A DNA stretch of 64,000 nt from a virus. A model generated the notes under the pieces. The model did not search any database, was not told the DNA's origin, and saw only the letters and a program-made list of their open reading frames with translations. The stretch covers positions 1 to 64,000 of IMG/VR virus record IMGVR_UViG_3300007276_000038; one strand, 5' to 3'. A program made the translations under genes and the position numbers. The stretch's first letter is position 1, and each line of letters starts with the position of its first letter. Positions 1 through 64,000 of the stretch are shown in pieces.

Positions 1-525
1 GACTTGTTTGACTTTGATCCTAAGAGTTCTAGCACGGCGTTTGCTACGCCGCGATCCTGGACTTATGTATCCGAATCACTGTTTGACCCAGAGTTTGATG
101 ATGCTGACGTATTAGAGCAGAAGGTTGATGTTGCATCCTCTGTTGGCGAAGGCATGGCAGGTAAGTTCCTTGAGCATCGTCGACTAGCAGGTAAAATGCC
201 TGCTCCAGAGGATATTCTAGCTGGTACTGCTAAGAAGCTTGATGCTTCTATGAAAAACGAGATATCTGCAAAGTACTCATTGACTGTCGGTTTGGCTTAC
301 GAGCTCAACGATATGTTCAAGAAGAGTGGTGTTGACACTGCATTTAAGAAAGCATTCAACCACGCAGCTCGCTTTGGTATTGATAACTGCGAACCTGAGA
401 TGGTAATCTTGTTCTTCAAGTCAGTATTGGGTGATTACCAGATCCCAGTCAACATTAGGACTGATTTGGACAAAGATCTTAGCCAAGTGTTTAACGACAA
501 GTATATTAGCTACTTGCTAGGGTAA
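1..525 (+). CDS. MoxR-type AAA+ ATPase, C-terminal part (5' end outside window)
   Basis: The frame is open from the first base, so the gene begins left of the window and only about 174 C-terminal residues remain. The visible part matches the lid and C-terminal region of phage MoxR-like AAA+ ATPases: a 'TPRSW' segment, then 'VGEGMAGKFLEHRRLAGKMP' and 'PEDIL'. The Walker A and B motifs would lie upstream and cannot be seen. MoxR ATPases work as chaperone-like motors with VWA-domain partners, and a metallopeptidase/VWA gene lies downstream at 4928-6316 on the same strand, which supports the call. It ends with TAA and is followed at once by a long hairpin and an intrinsic terminator. The phage role of this pair is not known to me. 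Confidence 0.75.
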   Translation, partial: DLFDFDPKSSSTAFATPRSWTYVSESLFDPEFDDADVLEQKVDVASSVGEGMAGKFLEHRRLAGKMPAPEDILAGTAKKLDASMKNEISAKYSLTVGLAYELNDMFKKSGVDTAFKKAFNHAARFGIDNCEPEMVILFFKSVLGDYQIPVNIRTDLDKDLSQVFNDKYISYLLG

Positions 526-529
526 GCTC

Positions 530-585
530 AAAAGGGTTGCTAACACTCCCTACCTACTACTCCTACCTACAGTTAGCAACCTTTT
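530..585 (+). promoter_or_regulatory. Long hairpin with pyrimidine-rich, anti-Shine-Dalgarno-like loop
   Basis: Bases 530-544 and 572-585 form a nearly perfect inverted repeat (one extra G in the left arm). The 27-base loop is built from CTACC/TACTCC units. Bases 558-565 (TACTCCTA) are an exact reverse complement of TAGGAGTA at 615-622, in the leader of the DNA ligase gene; the same AGGAGTA core sits before the gene at 4928. The hairpin is followed directly by an intrinsic terminator, so it would form the 3' end of a transcript. It may be a terminator helper, an RNA stabiliser or a small regulatory RNA; the last is speculative. Confidence 0.5.
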
Positions 586-586
586 C

Positions 587-609
587 ATGCCCCTTCGGGG
601 GCATTTTTA
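587..609 (+). terminator. Intrinsic terminator
   Basis: A perfect 7-bp stem (ATGCCCC/GGGGCAT) with a TTCG tetraloop is followed by a T-rich tract. This is a textbook rho-independent terminator. It separates the MoxR-type gene from the DNA ligase gene. Confidence 0.9.
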
Positions 610-638
610 TTTACTAGGAGTAATACAGAGGACAAGCA

Positions 639-1745
639 ATGAACGTTTTCCCCACATTGTTTAAGGTAGACAGCAAAGGCAAAATACGAGAGTGGCGCAT
701 GGAGATAGATGGCGCACGGTATCGTACTGTGGCTGGTCTAGCTGACGGTAAACAAGTTACTAGCGAATGGAAGGCTACTGAAGCAAAGAACGTAGGTCGC
801 AGTAACGCAACAACCGCAGAAGAACAGGCTGTCCTCGAAGTAGAAGCATTATACACCAAACGCCTTGATGGTGAATATCATACCGAAGTCACTGAGGTTA
901 ACGAAGCTCGCTTTGTTAAGCCTATGCTGGCTGCGAAGTGGGAAGACCAGAAGGACAAAATTAAGTACCCTGTATTCATACAGCCTAAGCTAGACGGAAT
1001 TCGATGTATTGCTAATAAGGCAGGATTATGGAGTCGAACGGGTAAGGCAATTGTTGCTGTACCTCATATTGCAGAAGCACTCGTAAAGTTCTTTAACGAG
1101 CATCCTGATGCTATTTTGGACGGCGAGCTTTATAATCACGAGTACAAGGATGACTTCAACTCTATCATTAGCATGGTGCGCAAGACCAAGCCTTCTCAAG
1201 CTGACTTAGATCTTAGTCGAGAGAAAGTAGAATACCATGTATACGATATAGCTAGTGTTGATAGCAACTTTGAATATCGACGTATTAGTTTTAACCAGGC
1301 AGTAACGGAGATTGATTCTCCGTGTGTTGTTGCTGTTGAGACTGCGATAGTTAATAACGAAACCGAAGTCGATGATTTATACGGTACCTTTATCGGAGCC
1401 GGTTATGAAGGTGGTATTATTAGAGCCAATGATAAGTATGTTAACAAGCGAAGCAAGGGTCTACTGAAGCGTAAGGACTTCGAAGACAAGGAGTTTGAAA
1501 TTGTACGCATCGAGGAAGGTAAAGGCAACTGGAGTGGTTATGCTAAACGTGTATTCTTTCGTCTTGAGGATGGTAGAGAATGCGGGGCTGGGCTTAAAGG
1601 TAATCAAGAATATACTCGGGAAGTTCTTGCTAACGCTGATAATTATATCGGAAAGAAAGCAACCATCCAATATTTCACAAGAACACCAGACGGCGTTCCG
1701 CGTTTTCCAATCGCTAAAGCGTTGCATATGGACAAGCGTTGGTAA
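639..1745 (+). CDS. ATP-dependent DNA ligase
   Basis: This 368-residue protein should seal nicked DNA in phage replication and repair through an enzyme-AMP intermediate. The nucleotidyltransferase signature is clear: motif I is KLDGIR, with the adenylated lysine at about K117; motif III-like LDGEL has Glu at about 163; motif IV is EGGIIR from about 257; motif V is LLKRKDF with lysines at about 277 and 279. The first 85 residues look like the small WGR-like N-terminal module found in some phage ligases (EWR, a Gly-rich turn, then W-K). The C-terminal part, from about 285, would be the OB-fold domain. The ATG at 639 has purine-rich ribosome-binding sequences (AGGAG and AGAGGA) within 25 bases, just after the terminator at 587-609. 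Confidence 0.92.
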   Translation: MNVFPTLFKVDSKGKIREWRMEIDGARYRTVAGLADGKQVTSEWKATEAKNVGRSNATTAEEQAVLEVEALYTKRLDGEYHTEVTEVNEARFVKPMLAAKWEDQKDKIKYPVFIQPKLDGIRCIANKAGLWSRTGKAIVAVPHIAEALVKFFNEHPDAILDGELYNHEYKDDFNSIISMVRKTKPSQADLDLSREKVEYHVYDIASVDSNFEYRRISFNQAVTEIDSPCVVAVETAIVNNETEVDDLYGTFIGAGYEGGIIRANDKYVNKRSKGLLKRKDFEDKEFEIVRIEEGKGNWSGYAKRVFFRLEDGRECGAGLKGNQEYTREVLANADNYIGKKATIQYFTRTPDGVPRFPIAKALHMDKRW

Positions 1746-1764
1746 CTTGCCGCCAGTTGAGGAC

Positions 1765-2112
1765 ATGGTAGCCATAGAAGAAACACTCCTGGATATAACC
1801 TACACCGCCTTACTGACTGGCGATCATAAGAATATCTACATCACCGATAATAAGAAAACTACTTTCGACGAAGGATCCTTTGACGGTATATTTGTTAAAG
1901 TAAAAGAAATAGGTCAGTTTTCTATCATAGAACAATCTTTATCCTCTATCTCATTACAGTCATCAGTATTGCATATTACATCTGCCTTTATTTGGTGTAC
2001 TGATCTCGCCTGCAGTAACGCCCCTGGGTATGCCAAACATAGATTTCACTGTGATTTGCTTTTGAACACAGACTTAATTAAATTGAAAACCATGAGTAAT
2101 AAAAATGCCTAA
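1765..2112 (+). CDS. Hypothetical protein (115 aa)
   Basis: I do not recognise this protein. The frame is also open upstream, across the end of the ligase, but that stretch is in the wrong frame for the ligase and reads like a shadow. The first ATG after the ligase stop is at 1765, with GAGG only a few bases before it; a TTG at 1747 is an alternative start. The protein has an acidic, mixed-composition N-terminal half and a central hydrophobic/serine stretch, with no signal peptide or clear motif. Its last codons overlap the start of the next gene (2105) by 8 bases, which suggests translational coupling and supports it as a real gene. Confidence 0.5.
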   Translation: MVAIEETLLDITYTALLTGDHKNIYITDNKKTTFDEGSFDGIFVKVKEIGQFSIIEQSLSSISLQSSVLHITSAFIWCTDLACSNAPGYAKHRFHCDLLLNTDLIKLKTMSNKNA

Positions 2113-2572
2113 ACAACACCGGAAATTAAAGGAGGTGGACCATCTCCGGGGATCGTTCGACGAAGCGCATGACAGGCTTTTAGGACTCGAAGACATAATC
2201 ATTGATAAGCAATTGCTTGCCATGTTAACCGGGAATCACTTTTATGTTGTAGCTTTTACCCATGCTTACATATTTAATAAAGACAATAAGTGGGAGGACA
2301 TCGACACATTCAATGAGTATATCGTCAAGGGACACACCGCCGGTGATGACTTAACGGTTTTTGTTATACCCGACGAGGCCCGTGCCTGGCAAGACGACTG
2401 GGCGATAAAAATCGGCCGCCTTGCCCGTAAACTTGAGGTGATGGGACTGTGCCCGATGTTCGCGGAATATATATGGTATACTAGAGACGGTAAGTGTCTG
2501 AAAAACCGTCTGACTGGACGGGGGCACGGAATTAGTCCTGAGCTAAAAAGATTAGTTGGTCAAGAAGTGTAG
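2105..2572 (+). CDS. Hypothetical protein (155 aa)
   Basis: I recognise no family. The protein is soluble-looking and charged. It has an N-terminal basic patch (KQHRKLKE), a central hydrophobic core with several aromatic residues, and a basic C-terminal segment with a Gly-rich 'TGRGHG' turn. It overlaps the previous gene by 8 bases, so the two are probably translated together after the ligase. It ends with TAG. No gene follows for about 280 bases. Confidence 0.6.
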   Translation: MPKQHRKLKEVDHLRGSFDEAHDRLLGLEDIIIDKQLLAMLTGNHFYVVAFTHAYIFNKDNKWEDIDTFNEYIVKGHTAGDDLTVFVIPDEARAWQDDWAIKIGRLARKLEVMGLCPMFAEYIWYTRDGKCLKNRLTGRGHGISPELKRLVGQEV

Positions 2573-2670
2573 AAAACTGCATTAGCTAGCCCCACATTAA
2601 CAAAAAGACTATAATTTTAATAAAACAGTACTAGTACCAGCTATTCCTCTAGTTTGTTACTGGTCGCTTG

Positions 2671-2763
2671 TAAGTCATTGATTCTTGGTAAAATAACTTC
2701 ATTAAAATCAATGACTTAGCTCAGTCGTGTATTAAGTTATTCTTCAATGAAATCAATGACTTA
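2671..2763. repeat. Three copies of a 13-bp repeat in the gap before the radical SAM gene
   Basis: The gap 2573-2850 holds TAAGTCATTGATT at 2671-2683 and its exact reverse complement AATCAATGACTTA at 2706-2718 and 2751-2763. The last two lie in a 24-bp direct repeat (2697-2720 and 2742-2765, 2 mismatches). The first two copies could pair as a hairpin with a 22-base loop. A fourth copy lies at the end of the downstream gene (4837-4849). I see no coding sequence in the gap; besides the repeats it holds the 10-bp palindrome GTACTAGTAC at 2628-2637 and a late-promoter box at 2811. Confidence 0.85.
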
Positions 2764-2810
2764 GCGTACATCTAGACCTCCCAAAAAGCACAAATACTAG
2801 TGTAAATAAG

Positions 2811-2818
2811 AATAAATA
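2811..2818 (+). promoter_or_regulatory. T4-type late promoter box
   Basis: AATAAATA lies 33 bases before the ATG of the radical SAM gene at 2851. It matches the ATAAATA core that recurs before other genes in this window, including a perfect TATAAATA at 36913-36920 on the other strand. The wider motif ATAAATATAAACA is shared with the leader at 32812-32824. Confidence 0.55.
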
Positions 2819-2850
2819 TAAACATACACTACAGAAGGATTTATAGCACT

Positions 2851-4839
2851 ATGAAGAAGAATGTATATCTAGCCCAAGTAAACTATTCGCAGGTGTTTAA
2901 AGGGACCATCAATTATTGGCTTCCTTACAGTATAGGTTGTTTGGCTGCATACGCTGAGTCACAAGAACATATCATGAACGAGTACGAAATCAAGGAATTG
3001 TTCTTTAAGCGAGAATATCCCTCAGATATTATTGATCGTCTTGAGGACCCAGCAGTCTTTGGTTTCTCTATGTACGTATGGAACTCACAATACCAAATCA
3101 AAATTGCACAACTAGTTAAAGAAAGATGGCCCGAATGCCTTATTGTGTTTGGCGGGCCTAACTCAACTAACGATCAGTGTAATCTAGATTACTGTGATGT
3201 AGTTGTTCGCAACGAAGGTGAAGCAGCATTTTGCGAAATATTAGAACGTCTAAGCGATGGCCGTGAGATTCCTCCCTTGGTAGTAGCAGAGCGCCTTAAA
3301 GACCTTGACATCCTTCCTAGTCCATTCACCGAAGGAACGTTTGAACCTATTGTAAAAGCTAACCCTGAAGTAGAGTGGTTGGTTTCGATAGAAACTAATC
3401 GAGGCTGTCCTTATTCATGTACATTTTGCGATTGGGGTAGTGCAGTAGCAACTAAGGTACGCAAGTTCTCTATGAAGAAAGTAACTGAAGAAATACGCTG
3501 GCTTGCAAATAATGACGTTGCTTATATTTTTCCAGCTGATGCTAATTTTGGTATATTTAAAGATCGGGACTTATACATAGCTAAACTTCTCCGAGAAGCT
3601 GGTGATTTGCCACAAAGTAAATTCCAAGCTATTAACCTTCAGTACCTTAAAAATAACACAGAAACCGCGATGATCATCGAAAGCATACTAGGCCCAACCT
3701 TCGGTAGAGGCGTTACAATGAGCAGACAAAGCCAACATGCCGATACACTTGAGGCAATTAAAAGAAAAAATATATCTGAGGAAAAATTTGAAAAAGCAGT
3801 AGCCTTTAGCGAAGATTATGATGTTCTAACATACAGTGAGCTTATTATTCCGCTACCGTTAGAGACAAAGGATTCCTTTAGAGAGGGCCTCACTAATATG
3901 CTCGAAGCAAAACAACATTCGTCAATTGAAGTTTGGCCTGCATTAATATTGCCTAACTCAGAGATGGGCAGCAAAGAATACATAGAGAAGTACGAATTAA
4001 AAACAGTGATCGTGTCTGACTACGGTAAACTTAACGGAGACACAATAGGTCAGAACGATCACTTAACAGTTAATTTTATAGACGCGGATACTGCTGAACA
4101 AACTGCGCTTGTTGTTGCGACTAGCACCATGACTACTGAAGAAGTATTAGATTCATATATATACAGTTGGATGGTTATAAGTATGCATAACCGAGGCTTT
4201 TCTCAAATCGTATCAAGATATCTAAATTCTAAACATGGTGTTCCGTATCGTGCATACTATGATAGACTGTATGAAGTCATGAAAACCTATCCTAGTACAC
4301 GGAACATGATGGATTTGATCAACGAAGCACAAATGTTTTACCTGGAAAACGGTCGCTATCCTCTAGAAGATCCTCGTTTTGAAGAAATACTAAATACCGC
4401 ATCCATGCACTTCTTCTCAACCTTGGGTCGATTAAAATGTACCGAAATAAAAGAGGAACTATTTGATATAGGAATAAGTGTAGCTTTAGAATTTGAGGAG
4501 TTACCTGATGATATAGTAGAATTACAACGAAAAATGATTTTCGATAAAGAGCATACTTACCCTATAACAATTGAGTCAGGTTATAATATATTCACAGAAA
4601 CCGACGAAGAAACACAGTACATCATAGGAACAAGGGCAACTAATGAGGCTCAAGAGTGGCTTAACCGCAAGGTAGGCTCAAAGAACATGATTACTACCAC
4701 CGGGGCCACCAATAGCCAAGAAAGGCATGGTGCATCGCTACTAGCAACTGATCGCGTAGCTACTGCAATAGAAAATGCGGTGTCTGTATTCGGTGAGTAT
4801 AAACTTGTTGAAAATCAAGAACTTACAAAAGATTCCTAA
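2851..4839 (+). CDS. Cobalamin-binding-type radical SAM protein
   Basis: This 662-residue protein has the layout of class B radical SAM enzymes. An N-terminal Rossmann-like domain (about 1-150, with 'GFSMYVWNSQ' and 'IVFGGPN') resembles a B12-binding domain without the classical DxHxxG histidine. A radical SAM core begins at 'NRGCPYSCTFCDWG', whose three cluster cysteines fall at about C186, C190 and C193. A long helical C-terminal region follows. The substrate cannot be told from sequence; relatives carry out methylations, cyclisations and other carbon-centred chemistry. It is a clear paralogue of the gene at 20914-22836, sharing the TFCDWGS and DANFGIF motifs, yet sits alone outside the sugar island. 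GGAT precedes the ATG. The stop codon lies inside a 13-bp repeat that also occurs upstream, which hints at a separately acquired unit. Confidence 0.85.
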   Translation: MKKNVYLAQVNYSQVFKGTINYWLPYSIGCLAAYAESQEHIMNEYEIKELFFKREYPSDIIDRLEDPAVFGFSMYVWNSQYQIKIAQLVKERWPECLIVFGGPNSTNDQCNLDYCDVVVRNEGEAAFCEILERLSDGREIPPLVVAERLKDLDILPSPFTEGTFEPIVKANPEVEWLVSIETNRGCPYSCTFCDWGSAVATKVRKFSMKKVTEEIRWLANNDVAYIFPADANFGIFKDRDLYIAKLLREAGDLPQSKFQAINLQYLKNNTETAMIIESILGPTFGRGVTMSRQSQHADTLEAIKRKNISEEKFEKAVAFSEDYDVLTYSELIIPLPLETKDSFREGLTNMLEAKQHSSIEVWPALILPNSEMGSKEYIEKYELKTVIVSDYGKLNGDTIGQNDHLTVNFIDADTAEQTALVVATSTMTTEEVLDSYIYSWMVISMHNRGFSQIVSRYLNSKHGVPYRAYYDRLYEVMKTYPSTRNMMDLINEAQMFYLENGRYPLEDPRFEEILNTASMHFFSTLGRLKCTEIKEELFDIGISVALEFEELPDDIVELQRKMIFDKEHTYPITIESGYNIFTETDEETQYIIGTRATNEAQEWLNRKVGSKNMITTTGATNSQERHGASLLATDRVATAIENAVSVFGEYKLVENQELTKDS

Positions 4840-4863
4840 GTCATTGATTTGTAAGGGTTTTTA
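4822..4863 (+). terminator. Possible weak terminator at the end of the radical SAM gene
   Basis: CTTACAAA at 4822-4829 and TTTGTAAG at 4848-4855 form an 8-bp stem with an 18-base loop. It is followed by GGGTTTTTA. The stem is AT-rich and overlaps the end of the coding sequence, so its strength is uncertain. Confidence 0.35.
4837..4849 (+). repeat. Fourth copy of the 13-bp repeat, overlapping the stop codon
   Basis: TAAGTCATTGATT is identical to 2671-2683 and inverted relative to 2706-2718 and 2751-2763. Its first three bases are the TAA stop of the radical SAM gene, so that gene is bracketed by copies of the repeat. Confidence 0.85.
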
Positions 4864-4867
4864 GGTC

Positions 4868-4895
4868 TTGACATATCCTGAGACTATGCTATAAT
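4868..4895 (+). promoter_or_regulatory. Consensus sigma70-type promoter
   Basis: TTGACA (4868-4873) and TATAAT (4890-4895) are both perfect consensus hexamers, spaced by 16 bases. They lie about 30 bases before the AGGAGT ribosome-binding site of the metallopeptidase/VWA gene. This implies transcription by unmodified host RNA polymerase, probably early in infection. Confidence 0.88.
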
Positions 4896-4927
4896 AGTAC
4901 TGTAGAGTAAAAAACTAGGAGTAACAA

Positions 4928-6316
4928 ATGGCAATGCTTGCCCAAAGCGATCAGGTTGTTTATAGCATAGAAAACGCTAAGAAAGACAGCCGTCATTCTC
5001 AGATAGATATCCCCGAAACGAACTTAACATCCGAGCAAGTACTAGACATACTTATTAAGGCTCGGGTTCATCTCCTTATTAATTCACCGTTCTTTGGTAA
5101 CTTAGCTACTAGGTTGCGTTTCATTGATGCAACGAACTGGTGTCAAACCGCTGCTACTGATGGCCGCAACTTTTACTATAATCGAAACTTTGTTGCTGCC
5201 TTGGTTAGCAGAAGCGAAGGACAAGTAATTTTCTTGGTTGGACACGAAGTTCTTCATTGTGTTTACAGCCACATGAACCCAAAATGGTTGGGTTCACGCA
5301 ATAAGATGCTAGCTAACATTGCCCAAGACTTCGTTATTAACTTAGACTTAGACTCTGCTAACATCGGTGAGAAAATCGATCTTGTTGAAATTTGCTACGA
5401 TTGGAAATACCGTGGTAAGATTTGGGAAGAAGTGTACGACGAGCTTTACGAGGAAATTAAAGAAAACGGCGGCGATCCTGAGTCAGGTGACTCCGGTGGC
5501 AATGAAACCCTCGATATTCACATGGACGGCACAGAAGGTGGTGAAGGCGATGGTGAAGGCGATGGTGAAGGCGATGGTAGCGGCGGTAAAGGCGACGGTA
5601 CTGATGGTCCTATTAAGTACACCAAAGAAGAGATGGAAGCAATCGCTAGCGATGTTCGTGATGCCACCATTCAGGCAGCGAAGGCTGCTGGCGCTGGCAA
5701 CTTGCCGGGTGGCGTGAAGCGCCTAGTTGATAAGATGCTGAATCCTCAGATTGACTGGCGCGAGCTTCTTGCTATGCAAATTCAGTCAATCCTCAAGAGC
5801 AACTATAACTTCATGAAGCCATCACGTAAGGGCTTGGATGCTGGTTACTGGTTGCCTGGCATGGACAACGACCAAACCATCGATATCGCACTTGCTATTG
5901 ATACGTCTGGTTCAATCAACGACGAAATGATGCGTGACTTTATCTCAGAAGTGTACGGTATTATGTCACAGTACACCGACTTTAGGGTGCACCTGTGGTG
6001 CTTTGATACCGAGGTACATAACCCTGTTGTTATTACCGCTGACACCATTCAAGACTTTGATAATTACGAGTTAGCTGGTTATGGTGGTACTACGTTTGAA
6101 TGTAACTGGGAGTACATGAAGGATAACGACATCGAACCCAAGAAGTTCATTATGTTTACAGATGGTTACCCTTGCAGAGGCTGGGGCGACGAGTTCTACT
6201 GCGAAACATTGTTTATTGTTCACGGTGGTGGCTACGGTGAACCCCCAGTTGCACCGTTTGGTATTACAGTACCATATACCCGCGAGGAAGGTGCAGGTGA
6301 AGCCAAAGCTGCATGA
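4928..6316 (+). CDS. Metallopeptidase-like / VWA domain protein (MoxR partner)
   Basis: The 462-residue protein has two parts. The N-terminal domain carries a zinc-peptidase-like HExxH motif (HEVLH, about H106-H110), as in the family of VWA-like proteins with an N-terminal metallopeptidase domain. An acidic Gly-Glu-Gly-Asp repeat (about residues 200-225) links it to a C-terminal von Willebrand A domain, whose MIDAS motif DTSGS begins at about D325, followed by 'GGTTF' and 'FTDGYP'. Proteins of this type work with MoxR AAA+ ATPases, and the end of one is encoded at 1-525. It starts at 4928 with a good AGGAGT site and a strong promoter just upstream. Whether the peptidase is active is not known. 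The next gene overlaps it by ATGA. Confidence 0.85.
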   Translation: MAMLAQSDQVVYSIENAKKDSRHSQIDIPETNLTSEQVLDILIKARVHLLINSPFFGNLATRLRFIDATNWCQTAATDGRNFYYNRNFVAALVSRSEGQVIFLVGHEVLHCVYSHMNPKWLGSRNKMLANIAQDFVINLDLDSANIGEKIDLVEICYDWKYRGKIWEEVYDELYEEIKENGGDPESGDSGGNETLDIHMDGTEGGEGDGEGDGEGDGSGGKGDGTDGPIKYTKEEMEAIASDVRDATIQAAKAAGAGNLPGGVKRLVDKMLNPQIDWRELLAMQIQSILKSNYNFMKPSRKGLDAGYWLPGMDNDQTIDIALAIDTSGSINDEMMRDFISEVYGIMSQYTDFRVHLWCFDTEVHNPVVITADTIQDFDNYELAGYGGTTFECNWEYMKDNDIEPKKFIMFTDGYPCRGWGDEFYCETLFIVHGGGYGEPPVAPFGITVPYTREEGAGEAKAA

Positions 6317-6963
6317 TACAGTCTGATAAACTAGGTGCTGGCTTACTAACAAAGGTGCCTACAATTCTTGCTGAGGACAACCAATTACTTGGGATTCAAT
6401 GCACTGTGGGGCGACATGCCAGGCATGTCGTCCTTGACTGTGTACACAACCATGACGCCAGGCAATTGCCTGTTACAGGGCCTTTTATTGGCGAACTGTG
6501 GATTAGGACCAAAAAAACGTTCGTGCTCGATCGAGATAGCAAGATACTATTGTGCAACTTAGGTCTCCATACTATGGATTGTTATGAGGGTTTGCCTCTG
6601 ATTCCAAAATATCATAAGCATATAAAAGACACTCCTTGGCGTCATGCGCTATTTGTTAGTAGAGCACTTAAAGACCAAACTGTTGACCCAACGATTGTCT
6701 TCCCTAACGTAGTATCGTGCCCAATTGTATTAAATCCTAGTGATTGGGAAGAAGTTTTTGAAGAATACTTAGCTAATGTAGCTATAAGTCTGCTAAAAGG
6801 CCGCAAGAAAACCGATGCTTATGCAGAAAAAGTTCGATTTGAATGGACTGATCCTTCATGTATTCCACTCGATGATCACTTAGTGAGCCGCTATAAACTA
6901 CCTTGGTTAAAGACAGCATACTTAAAGAATAAAAAGAAAACCAATAATTCCAAGCCGTTATGA
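6313..6963 (+). CDS. Hypothetical protein (216 aa)
   Basis: I do not recognise a family. It starts on an ATGA overlap with the VWA gene, so it is probably translated with it and may share its function. The protein is soluble, with a beta-rich N-terminal half ('HARHVVLDCVHNHDAR') and a Lys-rich tail ending in KKTNN. There is no signal peptide or membrane segment. It ends with TGA, 51 bases before the next gene. Confidence 0.65.
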   Translation: MIQSDKLGAGLLTKVPTILAEDNQLLGIQCTVGRHARHVVLDCVHNHDARQLPVTGPFIGELWIRTKKTFVLDRDSKILLCNLGLHTMDCYEGLPLIPKYHKHIKDTPWRHALFVSRALKDQTVDPTIVFPNVVSCPIVLNPSDWEEVFEEYLANVAISLLKGRKKTDAYAEKVRFEWTDPSCIPLDDHLVSRYKLPWLKTAYLKNKKKTNNSKPL

Positions 6964-6973
6964 TTAGGTTTAT

Positions 6974-7001
6974 TAAATACTAATAACAAAACTATTATTA
7001 G
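6974..7001 (+). promoter_or_regulatory. Degenerate late box and small hairpin before the 7014 gene
   Basis: TTAAATA (about 6973-6979) is one base off the late-promoter core and lies about 36 bases before the ATG at 7014. CTAATAA (6980-6986) can pair with TTATTAG (6995-7001), whose last bases form the start of the AGGAG ribosome-binding site. The stem is short and AT-only, so any effect would be modest. Confidence 0.3.
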
Positions 7002-7013
7002 GAGTTTTACACA

Positions 7014-7274
7014 ATGTCAGACACTACTACAACAATCAAAGAGGAAGAAGCAACACAACTTCCTGTTGATACCCAAATTACATTAAATGACTTGGCTATT
7101 TTGCTACAAGTCGTTGACCTTGCTACAACACGTGGCGCATTTAAGGCTAACGAGCTTTCTCAAATTGGCTCAGTGTTCGATAAGGTTTCAGCTTTTTTGG
7201 CTGCGGCTGATGCTGATAAAAAAGCAAAAGAAGCTGATGCGGCTGACGCTGACACAGAACAACAAGAAGCATAA
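7014..7274 (+). CDS. Small conserved phage-type protein (86 aa)
   Basis: A small acidic protein. Its centre ('LNDLAILLQVVDLATTRGAF' and 'ELSQIGSVFDKV') is of a type I know from T4-like marine phages, where it is usually left as hypothetical. The C-terminal third is a charged Ala/Asp/Lys/Glu stretch that is probably an extended helix. There is a strong AGGAG site before the ATG. Two further small genes follow in the same direction. The function is unknown. Confidence 0.7.
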   Translation: MSDTTTTIKEEEATQLPVDTQITLNDLAILLQVVDLATTRGAFKANELSQIGSVFDKVSAFLAAADADKKAKEADAADADTEQQEA

Positions 7275-7286
7275 GAGGATATTATC

Positions 7287-7910
7287 ATGAGTTTAGTAAA
7301 ACACGTTGGAAAATTTGGTGAGAAGCCATGCGTAATTATTTTTAGAGAGTTGCCTGATGACGCAACTAGCTGTTTAATTGTACAAACTGGATCATTGCCA
7401 GAGCGTATGCACGACGAGCTAATGAATGCAGTACAAAGTACTGAAGCGCAAACAGCAAATGCTATCGCTGATGTTCTTTCGCGCAAGCAGTTCTCTGATG
7501 GTCAGGCTATGCTTAATGCATTGCATTATGGCAAGTACATGCAAAAAGTACCGGTGAGCCATGTTGCACTTACTCCGCAACCAAACAGTAGCGTACCATT
7601 AGCTGATGTTAACAGTGAGATAAACAAGTTAGAAGGTGGTTACACTGCGCCAATTAACGATGAGATTCACCTTAACGAAGGCAAAAAAGCTCCAGTAGCA
7701 GAACCTACTAGTGCCCCAGTTGAAGCAGCATCAGTTGAATCAAGCGGCGATGACATTGCTCAAGGGTTACTTATGCAAGGGCAGCTTATGCTAGATGATG
7801 CTAAGTCGTTGGAATCAGAAGCTAAAGCGAAGCTGGAACAGGCTTATGCAATGGATCCTTCACTGCGTCCGGTGAAAAGAGGGCGGCCAAAAAAAGCCGA
7901 AAATGCATAA
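7287..7910 (+). CDS. Conserved phage protein with AT-hook-like tail (207 aa)
   Basis: The first 110 residues form a compact domain ('GKFGEKPCVIIFRELPDD', 'SLPERMHDELM') that resembles a conserved hypothetical protein of T4-like phages. A low-complexity Pro/Ala/Glu linker follows. The C-terminus has a predicted helix and then 'KRGRPKKAENA', with the GRP core of an AT-hook, so DNA binding is possible. Twelve bases separate it from the gene before, and a GAGGATATT site precedes the ATG. No specific function can be named. Confidence 0.7.
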   Translation: MSLVKHVGKFGEKPCVIIFRELPDDATSCLIVQTGSLPERMHDELMNAVQSTEAQTANAIADVLSRKQFSDGQAMLNALHYGKYMQKVPVSHVALTPQPNSSVPLADVNSEINKLEGGYTAPINDEIHLNEGKKAPVAEPTSAPVEAASVESSGDDIAQGLLMQGQLMLDDAKSLESEAKAKLEQAYAMDPSLRPVKRGRPKKAENA

Positions 7911-7917
7911 ATAAATA
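7906..7917 (+). promoter_or_regulatory. T4-type late promoter box (two overlapping copies)
   Basis: CATAAATA (7906-7913) and AATAAATA (7910-7917) overlap, about 30 bases before the ATG at 7943. The first copy straddles the stop of the upstream gene. Confidence 0.55.
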
Positions 7918-7942
7918 CTAACTACAGTAAAAAAGGAATATT

Positions 7943-8287
7943 ATGTCATTTGAGACGCCTAAAGTGGTATTGCTTGGCAAGAGCAAAGAAAAGAATCACC
8001 TAATGCAAAAGATATTGAATGACATAAAAGCCTCTACCATACCGTTTCAATTCTTAGATAGTGTTTTTATCACGGTCGGTGCAAAAGAGCAACGTTATGA
8101 AATTAAGAAGAAATATCTTAAAGAAGGCCTAGACTATAAAAATATAGAAGATCACTTAGTTAATTTGGGCATCACAAAAGATATTCACCTCATTGAGGTT
8201 GTAATTGATTTAGATGATACATACGGTGTTGTACGCGATGAAGCTAATGTAATACTTGATGGGTTATTTGATGGCGTCTCTCGTTAA
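7943..8287 (+). CDS. Hypothetical protein (114 aa)
   Basis: I do not recognise it with confidence. It is a small alpha/beta protein with a hydrophobic N-terminal strand, a Lys-rich middle and an acidic 'DLDDTYG' segment. The ATG follows an AAGGA site, and a late-promoter box lies 30 bases upstream, so late expression is likely. The next gene starts inside its end (overlap of about 17 bases). Confidence 0.65.
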   Translation: MSFETPKVVLLGKSKEKNHLMQKILNDIKASTIPFQFLDSVFITVGAKEQRYEIKKKYLKEGLDYKNIEDHLVNLGITKDIHLIEVVIDLDDTYGVVRDEANVILDGLFDGVSR

Positions 8288-8525
8288 CCAAGAAGCTACT
8301 ACAATAGAACAAATATTCACAAACGATGGCTTTAACTGGCAATTGATTGTCTACTGGCATCGTGGTACAAATACTGCATTGCGCAAAGCAAAGAAAAAAG
8401 AACTTAAAGAAACTTTAGCCAAGTCTGAAAAGAAATTTAAACAACACTTTGACATCTCACACAATAGAACAATTATTCAATTTCAAGACGAAGAAGACGC
8501 CAAGAACGTATACGCTAGCTTGTAG
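8271..8525 (+). CDS. Hypothetical protein (84 aa)
   Basis: A small, very lysine-rich protein. A basic helical segment (about residues 36-60, 'KAKKKELKETLAKSEKKFKQ') is followed by a short beta-like end. I chose the ATG at 8271, preceded by GGG; the frame also has an ATG at 8256, which would lengthen the overlap with the gene before. It ends with TAG (then TAA two codons later), 2 bases before the end of the opposing gene, so this is where the plus- and minus-strand blocks converge. Confidence 0.55.
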   Translation: MASLVNQEATTIEQIFTNDGFNWQLIVYWHRGTNTALRKAKKKELKETLAKSEKKFKQHFDISHNRTIIQFQDEEDAKNVYASL

Positions 8526-8527
8526 TC

Positions 8528-8722
8528 TTAACTACCTTTAAAGGTATGAAACGAATGTATCTCACCCTGTACTTTATAAGAATCAATTAAAATCTTCTTC
8601 ATCTTTAATCCGAACTCACTTGCAGCAATACCACATTTACTAGGAACATGAGTTGCATTAGGTAATCCGCATTCGATGCACTTACCTTCTAGCTTATACT
8701 GTGCTTTGTCGATATTATTCAT
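8528..8722 (-). CDS. Small zinc-ribbon-like protein (64 aa)
   Basis: The N-terminal half has 'KAQYKLEGKCIECGLP', a CxxC knuckle, followed by His and Cys ('THVPSKCG'), so one zinc-binding site is likely. The same KAQxxLEGxCxECG motif occurs in the small gene at 12426-12608, so the two are paralogues. It starts on an ATGA overlap with the methyltransferase and is the last gene of the minus-strand run. A 14-bp palindrome at 8533-8546 lies inside its end. The function is unknown; nucleic-acid or protein binding are both possible. Confidence 0.65.
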   Translation of the reverse strand: MNNIDKAQYKLEGKCIECGLPNATHVPSKCGIAASEFGLKMKKILIDSYKVQGEIHSFHTFKGS

Positions 8723-9393
8723 TTATATCCAATTAACATGTAGCGTGTGTATAAAGGTAGCTTCATTGATCCTTTAAATAGTATTTTAGATAACGGATAC
8801 TTTTCTAATAACTGATCCAATGACTCAGTGATATTTATGTGCCCATCAAGAAAACGATTGTTGTTTGATTGTAATACTACTAACTGATCGGTGCCGACTG
8901 AATCAAACCACGATTCATGCATGTGTTCGCAGCTAGTATTAACTATAACGCTTGGCTTAGTATCTATAAGTGTACCGTTTACTACAAACTCTGGATGCTT
9001 CCAGTTAATAGTTAATATATCGTCTACTACACCTTTATACCGCCAACCATCTACAACAAGGTGTTGGTTAAATTGATCGCTCATCCTTACTGAATGAGGG
9101 TATATATCGAAGCCCCAAACTCGTTCTAATTGGGGAGTTTGTATTAACAATGGTTCAGCTAATACCCCGTACCAAGAAGCTAGCAATGCAAGTGTATGTG
9201 GCCTTACAGGACTGTATTGTGCATACTCTTTGAGTAGCCAGGCTTTGCTTGCTAGTTGTCCTAAACTAAATGCATCTTTATCAAAGTCGCCGCTTGCTGC
9301 TCTACTTACAAAGCTAGCAGGATACTTAAACTCGCTATCTACATAACGAGCTACTTCGTCCCATTCATTAAGACTTATTAAAGGCTGACTCAT
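8719..9393 (-). CDS. Putative SAM-dependent methyltransferase
   Basis: The 224-residue protein has the order of elements of a class I methyltransferase. An N-terminal helical part is followed by 'LALLASWYGVL', a nucleotide/SAM loop-like region around 'VWGFDIYPHSV' with the acidic residue after the second strand, and 'VDDILTINW'. Next comes a catalytic-loop-like 'IVNTSCEHM'. The glycine loop is weaker than usual, so activity is not certain. It overlaps the 1,022-residue repeat protein upstream by 26 bases, and GAGG precedes the ATG. As the second-last gene of the sugar island it could methylate the final product. Confidence 0.6.
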   Translation of the reverse strand: MSQPLISLNEWDEVARYVDSEFKYPASFVSRAASGDFDKDAFSLGQLASKAWLLKEYAQYSPVRPHTLALLASWYGVLAEPLLIQTPQLERVWGFDIYPHSVRMSDQFNQHLVVDGWRYKGVVDDILTINWKHPEFVVNGTLIDTKPSVIVNTSCEHMHESWFDSVGTDQLVVLQSNNNRFLDGHINITESLDQLLEKYPLSKILFKGSMKLPLYTRYMLIGYK

Positions 9394-12300
9394 ACCGTTC
9401 CTCTAACCATTCATAATCATTAATTTTAGCCAGTGCTGCTGCATTGTCTTTAAATTCTAGACCATACTGCTTACCATCTTCTGCACCTAGTTTTGCTTCA
9501 TGTCTAAAAAATGCATCAGGGACAGGATGCAGCCATGCTTCCAAACGATCATTACTTTCCTGATCACCTTTAATTGCTAGCTTAACACATTCTCGGAATG
9601 CGCTGCGCCAGGTTGTTAACCCACTTTCGTTGAAGTATGTTATACAACTTACCTCTGGCACTACTTTAAATCGAGTACTTAAACCAGTAGTGAAGTCTAA
9701 TCCCCAGCTAGTGCTTTCTCGTACTTGCTCTGTGTTAAACAATTTAACACCACCATAACCGTATTCCAATCCTGTAATCGGATTGCGTGAATGCCACACG
9801 TGAACAACTTCCTGGTCATACAGGTCGGGAATATAATTAAATTCAAATTGTTCTTCTATTGCTGCGTCTCCGTCAACTACCCAAAACATTTTAGTATCAG
9901 CTAGTTCTGCTGCTGCTTTGTGTGCTTCGAAGATTCCTTCCACTCCGTGAACCCGTTTAAGGTTTGGTACTTTGTGTGCGAGTCGCTGATATCTAGCATC
10001 AGCACCTTTTTCATTGTAGCTTATAAAAATAATATCGTACGGTTTAATTATAGCTCCAGGCTTTCTAACATATTGCTTGTTTTGTATTTTGTTCAGTCTT
10101 ATAGCATCATCTGTAATTAACTTGGGGTTTAAATCTGTTGGCCATAACCGTAGTCCTCCGTAAGAATGAACAGCTTGAGTCTTAAAGTTTAAGGCTTGCC
10201 AAAGCATAATCTTATTCGCGCTAGGAAGCACACCCTTATCTAGAACTTCTTTTATTACATCAACGTCTTTGTCTACAGTCCACACAAAAGCATTGCCATT
10301 CTTTTGTTGTTCTTTAAGTATTTGCGTTAGTTCTTTTTTGGTTTCTAATTCTAGATGTACTACAGGCCACGTTGGTGCTATGCTTGCGTTTATTTCTAAG
10401 AGCTTTAGGTTATCAAAACGATTAAAGATGATGTCTTGATCATCATAAACATGTATTTTATTAAACGTGTTTTTTGGATACAGTCTGACACCAGTGTGCG
10501 CATCGTTACACTTAAACACATGAACATTATCTTTGTCCCATTGCGTAGGATAATAATCAAAGGCAAATGCAGGATCAAGCTGCACATGCGGATCTATTAC
10601 ATAGTACATGTCGTGTTCACATTCTCGATCGAACTTCTCAAGTTGTTCAATTAAATCAACTGTACTGTCGATTACACAAACAGCATACTCTTTATGCACA
10701 CATGCTGGCTCTCTTATGTATTTTGGTCTTCCTTTATCTAGAGGAACACGAGGACACAGTCTGATTCCACTGTAGTCATATTGCATTAGTGTTTTTGGGT
10801 TTAGCTTTTGCCAAACGTGAGTCTTCCCTTCATCCCACGGTTCCGGGTAATATGTAAAACTAAATTCTTCTAACACGTCGACATTTTCGTCTACTACCCA
10901 GAACCAATCGTACTTGCTTCTAGCGCGACCATCTTCTTCGTCAGTGAATTGTTCGTATTGTACACCACCTACTTCTTGTAAGTATCCTTGATACTTTTTG
11001 TCTTGTTCATTAAACTCTACCGGAACTAATTTTATGCCACCGCACCTGTTGTCACTTACGTTAACAATACTAGGTGGATATCTATGATCTAACTGCCCCG
11101 GAACTTTAAATATATTAATATACTTTTGATCGTGTGTTTCAGGTATCCAAGTGAAGTTGTCAGGTAGTCTAAACTCTTTTGCCACTAACCAGAACATTGA
11201 TGTTTTACTAAGTCGAGCATATTTTGCATAACTAGATAACTCGTGTTCGTCTACAAAAAATACATCGTAACGCATAGGACAAATATTTTCTTGGAACTTC
11301 TTCTTCACTGTATCATAATCGTGGTGCTTGTTTATTAGATAGATACCCGACACTCGCTTGTCGTGGAATTCTGTTATATAAGGACTGTAGCGATATTCGA
11401 GATGACCTTTAATTTTAAATGCGTGTATGTATTCTTGTTCGTGATCTTGAGGCACATATAAGAATTTACCATTTAAGTCGCCGTAATCCCTATCAACAAC
11501 CCAGAACCATTCTGTCTTAGATATGCTGCATAGCTTCTGGAACTTCTCGTCAGTAAATTCTCCTTCGTTAACATAAAACACATTATAGTTAATGTCCTCC
11601 ACGGGGCTTACCCTGTGTATTTTTTCACTAGCATCTTTATAACGCCTAGGAACTAATCGTATGCCGCCAACATTATGCGGATACTTTGTGGTTAGCTGGT
11701 AGGGCATTCTGAAGCAGTGTATGTAATCCTGCTCGAATGGATCTGGCGTCCATTCTAACGTACTTTCCTCAATCTGATACTCTTTATCTATAAGCCAAAC
11801 AAACCCATCTTTATATTCATCTCTTGCACTGTAGTCAGTGACATCGTCAACATATAATATAGGATAACGCTCACTAGCATTATCTAAGCAACCTCTATAT
11901 TTTACTGTTGCTTTTTTCCAATCCCGAGGATACAACCGTACTCCTCCCTCGCCATCTGGGTATTTGTGTTCTAGTTGCCCTTTTAGGTGGAAGTTATGTA
12001 TGTACTCAGGTTCAAACCTATTAGGAACCCAATCAATATCGTTTGCTATTTTGTAGTCTACGTCCACGCACCACACATAACTTGCTGTTGGGTTTTTGTC
12101 GAAGTATTTTCCCGGAACTGTCTTGCGAATGATATCAATTTTCTTTCGAAATCTATTAGTTGAAAATTCTTTTTCACCTGCTGGAGTAATTTTCGGTAAT
12201 AGCCTAAAACCAATGTGCTCACTGGTTGGGCATTTCCAAATGTGTTCGTACACCCTATCACAATGCTCTGGTTTAAAGTCTAATATATCATAATCAGATA

Positions 12301-12433
12301 GTTCTATGTTAGGTTCTATTATCCAAAACATCTGGGTTCTTGAATTAACTTCTTGGATAGAGTTAACCTGTTTTGCAAATGGTAAATGCTCTACTAACGC
12401 AGTATTCTCGCCTAGGTAAAATACGTCATACAT
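9368..12433 (-). CDS. Nine-module GT-A-like repeat protein
   Basis: About 1,022 residues are built from nine tandem, diverged copies of one module of 90-120 residues. Each copy reads roughly 'FWVVDxD', an aromatic strand 'FxWxPxPxDqxYIHvFk', 'QLxxxYP' and 'GGIRLvP'. Only the last copy (about residues 845-880) keeps the metal-site-like VDGD with a full C-terminal extension; it closely resembles the single-copy protein at 33032-33988. The DxD-like site and setting suggest a GT-A glycosyltransferase fold, with the other copies perhaps acting in binding. I chose the ATG at 12433, 9 bases after AAAGG; a TTG lies two codons upstream. It overlaps the small zinc protein by 8 bases. The enzyme class is inferred. 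Confidence 0.65.
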   Translation of the reverse strand: MYDVFYLGENTALVEHLPFAKQVNSIQEVNSRTQMFWIIEPNIELSDYDILDFKPEHCDRVYEHIWKCPTSEHIGFRLLPKITPAGEKEFSTNRFRKKIDIIRKTVPGKYFDKNPTASYVWCVDVDYKIANDIDWVPNRFEPEYIHNFHLKGQLEHKYPDGEGGVRLYPRDWKKATVKYRGCLDNASERYPILYVDDVTDYSARDEYKDGFVWLIDKEYQIEESTLEWTPDPFEQDYIHCFRMPYQLTTKYPHNVGGIRLVPRRYKDASEKIHRVSPVEDINYNVFYVNEGEFTDEKFQKLCSISKTEWFWVVDRDYGDLNGKFLYVPQDHEQEYIHAFKIKGHLEYRYSPYITEFHDKRVSGIYLINKHHDYDTVKKKFQENICPMRYDVFFVDEHELSSYAKYARLSKTSMFWLVAKEFRLPDNFTWIPETHDQKYINIFKVPGQLDHRYPPSIVNVSDNRCGGIKLVPVEFNEQDKKYQGYLQEVGGVQYEQFTDEEDGRARSKYDWFWVVDENVDVLEEFSFTYYPEPWDEGKTHVWQKLNPKTLMQYDYSGIRLCPRVPLDKGRPKYIREPACVHKEYAVCVIDSTVDLIEQLEKFDRECEHDMYYVIDPHVQLDPAFAFDYYPTQWDKDNVHVFKCNDAHTGVRLYPKNTFNKIHVYDDQDIIFNRFDNLKLLEINASIAPTWPVVHLELETKKELTQILKEQQKNGNAFVWTVDKDVDVIKEVLDKGVLPSANKIMLWQALNFKTQAVHSYGGLRLWPTDLNPKLITDDAIRLNKIQNKQYVRKPGAIIKPYDIIFISYNEKGADARYQRLAHKVPNLKRVHGVEGIFEAHKAAAELADTKMFWVVDGDAAIEEQFEFNYIPDLYDQEVVHVWHSRNPITGLEYGYGGVKLFNTEQVRESTSWGLDFTTGLSTRFKVVPEVSCITYFNESGLTTWRSAFRECVKLAIKGDQESNDRLEAWLHPVPDAFFRHEAKLGAEDGKQYGLEFKDNAAALAKINDYEWLEERYESAFNKS

Positions 12434-12608
12434 CGTCAAGACCTTTATTCTGAGAATTCAGGTGTCGTCTGAATATTGCAAGAGCATCTATAACTCGTCT
12501 ATTCGGATGAAAGGGGCATCGAACTGTGTGTTGATCCCTTTTCTCGCCACACTCTAGACATCGCCCTTCTAACATAATTTGGGCTTTTGTAAGTTTAGTC
12601 CTCGGCAT
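12426..12608 (-). CDS. Small zinc-ribbon-like protein (60 aa)
   Basis: It contains 'KAQIMLEGRCLECGEK' followed by His and Cys ('QHTVRCPFHP'), a likely single zinc site, and then a basic helical end. It is a paralogue of 8528-8722 through the shared KAQxxLEGxCxECG motif. I chose the ATG at 12608, where homology to its paralogue begins soon after; another ATG eight codons upstream (12632) would lengthen the overlap with the carbamoyltransferase gene. It links two large genes by short overlaps on both sides. Confidence 0.6.
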   Translation of the reverse strand: MPRTKLTKAQIMLEGRCLECGEKRDQHTVRCPFHPNRRVIDALAIFRRHLNSQNKGLDDV

Positions 12609-14115
12609 CGGAAGTATGAACCTCAATGCCATAAGTCTGCGTAAATGTTAATGCATCGAGTCTATCATTAACAATAGGCTGGCCCTTTATGTTTAAGCTA
12701 GTGTTTAGTAGCATAGGACATCCAGTGCGTTGATAGAAATTATTAATTAATGCATATAGTCCAGGATGCTGTTCTTTGTTAACAGTTTGCACTCTACTAG
12801 TGCCGTCTTTATGCACAATGGCAGGATACGTTGTAGGTGCCTTACATTTAGCTGTGAATTGCATGTACGGACTAATGCATCGATTGGGCATTTCAAAATA
12901 CTCGTGTACATGCTCTTCTAGAATTACTGGCGCAAACGGTCGAAACTCTTGTCTTCTTTTGATAGAGTTAACCTTATCTTTGATGTCACCTCCCCTTGGG
13001 TCTGCCAAAAGGCTGCGGTTTCCTAACGCTCTTGGACCGAATTCCGCTCGACCGTTTGCTATTCCAAAAATTTCATTACGTTCTAATGAACGCAATGCTT
13101 TGTTCACTGGATAAGACCCGCTTATATTTGATCCTAAGTACGGTCCTTTCCATTCTACTTTTCTTGCTGTGTTGTTATAAAGTTCCAATGCTGCTGCACC
13201 CAAGCTACTGCCTGCATCACCTGGGTTAGGCATAATGTGTACATCATTGAAACAATTCAGTAGCTCAGTATTAGCTACACAATTTAGAGCAACACCACCC
13301 ATAAATACTAAATTATTACTTTTTGTAATTTGTTTTGCATATCTAGCGTATGCTATTATACGCTTTTGCGTTTGTAATTGCGCGGCATAAGCCATGTCGA
13401 ATGGGCTTTCCCCGACAAAGTCTTTACTAGGCAATCCTTTTTGTAAGTTCGTTTGCATACGTACTGATTCAGATGGAAACTTAAAAGGATTCTGATGTAT
13501 AAAATACTTTTCTGCCATTACATTGCTAATTCTTAAACCGTCAGTCGGATTACCGTATGCAGCCATTCCCATTAGTATATACTCATCTTCCATAGGCTTT
13601 AAGCCACAGCGATATGTCACAGCACTGTAAAATAGACCCAAGCTACTAGGAAAGTTAGTACTGTGTTTCTTAGATAGTTTTCCATTTTTCCACGACCATA
13701 TACTAGAGGTAGTGTATTCCCCTATCGCATCTAATACTACTACTGCACATTCATCAAACGTGCTTGTTAATACGCCTGCTGCTGCGTGTGTCTCGTGGTG
13801 CCAATAAGATTTAATAGGAATGTTTTTGAGTGCAGGATAAAATTTACGTATCCAATCCTTTTGTGATAATTCACCTAGAGCACGAAAGTTACCACTAGTG
13901 GCTTGTCTTAATTTTTTTGCCCAATTTTTTTCATGTAATACAATGACGTCAGGAGTTCCGAAGCTTAATGCTTCGTGTACTATTTCTTTATTAAGAAAAG
14001 GATCATTTTTTAATTTACTGTAGCGTTCGCTGTGCGCAGCAAAAACAATCTGATTGTCTTTTACTACAGTAATAGCAGCATCATGGAACATACTGCTTAT
14101 GCCCATTATAATCAT
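12595..14115 (-). CDS. NodU/CmcH/TobZ-family carbamoyltransferase
   Basis: A 506-residue member of the O-carbamoyltransferase family, which moves a carbamoyl group from carbamoyl phosphate, via a carbamoyl-adenylate, to a hydroxyl on a sugar or natural product. The N-terminus shows 'MGISSMFHDAA', the Kae1-like nucleotide-binding start, and 'AAHSERYSKLKND'; 'HHETHAAAGV' gives the metal-binding histidines. The C-terminal YrdC-like half has 'EFGPRALGNRS' at about residue 355 and 'FRPFAPVILEE', both highly typical. It is slightly shorter than the usual 550-600 residues. It starts 14 bases after the repeat-bearing gene at 14130. In the island it would decorate a sugar hydroxyl; the true acceptor is unknown. 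Confidence 0.9.
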   Translation of the reverse strand: MIIMGISSMFHDAAITVVKDNQIVFAAHSERYSKLKNDPFLNKEIVHEALSFGTPDVIVLHEKNWAKKLRQATSGNFRALGELSQKDWIRKFYPALKNIPIKSYWHHETHAAAGVLTSTFDECAVVVLDAIGEYTTSSIWSWKNGKLSKKHSTNFPSSLGLFYSAVTYRCGLKPMEDEYILMGMAAYGNPTDGLRISNVMAEKYFIHQNPFKFPSESVRMQTNLQKGLPSKDFVGESPFDMAYAAQLQTQKRIIAYARYAKQITKSNNLVFMGGVALNCVANTELLNCFNDVHIMPNPGDAGSSLGAAALELYNNTARKVEWKGPYLGSNISGSYPVNKALRSLERNEIFGIANGRAEFGPRALGNRSLLADPRGGDIKDKVNSIKRRQEFRPFAPVILEEHVHEYFEMPNRCISPYMQFTAKCKAPTTYPAIVHKDGTSRVQTVNKEQHPGLYALINNFYQRTGCPMLLNTSLNIKGQPIVNDRLDALTFTQTYGIEVHTSDAED

Positions 14116-14129
14116 GTTTTTGTTAACCT

Positions 14130-14366
14130 TTATCGGTATATGAATGGATCTCGACGGCGTAGCTCTGCTATTTTTTGCTTTAACAATTCTTCTTCCGTTA
14201 GTTCTTCCGTGGATTCTTCTTGTTCCGGTTCTCGGTATATGAATGGATCTCGACGGCGTAGCTCTGCTATTTTTTGCTTTAACAATTCTTCTTCCGTTAG
14301 TTCTTCTTGTTCCGATTCAGAAACAGTTTCGTTGGTTTGTTCTAGTTCTTCTTTATCTGGTGTCAT
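14130..14366 (-). CDS. Small acidic protein with a perfect internal duplication (78 aa)
   Basis: The protein is almost all Glu/Lys/Arg and carries the unit 'TEEELLKQKIAELRRRDPFI' plus YR twice, 33 residues apart; it should form charged helices or coiled coil. The DNA copies (14133-14207 and 14232-14306) are identical over 75 bases, so the duplication is recent or kept by conversion. GGAGG 8 bases before the ATG and a CATAAATA late box at 14398-14405 show that it is a real gene with its own promoter. I know no family; an oligomerising or linker role is a guess. Confidence 0.7.
   Translation of the reverse strand: MTPDKEELEQTNETVSESEQEELTEEELLKQKIAELRRRDPFIYREPEQEESTEELTEEELLKQKIAELRRRDPFIYR
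14133..14207. repeat. 75-bp perfect direct repeat, copy 1
   Basis: Identical to 14232-14306; the period is 99 bases (33 codons), so the reading frame is kept. Confidence 0.95.
14232..14306. repeat. 75-bp perfect direct repeat, copy 2
   Basis: Identical to 14133-14207. It lies in the first half of the small acidic gene on the minus strand. Confidence 0.95.
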
Positions 14367-14397
14367 TGAATTTGCCTCCGTGTTGTGTATGTATAAC

Positions 14398-14405
14398 TAT
14401 TTATG
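14398..14405 (-). promoter_or_regulatory. T4-type late promoter box
   Basis: CATAAATA on the minus strand lies 32 bases before the ATG at 14366, in the 39-base gap after the amidinotransferase gene. It could drive the lower part of the island (14366 down to 8528) late in infection. Confidence 0.55.
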
Positions 14406-15443
14406 TTAAGAGTAATCTGCATAGTGATCTTCGCGGATAGTATCCAATGTTACACAATGCGGGCCTCCACTCAATGTTCGACAATGGGTTAATTTAACTG
14501 GCATTATATCAAATCCATGCCGTTCTAGTAACCGCATTAGTTTAGTTTGTCTAGCCTCTACAGCAACTAACGTTTCGCTTAAACTAAGTACGTTCATGCC
14601 TATCCACGGGCTTCCGCTTGCCCACTCTAGGTCGCAATCAGTTGGCGTTGGCACTGGGCTCCATATTTTTTCCCAGGAATTAAAGTATTTAGGCAAATTA
14701 TCTTTGTTAATTCGTTCTGGATTTAATAACACTTTACCTGGTGCTAGCGGTAATATACTTGTATCCACATGTACATAAGCATAAATGTTATCCATAACGT
14801 GTACTCTATACTTGTCTCCCAACGTGCTTTGCAGCCATTGTGCCCCTAATCTATTACCGCTATTACTAACAAGGTAAAAGAGATCTTTGCCACATCGTAT
14901 GACATTAGCTGCATCAAATGCTATTTCAGTTTCGGTTAATGTTGGTTTAGATAAATCAGTTCGATTATATAAGTCATCTAGTAGTCTTGGGCGTGGCGCG
15001 CTAATCCATTTAGCACCGTTAAGAAAGTAATTATGTAGTATGTCTTTGTATGCGTTAGTTTCGTAGTACCGAGAACGCAATGGCATTGGTGTTTCAATAA
15101 TAGTATCTCCTACTATCAGGATACTATCTCTAGGACAATAATAGTAATACCCGTCTGACTTCCAATCAGGTGTAGATACCACCTTTAACGTATTCTGTAC
15201 CTGAGGGCGTAGTACAGAAATTCCAATACTAGTTAAGTTTTGGGAGAAGACGTCTAGCTCGTCTTGTGTTTGAGCTATAACATCAAAGGCATAATTGCCG
15301 CCTTTTGTATTACTTAAATCATCAAGGTGTGCATAATCTACGCAATGAATATCTTTTCCCTTGATAGTAGGAATACTTGCGTTTACAGCAGTACCTAGTA
15401 TAACTTCTTTTAATGTACCCCATTCTGTATTACTGTTTATCAT
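14406..15443 (-). CDS. Amidinotransferase (glycine / inosamine-phosphate amidinotransferase family)
   Basis: A 345-residue pentein-fold enzyme that should transfer the amidino group of arginine to an amine. The signs are the opening 'NTEWGTLKEVILG', 'YYCPRDSILIVGD', 'FDAANVIRCG' (acidic residue of the active site), 'HVDTSILPLAPG' (catalytic His) and 'GGPHCVTLDTIRE', with the catalytic Cys at about 330. Relatives make guanidinoacetate or add guanidino groups to aminocyclitols. I chose the ATG at 15443, where homology starts; the frame reaches further up to 15491, but that part lies inside the upstream gene. A carbamoyltransferase and a DegT-type aminotransferase are close by, so a guanidino- or amidino-sugar is a reasonable idea. 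The acceptor is unproven. Confidence 0.88.
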   Translation of the reverse strand: MINSNTEWGTLKEVILGTAVNASIPTIKGKDIHCVDYAHLDDLSNTKGGNYAFDVIAQTQDELDVFSQNLTSIGISVLRPQVQNTLKVVSTPDWKSDGYYYYCPRDSILIVGDTIIETPMPLRSRYYETNAYKDILHNYFLNGAKWISAPRPRLLDDLYNRTDLSKPTLTETEIAFDAANVIRCGKDLFYLVSNSGNRLGAQWLQSTLGDKYRVHVMDNIYAYVHVDTSILPLAPGKVLLNPERINKDNLPKYFNSWEKIWSPVPTPTDCDLEWASGSPWIGMNVLSLSETLVAVEARQTKLMRLLERHGFDIMPVKLTHCRTLSGGPHCVTLDTIREDHYADYS

Positions 15444-16359
15444 TAAATTTCTCAAAATCTCTCGGGAAAATAAGGTTAGTTTTATTATCATCTAGACCTT
15501 CATTTACAGTGAGTTCATGTAGTCTGTATCTAAACTTTTTTGTATCATAATCTATTTTTTTATCAAGTTGATCCTGTATTATCTTTACTATCTGATTATG
15601 TATTGTATCTATGTACTTCTGAGTAGGAATGTCTAACTCGTATATGTACTGTTCTATGTATTCTATATATGGCCCTGGAAGTGGGTGCGTGTCGTGAAAA
15701 TCCGGATGGACCAAATAGTTGTTTTCTATATGTTTTGTTAGTGCATCATGTAAGGAAGGGCGTGATGTTACTGTCTGAATGGTGTCACTAAATACCTCGA
15801 CAAGCTGCTTGATACTTTTTTCAAATGCTGGTTGGATATCCGTTAACGGTAATCCCTGCATAGTTAAAAACAAATAGTCGACATTTCTATTGTCTAGTAA
15901 CTGTTTAATGCTTTGCATACACACTAGGTCTCGAAACAAAAAACCAACCGGATCATAATATTTTTTAATAAAACTACTAGTGTGCCTTATGTCGTCTTTG
16001 TCATTAGAATCAGCGTAACTTATACCTTCTTTAAGAACGATATCCCCTGGGGCAAGCCACCCCTTGTCGTCATGATATGTATCGTAACGGCTTACGCCCG
16101 ACCAACAAACAACAACGCAATCATTGCTAGTCAGCGCGTCAACTGCATCTAGTGCTAGCACTTGTGATGAAATAAATTGATTGCCTGCCCCAGGTTGCGC
16201 TAAGTTAAGGTATTGACCTTTAGTACAACCGAAATTATACGCTAATATATCAGCCCAGGTAGGCCATGCATATTGAGTAAAACTGCACCCAGCTACAATA
16301 AATCTATCGTAAGGTAAACTCGGCTTACCATTTTCATCCAGGATTGGCTTTTTTATCAT
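15430..16359 (-). CDS. SGNH-hydrolase-like protein
   Basis: The 309-residue protein opens with 'RFIVAGCSFTQYAWPTWADI', the block I pattern of SGNH/GDSL-type hydrolases with the nucleophile serine, followed by a 'LAQPGAGNQFI' block II Gly and 'VVVCWSGVSRYD' in block III. A C-terminal 'HPDFHDTHP' could carry the Asp/His pair. This kind of phage protein is common beside glycan genes and may act as an esterase or O-acetyl-transfer enzyme on sugars. Two relatives lie at 27977-28990 and 28987-30030. It overlaps the DegT-like gene by ATGA and the amidinotransferase by 14 bases. Confidence 0.65.
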   Translation of the reverse strand: MIKKPILDENGKPSLPYDRFIVAGCSFTQYAWPTWADILAYNFGCTKGQYLNLAQPGAGNQFISSQVLALDAVDALTSNDCVVVCWSGVSRYDTYHDDKGWLAPGDIVLKEGISYADSNDKDDIRHTSSFIKKYYDPVGFLFRDLVCMQSIKQLLDNRNVDYLFLTMQGLPLTDIQPAFEKSIKQLVEVFSDTIQTVTSRPSLHDALTKHIENNYLVHPDFHDTHPLPGPYIEYIEQYIYELDIPTQKYIDTIHNQIVKIIQDQLDKKIDYDTKKFRYRLHELTVNEGLDDNKTNLIFPRDFEKFNDKQ

Positions 16360-16988
16360 TTCAGATAGTCCTTAAATACTTCCTGGTGTCTTAGGTCTGG
16401 GTACGAATGACTACCACCAGTGTCTAGATTTTTATCCGGCAATTCTTTAAGTTTTTCTAATCCCTCAAATGCTGTTTCAGGAGTAATATACATATGGTAC
16501 CCAATAGCGCCCAGGATATCGTTATCGTACTTAACATCACAGTGTCTACCATCGTAAATCATTACGCGCAACCAGTCTACAAAATCTTTATCGTCTGTTA
16601 ATATGGCGCCTGCTCGTCCTAGTTTAAGAGTCTTGCGATGATGAAAACTTACACAATAATAACTTCCAGGGGCATACATATTCCGAGTAAACCGAGTTGC
16701 GCTATCTACTATATCTGTATCACCTATGTAGTAAGCGCCTGACCATATTTCGTCACTAAAGTTAATATAATTCCCGGCATGTATACACTGCATAGGTACA
16801 CTAGCATAAGTGTGGGCTGGTAACGTAATACACTCGTGCTCTACTTTAAGATACTTCATGCACAAAAATAACGCATTCGAGCAACTATCAACACATACTG
16901 CGTATTTAGAGCCACCATATTCAGCTAACTTATTTTCGAATAGTGTAACTGCATCCCATGGATCTTTAAAAGATTTTAATAATTTCAT
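16356..16988 (-). CDS. DegT/DnrJ/EryC1-type aminotransferase, shortened
   Basis: The 210-residue protein matches PLP-dependent sugar aminotransferases of the DegT family: 'KYAVCVDSCSNALFLCMKYL' (cofactor phosphate loop), 'ITLPAHTYASVP', 'DIVDSATRF' (Asp that holds the PLP ring nitrogen) and 'SFHHRKTLKLGRAGAILTDD', with the Schiff-base Lys at about 117. Full-length members have about 370 residues; here most of the C-terminal small domain is missing, although the end ('HSYPDLRHQEVFKDYLK') looks like a proper family end. It may therefore be a compact internal-deletion form. The sugar amine it would make could be the acceptor for the amidinotransferase next door. Confidence 0.78.
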   Translation of the reverse strand: MKLLKSFKDPWDAVTLFENKLAEYGGSKYAVCVDSCSNALFLCMKYLKVEHECITLPAHTYASVPMQCIHAGNYINFSDEIWSGAYYIGDTDIVDSATRFTRNMYAPGSYYCVSFHHRKTLKLGRAGAILTDDKDFVDWLRVMIYDGRHCDVKYDNDILGAIGYHMYITPETAFEGLEKLKELPDKNLDTGGSHSYPDLRHQEVFKDYLK

Positions 16989-16995
16989 GACTCAC

Positions 16996-17739
16996 CTATT
17001 TTTGTGTTACTATGTCGTACGGTTCTTGGTTGTCTTCGTCGTACCAATACAAGCTACGGTGCGGCCTATCATCTTCTTTATACACAGCATCGCTTACATA
17101 AAAGAATAACCTAAATGTTTTCCGGCTCATCCCAGTTGGACAGTTTAATGGTTCTGGATAACCATGAAAGCCTCGCTTGTGGTAGCGCCAAATAACTGCT
17201 CTATTAAAAAGCGGCGCTACGCTTTGTATAGTCTGCTTGTTATCAAAATCCCTAAACTCTAAGTGGCCGCCGTACTCTTCTTTCCAGTCAGAATTTAAGT
17301 AAACAATCATGCTTAACATACGGTGTACTTTAATCTGATCATTCCAATTAAAGTCAGTATGTATACCTAGCTTGTCGCCGCGACAGCTCTTGCTATATCC
17401 AGCACCTATTAAATATGGGTCAGGGATTAAATCTTTAATGCCAGTGATATTACTTAGCCACTTCATTCCTTGTTGACTATGTATCTGGTTAACAAGTTCT
17501 TGAGCTAATGGTGCTTCAGTCATGTCAGCACATTCTTGCATGTATCCACCTTTGCGTGTAAATTCTGACCAATATTTTTCTGGTATTGTATCTGCTTCTT
17601 GTTCTAGAGCAAGTGCGGTATTGTCAGGCAAAAAATTATCCAATGTTATCATCGGGTAGGGTGGCGTGCCTACAAAACGATCATTGAGCTTGATTGTGTC
17701 ATTAAACGTATGTGTGATGTGTCGTAATATAGTACTCAT
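16996..17739 (-). CDS. 2-oxoglutarate/Fe(II)-dependent oxygenase
   Basis: The 247-residue protein has the facial triad and cosubstrate site of the 2OG-Fe(II) oxygenase (prolyl-hydroxylase-like) superfamily. HTD lies at about H127/D129 ('LGIHTDFNWND'), followed by 'SMIVYLNSDW' and 'EYGGHLEF'; the distal His is in 'KRGFHGYPEP', and the Arg that binds 2OG is in 'SRKTFRLFFYVSD'. It should hydroxylate or otherwise oxidise a sugar, lipid or protein substrate. It overlaps the upstream GT-like gene by ATGA, so coupled translation is likely. It ends with TAG, which shows that TAG serves as an ordinary stop in this genome. Confidence 0.85.
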   Translation of the reverse strand: MSTILRHITHTFNDTIKLNDRFVGTPPYPMITLDNFLPDNTALALEQEADTIPEKYWSEFTRKGGYMQECADMTEAPLAQELVNQIHSQQGMKWLSNITGIKDLIPDPYLIGAGYSKSCRGDKLGIHTDFNWNDQIKVHRMLSMIVYLNSDWKEEYGGHLEFRDFDNKQTIQSVAPLFNRAVIWRYHKRGFHGYPEPLNCPTGMSRKTFRLFFYVSDAVYKEDDRPHRSLYWYDEDNQEPYDIVTQK

Positions 17740-19871
17740 GGCTTATAGGTCCAATTCTTAATATCCACAAAATCATAAGATAAGTTCCTACCTAGGTATC
17801 GAGGGTTTTCCGGATCAGAGAATTTGATATAATTGTTTAATAGCATTTCAGGCATATAATCAGTACTGTATGCTAGTTTTATTAACAGTGCTTTATTATA
17901 TTCTAATTTAGGTTTTAATATTTCATACATGTCATTGCATTCTTTGGGTGTCATCTTGCTAATCTTTTTAACTTCCATGGCTACGCCGACGGCTCTTAAA
18001 TTATCATCTTTTTCTTCGTCAAACGAATAATCAAAAAGCTCATCATATAGTTTAAATCCATAGTGCGTTAATGCATCTTTACTAAAACACGGAGAACCTA
18101 ATACTATAAACGGCTTTTTCATGAATAATGCCTGAGCCGTTTTTTCAGTAATGACGGGAACTTCTGTAGTTGACTCAGTAATTATATCAACAAAACTAGT
18201 ATAATATTGATCCGGCAAGTTAAACGAGTCTTTGTGATTTTCGAAATCATCACCTATAGTTCTAATCTTGTCATCGTACCACCTGAATTCATAGAGTGAG
18301 GCTGCATGGTTGTGCCAACTCACCAATCCGTTAGGGTGATCAACTAATCCGTACTTTGCAAGCATATCTATAAGCATACATCTATGCTGATGCGGCTGCA
18401 TGTTTAAATTTATATAGTTGTGCGAAAAATCCTTAGTAATGTTTTCTGTGTTCTTGAAATTATTTGTAATGTTTTCTCGTTCGTACTCAATAGTTCTAAG
18501 CATAAAATAAGTCGGCCAGGCTTGTGTATTATGTTTGCGTACACCCTGCATAGTTACTTGCTCACTTAGCCACTTCGAATCACAAGAAAGCCAACAACTG
18601 TTTAACTCTATATTATTATTATTAACAGCGTCAACCATAGGTTTTGGTATTATAGGACACCACTCTGTGTACCCGAAGTAGTAGACCTTAGGTATTTTCA
18701 TGTACTCAGCAGCTTGTTCTATTATTTCTCCTGCATATATGTCGTTGTTTAAATCAAAAGAAAGGTGTGTCGGATAAATTCCTTTTTCTACTTTTTTATA
18801 AAATATCCTTGCGTCGCGTTGCTCTGTGAAACGCGGCCAGGTTCGAGTGTAGCAGTAAATTCTATCTAGCACTGCCTCAGGAAAATTAGCAGCATTAAGA
18901 GATTCTTGTGCTATATTGTAGTTATGATCTAATTTAGGTTTTAGAATATCAAACCATTCTTCTAATTTATCTCGATTATCCACAACATTTTGAATATTTT
19001 TTGTTATAAGTTCTACACGCTTACCTATATCCGGTTCGCTGTCAAACGAGTAATCAAATATTTCATCGTACAACACAAATCCTTTTTCTTGAAGCCTACG
19101 GTAATGACCCTCAGTACCTAGAATTAAAAAAGGGCGTTTAAGAAATATAGGCATCGCGGTCTTTTCAGACAAGACAGTAGAGATGACATCGCTTTCTGTT
19201 ACTACATGCAAAAATGAAGACATAAATTCTTCATCGACTGAGTAAGGGTGGCATCGGTGCCAGCTATCATTATTAACATAATGATCGTTGTGTATTGGAA
19301 CACCGTTATAATGTTTGAATTCATAATTTGCATCTCCCCCCTCATTCCAAATATCATAATGATATGTTACATTACCTCGGTCTATTAGCTTGTGTTTGGC
19401 TAGCTCGTCTATTAATAAATTCCTATGTAGCTTTGGTTTATGCATATAACATAGATAAGAACTACTAAATTTTCCTTGGTCTACCCGTTCAGTCTGGTAA
19501 AAAGAATCAAGGTCAGGTAGTTCTAGTTCACTAACAGTGTGCAGTAAATAGTAATCCCACCAAGCTACAACTGTAACTAATTCTTTTGGCATTGCGTTGC
19601 CCCAGATGCTATTGACTTTTTCTTCTAACTGCTCCTGGTCAAACATACATGTTATAATAGTAGTTCTAATTTTATATGTTTCTATTAACTCCCTGACTGC
19701 TGGGGTAAGATGCGTTTCGTCTATACTAAATTCTGCCTGCCAATTAAAATTCACAGTGATGGCCGACCAATGTTCATTGGGGTTACCCCATTCGTTGAAT
19801 TCCTCTAAAGCTTCTCGAATAAGTTCATATACATTTTCTTCGTCATTCCAAGCGCAAATAGATACTACCAT
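17736..19871 (-). CDS. Two-module putative glycosyltransferase
   Basis: The 711-residue protein is a tandem fusion of two copies of one domain (about 1-350 and 365-711). Each copy has 'HRNLLIDxLA' or a similar opening, a 'VTESD'/'ITEST' strand, and 'SEKTAMPIFLKRPFLILG' (about 234) or 'TEKTAQALFMKKPFIVLG' (about 575). This is followed by 'GFxLYDExFDYSFD', then a D-rich helix and 'LKPKLxxN'. The E-K-T...kPF-G block resembles the donor-binding end of GT-B enzymes such as fucosyltransferase-like GT10 proteins; the exact family is not certain. I chose ATG 19871, with GGAG 9 bases upstream, over an upstream TTG; it overlaps the stop of the next GT-like gene (ATGGTAG). Confidence 0.7.
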   Translation of the reverse strand: MVVSICAWNDEENVYELIREALEEFNEWGNPNEHWSAITVNFNWQAEFSIDETHLTPAVRELIETYKIRTTIITCMFDQEQLEEKVNSIWGNAMPKELVTVVAWWDYYLLHTVSELELPDLDSFYQTERVDQGKFSSSYLCYMHKPKLHRNLLIDELAKHKLIDRGNVTYHYDIWNEGGDANYEFKHYNGVPIHNDHYVNNDSWHRCHPYSVDEEFMSSFLHVVTESDVISTVLSEKTAMPIFLKRPFLILGTEGHYRRLQEKGFVLYDEIFDYSFDSEPDIGKRVELITKNIQNVVDNRDKLEEWFDILKPKLDHNYNIAQESLNAANFPEAVLDRIYCYTRTWPRFTEQRDARIFYKKVEKGIYPTHLSFDLNNDIYAGEIIEQAAEYMKIPKVYYFGYTEWCPIIPKPMVDAVNNNNIELNSCWLSCDSKWLSEQVTMQGVRKHNTQAWPTYFMLRTIEYERENITNNFKNTENITKDFSHNYINLNMQPHQHRCMLIDMLAKYGLVDHPNGLVSWHNHAASLYEFRWYDDKIRTIGDDFENHKDSFNLPDQYYTSFVDIITESTTEVPVITEKTAQALFMKKPFIVLGSPCFSKDALTHYGFKLYDELFDYSFDEEKDDNLRAVGVAMEVKKISKMTPKECNDMYEILKPKLEYNKALLIKLAYSTDYMPEMLLNNYIKFSDPENPRYLGRNLSYDFVDIKNWTYKP

Positions 19872-20914
19872 TTTTGTATTCTCCAATCAGTGAAAATTTG
19901 TGCATCTTCTTCTTCGTTTGCTTGCGGGAAAGGGAGCGCAAAATCATTTAACCTTTCTAACATCGGTAATGGCACGTTTGGTTTTTCTTTAACTAATTGC
20001 CAGGCCAGTTCCTCGTTAAAATCTAACTTGCTTTTTATCTTGTTAAACATAGCAACAAGATGATCTTTGTTGTCAACAATCTGAATAATGTTGTCGGTGT
20101 ACATTTGTGTACGTTGTTCTATATCATCGACCACATCAAAACTATAATCAAATAGCTCGGTGTATAGTTTAAACCCTAGGTTCTCAAGCTCACTGTGGAA
20201 TCCTACTGAGCCTAATACTAAAAAAGGGCGCTTAGCGAATATAGGTGTTGCTGTTTTCTCAGTAATCCCTGTGTATTCTCCGCAATCGCTTTCTGTAACG
20301 CAATGCATAAAGCTAGTCATAAATTCTAGATCAAAGTTCCAAGACGTGAAACCATTTTCGTAACCGTTATCTCTAGTTATTGGCTTTCCGTCATAGTAGT
20401 TAAACGTAGTTTTTTCGTCGAGTGTGGACCACACATCATGCCAGTAAGTTACAATTCCTTTACTAATTAAGTCATACTCAGCAAGTTTATCTATCAATAA
20501 ATTCCTATGTAGCTTTGGTTTATGCATATAGCACAAAAATGGATGATCAAATACTGCGCTGTCTTTTTCTTTTAGGTAAGTGTTGTTTCGAAGCTTTGCT
20601 TCACTTCTTAAAAAATAATAATCCCACCATGGGTATACTAGTATATTTTTGGGTAGTTTGTTATTAAATTGCGTAGCGATATATTTCTCTAGGCCTTTAT
20701 GCGTTGCCATAAACGTAGTTACTTTTACAAGTATGTTGTCAGGATTGTCTAGTATAAGGTTACACATCAACTCAGAAAAATGCACTGCGTACTCAAGTTG
20801 ATGCAAGTAATAAACGTTGACGCTATCGTCGTTGCTAAGTATTTCCTGGATCTGTTGTTCTACCGGAACATCAGGTTCTTGCCATGCCCACAAATAAATA
20901 TTTCTAGTTGCCAT
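19865..20914 (-). CDS. Putative glycosyltransferase (single EKT module)
   Basis: A 349-residue protein with one copy of the module found in 17736-19871. It has 'FLCYMHKPKLHRNLLIDKLA', 'HCVTESDCGEYTGITEKTA' (about 210), 'AKRPFLVLGSVGFHSELENL' and 'GFKLYTELFDYSFD'. The N-terminal third, with 'LVYPWWDYYFLRSE', matches the start of the first module of its neighbour. Sequence and position show that the neighbouring gene arose by duplication of this type. The stop is TAG. It overlaps the cobalamin radical SAM gene by one base (TAATG). The glycosyltransferase call rests on the GT-B-like donor-site block and context. Confidence 0.7.
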   Translation of the reverse strand: MATRNIYLWAWQEPDVPVEQQIQEILSNDDSVNVYYLHQLEYAVHFSELMCNLILDNPDNILVKVTTFMATHKGLEKYIATQFNNKLPKNILVYPWWDYYFLRSEAKLRNNTYLKEKDSAVFDHPFLCYMHKPKLHRNLLIDKLAEYDLISKGIVTYWHDVWSTLDEKTTFNYYDGKPITRDNGYENGFTSWNFDLEFMTSFMHCVTESDCGEYTGITEKTATPIFAKRPFLVLGSVGFHSELENLGFKLYTELFDYSFDVVDDIEQRTQMYTDNIIQIVDNKDHLVAMFNKIKSKLDFNEELAWQLVKEKPNVPLPMLERLNDFALPFPQANEEEDAQIFTDWRIQKW

Positions 20915-22836
20915 TACAGTTTAGTAATCCAGGCTTTGCCGAAGTTTTTCCTACGATCAAAAAAGATTTTCTCACAAAACGTTTCTAAACTCATTGTTTT
21001 ATCTTCCGGGAAGTTAAACTCAAACTTAGTTTTTACGTTTAAATCGCCACTGTCTTGAATGTACCCTAATATGTCGTACTCATATTCTTCACGTATAGGA
21101 TACTCGTTGACACGCGCAAAGTCAACTACAAAGTTACGTTGAAAACTTAATAGCTCCTTTCTTATGTCGGGATCTATTTCACTGTACTCAGTGTTAATAA
21201 ACTTAGCAATATAATCACTAACATGACCTGTCATTGATTCACTGTGTAGACGTATAGTAGTGCTGTGTATCAAGTTCCAGCCATGTATCTCCATGCCTGA
21301 TATCGGAGGGTGGTTAATAGCACCCTTTGTTAACCAGTTAGTGTAAAACTTACTAATACGATCTATTTCGCTTAGCAGCCATTCGTCTTTTTTAATAAAT
21401 TCATAAAGTTTTTCGTAAAAATCTTCATACGATTCGCCTGCGTATCTCTTTAAGAATCTAGACAAGTAGTTAGTTAGCCCGTTAATATGGAATGTAATCT
21501 GAAACCAGGAAAACAACTGTGCGTTAAGCATTTCGTGTATAGGTAAGTCTAGTGTACTATTGACTACTTCGACACCTTCTTGCAGCTCGTGTGTGTTATA
21601 ACTGCCTACTAGATAATCGTATACCATACTGCCTTTAATATTATATAAGTTGCGCTGGGTTAAGTTCATTTCAGCGTTCTCTAATAGCTGTGCTTGATAT
21701 ACAGTTATGCCCGTGTGGTTTCCAGCTTCGTATAGTCCGTAAAAATTCTTACGCCATGACTCTGGTGTTTCGCCAGGCAAGCCAAGAATAAGTTCTGTGT
21801 ATAAAGGAATGTTATTAACCTCACAAGCGTCGAATACTTCCTCTACTTTATTCATTGCTAAGTTCTTTCTCTTAATAATCTCTAAGGTGCGCTCATCTAG
21901 CGTCTGCACACTTAAATTAAGTCCTAGTGTGCTGCCACCTTCTATCATTAGTTTCTTAACGATTTCAATTACTTCAGCCTTTTGATTCTTTGCCCACGAT
22001 ATCGTATAGCTTTTGGGATTATCGTATTCTTTTTGTACTTGTACCAACTTGTCAGCAATAGCTAAATCACGCTCAGGAAATATACCAAAGTTAGCGTCTG
22101 TTATACTTACAAAGTCTAGTTGGTTCTTGCCTATCCATTCTAGTTCTGCGTACACACGCTCTAATTTAAACTTCTTTACTTTAGCATAAGTTAAGCTACC
22201 CCAGTCGCAAAATGTGCAAGCATAAGGGCAGCCTCTATTTGTTTCTAGTGTAGCAGTCCAACTTACTTCAGGAAACTCTACTAATAAGTTATCAAACAAG
22301 CCTGTTAAGTATGGACTGGGGATTATATCGACGTCTTTAATTCTAACTGCGTTGCCGGTATCTATGGTCTTGCCGTTACGATTAATTAGTATGCCTGGAA
22401 TATCAGAAAATTCTTTAGTGTCATATGACTCAAGTATACTCTGGAATGTTACTTCGCCTTCTGTCTTAACACATATATCTACATAAGGGAATCGTTCAAA
22501 GAAATCGTAATCCTCAATAGGCGGCTGTGGGCCTCCGAATACTATTAATACATCGGGATTAACTTTCTTTAACTCTCTAGCTAGCACATTATTATAACTG
22601 TTATTCCAGAGGTATGTACTAAACCCTACTACGCTATCGTTCTTTAACTTTTCTACAGTGTCTTGAATATTATCTCTGCGCCAAATGAATGTGTTTAAAT
22701 CAAATTGCTTATCTACTTGTTCGGACGTTTTTGCATAAGCCCACAGTATTGCTGCACTATAAGGCAAGTAATATGCATTAAGTGCCTTAGGCCCTTGTTG
22801 AAAATTAGGGTTAACAAAGCTAATTGTCTTTTTCAT
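20914..22836 (-). CDS. Cobalamin-binding-type radical SAM protein
   Basis: A 640-residue class B radical SAM protein. The N-terminal Rossmann-like domain (about 1-165) has 'VGFSTYLWNNSYN' and 'VLIVFGGPQP', typical of a B12-binding fold. The 4Fe-4S site is 'NRGCPYACTFCDWG', with Cys at about 203, 207 and 210. 'ITDANFGIF' and 'ELILGLPGETPESW' are core strands, and a helical C-terminal region of about 250 residues follows. It is a paralogue of 2851-4839. It overlaps GT-like genes on both sides by one base or so (TAATG junctions), so it belongs to the island, where methylation or a carbon-skeleton change of a sugar is a plausible job. The substrate is unknown. Confidence 0.85.
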   Translation of the reverse strand: MKKTISFVNPNFQQGPKALNAYYLPYSAAILWAYAKTSEQVDKQFDLNTFIWRRDNIQDTVEKLKNDSVVGFSTYLWNNSYNNVLARELKKVNPDVLIVFGGPQPPIEDYDFFERFPYVDICVKTEGEVTFQSILESYDTKEFSDIPGILINRNGKTIDTGNAVRIKDVDIIPSPYLTGLFDNLLVEFPEVSWTATLETNRGCPYACTFCDWGSLTYAKVKKFKLERVYAELEWIGKNQLDFVSITDANFGIFPERDLAIADKLVQVQKEYDNPKSYTISWAKNQKAEVIEIVKKLMIEGGSTLGLNLSVQTLDERTLEIIKRKNLAMNKVEEVFDACEVNNIPLYTELILGLPGETPESWRKNFYGLYEAGNHTGITVYQAQLLENAEMNLTQRNLYNIKGSMVYDYLVGSYNTHELQEGVEVVNSTLDLPIHEMLNAQLFSWFQITFHINGLTNYLSRFLKRYAGESYEDFYEKLYEFIKKDEWLLSEIDRISKFYTNWLTKGAINHPPISGMEIHGWNLIHSTTIRLHSESMTGHVSDYIAKFINTEYSEIDPDIRKELLSFQRNFVVDFARVNEYPIREEYEYDILGYIQDSGDLNVKTKFEFNFPEDKTMSLETFCEKIFFDRRKNFGKAWITKL

Positions 22837-24185
22837 TATGTGTAATATCTCATGTAAACATCTTCAACAACTTGTCGTAACCTATTGTATGTTTCTATTG
22901 CATAGTTCGAATAAAAGTTAGTACTTTCATCATTACGGGATAATTCAACGACTCGATCTTTATTGTGCTTTAACACATCTCTACTTTTATATAGATGTTC
23001 TAATTGTTCTTCTCTAGTTAAATTACACCATCGGAGTAGCTCTTGGTGTGCTGCCTTGAACCTGTGCGTATGGTCTTGGATATCGTCGTACCAATTATTT
23101 ATCATTGTCCAATCCGTGCGGAATCCAAAATCTCTCATTGACTGCACTGCACCAGAACCATTAAGTGTTATAACAGGATGCCCACTTAATAATGCTTTGT
23201 ATGTTTTTTCTGTAATAAACGATCCTTGCTGATTAAATTCGCTTTCCGTAACAAAACTTAATAGTGCGTTACTATAAAGATCTGTGTTAAAATTATAGTC
23301 ATGTGTGTCAGCTGGGTTAGAACCGTCGAATGTAAGTTTATCAGCAATCAATGGCAATTTTTTATTGAGTACTTTACTAAGTTCAAGGTCATCTATATCA
23401 CCTGACCAGCGTGAAATGAAAGTCTTTAGTATGTTTGATTCTGGTTCATTTCTATGCCAATGTCCAGAAATAAGTCCTTTTTTATCCAAGTCGTTCTGTA
23501 ACAAAAAATACAAGTGCTCTAATCTATGCTGCTTTACTGTATAGTTTAAGCTCATAAAATCCTTAGAATTTTTATTAGCTATTGCGTTGTCTACTAGTAA
23601 GTCTGGCATACTATCAATAACTTCTTTAGGAAATGTATTATCGAGATAGGTATGATGGATAGTTAGCATAGGTTCTATGTTATTATTTGCACACCAATTA
23701 TGATATAGTTGTCTCGAGTCAGTGTGTCCTGTTGATATTATAATCGAGTATGGAGGTAGATTCATAAATTCCATGGTATCATGCATTTGGTGAAATGCCC
23801 CGCCAAGCATTGCTTCGCCTTCAGTCTGGTTACACAAAACTAAAATTACCGTCCTTTCTCGCATCGCTTGCAGAATGTTTTGGTGTACAAATGTCAAGCA
23901 ATTGGGTATAGGACTAGTATGCCCAGTCCACCAGTTGCTAGTATTACGTAAACTAACAAAGTATATGCCTGGATCAACGATGTCTTGATCTTGCCAATAG
24001 CTAGGAATAAAGCCAGCAGATTTTAAATCAGTTTGGACAAACGTGTGATTGAAGGCAAGGAAGTCAGGCCCGTTAGCGAAACTAGCCCAATATTGTATAG
24101 CAGGGTCTTGATTATCTAGGTTAGAAAGGTTGCCATATGTACTGTCATCTAGATATGCTTTTAACCTAATTGGCCGTTTATCCAT
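22836..24185 (-). CDS. Putative glycosyltransferase (EKT module)
   Basis: The 449-residue protein has a variable N-terminal half and a C-terminal half with 'LSFVTESEFNQQGSFITEKT' followed by 'YKALLSGHPVITLNG' (about 318-340), then 'MRDFGFRTDW'. This is the same donor-site-like block as in 17736-20914, in its most GT10-like form here. 'LNYTVKQHRLEHLYFLLQND' corresponds to the 'HRxLL' strand of the others. It overlaps the epimerase homologue by 25 bases, and AGGA precedes the ATG. It probably uses a nucleotide sugar made in this island, but the donor and acceptor are unknown. Confidence 0.65.
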   Translation of the reverse strand: MDKRPIRLKAYLDDSTYGNLSNLDNQDPAIQYWASFANGPDFLAFNHTFVQTDLKSAGFIPSYWQDQDIVDPGIYFVSLRNTSNWWTGHTSPIPNCLTFVHQNILQAMRERTVILVLCNQTEGEAMLGGAFHQMHDTMEFMNLPPYSIIISTGHTDSRQLYHNWCANNNIEPMLTIHHTYLDNTFPKEVIDSMPDLLVDNAIANKNSKDFMSLNYTVKQHRLEHLYFLLQNDLDKKGLISGHWHRNEPESNILKTFISRWSGDIDDLELSKVLNKKLPLIADKLTFDGSNPADTHDYNFNTDLYSNALLSFVTESEFNQQGSFITEKTYKALLSGHPVITLNGSGAVQSMRDFGFRTDWTMINNWYDDIQDHTHRFKAAHQELLRWCNLTREEQLEHLYKSRDVLKHNKDRVVELSRNDESTNFYSNYAIETYNRLRQVVEDVYMRYYT

Positions 24186-25126
24186 GTGTACGTTTTCCTT
24201 AGGCCTGATTCTAGGTCCTCATCCGGAGTCCAATTAGTTACTTTCTCAATGAGTGCGTTGTCACTTGTTCGTCCCATAACTCCAACCGGTCCGGGGATAT
24301 TTCTAATACTAATTTCTTTATTTGCAATGCTAGCAATCAATAATGCTAAGTCATTCATAGCTATCATTGTTGAGCTACCTAAATTCACCGGCTTGTTATA
24401 GTCTGAAGCCATAATATGATGTATGCCTTTAATAGCTTCGTCTATGTATAAAAAGCTACGGGTCTGATTACCTGGTCCCCACACTTCAACCACATTGTTG
24501 TTTTCGGGCGATGCTTCGGCAACTTTACGACATAAGGCAGCCGGTGCTTTTTCTTTTCCGTTATCCCAAGAGCCGCACGGCCCAAATACATTGTGTAGTC
24601 TAGCAATCCTAACACGAAGATTATAGTTACGACTATAGCTTGCATACAATCGTTCACTGAACAGTTTCTCCCAGCCATATTCGCTGTCTGGCATTGCAGG
24701 ATATACTGAATACTCTGCACAAAGCGGGCTTTCGGGATCTACTTGATTAAACTCGGGATATGCACATGCACTAGAACTATAAAATACATCTGTAACATTA
24801 TGCGCCACCATGCTGTTTAATATATTAATATTTATAGCTGCACTGTTACTCATAATGTTAGCATCATTTTCTCCAGTAAATATATAACCTGCGCCGCCCA
24901 TGTCGGCAGCTAACTGGTATATCTCATCTATTTCCATTGACACTAATTCATCAACTAACACAGCGTTAGTTAAATCATAACAGAAAAACTTGTCTGCGCC
25001 TGTTGTTTCGTATCGGGGTGTAGTAACATCGGCACCGATTACATAGTGCCCTTGTTCTTTTAAACTAGTAACTAGCTTAGAGCCAATGAACCCACCTGCC
25101 CCACATACTAAGATTCTTTTACTCAT
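24161..25126 (-). CDS. NAD-dependent epimerase, close to GDP-mannose 3,5-epimerase
   Basis: A 321-residue extended short-chain dehydrogenase. The NAD loop 'GAGGFIGSKL' begins at residue 9, and the catalytic Tyr and Lys are in 'YGWEKL' (about 150 and 154). Several stretches match GDP-mannose 3,5-epimerase rather than other family members: 'LAADMGGAGYI', 'SSACAYPEF', 'KEKAPAALCRKV', 'WGPGNQTRSFLYIDE' and 'IPGPVGVMGRTSDN'. That enzyme turns GDP-mannose into GDP-L-galactose (and GDP-gulose). This would give the phage its own donor for the surrounding GT-like proteins. Subfamily assignment is from memory of motifs. It joins its upstream neighbour by ATGA. Confidence 0.88.
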   Translation of the reverse strand: MSKRILVCGAGGFIGSKLVTSLKEQGHYVIGADVTTPRYETTGADKFFCYDLTNAVLVDELVSMEIDEIYQLAADMGGAGYIFTGENDANIMSNSAAININILNSMVAHNVTDVFYSSSACAYPEFNQVDPESPLCAEYSVYPAMPDSEYGWEKLFSERLYASYSRNYNLRVRIARLHNVFGPCGSWDNGKEKAPAALCRKVAEASPENNNVVEVWGPGNQTRSFLYIDEAIKGIHHIMASDYNKPVNLGSSTMIAMNDLALLIASIANKEISIRNIPGPVGVMGRTSDNALIEKVTNWTPDEDLESGLRKTYTWINGQLG

Positions 25127-26463
25127 AATAGTTTTTTATTAACCACAATGTCATATACTTCCCCGTACGCTCTTGACCAGGGGTTGTCTATAAATATTCT
25201 ATAATTGTGATTTAATGTCTCCTTAACATCGTTGCGAAATTGTTTTATTTTTTCTTGATCCCATGTTGCAATGTCTCTACAAATATTCACAATAGCGTCC
25301 ATTCTATCATTGTGATCGATTATGTCATCGTATCCTTCATCCCACCATGTGTCAAACGTTTTGTAACCAAACTCTTTAAGTCGGGCTAATGTGCCTTGTG
25401 TAGCTACTAAAATAAATGGATGCTTATACTTTATCGGCTTAATGCACTTTTCTGTTAGCGCCATAACATTAGTATGAAAAGATGTTTCAGTACATACACT
25501 TACTAGTGAGTCTTGGTAAAACGGAGTCATGTCAGAGTCACCGTCATAAATAGGGTCTGGTACTTGGTTTAGATTGTCTATATTCAACGGAAACGAATCG
25601 TACAATTTATCTAGGTCTCTATGGGTTAGCCCGTGTGCTTGGATCATATCCATGTTAATGTTGCCTTTAATGTTACCATTTTCGTCGTGTTCTTGAAGGC
25701 TAAACAAGCTGTGTTCCAGTAAATTATACTTTGCAAACATAGTAGCTAGCACTATTCTATGCATACGGCTACGCTTATTAAAGCACAAAAACAAATGTGA
25801 AGGTTCAATATCGAGTCTATACAAAGGTTCAGGCTGTTTTTGTAAATATGCATCACTAGCAAAGTTTTGTGTACTAGGAAAATGCTGTACTAAATGCATT
25901 CTATCCTCAGGAAGAATACCGTTACGCATAACGTATTCACTGTAAATTTTCTGCGTATTGCCTGTTCCCGTAACATAAATTACTTTATTCATGGGCAAAT
26001 TATGGTAGCGACAAAACTCCCTAATATAGTTTAAGTGATTGTCCCAAACAAATGCTTCTAATGCATGATCAATTACTAAGTAACCATTACCGCCTCTAAT
26101 TAAATCAAGGGTCTGATTTACTGTATTACTTTCAGAAATAATATCGTGTGGCGGCTTGAAATTACAGTCAAATCCGTTTTGGTGGCCCAATACAAATAAT
26201 AAAATAAACTTATCTTTCGCTCTTAATTCGTTGCAACCCAGTACTCTAAAATTGCTATCGTTATAAAAAGGACCGCTACTCTTTGTTATCAAGCCCCATC
26301 TATCATCCATTAAATTGTACTCGGTGTGCGGTATTTGTATGCCGGGAATTTTACTAGCTAAGGTTAAAAGATCAGGCGTAGTGCTGTTTGGCAATGGGCC
26401 AGTCGGACCTTGCCAATTAAATGCTATATAAACTTCTTCTAACGGTTCTGGTACTTCAATCAT
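25123..26463 (-). CDS. Putative glycosyltransferase (EKT module)
   Basis: The 446-residue protein ends with the same block as its neighbours: 'SVCTETSFHTNVMALTEKCI' (about 315-335), 'KPIKYKHPFILVA', 'LKEFGYKTFDTWWDEGYDD' and a final helix with 'LNHNYRIF'. Here the EKT is EKC. The N-terminal half has 'IYVTGTGNTQKIYSEYVMRN' and 'LFLCFNKRSRMHRIVLATMF', the latter matching the 'HRxLL' strand of other members. This form, with 'DExYD'-like acidic residues before the last helix, is common in marine phages. It is coupled by ATGA or near-ATGA overlaps on both sides. Confidence 0.68.
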   Translation of the reverse strand: MIEVPEPLEEVYIAFNWQGPTGPLPNSTTPDLLTLASKIPGIQIPHTEYNLMDDRWGLITKSSGPFYNDSNFRVLGCNELRAKDKFILLFVLGHQNGFDCNFKPPHDIISESNTVNQTLDLIRGGNGYLVIDHALEAFVWDNHLNYIREFCRYHNLPMNKVIYVTGTGNTQKIYSEYVMRNGILPEDRMHLVQHFPSTQNFASDAYLQKQPEPLYRLDIEPSHLFLCFNKRSRMHRIVLATMFAKYNLLEHSLFSLQEHDENGNIKGNINMDMIQAHGLTHRDLDKLYDSFPLNIDNLNQVPDPIYDGDSDMTPFYQDSLVSVCTETSFHTNVMALTEKCIKPIKYKHPFILVATQGTLARLKEFGYKTFDTWWDEGYDDIIDHNDRMDAIVNICRDIATWDQEKIKQFRNDVKETLNHNYRIFIDNPWSRAYGEVYDIVVNKKLL

Positions 26464-27980
26464 AATTCTTTCTCATTAAATAGCTCAGCCAGTTCCGGGA
26501 ACGTGCCTGCAAAATCAGTTCCTCGACGATCATCTATCTGTTTAGAGTATTGCTCTAAATTAGTTATAGCACGGTCTCGATCTTCATGACTAATAGTGGC
26601 GCGTTCGTTACGCATCCACTCTAAATTACGCTTAACTTTGTCTATTTCAAAATCATAAAACCCCACAAAGTTTCCTTCTTCGGGGTATGATTCCATAAAG
26701 TCGATTGCATCTTCTAAGTACACATCGAACTTCTCCGGCAATATATTAATACTTTGCCAACTTGGTGCGCGTAATAACGGAACATCAAACCATATGCGTT
26801 GTCGCGGATGCACAGTAAAATCTGGATGTGTATTGTACGGGTCAACGATTGGTATGTATGAAATGCCTTGCGCATCTGAACTATATGACTTTCTTAGCTC
26901 AAGTATATAGCGCAAAAAATCACTAAAGCGATTTAAACTCATAACATTAAATGTATTAATAAACGTTATGTTTGTATTACGTGTTCCTGCTAGTACCTCA
27001 TGCACGTTTCTTTGCAATATTTCATAATCTAAGCCTGTGCGTATATACTCAGCTTGTTTTCCTATAGTGTCAAGACTAACAAACAATGCGTTATGTTTTG
27101 TTGCCATGTTAACATACCAGTGGTTTCCTGAACCAGGATTAAAACGACTATGCTCCCATATTTGTATCTCTTCTAATTTCTTAAGTTTAGCTAAAAACTT
27201 TTCCCACAGTTCTTCTTTGGGTGGGCACAAATTAGTAGTAATGCTTAGTTCTAGCCATGCGTTAGGATTCTCATATATATAATCTAATACGCGATATGTG
27301 TTAACGTCCATTAACGGCTCGCCGCCTGTCATTCTAAATACTTCTAGTGTTTCGTATAGCTCTGGCCACCAGCGCCAAAATGCTTCTACATAAGGATTAT
27401 CTTTTTGTGCTACTTTCATGGGCATTAATCCATCACGCTCAAGATATTCTATAGCATTATGTTTCCCAGGGTTGCCAGACGCATCAATAATTTCTAGCGG
27501 ACCATGTTGTTTTATTTCTTCTTCCCACGTAGTACTGAGATGCGGGCTACAGTATACACACTTAAAATTACATGCTTGGTTAAAATTAACTTCAACATAA
27601 CGTGGATTCATTTTGCGTGTATCAGTGCTTGCTATAATATCTTTACGTGAATTCTGTGCCCAATACTCGCCTGAGCGGTATACTCTATCGCTGGTACCGC
27701 CTGAATCCTCAATCTTCCAACAGTAACTACAACCTTCAGGACGCTTTCCTTGTAACATTTGCTTTCTTTCTAACCACTTCTGATTAGTGTTGTGTAATGC
27801 ACTAGGATCATTTTCAAGTTGTCCTACACTAATTTTATGGGTGGGAGGATGATAACAACTTTGTGTCATGCCGTTTGTTAAGTGCATTGATACTTGTGCC
27901 CATTTAGCATAGCACATAGTCTCAGAGATATTGTCTAGTTGTTGCAGTGCGATATCACTAGCACTTTTATAATCACTCAT
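26460..27980 (-). CDS. Radical SAM protein with N-terminal twitch-like Cys domain
   Basis: The 506-residue protein has an unusual order: an N-terminal Cys-rich region ('CYAKWAQVSMHL', 'SCYHPPTHKI', 'SALHNT', 'GCSYCWKIED') that looks like a twitch/SPASM-type auxiliary cluster site, placed before the radical SAM core. The core has 'ACNFKCVYCSPH' (Cys at about 137, 141 and 144) and 'FRMTGGEPLMD'. Proteins of this layout are named N-terminal-twitch radical SAM in databases; many SPASM/twitch enzymes modify peptides, others act on small molecules. It is a paralogue of 30027-31454. The two enclose a pair of SGNH genes. It joins both neighbours by ATGA. Confidence 0.82.
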   Translation of the reverse strand: MSDYKSASDIALQQLDNISETMCYAKWAQVSMHLTNGMTQSCYHPPTHKISVGQLENDPSALHNTNQKWLERKQMLQGKRPEGCSYCWKIEDSGGTSDRVYRSGEYWAQNSRKDIIASTDTRKMNPRYVEVNFNQACNFKCVYCSPHLSTTWEEEIKQHGPLEIIDASGNPGKHNAIEYLERDGLMPMKVAQKDNPYVEAFWRWWPELYETLEVFRMTGGEPLMDVNTYRVLDYIYENPNAWLELSITTNLCPPKEELWEKFLAKLKKLEEIQIWEHSRFNPGSGNHWYVNMATKHNALFVSLDTIGKQAEYIRTGLDYEILQRNVHEVLAGTRNTNITFINTFNVMSLNRFSDFLRYILELRKSYSSDAQGISYIPIVDPYNTHPDFTVHPRQRIWFDVPLLRAPSWQSINILPEKFDVYLEDAIDFMESYPEEGNFVGFYDFEIDKVKRNLEWMRNERATISHEDRDRAITNLEQYSKQIDDRRGTDFAGTFPELAELFNEKEL

Positions 27981-28990
27981 AATACACCGTTATGTTGGAG
28001 CAGTTCTTTAATTAATACAGCTATTTTATAATGTCCATTTGCAGTAGGATGTCCGCAAGGCGTGATCCACTTGCCACCTTTTTTCGGATCAATCAGAGTC
28101 TTAGAAAGTTCAGTAGTTATACCTTCTAAGTTAAGCATTAGATCTAGCAAACTATCGTGACCGTCGAGTTGGGCAACTCGATCGAATGGTAGACTCTTTA
28201 AATAGTTATACAAAAAGTCTTTGTTTTGTTGCTCAGCTAATGGATCGAGCACACTGTTAAAGACTTCGTCTATTGTTGGATTTTTGTCTAACGCTGGAAT
28301 AATTGTTAAATCAGCATTGGTCATTTTGCACCAGGTATCAATAAACTTAAATGCTCGCACTAACGCTTTATATTGGTATATGTCTTTCGTGAGCACATGT
28401 TTAGTTAATCCTTGAATTAGATAGTCTTCGTCAGCCTGCCATCCCGTCGTCGTGACAGATGGATTTAACAAGTGAAGTGTTTCGTAATCGTTTGAAATAT
28501 GATTATAGTCAGCGAATTCATTTGCAATCACGTCTATTCTAAAATACCCTGTTGGCATAAACAACACGATAATTTCATCAGCTAAGTGCCAATCGATATT
28601 ATAAAGAAACAGCCTATCCACTGCTGCTATATTCCCTCTGCCAGGTGCACCTAGATTAATAATAGACCATTCATCATTTAATAGTGTACCTAATTGCGCA
28701 GGAAAAGAATTATTTAATTCCATAATCCACGTTTGCAATGTGTTAGTATCTTTGTCGTAAACTAACTTATATTTTTCAGCTAGCGATTCTAGCAGATCAG
28801 GATCATGACAACTGTGTCCTGCATAATCCCATAACCCAAAGCATCCAGTTTCCTGCTTAGGGAGACAATCATCAAGTAATTCTTGGTCGTAAGCTCCTCT
28901 ACCGTAGGTATAACTACACCCCACAGCAACAATAGCTTTACGCTTTTGCGCTAGGTCTAAATTTATAGTTTGTACGTTGTGTGGTATCAT
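27977..28990 (-). CDS. SGNH-hydrolase-like protein
   Basis: The 337-residue protein begins with 'KAIVAVGCSYTYGRGAYDQE', the GxS block with nucleophile Ser, then 'SIINLGAPGRGNIAAVDRLF' with the block II Gly and block III Asn, and 'LADEIIVLFMPTGYFRID'. Near the C-terminus 'TPCGHPTANGHYKIAV' places a conserved His. It is a tandem paralogue of 28987-30030. I chose ATG 28990, which makes an ATGA overlap with its upstream neighbour; a TTG two codons upstream is the alternative. The role may be ester hydrolysis or acyl transfer on a modified sugar or peptide. The pairing with radical SAM genes is the best clue. Confidence 0.68.
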   Translation of the reverse strand: MIPHNVQTINLDLAQKRKAIVAVGCSYTYGRGAYDQELLDDCLPKQETGCFGLWDYAGHSCHDPDLLESLAEKYKLVYDKDTNTLQTWIMELNNSFPAQLGTLLNDEWSIINLGAPGRGNIAAVDRLFLYNIDWHLADEIIVLFMPTGYFRIDVIANEFADYNHISNDYETLHLLNPSVTTTGWQADEDYLIQGLTKHVLTKDIYQYKALVRAFKFIDTWCKMTNADLTIIPALDKNPTIDEVFNSVLDPLAEQQNKDFLYNYLKSLPFDRVAQLDGHDSLLDLMLNLEGITTELSKTLIDPKKGGKWITPCGHPTANGHYKIAVLIKELLQHNGVL

Positions 28991-30030
28991 ATCCAATTAC
29001 GATCTTTAAAGACTGTAGCTAATTCTGTTGCTAACATAGCATGTGCGATTTTACTTGGATGACCACACGGCGTTAAATAATTATGATCAATCGCTATTTT
29101 TTTATTATGCACTATATCAAGTATATCGTACTTAGATGCATCAACACCGTCTAAAGTTAATAACCAGTCGCCGAACGATTTATGATTTTGTATGTTTATG
29201 ACGTTGTTGTGCGGCGCTGCTTTAATATATCTGAATGCGTCTAGCTGGCCATCAGTTAAGTTATCCAAATCAACACCGTCGGGAGTACGACCAGCAAAAT
29301 CTTGAATCATTTCATCAAACGTAGGCAAGGCTCGGAATGCAGGGAATATTAGTAACTTAGCATTATACATGTTGCACCACTTACTGAGTACCTTGTAGTT
29401 TCTTAATAAGAATCTATATTCGTATGATGTTTCTATTGTAGTCTGCGTATATCCGTACTCTAGGTAATCTGTCGGCGTTACTAATTCATCCTTTGTCTTA
29501 TCGGTAGGAAAGATTGCTCTATAATCTTGCCCTATCTTAGAAAATTCCTGCAAATGACTTGAGACTAAATCTGTCCTTAATAAATCAGTTGCCATAAACA
29601 CTACAATGATTTCATCAGCTAAGTGCCAATCTATATCATAAATGAACAATCGATCAATTGCTGATAGATTACCATTGCCTGGTTCACCCAGATTTATTGG
29701 TGTGTACGTATTGTTAAGTTCTACTTCAGCTAATTGCGTAACAAAACTGTTTTGATTTTCCATGAGTGCTGTGTCTAATGTGTTTCTATCTTGATAGAAT
29801 GGCAAGTTAAACTTCTCGCCTAGACGCTTAAGGGTAGCCTGCTCGTGTCCCCTGTCTCTATAGTCCCAATCACCCCAAGCACCAGGTGCTAACGGTTTTT
29901 CTTCTTGCAGCAACTCGAGGTCATACGCACCTTTACCCCAAACATAACTACACCCTAGTCCCACTATTGCTCGCCTAGTTCTTGCTAGGTCTTTATTAAT
30001 TATTGCAATGTCCTTGCTTTTGTGTTTCAT
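28987..30030 (-). CDS. SGNH-hydrolase-like protein (tandem paralogue)
   Basis: The 347-residue protein aligns by eye along its whole length with 27977-28990: 'RRAIVGLGCSYVWGKGAYDL', 'PINLGEPGNGNLSAIDRLF', 'LADEIIVVFMATDLLRTD' and 'YLTPCGHPSKIAHAMLA'. The Ser, Gly, Asn and the late His of the SGNH scheme all seem to be present. The two copies lie head to tail between two paralogous radical SAM genes, so the block arose by duplication of a two-gene unit with some rearrangement. It is coupled to the upstream radical SAM gene by ATGA. Confidence 0.68.
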   Translation of the reverse strand: MKHKSKDIAIINKDLARTRRAIVGLGCSYVWGKGAYDLELLQEEKPLAPGAWGDWDYRDRGHEQATLKRLGEKFNLPFYQDRNTLDTALMENQNSFVTQLAEVELNNTYTPINLGEPGNGNLSAIDRLFIYDIDWHLADEIIVVFMATDLLRTDLVSSHLQEFSKIGQDYRAIFPTDKTKDELVTPTDYLEYGYTQTTIETSYEYRFLLRNYKVLSKWCNMYNAKLLIFPAFRALPTFDEMIQDFAGRTPDGVDLDNLTDGQLDAFRYIKAAPHNNVINIQNHKSFGDWLLTLDGVDASKYDILDIVHNKKIAIDHNYLTPCGHPSKIAHAMLATELATVFKDRNWI

Positions 30031-31454
30031 TCTGATCTCGCTATGATGTCTTTTTCGTCTTGCTCGCTAAATTCTTTGCACATGTAATAAAACTCTGTGT
30101 ACTCCGGAAATGTCTCTAAAAAGTTTGTTCCTCTACGTTTGTCGTATTCGTTAAACCAGCGATAAAAATCTACTCGCCCCTGACGGATTCTTTCATCGTC
30201 ATAATTTTCTGTAGCAAAATAATCGCGTACTCTGCGGAAACCTTCGTACTCTAATTCACTAAACATAGTAACATCTTGCTCGTCCATGTTATCTTCGATA
30301 AAGTTTAGCGTAGTGTCAAAGTAATGCAAAAACTCGTGCTTGGGTAAAATGTGCATATCGTACTGCAATGGTTCCTTAAGGTAAGGCGTGTCGAATCGTA
30401 TCTTGCGTATGAGTGGATCTATTTCGCTATCAGGTATAATATCATTATACTTCTTGCGCCACTCTAGTATCTTAGCCAAGAACTCCGGGAATGTAGCCAC
30501 ACTTAGTATATTAAACGTACACATGTGAGTAATGTGATTCTTTACTCCGCGTAGGTATATGTCTTGATTCTTTTCCCATATCTCCAAGTTTAGTCCTGTA
30601 CGTAAATACTCTGCACGTTTACCCCAGGCTTCCATACTAGAAAACAACTTAAACTTTTTAATAGCACTAGCTTCAAGTAATCCACTAACATTAGTTACTA
30701 GCTTTTCGACGTGTCTGTGCGTCATTCCTAGGTTACTGTTCATGTTAATTTCTAAATTAGGCTTAGGATCGTTGTGTAAATCGTCGAATAGTTTCCATGT
30801 TGTTTTGTGTAATAAAGGTTCGCCGCCCGTGATTCGTAATATGTTAAGCGTTTTAGATACTTCAGGCCACCACTCCCACCATGCATCGATGTAAGGGTTA
30901 TTATCTTCTTCTATTGCTTCAAACCAGTTAATGTCTACACTGTGATTCTTAACGTCTGTTACAGGCCCATGCTTCTTAACTTCTTGATAGAAGCTACTAC
31001 TATGCATAGGATGACAGTAACCGCATTTAAAATTACATTCGTTTGAAAACGCTACTTCTATGTACTCCGGGTTAACTTTAAAGTCGTATGGATTCTTTTT
31101 AATTTCATCCATACGTTCCGGGGTGTAGATACTAGCATTACGAATCTTACGATCAGATATATGTGTATCACTTAGTCCTTCTACGTTCCAGCAATACTTA
31201 CAGCCTGTGGGTTTTTCTCCGACGAGCATCTCTGCGCGTTCACGTATCTTTTCTTTAGTGTTATGCAAAGCACTAGGGTTTCTATTTAGTTCAGCAAGAG
31301 GTATATCATGCGGATGTGGATGATAACAACTGTGTGTTTGTCCTCGGTGTAAATATATCGTTGTGTGATGCCATTTAGCTAAACAAAATGTAGGACCCAT
31401 TTCTTCATTCAGCTTGGCATCAATAGAATTAATACGTTCTATGTGTCTACTCAT
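30027..31454 (-). CDS. Radical SAM protein with N-terminal twitch-like Cys domain (paralogue)
   Basis: The 475-residue protein repeats the plan of 26460-27980: 'CLAKWHHTTIYLHRGQTHSC', 'YHPHPHDIPL', 'SALHNT' and 'GCKYCWNVEG' in the N-terminal Cys-rich region. The core then has 'ECNFKCGYCHPMH' (Cys at about 140, 144 and 147) and 'LRITGGEPLLHKTTW'. The distance between the two Cys regions differs by only a few residues from the paralogue. They could act on two sites of one substrate or be specialised copies. It starts three bases after the dehydrogenase stop and overlaps the SGNH gene by ATGA. Confidence 0.82.
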   Translation of the reverse strand: MSRHIERINSIDAKLNEEMGPTFCLAKWHHTTIYLHRGQTHSCYHPHPHDIPLAELNRNPSALHNTKEKIRERAEMLVGEKPTGCKYCWNVEGLSDTHISDRKIRNASIYTPERMDEIKKNPYDFKVNPEYIEVAFSNECNFKCGYCHPMHSSSFYQEVKKHGPVTDVKNHSVDINWFEAIEEDNNPYIDAWWEWWPEVSKTLNILRITGGEPLLHKTTWKLFDDLHNDPKPNLEINMNSNLGMTHRHVEKLVTNVSGLLEASAIKKFKLFSSMEAWGKRAEYLRTGLNLEIWEKNQDIYLRGVKNHITHMCTFNILSVATFPEFLAKILEWRKKYNDIIPDSEIDPLIRKIRFDTPYLKEPLQYDMHILPKHEFLHYFDTTLNFIEDNMDEQDVTMFSELEYEGFRRVRDYFATENYDDERIRQGRVDFYRWFNEYDKRRGTNFLETFPEYTEFYYMCKEFSEQDEKDIIARSE

Positions 31455-31457
31455 TGT

Positions 31458-32774
31458 TTATCCTTTTTGCGTCGGGCGAGTATTGCCATAGTGAATTACG
31501 GTTATGTCAGGACCTAAGTCAGGAACTGTCCTCCAAGGATCTAATACTATGCTCTGCGGATGGAAATATAAACTAGTGCCATTTGCTGTTGCAATAGTAA
31601 GTGCTGTGTCACAATCAGTTACACGATGGTTATCGTACCAAGACTTAACAAAGTCAAGTTGATCACCGTAAGTAACTTGAGGATTATGTGCTAGTAAGTA
31701 CACCGCAGGCGCTCCTAGTACTTCTTTGGGAGGAATATCATTTGTTTCCTCATCGTAATAATACAGTTCGCCGCCAAGTTCTTCTACGTAATGTCCCACT
31801 AATTTGCTACTTGACCCAGCGTCATACGGAACTAGAGGCTTGTATGCCTTACCTACAATAATAATCGGTAACTGTGCGCCAGCAGTTTCCCTGCTTAGCC
31901 CAACCAATCGCTTGGCCATGTTTTCAGCTTGCACTTCTCTACTGCGCATTACGCTATCAAATAGATCGTATCCTAGGTCAAGCTGGTCTGCCATGTAACG
32001 CAATGCAATATTATCTCTAGGGTGACATGCACCGCCATCGCCCATTCCTGGCTTCATATAACCCGGACCCATAATACGTCTATCTGACTGCGCTAATGCA
32101 TCACATACTACTTCTGCGTTAATGTTGCCTTGCATTTCTGCTACGTCTTGTATCATGTTAACCAGTGAAACTTTTGCACTAATAAACGTATTGTAGAACA
32201 CCTTGATACATTCGCATTCGTCCCAGGTGCCGACTACATAACGAGGTGTGTTTTGCATAATAGTCTTATAGAAGTCAATAAGTTCTTTTGCATCACCTGT
32301 TTCGCTACCGTCTTCTGTACCTATCATTACCATCTCAGGGTTAACCATATCCCACTTAACAGTGCCCATAGCAATCAAGTACGGGTTATATATAAAACGT
32401 GCATTAGGTATGAGAGGTATTAGCTGTTTGCGTACAGTGCCAGGCAATACGGTTGATATAAGAACAACAAGTTGATCTTTGTTTGCTACTTCATTTACTT
32501 CACTAAGAACTTTCTTTACTATACTGTAGTCAAAATCTTTGTTGGGCAAATGGCTGGTAGGTGCTGACCCATCATATAGCGGATCATGTGGGGTTTGTAC
32601 TGCAACAAAAACAATGTCTTGTCCTTCAACCGCATCACGTAAACGTTCAACCATTTTAAAGTTTTCAGGCTCTTTAGGGAAAACGTCAAATCCAACTACA
32701 TCATGTACCTCAGCTACCATTTCTGCGCAAGCCTGTCCTAACTTGCCTACGCCGATAAATCCGATTGAGGCCAT
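31458..32774 (-). CDS. UDP-glucose/GDP-mannose 6-dehydrogenase family protein
   Basis: A 438-residue NAD-dependent nucleotide-sugar dehydrogenase, which would oxidise C6 of the sugar to a uronic acid. 'IGFIGVGKLGQACAEMVAE' is the N-terminal NAD loop; 'VFYNTFISAKVSLVNMIQD' is the central helix; 'GDGGACHPRDNIAL' holds the catalytic Cys at about 250. The C-terminal substrate domain has 'IIVGKAYKPLVPYDAGSS', in which the usual K-pattern is slightly changed. It is the first gene after a promoter region with a late box and an extended -10, and AGGAG precedes its ATG. It could feed a uronic acid donor to the island's GT-like proteins. Confidence 0.85.
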   Translation of the reverse strand: MASIGFIGVGKLGQACAEMVAEVHDVVGFDVFPKEPENFKMVERLRDAVEGQDIVFVAVQTPHDPLYDGSAPTSHLPNKDFDYSIVKKVLSEVNEVANKDQLVVLISTVLPGTVRKQLIPLIPNARFIYNPYLIAMGTVKWDMVNPEMVMIGTEDGSETGDAKELIDFYKTIMQNTPRYVVGTWDECECIKVFYNTFISAKVSLVNMIQDVAEMQGNINAEVVCDALAQSDRRIMGPGYMKPGMGDGGACHPRDNIALRYMADQLDLGYDLFDSVMRSREVQAENMAKRLVGLSRETAGAQLPIIIVGKAYKPLVPYDAGSSSKLVGHYVEELGGELYYYDEETNDIPPKEVLGAPAVYLLAHNPQVTYGDQLDFVKSWYDNHRVTDCDTALTIATANGTSLYFHPQSIVLDPWRTVPDLGPDITVIHYGNTRPTQKG

Positions 32775-32785
32775 TGTAATCTCCT

Positions 32786-32824
32786 GTGTGTCATGCTTTA
32801 TTATAGCATGTGTTTATATTTATC
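32786..32824 (-). promoter_or_regulatory. Promoter region of the dehydrogenase and downstream island
   Basis: On the minus strand the gap 32775-32842 holds GATAAATA (32817-32824), a late-type box 43 bases before the ATG. Next comes TGCTATAAT, an extended -10 without a clear -35, lying in a 6-bp hairpin (CATGCT 32792-32797 with AGCATG 32805-32810), and then AGGAG. ATGCTATAATA also occurs in the promoter at 4868-4895. Transcription both early and late is possible. Confidence 0.6.
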
Positions 32825-32842
32825 GTGTGTTTTATAGCAAAA

Positions 32843-33031
32843 TCAAGTTTTTACGGAACACGTAATTAAAAAGTCACCATTGTCTTTGATCTTTGCGCGA
32901 AATTTTTCGTCGCAGACTTCTCGACCTTGAAGTATGTCTAATTTAGGTAGTTCACCCGGATAATGCCGCAGTGTGATAATTCCGCAAGCTGAGCAAGCAA
33001 CCATTATCATGATTATTAGTAGTGTTTTCAT
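32843..33031 (-). CDS. Small predicted lipoprotein (62 aa)
   Basis: Lys2 is followed by a hydrophobic run 'LLIIMIMVACSACG' with two Cys (13 and 16). This looks like a lipoprotein signal peptide, although the -3 residue (Met or Cys) is not the ideal Leu/Val. A short mature part of about 46-49 residues follows, with two more Cys that could form a disulphide in the periplasm. Phages use such small lipoproteins as outer spanins or as superinfection-exclusion proteins; nothing decides between these here, and no inner-spanin partner is visible. The ATG directly follows the TAG of the upstream gene. Confidence 0.6.
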   Translation of the reverse strand: MKTLLIIMIMVACSACGIITLRHYPGELPKLDILQGREVCDEKFRAKIKDNGDFLITCSVKT

Positions 33032-33988
33032 CTAGAGCATACCGTTTTCTAGTAAGTCGAGTATTTGCTTTTCGCTTACCATAGAACCCCAGCGTCTAGG
33101 ATTAGTATAAGTTTGTTTAAAGAATCTAGACACGTTTTCATCAGGATCAAACAACATCATAGAATTAACTTTCTCGTTTAGTGTGCGTCCTAGTGTGCAG
33201 GCTTCTTCATACAAATCTTTGCCTTCTAGCAAGTTCTGTTGTTCAACAAAGTATGTTTTAAACCATTCGTAATCTGCGATTTGATTAGTCACAAAGTCTA
33301 GATCTAGTATAGCGTTATGGGCACCCAATCTTGCTCCGTATATAGCCCACAATCCGTTTTCAACATCGCTACCGATGTTACACCAAGTCTGTAGTCTGTT
33401 GTAGTTTCCGTACCATATACGTTCTTTGAACTTGTCAGGATTGACTCGCTTGCCTTGGTCTAGACTCATCTTGACGCCTTCTCTGAATCCTGAACGGAAT
33501 GCTTGAAAGGGACTAGCAGTCTGATGTATTTCGCTATAGATATCGTTTAACTGTATATAGTTTAGCTTCCAACAAAACTCCATGCCTTCTTCATCGTCTG
33601 AAGATTCATGTGTTTGTATAGTTTTAGTATACTCAGTTGGCCAGCACTTTAATCCGCCGTTGCCGTACACTAAACCATTTAGCAAGTTCTTTGCGTTCCA
33701 ACTAAAAATGCTTTCGCTTATGCTGTGACCGTCTCTATCAGTGCTCGGAAAATCTAATGTCTGCTCAAAGAAATCATCCATCACAACGTTGTCGCCATCC
33801 ACAGTAATAAAGCGTTCTGTTTCACTTTGCATTGCACAAGCCTTGTGTGCTGCATCGAACCCCTTGACTCCATGCACACGCTTAGCCCAAGGAACTTTGT
33901 TTAGCAAGTCAGCCCAATGTTTTTCACAATTAGGTTCGTCATACGAAATATAAAAGATATCTAATTCATTCACATCTACTTTAGTCAT
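33032..33988 (-). CDS. GT-A-like protein, single module
   Basis: The 318-residue protein is a stand-alone version of the last module of the nine-module protein 9368-12433: 'LDIFYISYDEPNCEKHWADL', 'AKRVHGVKGFDAAHKACA', 'FITVDGDNVVMDD' (DxD-like site at about 63-72), 'FSWNAKNLLNGLVYGNGGLK' and a C-terminal domain containing 'QAFRSGFREGVKMSLDQG', also present in the long protein. The fold and DxD-like site suggest a nucleotide-sugar transferase. It overlaps the upstream unknown gene by 8 bases and has GAGG 9 bases before its ATG. It ends with TAG. Confidence 0.65.
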   Translation of the reverse strand: MTKVDVNELDIFYISYDEPNCEKHWADLLNKVPWAKRVHGVKGFDAAHKACAMQSETERFITVDGDNVVMDDFFEQTLDFPSTDRDGHSISESIFSWNAKNLLNGLVYGNGGLKCWPTEYTKTIQTHESSDDEEGMEFCWKLNYIQLNDIYSEIHQTASPFQAFRSGFREGVKMSLDQGKRVNPDKFKERIWYGNYNRLQTWCNIGSDVENGLWAIYGARLGAHNAILDLDFVTNQIADYEWFKTYFVEQQNLLEGKDLYEEACTLGRTLNEKVNSMMLFDPDENVSRFFKQTYTNPRRWGSMVSEKQILDLLENGML

Positions 33989-34640
33989 ATGATTCAGCCT
34001 CCATTACACAATACTTATCAAACAATTTGTGTGTATATACACTGCATCCACTGTAATTGCTATTAGTTTTTATTACTTGCATAGGTTTTTCTATCAACTC
34101 TGGCAAGGGAATTTTAATCGTTTGCAACATAATATATGGATTATTATTTGCTGTTATGTAAAACACCAACAAACTACTTCCTTTAATTACTGCTAAATCA
34201 GTTAAGTCCGTATCATTATAAAATGCTTGTGCTGTAGGAGACAGCTCAACGGTAAATGCATCGTTAGTCAGTCTACAACAAATATCAAAATCTGTAGTCT
34301 CAGGTACTGTATCAATTTTAGTAACAAAATCATCAGCAACTTTATACTCATGCACAAGCTGCTCTTTTTGCATAATGCGATAATTTGTTTTATATTGGGC
34401 ACCTTCCTCGACTAGGTAATTACTAGTTCCTAGCCTACTAACTTCCTCTAACTGCTCTTGTGGAAACGTTGCGGTTTTCCAGCCTGGCTTAGGAACAATC
34501 TCGTCTGACAAAGTAATACAAACGATATCACCAGACTCAACAAAATACAACCGGAATTTTTTGTTTTTATCTGATCCTACTTTGCCTGCTGCCTTAGCTG
34601 CTAAGAATTTTTCCTTACGCTCTTTAGCTCGATTGTTCAT
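33981..34640 (-). CDS. Hypothetical protein (219 aa)
   Basis: I recognise no family. The N-terminal 25 residues are very basic ('KERKEKFLAAKAAGKVGSDK'); the rest is beta-rich with 'CRLTNDAFTVELSP' and 'LLVFYITANNNPYIMLQ'. There is no signal peptide. It overlaps GT-like genes on both sides (17 and 8 bases), so it may help them, for example as a scaffold or acceptor, but that is a guess. Confidence 0.65.
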   Translation of the reverse strand: MNNRAKERKEKFLAAKAAGKVGSDKNKKFRLYFVESGDIVCITLSDEIVPKPGWKTATFPQEQLEEVSRLGTSNYLVEEGAQYKTNYRIMQKEQLVHEYKVADDFVTKIDTVPETTDFDICCRLTNDAFTVELSPTAQAFYNDTDLTDLAVIKGSSLLVFYITANNNPYIMLQTIKIPLPELIEKPMQVIKTNSNYSGCSVYTHKLFDKYCVMEAESYD

Positions 34641-35499
34641 AGTAGTCCTGCTCTAACTGCTGAATCATTTCTTGATTTAGCCAATGCTTTTCCGTGTAAT
34701 GAAACGGCAATAACTGCTGAAAGTTTCCTATTTTAAAGTCACGATAACTAACATAGTATGTAGGGAGACTCTCGGTCCAGTCGTCTTGTATTTTATCTTT
34801 AGCTATTCCCTGAATATAACTTTTCATATGCACAAAAGTAGGAGTGCTTACATTAATTCGAGTGCAGTCGGATTCAATTCCTAATAGTTGCATTGCTAAC
34901 GCAAACGCTACATCGCCGCTTAAAAAGGTAGGCTTATTACCTCCAGGTAGGTAGTCAAAGAAAAATCGCTGCCAATGTTGGAAAATAATCTCAGTCATAG
35001 AAAAAAGATCACTAGTTAAACTAGATTTCTTAAAGTAAAGAAACGCAGTATATACGTTAGGTAAATTATTTGACGTAAAGCATTTTCTGTAGTGATCGTC
35101 GGTTACTATCTCATTCCTGTATGTTCTTACATCAGTGGTTGCCCAAACGTCTTGCTCTCTCAGCGAATCCCACCAATAGCTAACATCTGTAGGGAACAGC
35201 ATGTCTGTGTCAAGAATAACTGTTTCTTCGTACGGAGTCATATGCAAGTACTTCCACTTGTTTTGTATCTTCCATTTCTTTTCGTGCTCTGCTAAATCTC
35301 CCCACGGAATTTCTATAATCTGATCAAATACTAGCCTATGCTTATCTTCAATTTGTTCTAGAGTATGCGAATCAACACAAACTGATAACTTATTCACGCT
35401 TGATTGTGTTAGGTGCAGATTCATAGCCAAAGCGTATGCTTGCTCTAGATAATTAACCTGGTTGGTATTCTGCGCAATACAAATATACCCTTTAGACAT
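34624..35499 (-). CDS. Putative glycosyltransferase, GT8-like
   Basis: The 291-residue protein starts 'MSKGYICIAQNTNQVNYLEQ' and has 'SVCVDSHTLEQI', then 'MTPYEETVILDTDMLFPTD' with a DxD motif at about 96-98, followed by 'DVWATTDVRTYRN' and 'FLSGDVAFALAMQLLG'. This order is that of GT8-type, metal-dependent GT-A enzymes, and proteins like it are frequent in marine phages. It is related to 35646-36542, which has the same 'YEETILLDAD' block. It overlaps the 55-residue gene upstream by 8 bases. Donor and acceptor cannot be told. Confidence 0.7.
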   Translation of the reverse strand: MSKGYICIAQNTNQVNYLEQAYALAMNLHLTQSSVNKLSVCVDSHTLEQIEDKHRLVFDQIIEIPWGDLAEHEKKWKIQNKWKYLHMTPYEETVILDTDMLFPTDVSYWWDSLREQDVWATTDVRTYRNEIVTDDHYRKCFTSNNLPNVYTAFLYFKKSSLTSDLFSMTEIIFQHWQRFFFDYLPGGNKPTFLSGDVAFALAMQLLGIESDCTRINVSTPTFVHMKSYIQGIAKDKIQDDWTESLPTYYVSYRDFKIGNFQQLLPFHYTEKHWLNQEMIQQLEQDYYEQSS

Positions 35500-35659
35500 T
35501 TGCTGTTCTCGTGAGTTCGTTAAATTCTAATGTATATGTGTACTTATTGGTTACTAGTACGCTACCGTCGAAGTAAGTTACTTTTTCTTTTTTGCCCTTA
35601 ACAATTGCGTTCTTGAGCTCTGATAACGAGTTCCAACGTTCTTTATTATAAATTTTCAA
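35492..35659 (-). CDS. Small protein with TTG start (55 aa)
   Basis: Between the two GT8-like genes the minus strand has an open frame that starts with TTG at 35659, 6 bases after GGAG, inside the end of the upstream gene, and ends with TAA inside the start of the next. The peptide begins 'MKIYNKERWNSLSELKNAIV' and ends with a beta-hairpin-like 'VTYFDGSVLVTNKYTYTLEF'. Its amphipathic pattern, the ribosome-binding site and the exact fit into the gap argue for a real gene. I recognise no family. Confidence 0.6.
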   Translation of the reverse strand: MKIYNKERWNSLSELKNAIVKGKKEKVTYFDGSVLVTNKYTYTLEFNELTRTANV

Positions 35660-36542
35660 GTAAGTCTCCTAGTATTCTTTCTAGTGCCCACTTATTCATA
35701 ATATGAATGTCAAGGTCTTTCCAGCGTATAGCAATATAATCGCCTACTTGTGCTGTTGATTTTTCAGCTAATATTAATAACTCGTTTTCTCCTAATACTC
35801 GTTCGATGTCGTCTATGTCAAACGACTTAAATAAAGCGAACGGTAGTTGTGGGATTGTTCTATCAACAAAGCCGCCCATATTATGTGCTGCAACACTAAA
35901 ACTATAATCATTCCTGTATAAGTTTCCAGGCCATTTATACAATTGCTTGTAATACAATATATTAGCTGCGACTTGTTTAACTAAGTTAAAAAACGATTCA
36001 GCGTATGCGCCTTTCTTAAAATAAACAACAGTGGCCCAATACATAGTGATCCCAACAGAGTTTAAACGAGACAATGAGCTATATTCTCTGTCACCCAGTA
36101 TATCAGTGTAGTCATAACTCATCATTAACTCGTTGTTGTGGCCCCAGCACCGGTTCAGTGTATCGCTTAGTATAAGAAAATCTGCATCAAGTAAAATAGT
36201 TTCTTCGTACGGAGAAAGATCATAAGCCTCAGATCTATTTAGATTATAAAAACTTAGTGGTCTTGCTTTATCACTTGTGTCTTTATATAGTCGCATGTTT
36301 TTGTATTTAAACTCTATATCTTTTTCTTGCAATATATACTCAGCACTACTTGTTACGAATTCTTTTGTGTGCTTACTGCAAGCATAGTCATAACTATACT
36401 CATCAGTCACAATAGTAACTTGCTCTTTACTAATCCCTAAATGTTTTTGGGCTAACTTACTGTTTACAATTGCTAATGTTATATAATCTATTTCAACATT
36501 GTTAAACGCAAACATTATTAGTCCGCGATTAGGTGTCGTCAT
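35646..36542 (-). CDS. Putative glycosyltransferase, GT8-like (paralogue)
   Basis: The 298-residue protein has 'RGLIMFAFNNVEIDYITLAI' at its start, 'SYDYACSKHTKEF', and 'LSPYEETILLDADFLILSD' with a DxD motif at about 113-115. 'CWGHNNELMMSYDY' and a conserved late region 'YRNDYSFSVAAHNMGG' follow, with Asp and aromatic residues as in GT8-like enzymes. It is the paralogue of 34624-35499. The ATG at 36542 is chosen because the conserved block begins a few residues later; it overlaps the upstream gene by 14 bases. Confidence 0.7.
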   Translation of the reverse strand: MTTPNRGLIMFAFNNVEIDYITLAIVNSKLAQKHLGISKEQVTIVTDEYSYDYACSKHTKEFVTSSAEYILQEKDIEFKYKNMRLYKDTSDKARPLSFYNLNRSEAYDLSPYEETILLDADFLILSDTLNRCWGHNNELMMSYDYTDILGDREYSSLSRLNSVGITMYWATVVYFKKGAYAESFFNLVKQVAANILYYKQLYKWPGNLYRNDYSFSVAAHNMGGFVDRTIPQLPFALFKSFDIDDIERVLGENELLILAEKSTAQVGDYIAIRWKDLDIHIMNKWALERILGDLLENL

Positions 36543-36885
36543 GTATATCTAATACCTTATGCACTTTGCGAGCTTTGCGTAATTTTTCGTACTCTTTATG
36601 ATAGTCGTTGGTAGCTTCGAAGTATCTGCTTACTATTTCATTATAAAAGTCTTCTAGGTCTACTAAAATAGGATTGTTATATATGTCTAACAAAACTAGT
36701 TCAGTACAGTCTTGATCTATGTAAATTTTACAAAAGGAAATTAATGCACGGTCTATAGTGAATGTGCCACCATTAATGCTGTAACTAAGCAAGTTTTCTA
36801 CTTTGGCTTTAATTGCATTATGCTGCGTATTTAAAGTGACGCGGTAATTAGCGAAATCTAATGCTGTGTTAAGTTTTGCACTCAT
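36529..36885 (-). CDS. Hypothetical protein (118 aa), first gene of the island
   Basis: I do not recognise a family. It is a soluble protein with 'DRALISFCKIYIDQDCTELV' in a beta-rich centre and a C-terminal helix rich in Lys/Arg/Glu ('KEYEKLRKARKVHKVLD'). Its leader is unusual: a perfect TATAAATA late box lies within a long inverted repeat whose downstream arm contains the ribosome-binding site (AGGAC) and the ATG. Late transcripts starting inside the repeat would be translatable; read-through transcripts would not. Confidence 0.65.
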   Translation of the reverse strand: MSAKLNTALDFANYRVTLNTQHNAIKAKVENLLSYSINGGTFTIDRALISFCKIYIDQDCTELVLLDIYNNPILVDLEDFYNEIVSRYFEATNDYHKEYEKLRKARKVHKVLDIHDDT

Positions 36886-36935
36886 AGTTTTAGTCCTGTA
36901 TGTGTATGCTACTATTTATACAGGATTAAACTATG
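36883..36935 (-). promoter_or_regulatory. Late promoter inside a ribosome-binding-site-hiding inverted repeat
   Basis: Arms 36883-36901 and 36918-36935 pair over 18 positions with one bulge and one mismatch. On the minus strand the first arm overlaps the TATAAATA box (36913-36920), and the second arm holds AGGAC and the ATG of the gene at 36885. A transcript from far upstream would fold and hide the start; one that begins just after the box would lack the first arm. T4 uses this design for genes such as e and soc. Confidence 0.65.
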
Positions 36936-36945
36936 TTATATCTGA

Positions 36946-37920
36946 TTATGAACCAGTAATAGTACCTACAGAGTCTGTGGGCACAGGGAATGAAAAACCT
37001 GATCCGCTAGCATCTGGTTGTGTTCTTCGTCCATTAATTGTTAATGTACCGTCTACTGGAGCGTCAATTACTCCGTCATCGGCGTCAGTTAGCTGTGTTC
37101 GAATTGTTACAACTGTTGGGTTAGTTATACTATCTATTAAAGCATCAACTTGAATAAAGTCACTAGTATATGGTGATGTTCCGCCAAAATACTGCACTAG
37201 TGTCTGATACGATGTTGTTAGTTCATAAAAACCTACGCCGCTAGGAGTACCTGCGCCGGACGTACATGTATCATGAAGCAAAAATACATCGCCTAATGCG
37301 CTAAGTCTGTTTGTCCAGTCTGTGTTCTGATCGCTTGCAGTGCCGCCAGTTCTGCTTGCACTTACTCCTACTGCGCCGCCACCGTTAAAAAATGCTCTAC
37401 AGTCATTTTCATTAGCAAACGTCCAGGTTGTTGTTTGTGTTAACGTATTAGTCCAACTAGTCACGAACGTTGCACTAGCATCTGTACTAATAGTTGTTGA
37501 AGCTGGACTAAAGCGTACACTCCAACAGTCCTCAACGTTTAGCATCAGATTGTTCCAGGTATCAGCTAGAATAACATCACCAGTAGTGACATCAGTTCCC
37601 ACATTTGTTCTGAGTGTAACTCCTAAGAAAGCACACAATGCTTGTACATCATCTTGAAGATCTTTAAATGCACCGTTTGCTCCTGTAGCTAGTACTAAGT
37701 TACTTAACACTGCTGCACCAACGCCTACACCACCTTGTCCGTATCCATATGTAAACGTAGGGTCATACGTCCCAAGGGCTTGATCGTTAGCGGTGCTAAG
37801 CATTAAATCGACATTAGTTCTTGCGTTGTTAAAATCTGGTGTCTCGACGACATCAGTCCCAGCAACAACTTGCGTCATTGTTGTTAGTCCGTCACCTGTA
37901 ATTGTGCTACCTGATGCCAC
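36946..37920 (-). CDS. Virion structural protein, probably tail (324 aa)
   Basis: Low-Lys, Thr/Ser/Asp-rich composition with 'GYGQGGVGVGAAVL', 'TFTNTL'-like strands and many short beta segments is typical of tail or neck appendage proteins. 'TWTFANENDCRAFFNGGGAV' and 'LTDADDGVIDAPVDGTL' are distinctive, and I have seen similar blocks in phage structural proteins of unknown position. The start is GTG at 37920, 7 bases after GGAG. It is the last gene of the virion block before the island, 11 bases after the small tail protein. No exact virion position can be given. Confidence 0.65.
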   Translation of the reverse strand: MASGSTITGDGLTTMTQVVAGTDVVETPDFNNARTNVDLMLSTANDQALGTYDPTFTYGYGQGGVGVGAAVLSNLVLATGANGAFKDLQDDVQALCAFLGVTLRTNVGTDVTTGDVILADTWNNLMLNVEDCWSVRFSPASTTISTDASATFVTSWTNTLTQTTTWTFANENDCRAFFNGGGAVGVSASRTGGTASDQNTDWTNRLSALGDVFLLHDTCTSGAGTPSGVGFYELTTSYQTLVQYFGGTSPYTSDFIQVDALIDSITNPTVVTIRTQLTDADDGVIDAPVDGTLTINGRRTQPDASGSGFSFPVPTDSVGTITGS

Positions 37921-37931
37921 TTGTATCTCCG

Positions 37932-38420
37932 TTAATAATTGCGAGCTCCGCGTAATTGCGTCCAGCCAATTTGATTTGCTGTTGGTACACTTGTATTTAC
38001 TGGCGTATTTGTTGTAACTGTACTAAATGTAATCAAACGTCTTCCCACCGGATACCAAATATCTGATCCTATTGGAACACCAGCATTAACTGTTGTATAG
38101 CTATAGCTTCCGCTGTCCACAGTAAAAGGAATAATAACTAATCCAGTCGACCATGTTACTGAAAATAACGGAGCACCAGCCCAATACATTAAATTTGATC
38201 CGGTAGTCCCTGACACCGGTGTATAGCGCCAGCCATAAACATTAACAAAGTTAAAAGGACCTTCTGTTGGCCCGTAAGATTTAACCGTTGAAGTTGATGA
38301 TATATTAGCGTCAACAAAGGGACCACCTCGGTACATGTCAGACATTTCGTACGGAGCAGTGTCACCGAATTCAGTACCGAAATCGCTGAATCGCATCTCA
38401 CCTGTTGTTGGTAGGGGCAT
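37932..38420 (-). CDS. Small tail protein (162 aa)
   Basis: The N-terminus 'MPLPTTGEMRFSDFGTEFGD' and 'MYRGG' is a recurrent opening of phage tail-tip and tail-fibre-associated proteins. The rest is beta-rich and glycine/serine/threonine-rich, with 'FVNVYGWRYTPVSGTTG'. Its start overlaps the end of the S74 tail fibre by 23 bases in another frame, with AAGGA 9 bases upstream. A role in the fibre network or as an adhesin cap is likely from position. Confidence 0.7.
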   Translation of the reverse strand: MPLPTTGEMRFSDFGTEFGDTAPYEMSDMYRGGPFVDANISSTSTVKSYGPTEGPFNFVNVYGWRYTPVSGTTGSNLMYWAGAPLFSVTWSTGLVIIPFTVDSGSYSYTTVNAGVPIGSDIWYPVGRRLITFSTVTTNTPVNTSVPTANQIGWTQLRGARNY

Positions 38421-40836
38421 TCTTTAATTCCTTGATTTCAGCTTTAAGCATCTCAATCTGATTGTTTAACTCTTTGACACCTTCTATTAAATAGCCTACT
38501 AAATTTCCATATGCTACAGCTTTCATCCCGTCAGGTCCAGTATGTACTAGTTCAGGAGCTACTTCTTCTATTTCTTGTGCAATAACACCTGAGCCAGGGG
38601 TTCCTTCATCAATCCTGTTATAGCTAACGCCGCGCATTTCTAGTACTTTGCTGCCATCTAGTGTCTCTACGTTCTTTTTAATACGCTTGTCAGAGAATGC
38701 AATAATGTCGTTAGTTGAATATATAATACCGTTAACATGTAGCTTATACGCTGGATTAGTAAAACCGATGCCAACATCACCACCAGTTTCAATAACCATC
38801 TGGTCTGTACTGTTTACCCTAAACGCCATTGCGTTGTTAGTTCCAATTCGTATATCTGTTGTGCCAGAACCGCCACTTAATCTTAAAAAGTCACTAAAAC
38901 TCTTGCCTGATAAGGTTTGTCCATCACTAGTGCCAACTATAGCGCCAGAAGGTAGTGTTTTTGCGCTGTTCTTAATAATTTTGCCAGTTGTTCCGTTGAA
39001 TAGCACTACTGCATTATTAGTTGCACTTACCGGGCCAGTTACATCACCGCCGCCTATTGTTGTAGGTCTCCAAGCACCTGTACTAAATGCTAGCACTTGC
39101 CCTGAAGTAGGAACGGTTGCAGCAACATCAGTTAAGTCGCCTAGCACATTGGGTATAGCACCTTGGCTAGTAAATGTATATGTACCAGCACCGTTAGTTG
39201 ATAATACTTGTCCGTTAGTACCTTCACTTATGCCTAAGTCAAGCAGCGTAGTAGGAATACTACTACCTACATCTGTTAAGTCACTAACGTCCGAAGGAAT
39301 AATACTACCCACATCTGTTAAGTCAGCAACGTCTGATGGCAAATCTGCAGGACGGAACGTAAAGATACCATTTGTGTTGTTATATGATAAGCTGCCTGCT
39401 CCACTTGCTGCTAAAGTAGTAACACTTAAATCAGTAAGTGCTATAGAGCCTGCAATTGACACGGTTGCAGCATTAGTAATGCGTCCTTGTTGGTCAATAG
39501 TGATGCTTGGAATTAATGTGCCTGAACCGTAAGTACCAGGTGTTACGGCTGTATTTGCCAGGCTTAGTGTCCCTGACCCTGAATCATAGTCAATACCTAG
39601 ACCGCCAGCTAAGTCTACTCCTGACAGGTAACCAGCATCATTGATAAGTTCTGATACATTAGAGCTTGTAGTTAATATTTCACTTATATCAACAATATTC
39701 AAAACAGAATTTAATTGAGATTCTGTAACGTATCCATAAGTATCCAGAAATGTATTGGCGCCATCTGGTGTTAAGTAACTTACATCATTAACTAACAAAG
39801 AAACGTTCTGTCCTATTAATACAGAGTTAGCCCAATCATCTGAGTTGCTACCGCTAGCGTAGATTGTTCCTAATATATTCGCATCTGACTCGCCTACTAT
39901 TGTGCCTGACACTGTTAAGTCTTGAACCAGTGTTACTGAATTTAGAACATTTAGGTCTTGAACATTAATAGTACTAACTGGGTCAATTGATGTGCCGATA
40001 ACATTAGCGTACAGTAAATTAAAAAATGCTACACTTGTATCTTCATACTCAGCACGAGTGTTTGAACCCTTTAGGATTTGGCCGCCTTCTCTGCCAGTCC
40101 TTGCTGCTGCGATACCAACAGGAGTAGCTCCATTTTCTGCTGTAGCAATAAGCTCAGGTGCAAAATCAACAATAACACCGTCTACCAATGTGCTTGTTCC
40201 ACCATTGCTAGTATCTCTTATATAAAATTCTGAATCGGAATATAAGGCCATAATGGTCTCATATTGTTCGCCTATTTTAGTAGCGCCTCTATTAGCCGGA
40301 TTATTTCCTGAATTAACATAAGAAAATGCTAGCACAGGAATGTCTCTGTTATCTTCGCTCTTTAGGAATAAAGTCCTTATTCTGGCGCCATAAAATGTTG
40401 GATTCTGTACTGCGCTTGAACTGCTGTATCTGCTAGTTACTTCACCTGCATACGCTACTTCTTTGTAACGTGTACCATCGTGTACTTCTAACTTGTTAGT
40501 TGTTGTATTAAAAAATGTTGTACCAGATAAGTTTTCTGTAGGTCTAGACTGCTCTGGTCCTACGCTAACACCTGTACTTGCGCGGAAAATGTTTCCGTCC
40601 CATACACGAACAATAGCTGATACTTTGTCGTACCACATTTGTCCAATGATTGGATTTTCGGGTGATGTTGCACTAGCAAAATTTTCAAGTAAGTGTAAAG
40701 TGTTTTCAGCAAAAACTTCAGCGTAATTAGTTACACCTTTACCTACCATTCCTAATGAGAATGTACTTTCATCAACAGTACCGTCTTGTAACGTATACGT
40801 AATAGTTCCGTCGCTGCTTCCTATAATATATGGCAT
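38398..40836 (-). CDS. Tail fibre with S74 intramolecular chaperone end
   Basis: The 812-residue fibre has three parts. An N-terminal attachment region ('MPYIIGSSDGTITYTLQDGT', 'TLHLLENFAS', 'IIGQMWYD') is shared with 43116-45245. A long, repetitive beta-strand shaft includes a three-fold 'LPSDVADLTDVGS'-like repeat at about 490-560. The C-terminal endosialidase-type chaperone (peptidase S74) begins near residue 712 with 'AFSDKRIKKNVETL', which contains the Ser and Lys of the self-cleaving dyad, and ends in a coiled coil ('LNNQIEMLKAEIKELKNA'). Such ends help the trimer fold and are then cut off. A late box lies 31 bases before the ATG. Confidence 0.88.
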   Translation of the reverse strand: MPYIIGSSDGTITYTLQDGTVDESTFSLGMVGKGVTNYAEVFAENTLHLLENFASATSPENPIIGQMWYDKVSAIVRVWDGNIFRASTGVSVGPEQSRPTENLSGTTFFNTTTNKLEVHDGTRYKEVAYAGEVTSRYSSSSAVQNPTFYGARIRTLFLKSEDNRDIPVLAFSYVNSGNNPANRGATKIGEQYETIMALYSDSEFYIRDTSNGGTSTLVDGVIVDFAPELIATAENGATPVGIAAARTGREGGQILKGSNTRAEYEDTSVAFFNLLYANVIGTSIDPVSTINVQDLNVLNSVTLVQDLTVSGTIVGESDANILGTIYASGSNSDDWANSVLIGQNVSLLVNDVSYLTPDGANTFLDTYGYVTESQLNSVLNIVDISEILTTSSNVSELINDAGYLSGVDLAGGLGIDYDSGSGTLSLANTAVTPGTYGSGTLIPSITIDQQGRITNAATVSIAGSIALTDLSVTTLAASGAGSLSYNNTNGIFTFRPADLPSDVADLTDVGSIIPSDVSDLTDVGSSIPTTLLDLGISEGTNGQVLSTNGAGTYTFTSQGAIPNVLGDLTDVAATVPTSGQVLAFSTGAWRPTTIGGGDVTGPVSATNNAVVLFNGTTGKIIKNSAKTLPSGAIVGTSDGQTLSGKSFSDFLRLSGGSGTTDIRIGTNNAMAFRVNSTDQMVIETGGDVGIGFTNPAYKLHVNGIIYSTNDIIAFSDKRIKKNVETLDGSKVLEMRGVSYNRIDEGTPGSGVIAQEIEEVAPELVHTGPDGMKAVAYGNLVGYLIEGVKELNNQIEMLKAEIKELKNAPTNNR

Positions 40837-40866
40837 TGCTTTATTTTACCTCTAAGTACTTTCTCT

Positions 40867-40874
40867 TATTTATC
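40867..40874 (-). promoter_or_regulatory. T4-type late promoter box
   Basis: GATAAATA on the minus strand, in the 42-base gap 40837-40878, 31 bases before the ATG of the S74 fibre at 40836. It is expected to fire late. Confidence 0.6.
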
Positions 40875-40878
40875 TGTT

Positions 40879-43119
40879 TTATTTTAGTGTTCCGTCTGGA
40901 TTTCTTGCTGGTAAAAATAGTCGCATGGTTAAATTCAGACTATCATTAACTGCTGGATTTGCTATGTTAGTTATATTAACAACTACAGTTCCAGTAACTT
41001 CTACCCTAGACCCGTTTAGTGGTATGCGATCTGCATTCAATGGAACGTTTAGTGTTAAGTCCATAAACGGCGCTATACCAAAAAAGCCTGAAACCATAGT
41101 AGCTTGATATCTCGTTCCGCTAGTAACAACATTTACATTAGGTGTACCGAAGGTAACACGCCAAGAGTCTTGATCAGCTTCTGGTATCCCGCCAATAGCC
41201 CATTCGAATGTCTTGATATTCGGTGGTACGCCACGATTCTGCGCAGCACTTGTTCCTATGCCTGTTTTAAAGAACGTAGTTGCTATGCGGTTAGTGTTAG
41301 ATGTTGTATCCACATAACCGTTAATTAGTGTAGGTAAAACTGCCGTATCCTCAGGATACTTAGTTATTGTTATTTGCCTGCTACTAAACAGTACGCCCTG
41401 GCTGTCAAATATGTTAAGCGTTCCTGTTTTCTTAGTTTCTTTAATGCCGCTAGTTGGGTTCGCTGGGTTCTTTAATGTTGGTATCTGAACACGCCCAACG
41501 TAGTTGCCAGTTGTGACACTTCCGCTATATGAAAATCCAAAAGACCCACTCGAAGCACTCACATCGTTTATCGCCGGGTTAGCACCAACACTAAAGCCAG
41601 CCAACTGCCATGTCCAGGACGTAGTAGTAGCATTGACTACATCACTGCCAATTACATTATTTACAATTGGTGTTCCTTCATGAAATGATTGTCCACCTGT
41701 TACACTACCGCTAAATGCATCGTTTAATATCTGATAGGTTGTTCCTACTACCTGTGATCCGTTTTGCCAGTCGCTTCCGCTTCCTGAAACTGTTATCGAT
41801 TCAGTAGATGGCGCCCAGGTTCTGAGTTTTCGCAACAAGCCAGGTTGTTTATTTTGTGCTAACCCAAACGTCATCTGGTTAGACGTAACTGTAAAATCGT
41901 CGTCTTGTTGTAAGTCAGTTGGCTGTAAGATAGCTGGGCTAATCACTAACCCTACTAGTTGGCCTGTTGCATTTGTGCTATCAAATCTAACTGTTTTGCC
42001 TACAGCGTTAACACTACGTAATGTAAATGTTGGGCCTGCGCTGTTAGTAGATAGCCGATCAGTTACTGGTCCGTTACTTGCTATTGAAGTTAACGTGGCT
42101 AAATTTTGTTCTTGCACACTGTCTACGAGCAGTGTAGCCCAATTACTGTAAGCTGTGTCCGTTAATGTATCACCTGGATTAGACACAGTTGTTGTTGCTG
42201 TTACTCCTAATCTAAATTGATAACCGTCGTATGCTGTGTTCACTAGATTAGTAAATGTTATAGTTTGATCTGCAGATACTGTTACACCTGTTAATGTGCC
42301 ATTGGTTAGCACTTGTTGGCTAGCCGACGAACTTGTTCTATAATACCATGTGTAAACTGAGTTGTTTGTTCTCGGTGTACGCCAAGACGGTACTGTAGGA
42401 TAAGCAGTATACCAAGGTGACGACGAACCGAACGACATAGAGCCGTTGCCTGCGACAGTTACACCGCCTCCGCCATTAGCTTCTGTTTTAATTACTATAG
42501 AAGACCCTGTTAGTGATTTTGTAAAGACTACGTCTGGATTATCAAGCACTAGCTCAGTTACTGATAAAGTTGCAACTCTACTAGTTTCTGTTGCTGAGAC
42601 TATGGGAAAACTAGAACCGCCTTCTACTAGTGGTGCTAAAACAAAAGCTGTTACTTTAACTCGAACTCTCACACCATTGTTTACTAATATTGCGCTTATC
42701 GAATACGTTCTGCTATTTGTCCCATCGTCTATCCAGGTGGTGCCGCCATCAGTAGAATACTGCCACTGATATGATATACCTGTCCCGGTTGGGTTTGGTT
42801 CTGTACTAGGCCACTCGTTTAATTTGTAGTTAGCTGACACCGTAACTGCAAATAATGCAGTGCCTTGCCCTATAAATGCTGAAACATTTTGTACTTGACT
42901 ACTAAAGATGACGTCCGGTAAAGGATAGTTAGCTTGAGGGACTATTTTATTAATAAAATCGCTATAGCTAATTGATCCTGGTGATTGCGGGAGTATTTTT
43001 TCGGTATTGGTGTCTAGGCTGTAAACACGTACTCCTCTGTAACTTGATAAACTAAACCCTCTAGAGAAACCAGTATTAATCTCAGTCGCTGTGATAATAG
43101 GTAAATTTATATTACTCAT
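40879..43119 (-). CDS. Tail/adhesin protein with Ig-like domain (746 aa)
   Basis: The 746-residue protein is Thr/Ser/Asn/Val-rich and beta-structured throughout. Near residues 95-165 it has an Ig-like or bacterial-adhesin-like pattern, 'YQWQYSTDGGTTWIDDG' followed by 'YSISAILVNNGVRVRVKVT'. The middle has a related unit ('YTWYYRTSSSASQQVL', 'YDGYQFRLGVT'), so several Ig-like repeats are likely. No S74 end is visible. It lies between two S74 fibres and is coupled to the upstream one by ATGA, which suggests that it is a partner or a shaft element of the same fibre system. It may bind the cell surface. Confidence 0.72.
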   Translation of the reverse strand: MSNINLPIITATEINTGFSRGFSLSSYRGVRVYSLDTNTEKILPQSPGSISYSDFINKIVPQANYPLPDVIFSSQVQNVSAFIGQGTALFAVTVSANYKLNEWPSTEPNPTGTGISYQWQYSTDGGTTWIDDGTNSRTYSISAILVNNGVRVRVKVTAFVLAPLVEGGSSFPIVSATETSRVATLSVTELVLDNPDVVFTKSLTGSSIVIKTEANGGGGVTVAGNGSMSFGSSSPWYTAYPTVPSWRTPRTNNSVYTWYYRTSSSASQQVLTNGTLTGVTVSADQTITFTNLVNTAYDGYQFRLGVTATTTVSNPGDTLTDTAYSNWATLLVDSVQEQNLATLTSIASNGPVTDRLSTNSAGPTFTLRSVNAVGKTVRFDSTNATGQLVGLVISPAILQPTDLQQDDDFTVTSNQMTFGLAQNKQPGLLRKLRTWAPSTESITVSGSGSDWQNGSQVVGTTYQILNDAFSGSVTGGQSFHEGTPIVNNVIGSDVVNATTTSWTWQLAGFSVGANPAINDVSASSGSFGFSYSGSVTTGNYVGRVQIPTLKNPANPTSGIKETKKTGTLNIFDSQGVLFSSRQITITKYPEDTAVLPTLINGYVDTTSNTNRIATTFFKTGIGTSAAQNRGVPPNIKTFEWAIGGIPEADQDSWRVTFGTPNVNVVTSGTRYQATMVSGFFGIAPFMDLTLNVPLNADRIPLNGSRVEVTGTVVVNITNIANPAVNDSLNLTMRLFLPARNPDGTLK

Positions 43120-45245
43120 TTTCTACCTAGTTCTGTTCTAAGATCTTCCACTTCCTGTCTTAATTCTTTAATTGCTTCTACCATTAACCCCATCATGTTT
43201 CCGTACGCTACTGCCTTTATGCCCTCGTCATTTTCTACTACTGCTTCAGGTAATACGGCTTCAACGTCTTGTGCAATAAGTCCAGTTTGATGATTACCGG
43301 TATCAATTCTCTTGTATGTGTATCCGGTTAAACTGTCTACCTTATCTAATGCGCCTGCTATTGGCTCTAAATTAGATTTTAATCTGCGGTCTGAGAATGC
43401 TGTAATATCGTTATCAGCAATTATGCCACCTGTTGTGGTAAACTGCACTGTGCCGCTTGGGCCAATGAACGACAATGTGCCTAAATAGGCAAAGTCAGCA
43501 TTGTTCATGGTGATACCGCCAGTTGCTACCATTGGTGCAGTTAACGTCTTTTGTCCTGTTATAGTCTGTGCAGTATTTGTTGTCACAAAGTTAGCAGGGC
43601 TTAATCCGTCAAACGGTGATGTATAAGTGTTTATAATTTCACCAGTACTAGCATTGTAAGCCATATTTGTACCAGCACTGAATAAGCCTCGAATGTAGGT
43701 CTCGTCTGTTCCGAATACGCCAGTGCCTGGAGTGTAGGTAACTCCTTCGCTACCAGCCAATGCCGTTCTTGCTAAAGTATCTGAATAATATCTGTTTATT
43801 GCCCCTTCCGGTAAATCGTCAGTGTCGAATGCGCCTAGGTCGACAGCAATATCATTAGCGTTAGCTATAATACCTGTGCCAGCGCCAACTGCCAAAGTAA
43901 CTATGTTTTGATCAATTTCATTACCTGGTCCTGTACCTACAGTAGGTGTTAATGTTGCTGTCAGGCCAAGACCGCCTAATACACTGCTAATACTGCTTGC
44001 TGGATCTTCCCAAAACACTTGATTACTTGCATCAATGAACATCTGTTGCCCAGTTGTGCCGCTAGTAGTTGGCATAGTATAACCATCTATGGTTAGTACG
44101 TTTGCTGTAAAATTCTCTGCAAATATATTTTCAATTGGTGCAACATTGCTACCTATGCCAGTGGAAGCACCCACTGATATGTTGCCGCCTATCACAATAT
44201 CATTAACAAATATCTGGCTTACGCTAGAGTTTGCTGTTCCTATATTAACAACACTATTCCCGTTAACTAAGATGCTGCCGCTTGTGTCATTGCCTATATA
44301 TAAATCAGTTATATAACCTTCGTTAAACACAGCGTTTGCTTGCCCTATGTCATAAACATCTGTTGTATTGGGTACGAGTGAACTGTTAGCGTTAAAGATA
44401 TCGGTAGCAGTTATAGTGTTGCTAACATTAGCTGCGAGGTCAACATTACCTGTGTTAATACCGAACGATACTGCTGCTTGTCCTGACCTATCAGCATAAA
44501 AAACACTTGACTCATTATCAGTACGTAAATTTAATCCTGGCTTGATTACAGCACCTATGCCACCATTTTCGATTAGTTCTGCGTAGTAAGAAACTACCTG
44601 ATCATTTGTTTCACTTGAATCATTTGCGGCTACAGTAAATTCATTGTGGCCGCTGAGGATAGCTAATATTTTTTCACCCTGATAGTAATAACCAGGAGTT
44701 TGTGCGCCGTCATTGTTATAAGTTAATGCTAATACTGCTCGGGGAGTGCCCCCGTTTAGATCTTGCAAAAAGATTGTGCGGAATGTTGATCCGTATGTGC
44801 TCGGAAACCCTAATGTAGGATTACCTGCATAGCTACTAGAAATATCTCTTAGACTGTAAGTTGTGCGCCATTCGTTGTTAACGTTAATAAACAATTGATC
44901 ACTGTCAGTGTTATAGTACATGATGCCTGATTTTTGTGATTGACCGTAATCATTTGGTGGTACAGCGTTAGATACTAAAGTTAACGTAGGAACCCAAGCG
45001 TTAATGGTACCGTCAAATACACGAAAGTTACCGTTTCTCGAATCCCACCAGGTCTGTCCGTCAGTAGGTCGAATAGGAGGATTAACGCTTGAGAAATTTT
45101 CTAAAAGGCTTAATGTATTTTGTGCAATTTCCCTACCGTAGTCTTCATAGTTACGCCCGATCAGATTAATCGAAAACTCTTTGTTAAGAGCATCGTCCTG
45201 GATGATTATAGGGTTGCCGCTGTTTTGTTCAATAATATATGGCAC
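43116..45245 (-). CDS. Tail fibre with S74 intramolecular chaperone end (paralogue)
   Basis: A 709-residue fibre that starts with GTG (45245): 'MPYIIEQNSGNPIIIQDDAL', 'TLSLLENFSS' and 'DGQTWWDSRN' match the attachment region of 38398-40836. The shaft has a repetitive Asn/Thr/Ile-rich part ('YDIGQANAVFNEGYITDLYI' resembles fibre collagen-free shafts). The S74 domain starts near residue 612 with 'AFSDRRLKSNLEPI', includes 'TGLIAQDVEAVLPEAV' and ends with a coiled coil. The two fibres share both ends but differ in the middle, as expected for swapping of the receptor-binding part. Confidence 0.88.
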   Translation of the reverse strand: MPYIIEQNSGNPIIIQDDALNKEFSINLIGRNYEDYGREIAQNTLSLLENFSSVNPPIRPTDGQTWWDSRNGNFRVFDGTINAWVPTLTLVSNAVPPNDYGQSQKSGIMYYNTDSDQLFINVNNEWRTTYSLRDISSSYAGNPTLGFPSTYGSTFRTIFLQDLNGGTPRAVLALTYNNDGAQTPGYYYQGEKILAILSGHNEFTVAANDSSETNDQVVSYYAELIENGGIGAVIKPGLNLRTDNESSVFYADRSGQAAVSFGINTGNVDLAANVSNTITATDIFNANSSLVPNTTDVYDIGQANAVFNEGYITDLYIGNDTSGSILVNGNSVVNIGTANSSVSQIFVNDIVIGGNISVGASTGIGSNVAPIENIFAENFTANVLTIDGYTMPTTSGTTGQQMFIDASNQVFWEDPASSISSVLGGLGLTATLTPTVGTGPGNEIDQNIVTLAVGAGTGIIANANDIAVDLGAFDTDDLPEGAINRYYSDTLARTALAGSEGVTYTPGTGVFGTDETYIRGLFSAGTNMAYNASTGEIINTYTSPFDGLSPANFVTTNTAQTITGQKTLTAPMVATGGITMNNADFAYLGTLSFIGPSGTVQFTTTGGIIADNDITAFSDRRLKSNLEPIAGALDKVDSLTGYTYKRIDTGNHQTGLIAQDVEAVLPEAVVENDEGIKAVAYGNMMGLMVEAIKELRQEVEDLRTELGRK

Positions 45246-45259
45246 TGGTTTTTATCCTC

Positions 45260-45946
45260 TTAGCTTAATTGCACTCTAACGGTGTAAATTACTTCTATAA
45301 TTCTGTTTAAACTCTTTTGTACTGGGTGAAAAATCACATGTGTTAACATGGTACTAGATTCTATTGGATTATCTAATGTATTATCGAGCGGCTTCGTAAA
45401 TAACCCAAGCTCATCAAATATGTATGGGCCCTCATTATTAATGCTGCTGTCAAAATTTGATGCGCCTTCTTCTTGACTTGGTTCGCCATAGTTTAATGTG
45501 CAGGTTACTTTAATATCACTGTAGCTAGGTCCAACTAAAATTTCTACCCTACTAGTGTCATCGCTATTGTCTGCGTCAACACGCTTTTGATAAGTCCTGC
45601 TATATAAATTAGCACCCGACTCAAAGGACTCAGTGACTCTAGGAGACTTATAAACAATACGGCCTGATGTATCTACACTAGTAGCACCGTTGCCGAATGC
45701 CATGTAGTATACAAAAGCATCTGCTCTATTGTTCAGCGCCTGAGCAACCATATAAGCCATATTTCCGTAATGTATAGCATTTCGCTTATTGGCTAAAACT
45801 TCTCCAGTTTCTTTGTCGCGGATCAGGATGTGTCCGCTCATATTCAATCCTAGATTGTCGTCTGGTTTGTCATTGCTCATGGTTTTTTTGTCCTGAGGGT
45901 TATTAGTATTCATATCTTTATTTATCGCCTTTTTATTGTACGTCAT
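45260..45946 (-). CDS. Virion structural protein (228 aa)
   Basis: The 228-residue protein has 'MSGHILIRDKETGEVLANKR' in front of 'AIHYGNMAYMVAQALNNRAD', then 'VYYMAFGNGATSVDTSGRIV', a pattern I know from structural proteins of T4-like marine phages. The first ATG (45946) has GAGG 7 bases upstream and overlaps the giant gene by 14 bases. However, a GATAAATA late box at 45919-45926 lies inside the extra N-terminus, and a later ATG at 45880 would fit that promoter. Both starts may be used: one from read-through mRNA and one from the late promoter. Confidence 0.72.
   Translation of the reverse strand: MTYNKKAINKDMNTNNPQDKKTMSNDKPDDNLGLNMSGHILIRDKETGEVLANKRNAIHYGNMAYMVAQALNNRADAFVYYMAFGNGATSVDTSGRIVYKSPRVTESFESGANLYSRTYQKRVDADNSDDTSRVEILVGPSYSDIKVTCTLNYGEPSQEEGASNFDSSINNEGPYIFDELGLFTKPLDNTLDNPIESSTMLTHVIFHPVQKSLNRIIEVIYTVRVQLS
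45919..45926 (-). promoter_or_regulatory. T4-type late promoter box inside the start of a gene
   Basis: GATAAATA on the minus strand, 39 bases before the in-frame ATG at 45880 but inside the coding sequence that starts at 45946. Confidence 0.5.
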
Positions 45947-48900
45947 GTAAGAACCTCATAATGTTATCTACGCTAGTAAAATCAATATTGCCAGCGTCAG
46001 CTAGACTCAATGAAGTTCCACTTACTAAGGTTGCAGCATCCCATCTCCACGTGTTAGGCTGACCGTTATAAGTATACGTTGTTATTATTAAATTGCTGCC
46101 CGGTGGATCAAACACCTCTACGTAAGCAGGATCAAACGTTGCTGGTGAATATGTGATGCCTATTAGACTATTTGCTTCGTCTACTGTAGCTATCAACACA
46201 TACACATTTACATTAGAATTAGCCGGAGTATTTTCTGTAACTTGTATCGCAGCGCCTTCAACTAATCCTATGTTAGCATAAGTGTTGCTGGTCGCGCCAA
46301 CACTTATATTAGCTGTCTGTAAGTCCGCAGATATTAGTGTACCAAAGGTGTTCTCTACTACTACGTTTGCTTCATCCCATCTATCAAGCTGTGTATAGTT
46401 TGCTGCATCTTCGTCGGCTTCGTTAATCAATACTCTTAGTCCAGTTACTGGATCAAGTATAAGATCACCGTTACCATCACGTAGATACGTAGCCGAAGTA
46501 CCCGGGGTTAAGTCAATTGACTCGTACCATTCATCAACATTACCGAAGTATACTGATCCAGTAGTTAGCCATACATTTTGTCTTGGGTTTAGATTATTGA
46601 ATAACTGGCCAGGGGAAGCAGAGTACACTTCAGAACCATACACATGATCTTGTATAGTTGTACCATCTTGTCCTCTTCTAAGCTGCGACAACACCTTACC
46701 AACCTTACTTGAGTATCCTATCTTCTCCCCATTGATCCATACAAATCCAGGCTCTTCTCTGTTAGCGTCTTCTAATGTATCCAACTCATCTCTAAGCACA
46801 ATAGTCTCGCTGTGTGCAAACAGTTTAGACTTAAATACTAAACTGGTGCCTGTTGTTGCTTCACTAGTAAAGTCTACGGTAACAACATCAGTTGAATCGT
46901 TTATACTTGTTACCTCACCGATCAACTCATCAGTGTCGGCTCTATGTACCTGCATAAACATTACTATGCCCTTGCTTTCCTGTAGCTGTACTTCGTTTGT
47001 GCCTACAGTAACGTTAGCATCAAGTTCGACGGGAACTGTATCTGTAACTAACTCACCTGTGGATAACTTAGTTATGCGAAGGTAATCTGACTCGCCGAAC
47101 AAAGTATGGTGCATTCTGTACTTAACCTCTCTTGATGCTGGAGGTAGTGACGCTAATATATTTCCGTTACTATCAAACGCATCAGTCGATGTAGTCACTG
47201 TCATAATAAAGTTTTCTAGTGGTGTAAGCTGCACTAGCTCTTCAGGATGCTCTGGACCGTATATACCTCGCTGGAACGTTCCTGCTGAGAATCCCGAATA
47301 TACTTCGTCATTGACTTGTAATGTAGAGTTACCAGTGAACGTTCCTTCGTATGAGTCATAAGTTTGTATTGTATTCAATCCATCACTTTCTAATGGATCA
47401 ACATCGTAACTATATGCCAGACTTGCGTTAGACGTGTGGTCTAGCTCATTATCAATAAACTGGTCAAAGATGCCGCCATCAAGTGAAGAACCTCTATATG
47501 CTCCGCCAACTTTAGATTGCAGTAAGTCAAGTGTTCCTGACAGACCGTTATTAGAAACAATGTCTTCCATTGCGCTTACGTTACCCACAATATCTATATT
47601 TTCAAAAGCTGTTGCATCATCGAAGTATCTATTAACTTCTAAGTTAAAGCAATTTATGACAACAGGATCGTAAACAAATATTCTGTCAATTGCGCGTAGT
47701 CCGTCAGTGTGGAATCGTATCTCTGAATTAGCAACTAAAACGTTGCTTAATGCAGTTGTAATTGTTACGGTGCTGTTAGCTTCGTTAATTGATTCTACTA
47801 AGCCTGATATTACATCGACGTTGTCAAGAACAACATCAACTTCTTGCCCGATGTAAATACCCTCTACATCATCAATAGCAATAATACTATCGTCGACTTC
47901 TGCATTTGCTGTTATTGTTCTAAACTTGCTTTCGTATGTAATTGCGCGAGGATCAATTTGTGTTAGATACGCTATATTTTCTGCGATGCTTCTATTCAGC
48001 GAAGTAGTACTCTTGTCTACGTTGCGTCTAGTTAGTTCCCAGTTCGTTCTATCAAAAACCATCACTGTATTAGTCTTGCGAATTATATCAGTATTGCCAC
48101 TAGTATATGCAGTGAAATAATCAATATATCTTGGGTCAGTAGACAATATTGCTTGATCTGCTTCCGACTGCTCGTTTAGTATGCGTGTAGTATTTGCGTC
48201 TGCATCTACGTACGGTGGCTTGTCTGCATCACTTAGACTATTTTGACCTACTGTATCCAACTCTGCTGATTTACCATCTTTGTACTCACGTATCTTAGAA
48301 TGATACGGTTTCACATCATTCATGTAGTCTAGTACGCGCTGGAAGTTCTCTGGCTTAAATCCGCTGTACTGTTTTAGATCATTTTCTTGCTTTTCGATAT
48401 ACAAGTAACTTGTCTTGAATGCCCACGATAACTGACCTTGTTCGGTGTATGCGTATTTAACAAGCTCAAAGAATAATTCATTCCAGAACGTTGTGCCTAC
48501 AAATACATTGTCGCGTAGTGTTTCTAGCAATGATCTAACTTCTAATGCTAGTGTGGGATTTTGTTCATCAGTAAATACGCTATCGTTAAATTTAACTGTA
48601 TCGTTCGATATGCTGATTAATTCAAAGTTAGCAAGTGATGCTCTGTACATCCATAACTGTGAGGAGTTGTTCTGATCGCTTTGCACAAGAACTACAGTTT
48701 CATCAGGTATATCAACTAGCCTATCTAGTTCGCTTACGTTTGATACTTTGTAAACTGGCTTGTAGCTTTCGTCGAAACGTATTTTTTCATTAGTAGCTGT
48801 ATCAACACGATCAACTTCATACCAGCTAACTGTTTCTATGTACGTGCGGTCTGAAGGTAAGTTAACGTCCCATGCCGGGAATTGACTATTAAGTTTTAGT

Positions 48901-51900
48901 CCAGCTAACATTTCATTAATGACACTCACCATCACTCGTCGTGCGCCTGATATGTTCTCAAACATTGTTTGTCGAGGACGGAAATTTGTTCCGTAACGTT
49001 CAACATAACTTAATGTAGGATCAGGCACACTTTGGAAGATTGCGTTTTCGCCAGCTAAACTATCAATTAACTTCTCTGACAATATGCTAGGAACAGTACT
49101 ACTGCTATCGTTCTCACGCACTAATTTCCACGCTGTGTGACTTAGCCCATCAGGATTTAAATTTCTGCTAAAGTTAATTTGCAGATGATTTTCTTCGTTT
49201 TCTAATAACTCGCCTACATTGCTAAGTATAAAGCTCTCATCACTTGCAAAGCTAATAGTGTGCAATCCATAACCAACTGGATTTGCTATGTATCGTGCAA
49301 CTGTCTGCGTATCTAACTTACGGCCTAAGTCTCGCTTAATACGATCATCAATAATATTGCGATTCTGTACCCAATAATAATAATACATCGTGTATTGGCC
49401 TGTTACAGGATCACGTCGACGTTCTGTTATGAATTTGTCAGGCCAGCGTGGCGATCCGTTGCCTGTCCATTTACTAGGCAATGCCTTAGACTCTACCCAC
49501 TCGCAAATAGTAATAGAACTTCCAGGGAATGTTCTGCCCCAGTTATTTGCACGATTTAAATTAGTTCCTTGCTCGTACCACATATACCGTACTGTGCTAG
49601 TATCCCACCAAACTTTACCTATATTATTCTGACCAAAACCAGTTCTTGCATTATTGTATGCTACAGGATCATTGTCAGTTATAAAATGTATTTCATTATC
49701 AATAAATCCTGGTAGTACGCCTTTGAACGGATCCCATAGATTTAGTGTAGCGGTTCGTGCGCCTGTATCATTGTCGTACAGTAACGCACTGCGAACGTAA
49801 TCTACATCAACTAGCGGTTCTTGCTGTCTAATTATTTCGCCGTCCTCTAGATACGCCCAGCCGTTACCTTCATAGTCATCCACCCATGCCTTCGGTAAGT
49901 TAACTGTATTTGCTACGTTGCCAGGCTCAACTTCTCTGTTGTCTAGCGGTAACTGATTCGTTTCATTGAATCGTTTGCTTTCAAAGATATTAACAGTAGT
50001 TAACTCTTTTTTAGCTGTAGTGTTTAACGTAAGTGCATCGCCAAAGATATTTGTAATTTCGTACTTATATAGTTCTCTTATTGGATTGATAACTGCATCG
50101 CCAAAGATACTGTTATTGTCTGTTTCTAAGTCAAACAAGCATAGTAGACTTAATAATCTACTTGGAGGAATACTTGCTAATGGTCTTCCTGTAATCTCAG
50201 CTATACGCTGTTCGTCTAACAAGCCAAGAGACTCGTTAGTTTCATACAAGCGATCTATTTCTTCTGCTGCTGTTGCTGCCCCGCCAGTAGACGAAGCATC
50301 ATTAGCAATACCTTCTAGACATAATATACCTAAGTCGTAATCGCCAATCGGTAATCCTAATTTTTCAAGGAAGCCTGGTGTTGACGAATCTATATTGACG
50401 CCCGGGAATGTAGTGTTTAACTCGATTATACTTAAATCTTCGACTGGTGTTACATCAAACGACAGATCCTCTGGTGCATAGCCTACACCAACTAAGGCGT
50501 CATTAAGTGCAGCAACTAGTGCTTCGGGTGCGTTAACTTGAGTAACAACATCTGGTATTCCTAGTGCTTCTTTAGCTGTGCCTTTCTCAGAACAATCTGG
50601 AACTTCTTGCGCTGTTATAAACAGTCTTGCACCTGAACCACCTGATGTTATGTTCGGCTCTGCATACTGACCGTATTCAGCACTACTTGAGTCTTGATTA
50701 AAGTTAAACGTTTTTCTTAATAACTTACCTTCGTCAAATGCTTGCTGTGCAGATCCTCTGAACGCAGCGTCGATCAATACGTAAGTATTAGGATCATACG
50801 CGCCCGGAGAACCAGTGTACGGTATAAAGTTTTTACCGTTCCAATAGTATTCAGGTGTTAGCTTCCAATCAGGATGCTTAAACTGTTGGCCTGTACCAGC
50901 TTCTTTAATAAACAATGCTACTGTAACAATTAGGTTAAGCCAAATAATTTTTTCAGCGCCTACTAGTGTGTCTGCTCCAAACTCTCGCGCTTTACGCTGA
51001 ACTTCAGCAATAATTGCGTCTTGCTCTGGAGTAGTAGGGTTTTCAGCTTTGTACGTAGCGACTAGCTGATCAAACAACTCAAAGTTAAAGTCAATAAACG
51101 GTTCTAGCCCATACTCAGGGTGTCTAGGTGTGCCGTACTGTGCATTATCACGTGCAGGATCTGCAACACCTAGCATCTTATCGCGCTGGTCTCTTGTAAT
51201 TATTCCTGCTTCTGGATTAATTAACCCTACGCCTTGTGCTGCGTAATCATACTCAAGAGGTATACCGTATGTTAAATCACTCGGGAATACTTTGTATAGA
51301 CCTCTGTCTATAACACGTAAGCTAGTAATAGTACCGTCTTCGTCCACATCAGTCACAATAAACTTAGCAATACGCAACGGTCCTGCCATTGAGGTGTATC
51401 CATCTGCAAACAAATCATCTGACGTTAAGTCACCAGGGTCGCGGTTAGTTAAATCAACTTCTGGATTAAGTGCGATTAACGAACTCACTTTTGCTGGGAT
51501 CTTTCTCAGTGTAGGATCTATAGTATCAACAAGAGATGCTCTAGTAGAAGTTATGCTTGTGTAGCTTTCAAACCATGGTCGTCTAGCAGTAACAGTTATA
51601 CCGTTGCCAAACAGCAAGTCAACACTTTCTTGTGTTGAGAATACAGCATCTTCTACATAAAACTTGTTAGCGAATACAGTTGGGTCACCTTCCGATGAAT
51701 CTGGAATCCAAAACAAACCAGTTTGTGGTGTTCCGCCATCTGGAGTAAATGCAATTTCAACATAGCTATTAGGACGAATCCAGCCGCTAGCTGCGGTAGC
51801 TGTGTTAACTTGTATCTCTGCTCTTGATGCTGTAGAAACATCTTGGGTTGATCGATCAACCCAAGCAATACTTGTGTTTGCTACTGCTACACTATCATCT

Positions 51901-54900
51901 ACGCCAAATGTTACTGGTGCCGTAGCTCTCAAGAATCTGTTTTCTGCAACTCTTGAACCTGTTCTGTTACCATTAACGTCTAGTTCTTCTCTAACATACT
52001 CTACACGTATAGTTTCTCCGCCTTGCACCGTGACCTGGTCAGGCCATGCTGAATTTATAACTACAGGAGTTATAGTTTGTGGTGAGCGATCAAAGATTTC
52101 AATCTTAGGTGGACGACTCGCATCGTAGCCAGCGCCTTGATTCAATACTTCTATTGTTGCTATGCCACCTAACTCATCCAATGACGTTACTTGTGCAGCG
52201 GCACCTATGCCAGGTGCGTTACCATCGCTATTAATAATAACTTGTAAGTTAGCAGGGTTAGTATAACCTGCGCCTGCGCTATCAATACAAATAACAGTTA
52301 ATGGTCCTTTTTGGTTATTTACTGGCGTACCGCCAATTAAACGTAGTCTATCACCTATCCTATATCCTGAGCCGCCTGTTGTAAACGACGAGGTGTTAGT
52401 TTGTGAATACACAGGAGCGATTGACGGGAATGTCATTGTTACACTTCTATCTTCTGGTAGTAACGCTTGCACTGGTTGTCCATCTTCGATTGCAATATAG
52501 CGAGGTAATGTAAGTGTGCCACCTTGATCTAAGATTCCGTTTGTGCCACCACCGCTGGCTGCTGAGAACGAACCGTCTACTGGACCAAACACGTACTGCT
52601 CTGTAATAGTTTCAGTTTCATTTTTCGCTTGCTCGAAGCCACGGTTAATGTGGAAGTCACCTACTTGCTTATATCTTCCTCCAGCACAGCCGTTGCCTGC
52701 TGTCCAAGCTCTACCGTCACAACTTGAAAGAACAAGTTTTTCGCCTGCTTGTGAATTTCTAATTACAGCACTTAAACCAAAGTTGCCGCAGTTAATTTGT
52801 GTCTTGACATCTTGGAAACTAGTTCCTCGTATAATAACTTTACGACCGTTTAAGAACAGCTCGCTGTTTTCTTGTATGCCGAATAAGTCATCTTGGTTTA
52901 ACGTTATACTAGGAGTAGGCCGTTTAACTGCTGCTACTGCTGTTGGGCCTGCTGCTACTGATCCGTCTATGTTAAAGTTCAACGGTGTAATTTCTATTAC
53001 TGGTTGATTAACATAACGTATAGACGAATTATCAAATCGCGTAAACTGCGACGGCTCAAATGCTTGTCCTGTAACTGTTTCAATCGGATCAACAGTTTGC
53101 GGAATCTCAGTACCTGGCTGGTCGAAAGCTGGCCCGTCAATAACATACGTTGTTCCTGCTGTTGTTCCACGGTTACCTGTAACGTTATTAATACGTTGCC
53201 CGTTAACATTATATGTTGAGCCAATACGTGTTGGGTTATAACGCAATGTAGTATTAAGCGTACTTGCATCACCTAAGTTACCTGCCCAAGGCTCACGTAC
53301 TACTTGGTTAGATCTAATTAATGTTCTCGGTACGCGGCTAACTGTAGTAAGTCTCTTGCGTAGCGGAAGAACTTTTCCACCTGATACTCTCTGACTAGTT
53401 GCACTTACAAATCGCCCTGGTTCGATCTGGGCACTGTATCCGTAACTCTCTGGATTAACAATTTTACGGCTTGGCTTCTTGAACGATGTTGGGAAAAAGT
53501 TATACCCTGTCATGTTTTGCTGACCGTAACCAGAGAAGTTACCAAAAACAAAACCACCTAAGTTAATTCGTTCTCTTATTGCCGCCAAATCTATTTCGGT
53601 ACCGTCTGCTGTAACGTATATATCCTGCGATGTGTCAGGTGCTGGTGCTGGTGCAGGTGCAGGTGCAGGTGCTGGTGCAGGTGCTGGTGCTGGATCGTCA
53701 AACAAGCCCGCGGCTGCTGCCGCTATAACTGCTGCTAAAGCGCCTGGCGCAATTTGGAAGTCAGGCGCAGCCGCGCCGTCAGTGCCTGGGGCTGGGTTAG
53801 ATACAGGAGTATCTTCACCTCCGTTCTGAGCAGCACAAGCATCTTCATAGCCTCGAGGACATTCTCCGTATACTTGCTGATAACACCTCAACTGGGTATC
53901 GCTAAATCCACCTGTGGATAACAGACCACCTTGTCCAGCAGCTACACAATCTATAAATGCTTGACGGCGTGGATCTTCTTCCCTGGGTTCTGACGGGGTA
54001 TCATTTGTTGTATCGTTAACTGTATCTGCGCCTCCGTCATTGCTGTCGCTACCGGTTGTTGGCGCTGGGTTAGATCCTTCAACTACACACGTTCTTCCTG
54101 TGAATGTAAAGTAATTAGTTACAAAAGTAGGCACATCAAATTGGTAGCCGCCAAACAAGTTAGTGTTAAGTGTAGTAGACGTAGTTTCGCCTGTCGCCAC
54201 TTTATACTTAAGATCAAAGAAGCCCCTGTCAGCACCCTCTGTTGTGTTACTTGCTATAATTCGAACAAAGTAAAACTTACCTTCTTCTAGATAAACGTTT
54301 GCGCCTGTTTCTGTAATATCATTTGCGTTAGACGTTGCTAGTGCAGCATTATCTCTATGGTATCTCTTATCAGCAAGGTATGCAGCTTTTGAACTAGGGT
54401 ATCCTCCGTCTGGATATCCGTCTTCTTTAAAGTATTCTTCTGCTGCAAGATCATCTACACCGATACGATAGTCAACGCCATTAACTCTCTTATCAAAAGA
54501 ACTAGATATCCAAACCCACAATGCATCATTAGCGCGTCCAACTAACTGATAGTTTCCAGTCACTGGCGCTCTAAAATAACCTTTCAATTCTACAGTAGAA
54601 CATCTGCGAGGGAAGTCCTCAAAAAAGTCTAGGGTTCTAACACGAGTATTTAAATCGTTAACAACTGATGGCCAGTCTGCACCACGGTTTCTTACTCTGC
54701 TGTTAGGCGTAATGTTTATAAGATTAGTTTTGTTCGCATCCAATCCTTGATAACCAGTTACTGGTAACTTGTTGTATGGGAAATAAATATTATGGACATA
54801 GCCCCTTCCTATCTTTTCCCGTTCGCCGTAACCTATCCATCCGTTTGCATTATTATCAGTTGCAAACCAGCGTCGAAGCGTGGCGCCATCAGCGTATCCA

Positions 54901-57900
54901 ACACTCGGACTGTTGCGCTCACCAGTAGAACAATCTGCTTCTTCACCCGAATCAATCACTAAGCGTATAGCATAATTAATGTATAACAGCCAATCTTGTG
55001 CAGCTGAGCCAGCACCTTCTTTAACCATGATAACTACGTATTCACCTACTCCGCAGTTTACTTCACGTTGAATAAATCCTACACCTTTAATACCTAGGTA
55101 GTCAGCTTCGTTATAATAAGAAATCCAGTTGTCGCCTAATACGCTAATCTTAGGTCCTGGTGTGTCTGGAGTACCAGTAGTGTCTATCGTGAACTGTGTT
55201 TCTGCTAGGTTAGTATTTTCTACACCTAGTGCTGTTGATACGTCTTCTACTTCTTTACCTAAACCTAATGTTCTGTCAATATCATCAACACCGTACTGTC
55301 CTATTTGTGTTCCGTTGTTAGTTAAGAAATCACCGTTTGACTTTGTGTCAATTACTAGTCTTGCTTCTTCAAACCATCCTTGCTCATCAAACGTATCACT
55401 TTCGGGATTGTAGGGAACATCGCTTTGGAATACAGCTATACCTATGCCGTTGTCTGCTGCCAGTGAATTAAAGAATATACGGAAAGGCTCAATTCCGGCT
55501 ACCTGTGTTTGATAGTAATAGCCGCCAGTAGTGCCTGGTATAGGATTAGTTGCTGATCTTCCGTTTATAACTGATGATGGGAAAGTTAAGTCAACGGTTG
55601 TACAACTACCATCTGCATTAGTGTTTTTAGCAGAGGTTGTTGGTATTGGGGTACACGGTCCTGGTAATCCTTCAAGTGCAGCACCGTTAATAATTGGGCC
55701 AATTTGTGTTACTGGAACAGTATCAACCCAATCATTGTTGTTAACTAGTTCGCCAGTTGATGTTACTACTGCGCCCGGCGCTACTTGATTTCCCACAGAC
55801 AATTGAGCAGTTTCGTCTGGTGCTCCTGTGCTGCCGCCTGCCAACGATGATGGTGCAAATAAGTCCCATATATTGCTGTCAGTTGTTGTTTGGAAATCTA
55901 CATTATCTGCTACACTGTTGTTCCAATCTTTTCCGCCCCATCCTGTATCTGGTATAATACGTCTTGTAACAGCATTAGGTGGTAGCTCTGTCAAGCGAAT
56001 GTACTTCATTCGAGTTACAGTTCCTAAGTAGTCAGCATACACTGGCTGCGGAGTATTATTAGCATCTACATTATTATAGTTAAAACGCACTAACTGATTA
56101 GTGTAAGTAAACGGTTCTGTCCAGAAACACGCAACAAATATTTCTTCAGGGCGTATGTTCTCATTAGACACATCTTCGTCTGTTAGCTCGACGTATGTAG
56201 GTGGCGATGTAACAACACTATCAATAAGTGCATCATCTGTTTCTTCAAGTACGTTGCCATCTGCATCAAGGAAAGTACTAGTAGAAAAATTACCCTGCGG
56301 TGGGTACACACTAAACTTCTTATTGTATACGAATCTAGGTATAGGAGCGTTATACTCGTTTAAGAATGACGGGTACTCTTGTCCCAAATGATTGTCATTG
56401 GCTGTGTAATAACCCGAGCCGTATCCAAGAACGGAAGGATTACCGTTAACACCTGGAAGCGGTCCAGGACCGCTTGCTGTTGGTGCCCACTGACCTGGTG
56501 TTAATCCTGGTGTCCACATGAAGAAACTATTGTATCCAGGTTTAGATACTTCTATCATTGCTCTGCGACCCGAAGTATCTGACCCTATCTCTAAGCTAGG
56601 CAATCCTTCAAAGTTTCCTATCGGACTAGACCCGTTGCCGCTTGCTAATGCAAATGGTTCTGGCACCAACTGCTTACCTAGGTAGTTTGCTGGTTCAACT
56701 GTTGAAAGTTCTAATGCAGTCTGTGCAAAGTTCTTTATAATGTCGTCATTGTTTATAACTCTATCATTGCCGTCTAAGATTAAACCAATGTTGTTTCTGT
56801 AGTAATAATCAGTTGCTAGATATCCTAAGAAATCACTATACGCATTTACTGTCTGATAAAAGTCATGTCGTATTGCCGGAGGGGAAACCCTGTCCAGTAG
56901 TGAATAGTAAATATCTAAATCATCATTTTGCACTGCTTGGTAAACTTCAAATACCATATCACTCGAAGGCTTTAATCTAAATGCAGGTACTGTTGCTGGA
57001 TCACCTGTTGTAGTAAATGTTTTTTCTAGCAGCATGTTGTAAGTAGATTGCTTTCTCCCTGGCAAGAATACAGTGTTTGATCCTGTGCCTGGAATGTTAA
57101 GTAATACAAGTGCATTAGCTTCCTGTGTGTTAGATAGCAAATCAGCATCAACGTGCCCTTCAGGTGTTTTAACTAAATCTGAATTTGTTTCTTGTTGGTC
57201 ACTTAAATTAATAAGCACAGAATCCACTGCTCTGTACCGTTGTATTGTAGGATCCCATCTATACTCAATTAACGATTCTTGATCTGTGTACACTAGTCCT
57301 TTGTAAGGTCCTCTAATATCAGGTCCTTTGTTAAACGTAGTATCTAATTCTTTTTCTTTACCGTTACTAATTTCAAGTGTCCCAGTAACCGGAATCTTAT
57401 TATCTGACAGAAGATTAATTATTTCTTCTTCTTTTATATATGGCCCATAGTTACTGATCGCCGGTATAGTAGTTGGCATTCCCAACGGGTCATTTTGTAT
57501 CGGTGCTTGTGGATCATTTAGCATCCCAAATCGTAGGCCAAAAGAATCTTGCTTCGTAAATAACTTACGCAGATTCATCTGACGGTTAAGACTAGTAGTC
57601 ATACCGTCTAAGTTATTGTAGCTATCTATAGCAATATTACGGCCATTCATTCGCGCTTTGTTGTGATCTAGCGTAGTAATAATTGGATAGCGATCGCTAT
57701 TGCGTGGCTCTTGTCGCATTATAGTAATTTTAGTACTAACGTTAGCATCGCTTGATAATGCGTTTGCTGCAACGTATGCTACATTATCAACTATGCTTAT
57801 AAGTGATGCTGGGACAATTTCTGAATTACTATTATAAAATGCTACTGCATCGCTTAGTCTATAGCTATCAGCCATCACTATTGTATTTGTTGCATTAGCT

Positions 57901-60900
57901 GCCGTAACATTACCCTCGTCGAATAAATTACTAACGTTTAAGTAAGCTGACTTTTCCTCATAGAAGTAATAGTCAATACCTGACTTAGACTGTACGCCGT
58001 CTATTGAAATAGTATTCGGTGTTATTGAGCTAATATTATATACTTTGTTGTAGTATAAAGGAACAGTAAAGTGTACCGCAATGCGTTTGCCGTTGTCTGC
58101 GTATGCTTGTGTAATACCGTGAGGACCAACAGTTTCAATTGTTATTCCGTCTCCGATAATGTTGCCTTGATTAAAATCAAAAGTGTACGGGCTGTTAATA
58201 ACAAACGTATTCGCTGTCACTTGTTGTGCTTGGAAATCACCGCCGAACACATCAGTGTTTATACGAACAACCTCGCCTTCTATTACGTTGTGATCTGATG
58301 CAGTAACAATTGTTTTGTTTAGATGCAGAGCTGATACAGCGTCAGTTACCACTGTATTCGGTCTTGATATCTCAAACGATTCAGTTGTTACGTTACTTGC
58401 AATATAAAAATCTGCATTAGCCGGAGTATAATCAACATAGCTTACTACTGTATAAGAAGCGCCAAAGATATTAGATATTGTGTTGCTATCAAATTCTGGA
58501 TCGCTGATTATGATTTTACCGTTTGCTTCGTCGATGGCATCGACATAATAACTTCTATTCGTTAACGAATAAACTAAGTTAATTGTGTTAACTTCATTCG
58601 GACTCAGTGCATTAATATTTGCTGCTGCGTTAGCTAGCAGTAGTGGATCTGGTGATCCATTAAACAATATCATTACATTGCCTACACCCTGGTCATTGAT
58701 TAGGGTAGTAAGTTCTGTTAGTCCATTGTCTAGTATAGCTGTAGCTGTAGCCGCGTTGCCAGTAGTAGTATTTTCGATTGTTACTGTTGGCGCAGTAAGA
58801 TAACCAGCACCTTTAGCAGTTACTTCGATAGCACCAATAACACCGTCAAGCACAGCTTCGGCAGTTGCGCTAGATCCGTCGCCTATAATCTCTAGTGCTG
58901 GTGCTTCAAGTAGCCCACCCGGGCAAAATGCAACATCGACTATCACGTTACCGACAATTTTATCAACTGAAGCAAATGCTTGTGAGTTTGGATTCGGCGC
59001 ACTTACTCCTGGAGCATCTATTGTAATTACAATATTGCTATCATCAGATCGGAAACCCGACCCTTGATCTGTTATTGTAATTTTGTAAATTTCACCGGTA
59101 TCAGCGTCTATATCTCCTGCATTTACTATTGCTGTGGCGCCTGATCCTGAACCACCGGTGATAGTAACACTCGGTGGACTAGAATCGTCATAACCTAATC
59201 CGCCGAAATCCATCTTCAGCGATAATATTCCGCCTAGGATGTGCGGATGAATATCTGAACCACCTGCGGCCGCGATATCAGTTGAAAGAACCCCGTTGAT
59301 TAATAACGATGCAGTAGTCCAGTCACTTGTACTTGTTGTGGTGACTGAATCTATACATGCAACTATAATTGCTTCTGCTTCAGCGTCAAACTCAGCGCCT
59401 GCTGGGCTGCCAGTTAATGTTATATTAGGCGTAGATGTATAACCGTCGCCAGCAGTATCAATTGTGATAGAAGAAACAAACGTTGTATGTAACTCCATGT
59501 TATTCGGGCCATCAGTAGATACACTAGCATCATATGTGCTACTTGTTCCTATTCGGTCAACTAACTGTATAGCGTCACCTTCACCCACCGAACCTATTTG
59601 TCCAGACACTGTAACTATATCACTTAGATATTCTTCCGACGGAGTCAACAATAATCCTGACAACGGTGTTCCTGCGGTTGGTGCAGTGCTTTCGATATTA
59701 ACAATGCGACTAGGGCCAATCTTAGCAATCCTAGCTTCGATCATTCTAGGTGCTTCAACTTCAGCTAATGTCAATTGTTGCGAATCAACTATGTCTTCAT
59801 TTCGCCAAATGACAACATTATCACTTATGTTTGCATTTCTTAAAGCTAAGTAATAATCTAAATAACGTCCTGTACCTTCTTCACCAATCTGATTTGTGTC
59901 AAGGAAGTTAAACAAACTAACATCACTATATAACGACACTGTACCGGATAGATCTTTGTATAAAAATGTTTGCGAAGCATCAATGTCAGTAAGTTCATAA
60001 ACGTTCCAGTCATCGCGTTCTGCTCTTGCTATGTGTATTAAATCACCTTCGCTTGGCTTAATTACAATGCTATCATCATACAAGTCTGCTAAACTAGCTA
60101 TATCAAATGCTTGGAAATTAATATTTCCGCTATCAACATATCCTGCATTTCTGACAGTAGGGTAACGTTGATCAGTAACACCAGTATGATCGACGCTATC
60201 TAGTGTTGGCCACAATGTGCTTTCTCTAAAGCCGGTTGGCTTTTTAAGAAAACGCTCAGAGTCATCGATGTCAATTAATAATACGCCATCGTTGTCTGCA
60301 TCTGGGGTAATAACAAAATTGCGTCTTGACGTTAACCTAGCTGCAATTCCTTCGTCACTGGTTACCTTGATTACAATTGTAGCACCAGGAATGTCATCTT
60401 GGAGCCCTGAATCAAACTCCACTGTGGCACGTTCGATAACTTTTATTTGTGTATCGTTTGTAATTGCGTAATAAACTTCTCTATCTGTTTCATCGTATAT
60501 AACGTCTAGTGGTGGATTATACTGTACAGTTAACGCTTCAGGCGGTAATAGACTCAAGTCAGTAAATTGTATACTATTTTGTGTTAACGTATACACTTGC
60601 CCGGAAACGTTGCTCCATGTGTTGCCCACTGTTTCAGCATTTCCATCAGTATCATACCAGTTGTAAGTTGTAGTTGTATTTTTAATAAGTACGCCGTTGA
60701 TATACACGTCAACAAACCTATAGTCGCCGTTTGCATCAATTGCATCTACGCCTGATATGTTATTTGCTTTTAAGTTAGTGTTAGCAAAAGTAAACACAGG
60801 ATTAGTGTTAGCAATATCATACGTTACTTCTGCATTAGATTCGTTTATATTAACTTGTGTTCTAGGGTAAGTTATAGCGTCAGGTAAATCAGAGATAGCT

Positions 60901-62435
60901 GTTACTGCGTAATCAGATATTAGCCCATCTTGTTCTATGACATTACCTGAGAAGTAAGTGTATTCATCTGTTAACGTACCATCTACCCTAACTGTAATTT
61001 CTGATACATTCGCTGCATCGTTAATTAATATTTGTTCTTCTGTTGAGAACACAGGATATCGTTGCTGCGGCTGATAGTTTCCTGCTACTAATAATACGTT
61101 ACTGCCATCAACTACATCATAATCTGATCCACTCAGTATAAGTGTGTATCCTATAGCATTAGCATTACCGTTAATATTATGTGTTGCTATCATTGTAGCA
61201 TTTAAGTTGATGTTGGCGTTATTTACTGCGCTTTCTATTTGCTCTGGTGTTACGTTAGAATTAGCAGCTGGACCTACATCAAAAGTAATGTTTGTATTAC
61301 TAATGTTATCGGTTAGTTCAAATACTACGTTTGCATTGCCTAGTACAATATAATTACTTTCTCGAGCTGCGATAGCCGGAGCCAGTATTGTTACACTATC
61401 TGTTAGCAACACATTAGCCACAACAACCCTTGCGCCTACTTCGCTAGCATAACCGCTACCCGAATTAGTTACTGTGATTGCTTGTATTTTATTGTCTGGA
61501 CCTAATGTAGCAATAGCCGTTGCTTGCTCACCGCCAGGTTGCGGTGGTGCAATTTCGATTTCCGGGACCTCTATGTAAGTATATCGAGCATCTAGTAAAT
61601 CAATACGCTCTACTATGTTAGTTGTATCTTCTGGAAACGCTAGTGTTACAAGCTGAGGATCTTGTTGTAGGTCTTCTTTATCAAGTTTTAGTTCGATGCT
61701 TTGGAAATTCTCAGTATCACCGAAATCGCCAACTTTTAATGCCCATTCGTCAAATACACTTATGTTTCCTTCGGCAGCACTTGAGCTACGAGCAATTCGT
61801 GTTAAGCTAGAATTTGTGCCTTTGCTTTGTATTAGTCCTCGACTAAATTCTACTTGCTGGTCATTAAGAATATCTAATTCTCTAAAGTATTCTTTATCTT
61901 CAAAGCCAAACAAGTTGCGAGCCGCTGTGTAAAGCTGCTTCTCTACTGGGATAAATCCAAATTCATGATATCGCCCTAGGCTTTCAGCTAAGTTATCTGG
62001 ATTAGCTAACAGTTCATCGCCGTCGATAATGTAGCCTTCGCTTACAAATCTACCCGTCCAATTCTTTGTGCGCTTACCTTTAAGTTTAATTCTAGTCTGA
62101 CGTTGATTTAAAACTGGATCAAACAATGTATCGTTAAAGTCTGTAATATTATCAAACGCAATAACGTGTTCTAATTCTTTAACAAAAAGCATAACGCCAT
62201 AAATTTGCACAGCTGGGTCAATAGGAACAATTTCAATAAAGTTATCTTCGCGAGTAATTTCACATTGACCTGGATCAATGACTCCGCCTTCTTGATCAAC
62301 TAAAGCAAACTGCTCTCTATCGCTACGATTAATTTTTGCTATGAAACCTTGTGGTGCTATAAACTTAGTCTTTGGTGCTAGCGGCGATAACTGTAATATG
62401 TTACCTGACTCCCATTTGCCTGTTGTCCAGAACAA
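45933..62435 (-). CDS. Giant virion structural protein (main part of a >6,000-codon gene)
   Basis: 5,500 residues in one open frame, all Asn/Thr/Asp/Val-rich beta structure. Seen inside: many 'GSGYxxxPxVxITG'-type units in the first 1,500 residues and again near 3,300-3,500; a PA14-like carbohydrate-binding domain at about 2,600-2,760 ('YFRAPVTGNYQLVGRANDAL'); a Pro-Ala dipeptide linker at about 2,915-2,935; and late blocks such as 'YMNDVKPYHSKIREYKDG' known from structural proteins of T4-like marine phages. It is probably a tail or baseplate appendage with many binding domains. 62435 is a TTG without a ribosome-binding site, and the same frame stays open up to a TAG at 62520, beyond which the upstream part continues; it is therefore most likely not a separate gene. 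Confidence 0.8.
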   Translation of the reverse strand: MFWTTGKWESGNILQLSPLAPKTKFIAPQGFIAKINRSDREQFALVDQEGGVIDPGQCEITREDNFIEIVPIDPAVQIYGVMLFVKELEHVIAFDNITDFNDTLFDPVLNQRQTRIKLKGKRTKNWTGRFVSEGYIIDGDELLANPDNLAESLGRYHEFGFIPVEKQLYTAARNLFGFEDKEYFRELDILNDQQVEFSRGLIQSKGTNSSLTRIARSSSAAEGNISVFDEWALKVGDFGDTENFQSIELKLDKEDLQQDPQLVTLAFPEDTTNIVERIDLLDARYTYIEVPEIEIAPPQPGGEQATAIATLGPDNKIQAITVTNSGSGYASEVGARVVVANVLLTDSVTILAPAIAARESNYIVLGNANVVFELTDNISNTNITFDVGPAANSNVTPEQIESAVNNANINLNATMIATHNINGNANAIGYTLILSGSDYDVVDGSNVLLVAGNYQPQQRYPVFSTEEQILINDAANVSEITVRVDGTLTDEYTYFSGNVIEQDGLISDYAVTAISDLPDAITYPRTQVNINESNAEVTYDIANTNPVFTFANTNLKANNISGVDAIDANGDYRFVDVYINGVLIKNTTTTYNWYDTDGNAETVGNTWSNVSGQVYTLTQNSIQFTDLSLLPPEALTVQYNPPLDVIYDETDREVYYAITNDTQIKVIERATVEFDSGLQDDIPGATIVIKVTSDEGIAARLTSRRNFVITPDADNDGVLLIDIDDSERFLKKPTGFRESTLWPTLDSVDHTGVTDQRYPTVRNAGYVDSGNINFQAFDIASLADLYDDSIVIKPSEGDLIHIARAERDDWNVYELTDIDASQTFLYKDLSGTVSLYSDVSLFNFLDTNQIGEEGTGRYLDYYLALRNANISDNVVIWRNEDIVDSQQLTLAEVEAPRMIEARIAKIGPSRIVNIESTAPTAGTPLSGLLLTPSEEYLSDIVTVSGQIGSVGEGDAIQLVDRIGTSSTYDASVSTDGPNNMELHTTFVSSITIDTAGDGYTSTPNITLTGSPAGAEFDAEAEAIIVACIDSVTTTSTSDWTTASLLINGVLSTDIAAAGGSDIHPHILGGILSLKMDFGGLGYDDSSPPSVTITGGSGSGATAIVNAGDIDADTGEIYKITITDQGSGFRSDDSNIVITIDAPGVSAPNPNSQAFASVDKIVGNVIVDVAFCPGGLLEAPALEIIGDGSSATAEAVLDGVIGAIEVTAKGAGYLTAPTVTIENTTTGNAATATAILDNGLTELTTLINDQGVGNVMILFNGSPDPLLLANAAANINALSPNEVNTINLVYSLTNRSYYVDAIDEANGKIIISDPEFDSNTISNIFGASYTVVSYVDYTPANADFYIASNVTTESFEISRPNTVVTDAVSALHLNKTIVTASDHNVIEGEVVRINTDVFGGDFQAQQVTANTFVINSPYTFDFNQGNIIGDGITIETVGPHGITQAYADNGKRIAVHFTVPLYYNKVYNISSITPNTISIDGVQSKSGIDYYFYEEKSAYLNVSNLFDEGNVTAANATNTIVMADSYRLSDAVAFYNSNSEIVPASLISIVDNVAYVAANALSSDANVSTKITIMRQEPRNSDRYPIITTLDHNKARMNGRNIAIDSYNNLDGMTTSLNRQMNLRKLFTKQDSFGLRFGMLNDPQAPIQNDPLGMPTTIPAISNYGPYIKEEEIINLLSDNKIPVTGTLEISNGKEKELDTTFNKGPDIRGPYKGLVYTDQESLIEYRWDPTIQRYRAVDSVLINLSDQQETNSDLVKTPEGHVDADLLSNTQEANALVLLNIPGTGSNTVFLPGRKQSTYNMLLEKTFTTTGDPATVPAFRLKPSSDMVFEVYQAVQNDDLDIYYSLLDRVSPPAIRHDFYQTVNAYSDFLGYLATDYYYRNNIGLILDGNDRVINNDDIIKNFAQTALELSTVEPANYLGKQLVPEPFALASGNGSSPIGNFEGLPSLEIGSDTSGRRAMIEVSKPGYNSFFMWTPGLTPGQWAPTASGPGPLPGVNGNPSVLGYGSGYYTANDNHLGQEYPSFLNEYNAPIPRFVYNKKFSVYPPQGNFSTSTFLDADGNVLEETDDALIDSVVTSPPTYVELTDEDVSNENIRPEEIFVACFWTEPFTYTNQLVRFNYNNVDANNTPQPVYADYLGTVTRMKYIRLTELPPNAVTRRIIPDTGWGGKDWNNSVADNVDFQTTTDSNIWDLFAPSSLAGGSTGAPDETAQLSVGNQVAPGAVVTSTGELVNNNDWVDTVPVTQIGPIINGAALEGLPGPCTPIPTTSAKNTNADGSCTTVDLTFPSSVINGRSATNPIPGTTGGYYYQTQVAGIEPFRIFFNSLAADNGIGIAVFQSDVPYNPESDTFDEQGWFEEARLVIDTKSNGDFLTNNGTQIGQYGVDDIDRTLGLGKEVEDVSTALGVENTNLAETQFTIDTTGTPDTPGPKISVLGDNWISYYNEADYLGIKGVGFIQREVNCGVGEYVVIMVKEGAGSAAQDWLLYINYAIRLVIDSGEEADCSTGERNSPSVGYADGATLRRWFATDNNANGWIGYGEREKIGRGYVHNIYFPYNKLPVTGYQGLDANKTNLINITPNSRVRNRGADWPSVVNDLNTRVRTLDFFEDFPRRCSTVELKGYFRAPVTGNYQLVGRANDALWVWISSSFDKRVNGVDYRIGVDDLAAEEYFKEDGYPDGGYPSSKAAYLADKRYHRDNAALATSNANDITETGANVYLEEGKFYFVRIIASNTTEGADRGFFDLKYKVATGETTSTTLNTNLFGGYQFDVPTFVTNYFTFTGRTCVVEGSNPAPTTGSDSNDGGADTVNDTTNDTPSEPREEDPRRQAFIDCVAAGQGGLLSTGGFSDTQLRCYQQVYGECPRGYEDACAAQNGGEDTPVSNPAPGTDGAAAPDFQIAPGALAAVIAAAAAGLFDDPAPAPAPAPAPAPAPAPAPDTSQDIYVTADGTEIDLAAIRERINLGGFVFGNFSGYGQQNMTGYNFFPTSFKKPSRKIVNPESYGYSAQIEPGRFVSATSQRVSGGKVLPLRKRLTTVSRVPRTLIRSNQVVREPWAGNLGDASTLNTTLRYNPTRIGSTYNVNGQRINNVTGNRGTTAGTTYVIDGPAFDQPGTEIPQTVDPIETVTGQAFEPSQFTRFDNSSIRYVNQPVIEITPLNFNIDGSVAAGPTAVAAVKRPTPSITLNQDDLFGIQENSELFLNGRKVIIRGTSFQDVKTQINCGNFGLSAVIRNSQAGEKLVLSSCDGRAWTAGNGCAGGRYKQVGDFHINRGFEQAKNETETITEQYVFGPVDGSFSAASGGGTNGILDQGGTLTLPRYIAIEDGQPVQALLPEDRSVTMTFPSIAPVYSQTNTSSFTTGGSGYRIGDRLRLIGGTPVNNQKGPLTVICIDSAGAGYTNPANLQVIINSDGNAPGIGAAAQVTSLDELGGIATIEVLNQGAGYDASRPPKIEIFDRSPQTITPVVINSAWPDQVTVQGGETIRVEYVREELDVNGNRTGSRVAENRFLRATAPVTFGVDDSVAVANTSIAWVDRSTQDVSTASRAEIQVNTATAASGWIRPNSYVEIAFTPDGGTPQTGLFWIPDSSEGDPTVFANKFYVEDAVFSTQESVDLLFGNGITVTARRPWFESYTSITSTRASLVDTIDPTLRKIPAKVSSLIALNPEVDLTNRDPGDLTSDDLFADGYTSMAGPLRIAKFIVTDVDEDGTITSLRVIDRGLYKVFPSDLTYGIPLEYDYAAQGVGLINPEAGIITRDQRDKMLGVADPARDNAQYGTPRHPEYGLEPFIDFNFELFDQLVATYKAENPTTPEQDAIIAEVQRKAREFGADTLVGAEKIIWLNLIVTVALFIKEAGTGQQFKHPDWKLTPEYYWNGKNFIPYTGSPGAYDPNTYVLIDAAFRGSAQQAFDEGKLLRKTFNFNQDSSSAEYGQYAEPNITSGGSGARLFITAQEVPDCSEKGTAKEALGIPDVVTQVNAPEALVAALNDALVGVGYAPEDLSFDVTPVEDLSIIELNTTFPGVNIDSSTPGFLEKLGLPIGDYDLGILCLEGIANDASSTGGAATAAEEIDRLYETNESLGLLDEQRIAEITGRPLASIPPSRLLSLLCLFDLETDNNSIFGDAVINPIRELYKYEITNIFGDALTLNTTAKKELTTVNIFESKRFNETNQLPLDNREVEPGNVANTVNLPKAWVDDYEGNGWAYLEDGEIIRQQEPLVDVDYVRSALLYDNDTGARTATLNLWDPFKGVLPGFIDNEIHFITDNDPVAYNNARTGFGQNNIGKVWWDTSTVRYMWYEQGTNLNRANNWGRTFPGSSITICEWVESKALPSKWTGNGSPRWPDKFITERRRDPVTGQYTMYYYYWVQNRNIIDDRIKRDLGRKLDTQTVARYIANPVGYGLHTISFASDESFILSNVGELLENEENHLQINFSRNLNPDGLSHTAWKLVRENDSSSTVPSILSEKLIDSLAGENAIFQSVPDPTLSYVERYGTNFRPRQTMFENISGARRVMVSVINEMLAGLKLNSQFPAWDVNLPSDRTYIETVSWYEVDRVDTATNEKIRFDESYKPVYKVSNVSELDRLVDIPDETVVLVQSDQNNSSQLWMYRASLANFELISISNDTVKFNDSVFTDEQNPTLALEVRSLLETLRDNVFVGTTFWNELFFELVKYAYTEQGQLSWAFKTSYLYIEKQENDLKQYSGFKPENFQRVLDYMNDVKPYHSKIREYKDGKSAELDTVGQNSLSDADKPPYVDADANTTRILNEQSEADQAILSTDPRYIDYFTAYTSGNTDIIRKTNTVMVFDRTNWELTRRNVDKSTTSLNRSIAENIAYLTQIDPRAITYESKFRTITANAEVDDSIIAIDDVEGIYIGQEVDVVLDNVDVISGLVESINEANSTVTITTALSNVLVANSEIRFHTDGLRAIDRIFVYDPVVINCFNLEVNRYFDDATAFENIDIVGNVSAMEDIVSNNGLSGTLDLLQSKVGGAYRGSSLDGGIFDQFIDNELDHTSNASLAYSYDVDPLESDGLNTIQTYDSYEGTFTGNSTLQVNDEVYSGFSAGTFQRGIYGPEHPEELVQLTPLENFIMTVTTSTDAFDSNGNILASLPPASREVKYRMHHTLFGESDYLRITKLSTGELVTDTVPVELDANVTVGTNEVQLQESKGIVMFMQVHRADTDELIGEVTSINDSTDVVTVDFTSEATTGTSLVFKSKLFAHSETIVLRDELDTLEDANREEPGFVWINGEKIGYSSKVGKVLSQLRRGQDGTTIQDHVYGSEVYSASPGQLFNNLNPRQNVWLTTGSVYFGNVDEWYESIDLTPGTSATYLRDGNGDLILDPVTGLRVLINEADEDAANYTQLDRWDEANVVVENTFGTLISADLQTANISVGATSNTYANIGLVEGAAIQVTENTPANSNVNVYVLIATVDEANSLIGITYSPATFDPAYVEVFDPPGSNLIITTYTYNGQPNTWRWDAATLVSGTSLSLADAGNIDFTSVDNIMRFLHDVQ

Positions 62436-62519
62436 GAACTGCTTTGCAGCGTATGCCCAGTTTCTTACATCAGCTATTGCCGAATCGTATACGCCAAAGA
62501 CAAAACCTAGACTTTCGTG

Positions 62520-62522
62520 CTA
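62520..62522 (-). other. In-frame amber (TAG) codon splitting the giant structural gene
   Basis: The frame upstream ends '...NFLIELGR' and TAG; the 28 codons after it read 'HESLGFVFGVYDS...WAYA' and run without a start codon into the giant protein ('AKQFLFWTTGKWESG'). The intervening codons look like normal coding sequence of the same protein. Confidence 0.85.
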
Positions 62523-64000
62523 GCGTCCCAACTCAATAAGGAAATTGTAAACATCTTGACTATTATCAAATCGTGTTTCGTAATCAACGCGCTTGATAAT
62601 GCCTGTTGTGTCTAAGTATCGTGTTCCTTGTGCAGCACCAATTTGCGGAAGTGCAGGAAGCCTTGTCCATATTGCTGCATCAAACGATGCACCTGAACTA
62701 ATATTTAACGGAGCTTCGTAGAATGCACCATTGCGTTCAACTATTGTGCCTCTATTATATGTTGTATTAGGTTCCCATACTCTGTAAGGACTAGCTGTAC
62801 CGCCCACCCTAACACTTTCTCGTTGTCCTGAAATTTTACTTTCTAGTACATTAAAGTACGGCATAGTTGAATCATAACCGCGAACAACATACTGCCCTTC
62901 TTCTAGTTCTATCACAACACCCGAATAAAAGTTACGTGACTTATACGGAGAGCTATGTAAAGATACATCAATATTTTCTTGAGGTATGATTAAGCTAGAT
63001 GCATTACCCGTCGAACTATATTGATCTGTTCTTGCTACTAATGTATCCTTGTCAATGTATCCGCTCATGCGGTGTGCTAGCTTAACATTTAGTGTTCTCA
63101 TTTGCTCAGCAAACTCTGTTACTGTGTCGAGTCCTTGGAACTCAAGCCAGCTATGAATGAATTGACTGTAGCCTATGTTTGTTATAAAGTTGCTATTCTC
63201 GTCTAGGTCACCGTGTACAGCAAACTGATCTGGATCGCTAAACAACCAACGCTGCCCCGTATCAATATTAAACAGTCTGCGCTTGTCAATTTGCGGACGG
63301 TATAACTTAGTTGGATCACTAAAGATTGTAGCAAAGCGTCCGGGCTTTGCAAGCAGTAGTGCTTCTGCTACTGCGAATGGGTAGCTTTCGCTGTAAGTCC
63401 ATGCTTGTTCAACCGGAGCAAAGTCTCCAAATTTCCATGTGTCGCTTATACTTCCAGTTACAGATTGAGATATACTTGGCGTACTAGTAAGAACTGGCGT
63501 TGCATCTTCGTTAATGTATCCGTTGTTTACTACATTGTCAGTTTCACCAAATTGTACAAGTAACTTAGCGCGGACACCTGTTCCATCCGGGTCAGTTACT
63601 ATTGCTTCTGCGCTAGTGTAATTACGTCCGGTGTTTGTTATAATAACATTAGCAATTTCACCCAATTCATTAATTTCTAGATCAGCAGTTGCACCTGTGC
63701 CAGTACCAGTGATAGTAACTATGCTATTAGCTGAGTATAAACCACCCTGATCTAAAATAACTATACTTGTTACTTGATTAACTGCACTAGGTATGCTATA
63801 ATAATTATGAGTATATTCGTTATCGGGGCCTGTTCCACCACCAATCTGATATGGGAACATAGGTTCGCCATCATCGGTGATAGTTGATACATAAAAGTTT
63901 ATCGGCTCGCCGTTTGAGTCAGGTGTGATACCGAAACGCATATTGTATTCGTTTGCTTGCCCGGGTAACATAGCGACATTAGCATCGTATTCGTAGTCTT
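62520..64000 (-). CDS. N-terminal part of the giant structural protein (5' end outside window)
   Basis: The frame is open to the right edge, so the gene starts beyond the window; the first ATG inside (63969-63971) is internal. At least 492 residues are visible, with the same 'GTGTGATADLEINELGEIAN'-type repeat units as the giant protein, and 'LRTLNVKLAHRMSGYIDKDT', 'RQWLFSDPDQ'-like and 'PYRVWEPNTTYNRGTIV' blocks typical of phage structural proteins. It ends at an in-frame TAG, 29 codons before the TTG from which the next long frame can be counted. I take both as one gene. Confidence 0.8.
   Translation of the reverse strand, partial: DYEYDANVAMLPGQANEYNMRFGITPDSNGEPINFYVSTITDDGEPMFPYQIGGGTGPDNEYTHNYYSIPSAVNQVTSIVILDQGGLYSANSIVTITGTGTGATADLEINELGEIANVIITNTGRNYTSAEAIVTDPDGTGVRAKLLVQFGETDNVVNNGYINEDATPVLTSTPSISQSVTGSISDTWKFGDFAPVEQAWTYSESYPFAVAEALLLAKPGRFATIFSDPTKLYRPQIDKRRLFNIDTGQRWLFSDPDQFAVHGDLDENSNFITNIGYSQFIHSWLEFQGLDTVTEFAEQMRTLNVKLAHRMSGYIDKDTLVARTDQYSSTGNASSLIIPQENIDVSLHSSPYKSRNFYSGVVIELEEGQYVVRGYDSTMPYFNVLESKISGQRESVRVGGTASPYRVWEPNTTYNRGTIVERNGAFYEAPLNISSGASFDAAIWTRLPALPQIGAAQGTRYLDTTGIIKRVDYETRFDNSQDVYNFLIELGR

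Follow-up and report, generated by a model that had tools for sequence, protein, structure and literature searches.

Both the GT-A fold and glycosyltransferase pseudo-domains that stand singly beside an active transferase are already known. In the collagen lysyl hydroxylase/glycosyltransferase LH3 (PLOD3), an active GT-A-like domain comes first and is followed in tandem by one accessory domain of glycosyltransferase fold that has lost its activity (PMC6082870). The phage proteins described here share this tandem of active-looking and probably inactive copies, but they have up to 14 shortened modules placed before a predicted catalytic module at the C-terminus, and LH3 has an added hydroxylase domain. 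The tandem polysaccharide polymerases K4CP and heparosan synthase also carry several GT-A domains per chain: both of their domains are active and full-size, whereas all but one of the phage modules are truncated, mostly without the motifs.

Transferases of the GT2 type, such as WrtF, ArnC, GtrB, PcManGT and SunS, share the fold and the DxD motif of the terminal module, but they have no tandem array, and the multi-module protein and its stand-alone relative do not match their Pfam family; TM-scores are at most 0.47. As for the genomic context, a cluster of Pelagibacter phage HTVC008M similarly brings together a glycosyltransferase, a methyltransferase, a Nol-like carbamoyltransferase, a UDP-glucose dehydrogenase and a 2OG oxygenase; its transferases, however, are ordinary ones, and no module of the multi-module family was found there. 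An unnamed phage family with arrays of up to about 14 glycosyltransferase pseudo-domains, in labile number, did not appear in any of the libraries and papers that we searched.

Nine modules in one protein

The window, by which we mean the whole stretch of 64 kb that was analysed, is part of a viral contig of 95,373 bases. One of its genes encodes a protein of 1,021 amino acids, in which a profile made from a hand alignment finds nine modules:

9371..12433, minus strand: multi-module GT-A protein, 1,021 aa, nine modules; ATG at 12433, stop at 9368-9370
12143..12433, minus strand: module 1, aa 1-97; degenerate, EPN replaces DxD, no G...AH
11876..12142, minus strand: module 2, aa 98-186; degenerate, DVD retained, invariant residues 42% (alignment of 14 proteins)
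11591..11875, minus strand: module 3, aa 187-281; degenerate, DKE
11285..11590, minus strand: module 4, aa 282-383; degenerate, DRD
10970..11284, minus strand: module 5, aa 384-488; degenerate, AKE
10706..10969, minus strand: module 6, aa 489-576; degenerate, DEN, invariant residues 36% (alignment of 14 proteins)
10406..10705, minus strand: module 7, aa 577-676; degenerate, DPH, 7-8 block repeated in some relatives
10049..10405, minus strand: module 8, aa 677-795; degenerate, DKD, 7-8 block repeated in some relatives
9371..10048, minus strand: module 9, aa 796-1021; intact GT-A module, predicted catalytic, with G...AH, VDGD, YGYGGVKL, WRSAFRE and a helical C-terminal extension

The refined repeat profile scores the nine modules at 56-93 bits, while shuffled sequences reach at most about 4.4 bits per domain. 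A second profile was made of 38 modules, each of them terminal or stand-alone and none internal: in this protein it recovers nine domains, neither more nor fewer, at places identical to those of the repeat profile, with a c-E of about 1e-3 or better for eight of them and of 0.012 for the first. Since this profile has never seen an internal module, the support that it gives to the repeats is free of circularity. Profile-profile comparison (hhalign) of each internal class with terminal modules yields E-values between 3e-5 and 2e-17, whereas an unrelated control stays at 0.02 to 0.6. These comparisons show that the internal modules are homologous to the terminal one, and the nine tandem modules proposed in an earlier note on this DNA, which had suggested a profile search as a check, are confirmed in three ways that agree. 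A single continuous fold without repeats, which the same note had named as the contrary outcome, is ruled out by the nine domains of the second profile and by the full-length model discussed below.

The earlier note had also taken a second, shorter protein for a lone copy of the last module, and this reading holds:

33035..33988, minus strand: stand-alone single-module protein, 318 aa; 34% identical to module 9 over 180 residues, and alignable to it through the C-terminal extension

The stand-alone protein is also present in 11 of 20 related contigs that have the multi-module protein. Conversely, 19 of the 40 contigs found through the stand-alone protein hold 10-16 module matches in total, which implies a long multi-module protein besides the stand-alone one. 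Both counts are lower bounds, because the contigs are fragments.

The fold of the terminal module and the degeneracy of the others

An AlphaFold2 model of the terminal module, computed with 38 sequences, has a pLDDT of 91.3. Compared with solved structures by Foldseek, it yields 50 matches at E <= 0.001, nearly all of them GT-A glycosyltransferases at a probability of ~1: WrtF, ArnC, GtrB, PcManGT, SunS, polypeptide GalNAc-transferase, cellulose synthase and RmlT are among them. The sugar-nucleotide pyrophosphorylase HddC, which has a similar general fold, ranks only 36th, below the transferases, and was set aside. The model thus assigns a GT-A fold to the terminal module, with a Rossmann-like alpha/beta half that runs on into the DxD strand, and glycosyltransferase activity is predicted from this fold together with the DxD motif for metal and sugar nucleotide. 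The TM-scores against solved GT-A structures are modest, from 0.3 to 0.47, which makes the family a remote branch, far from any solved enzyme.

No family of Pfam, PHROGs or NCBIfam fits the multi-module protein or its stand-alone relative above cut-off. Pfam Glycos_transf_2 (PF00535) does not match the window's own proteins above its curated cut-off, and gives weak matches in 7 of 38 family members, the best at E 0.0036; library matches to zf-H3C2 and HSP82-like families are no better than chance, and solved structures searched by sequence gave no match. The predicted structures of two proteins of uncultured Caudovirales phages that carry no functional annotation, A0A6J5L5L5 (1,076 aa) and A0A6J5LK21 (804 aa), match the terminal module with a TM-score of 0.91: judging by these models, both are evidently members of the multi-module family.

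The model of the full-length protein has a pLDDT of 81 and a pTM of 0.41, which means that the modules are fairly well formed and that their relative placement carries no confidence. It is through this model that the internal modules were compared with GT-A structures. They appear in it as short alpha/beta units with one helix ahead of the DxD strand; the best match of the whole among solved structures is LH3, and both K4CP and heparosan synthase are also found.

The differences between the last module and the others lie mainly in two segments. In the last module, the order of elements is strand, helix, strand, helix with the G...AH segment, and then the DxD strand. In most internal modules, the model secondary structure has just one short helix between the first strand and the DxD strand. 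Internal modules of the window protein accordingly have 23-38 residues between the first strand and the DxD position, compared with about 49 in the last module. These spacings were read directly from the protein, as hmmalign misplaced the first strand of terminal modules. The second segment is the helical extension with WRSAFRE, which belongs to the last module only. Among all the modules collected, 76 of the 77 terminal and 25 of the 27 single ones retain G...AH, as do only 2 of the 434 internal ones; among distinct sequences, DxD is retained in 63 of 64 terminal modules, where it is of the type VDGD/VDAD, in 24 of 24 single modules, and in 79 of 366 internal ones.

The GT-A-like reading of the earlier note is thus borne out, as is its picture of a chain of degenerate copies that ends in an intact one, with the parts that bind the nucleotide missing upstream. 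Its claim that the acidic site and the C-terminal extension are both confined to the last copy needs to be divided: the extension is indeed found there only, but modules 2, 4 and 8 also hold a D-x-D. Going by the sequences, the true mark of the last copy is the G...AH segment before the DxD, together with the helical extension.

An enzyme of this fold would be expected to have a complete nucleotide-binding half and a DxD, and by the counts just given (434 modules scored for G...AH, 366 for DxD) the internal modules fall short of this. Since the modules of the array lack part of the nucleotide-binding half as well as the C-terminal half, they are probably not enzymes. Some of them, of classes 6 and 8, retain both a D-x-D and a YGG strand, and may have kept residual binding of metal or of a sugar phosphate.

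This bears on the idea of an assembly line, in which several internal modules would still be active and add different sugars in turn, as in the chondroitin polymerase K4CP. The presence of K4CP and heparosan synthase among the structural matches of the full-length model, and the fraction of internal modules with a DxD, would agree with it. However, the losses, namely of the C-terminal extension, of the G...AH and of part of the stretch that separates the first strand from the DxD, make an assembly line of active modules very unlikely; moreover, a unit of about 95 residues is, to our knowledge, too small for any known GT-A transferase.

Copy number, module order and selection

The family occurs in hundreds of IMG/VR contigs, with more than 590 candidate stretches among the matches listed. 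Relatives were also found in seven bacterial genomes, mostly MAGs, whose neighbouring genes were examined: in a Neomarinimicrobiota MAG, a single-module relative adjoins genes for a UDP-glucose dehydrogenase, a DegT protein and a radical SAM protein. By contrast with this abundance in uncultured aquatic phages, the family is absent from the annotated phage records and family libraries searched: with the two window proteins and two divergent relatives as tblastn queries, a search of 50,697 phage records gave no match at the thresholds used. No description of such a family was found among open-licence papers.

Complete proteins have from 1 to 15 modules, every value being occupied, and the intact module is always the last. 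On a tree of terminal modules, obtained by a quick search with support by SH-aLRT only, the number of modules requires at least 34 changes. The modules fall into nine position classes, whose order is constant in all close relatives, and the arrays have grown by two routes. The first is the repetition of tandem 7-8 blocks, seen in contigs L083, L098, L105 and L076: the order in L083 is 1-2-3-4-5-6-7-8-7-8-7-8-7-8-9. The second is the insertion of modules resembling classes 2 and 3 between positions 5 and 6, in most of the forms with 10 modules and in L085, L086, L100, L104 and L075.

In two contigs, L119 (5447-7663) and L172 (3374-5431), the repeat profile recognises the terminal GT-A module alone and matches nothing in the roughly 470-540 residues ahead of it; this N-terminal part is either unrelated or highly diverged.

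That the number of modules shifts so repeatedly among phages suggests that the dead copies perhaps do a useful job, such as holding a sugar chain. The earlier note had thought of a processive or acceptor-binding ruler, which goes further than these results do. It is tempting to see in the array a molecular ruler, whose number of modules sets the length of the glycan that is made or of the acceptor that is accommodated, so that a change in copy number retunes the chain length. All copy numbers from 1 to 15, the many changes on the tree, and growth by tandem blocks in an order that is otherwise constant would agree with such a ruler. However, the modules are not interchangeable: a conserved sequence class of its own marks every position, and this fits specific binding sites better than it fits a uniform ruler. 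We regard the ruler as rather improbable: it is a special case with which the variation in copy number is compatible, just as it is, equally, with an array that binds the acceptor or with a scaffold.

A further alternative is that the array is a by-product of recombination, made of nearly neutral repeats without function. The number of repeats is indeed unstable, and closely related contigs have mosaic modules: between the multi-module genes of L074 and L079, modules 3-7 are 97-100% identical, modules 1-2 are 71-78% identical and modules 8-10 are 87-94% identical, a pattern that suggests recombination inside the array. But the degenerate modules show no decay. When close relatives are compared, each module, whether internal or terminal, mostly has a dN/dS of 0.01-0.2; the degenerate modules are under purifying selection. 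Among the 14 aligned proteins, the invariant residues of modules 2 and 6 (42% and 36%) compare with 31% in the catalytic core. An array without function is hardly credible in view of this conservation.

The cassette and a proposed role for the array

The multi-module gene stands between two others, with which it forms a cassette:

12595..14115, minus strand: O-carbamoyltransferase (Carbam_trans_N and _C), upstream cassette gene
8719..9393, minus strand: methyltransferase-like protein, 224 aa, downstream cassette gene; overlaps the end of the multi-module gene

The first is of the NodU/CmcH type, with both Pfam domains above cut-off (PF02543, E 1e-39; PF16861, E 5e-55). The second gives weak class I methyltransferase signals only, such as Methyltransf_25 at E 4e-4 in relatives, and none in the 224-residue protein of the window. 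In 30 distinct contigs with long forms of the protein, a single strand carries first the carbamoyltransferase gene, then the multi-module gene, then the methyltransferase-like gene. The cluster of the window also includes a UDP-glucose/GDP-mannose dehydrogenase, an epimerase, a DegT aminotransferase, radical SAM proteins and a 2OG oxygenase. In a divergent group of contigs (L110, L112, L117, L120, L122 and L128), the methyltransferase-like protein encoded downstream exceeds that of the window in length, at about 330-480 aa, and its N-terminal region looks repetitive.

The main rival to a role in handling glycans is a scaffold that binds proteins: the array would recruit other enzymes of the pathway, or a protein substrate such as a tail fibre. 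The conserved cassette and the strong sequence conservation of several modules speak for it. However, the partners are identical whether the protein has 7 or 14 modules, and related phages with 6-8 modules of other lineages have other neighbours. We consider the scaffold unlikely, although it is the strongest of the alternatives.

The explanation that we prefer, and to which we give somewhat better than an even chance, combines a single catalytic GT-A module at the C-terminus with eight modules of GT-A descent that form a non-catalytic array and position the acceptor, within a glycan pathway. The array would bind an acceptor glycan, or the carrier of one, and hold it so that sugar transfer by the terminal module occurs at a defined point; the carbamoyltransferase and the methyltransferase-like protein encoded alongside would then modify the product. 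We infer the binding of an acceptor from the conservation of the modules, their origin as a sugar-handling fold and the precedent of LH3. Such a pathway would be encoded by the phage and yield a modified glycan of the surface or of the virion, carbamoylated and probably methylated. The cassette itself points to phage-made glycans that are carbamoylated and perhaps methylated.

A more ambitious version of this explanation, which we put forward tentatively and hold to be doubtful as it stands, is that an intact glycosyltransferase module was repeatedly copied into a non-catalytic, glycan-binding array, tunable from 1 to about 14 copies, that sets the site or the distance along the chain at which the single active module works, and by which phages retune their glycan. 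If the array does bind the acceptor glycan, then the forms with 1 to 15 modules are a natural series in which the number of binding sites can be set against the product.

Other duplications are found in the same region. A protein of 716 aa (17736-19886, minus strand) seems to contain the same domain twice in tandem, a domain that is single in a neighbouring protein of 349 aa (19865-20914, minus strand): they have in common a motif of the type HRNLLID / HRCMLID, with no convincing Pfam match, and the longer one is a second protein with a duplicated domain in this cluster. Also on the minus strand, two similar radical SAM proteins (26460-27980 and 30027-31454) flank two similar GDSL/SGNH-like proteins (27977-28996 and 28987-30030), as if a block had been duplicated. 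Finally, a single ORF of 5,500 aa occupies positions 45933-62435 of the window, minus strand, beside genes that resemble those of tail fibres.
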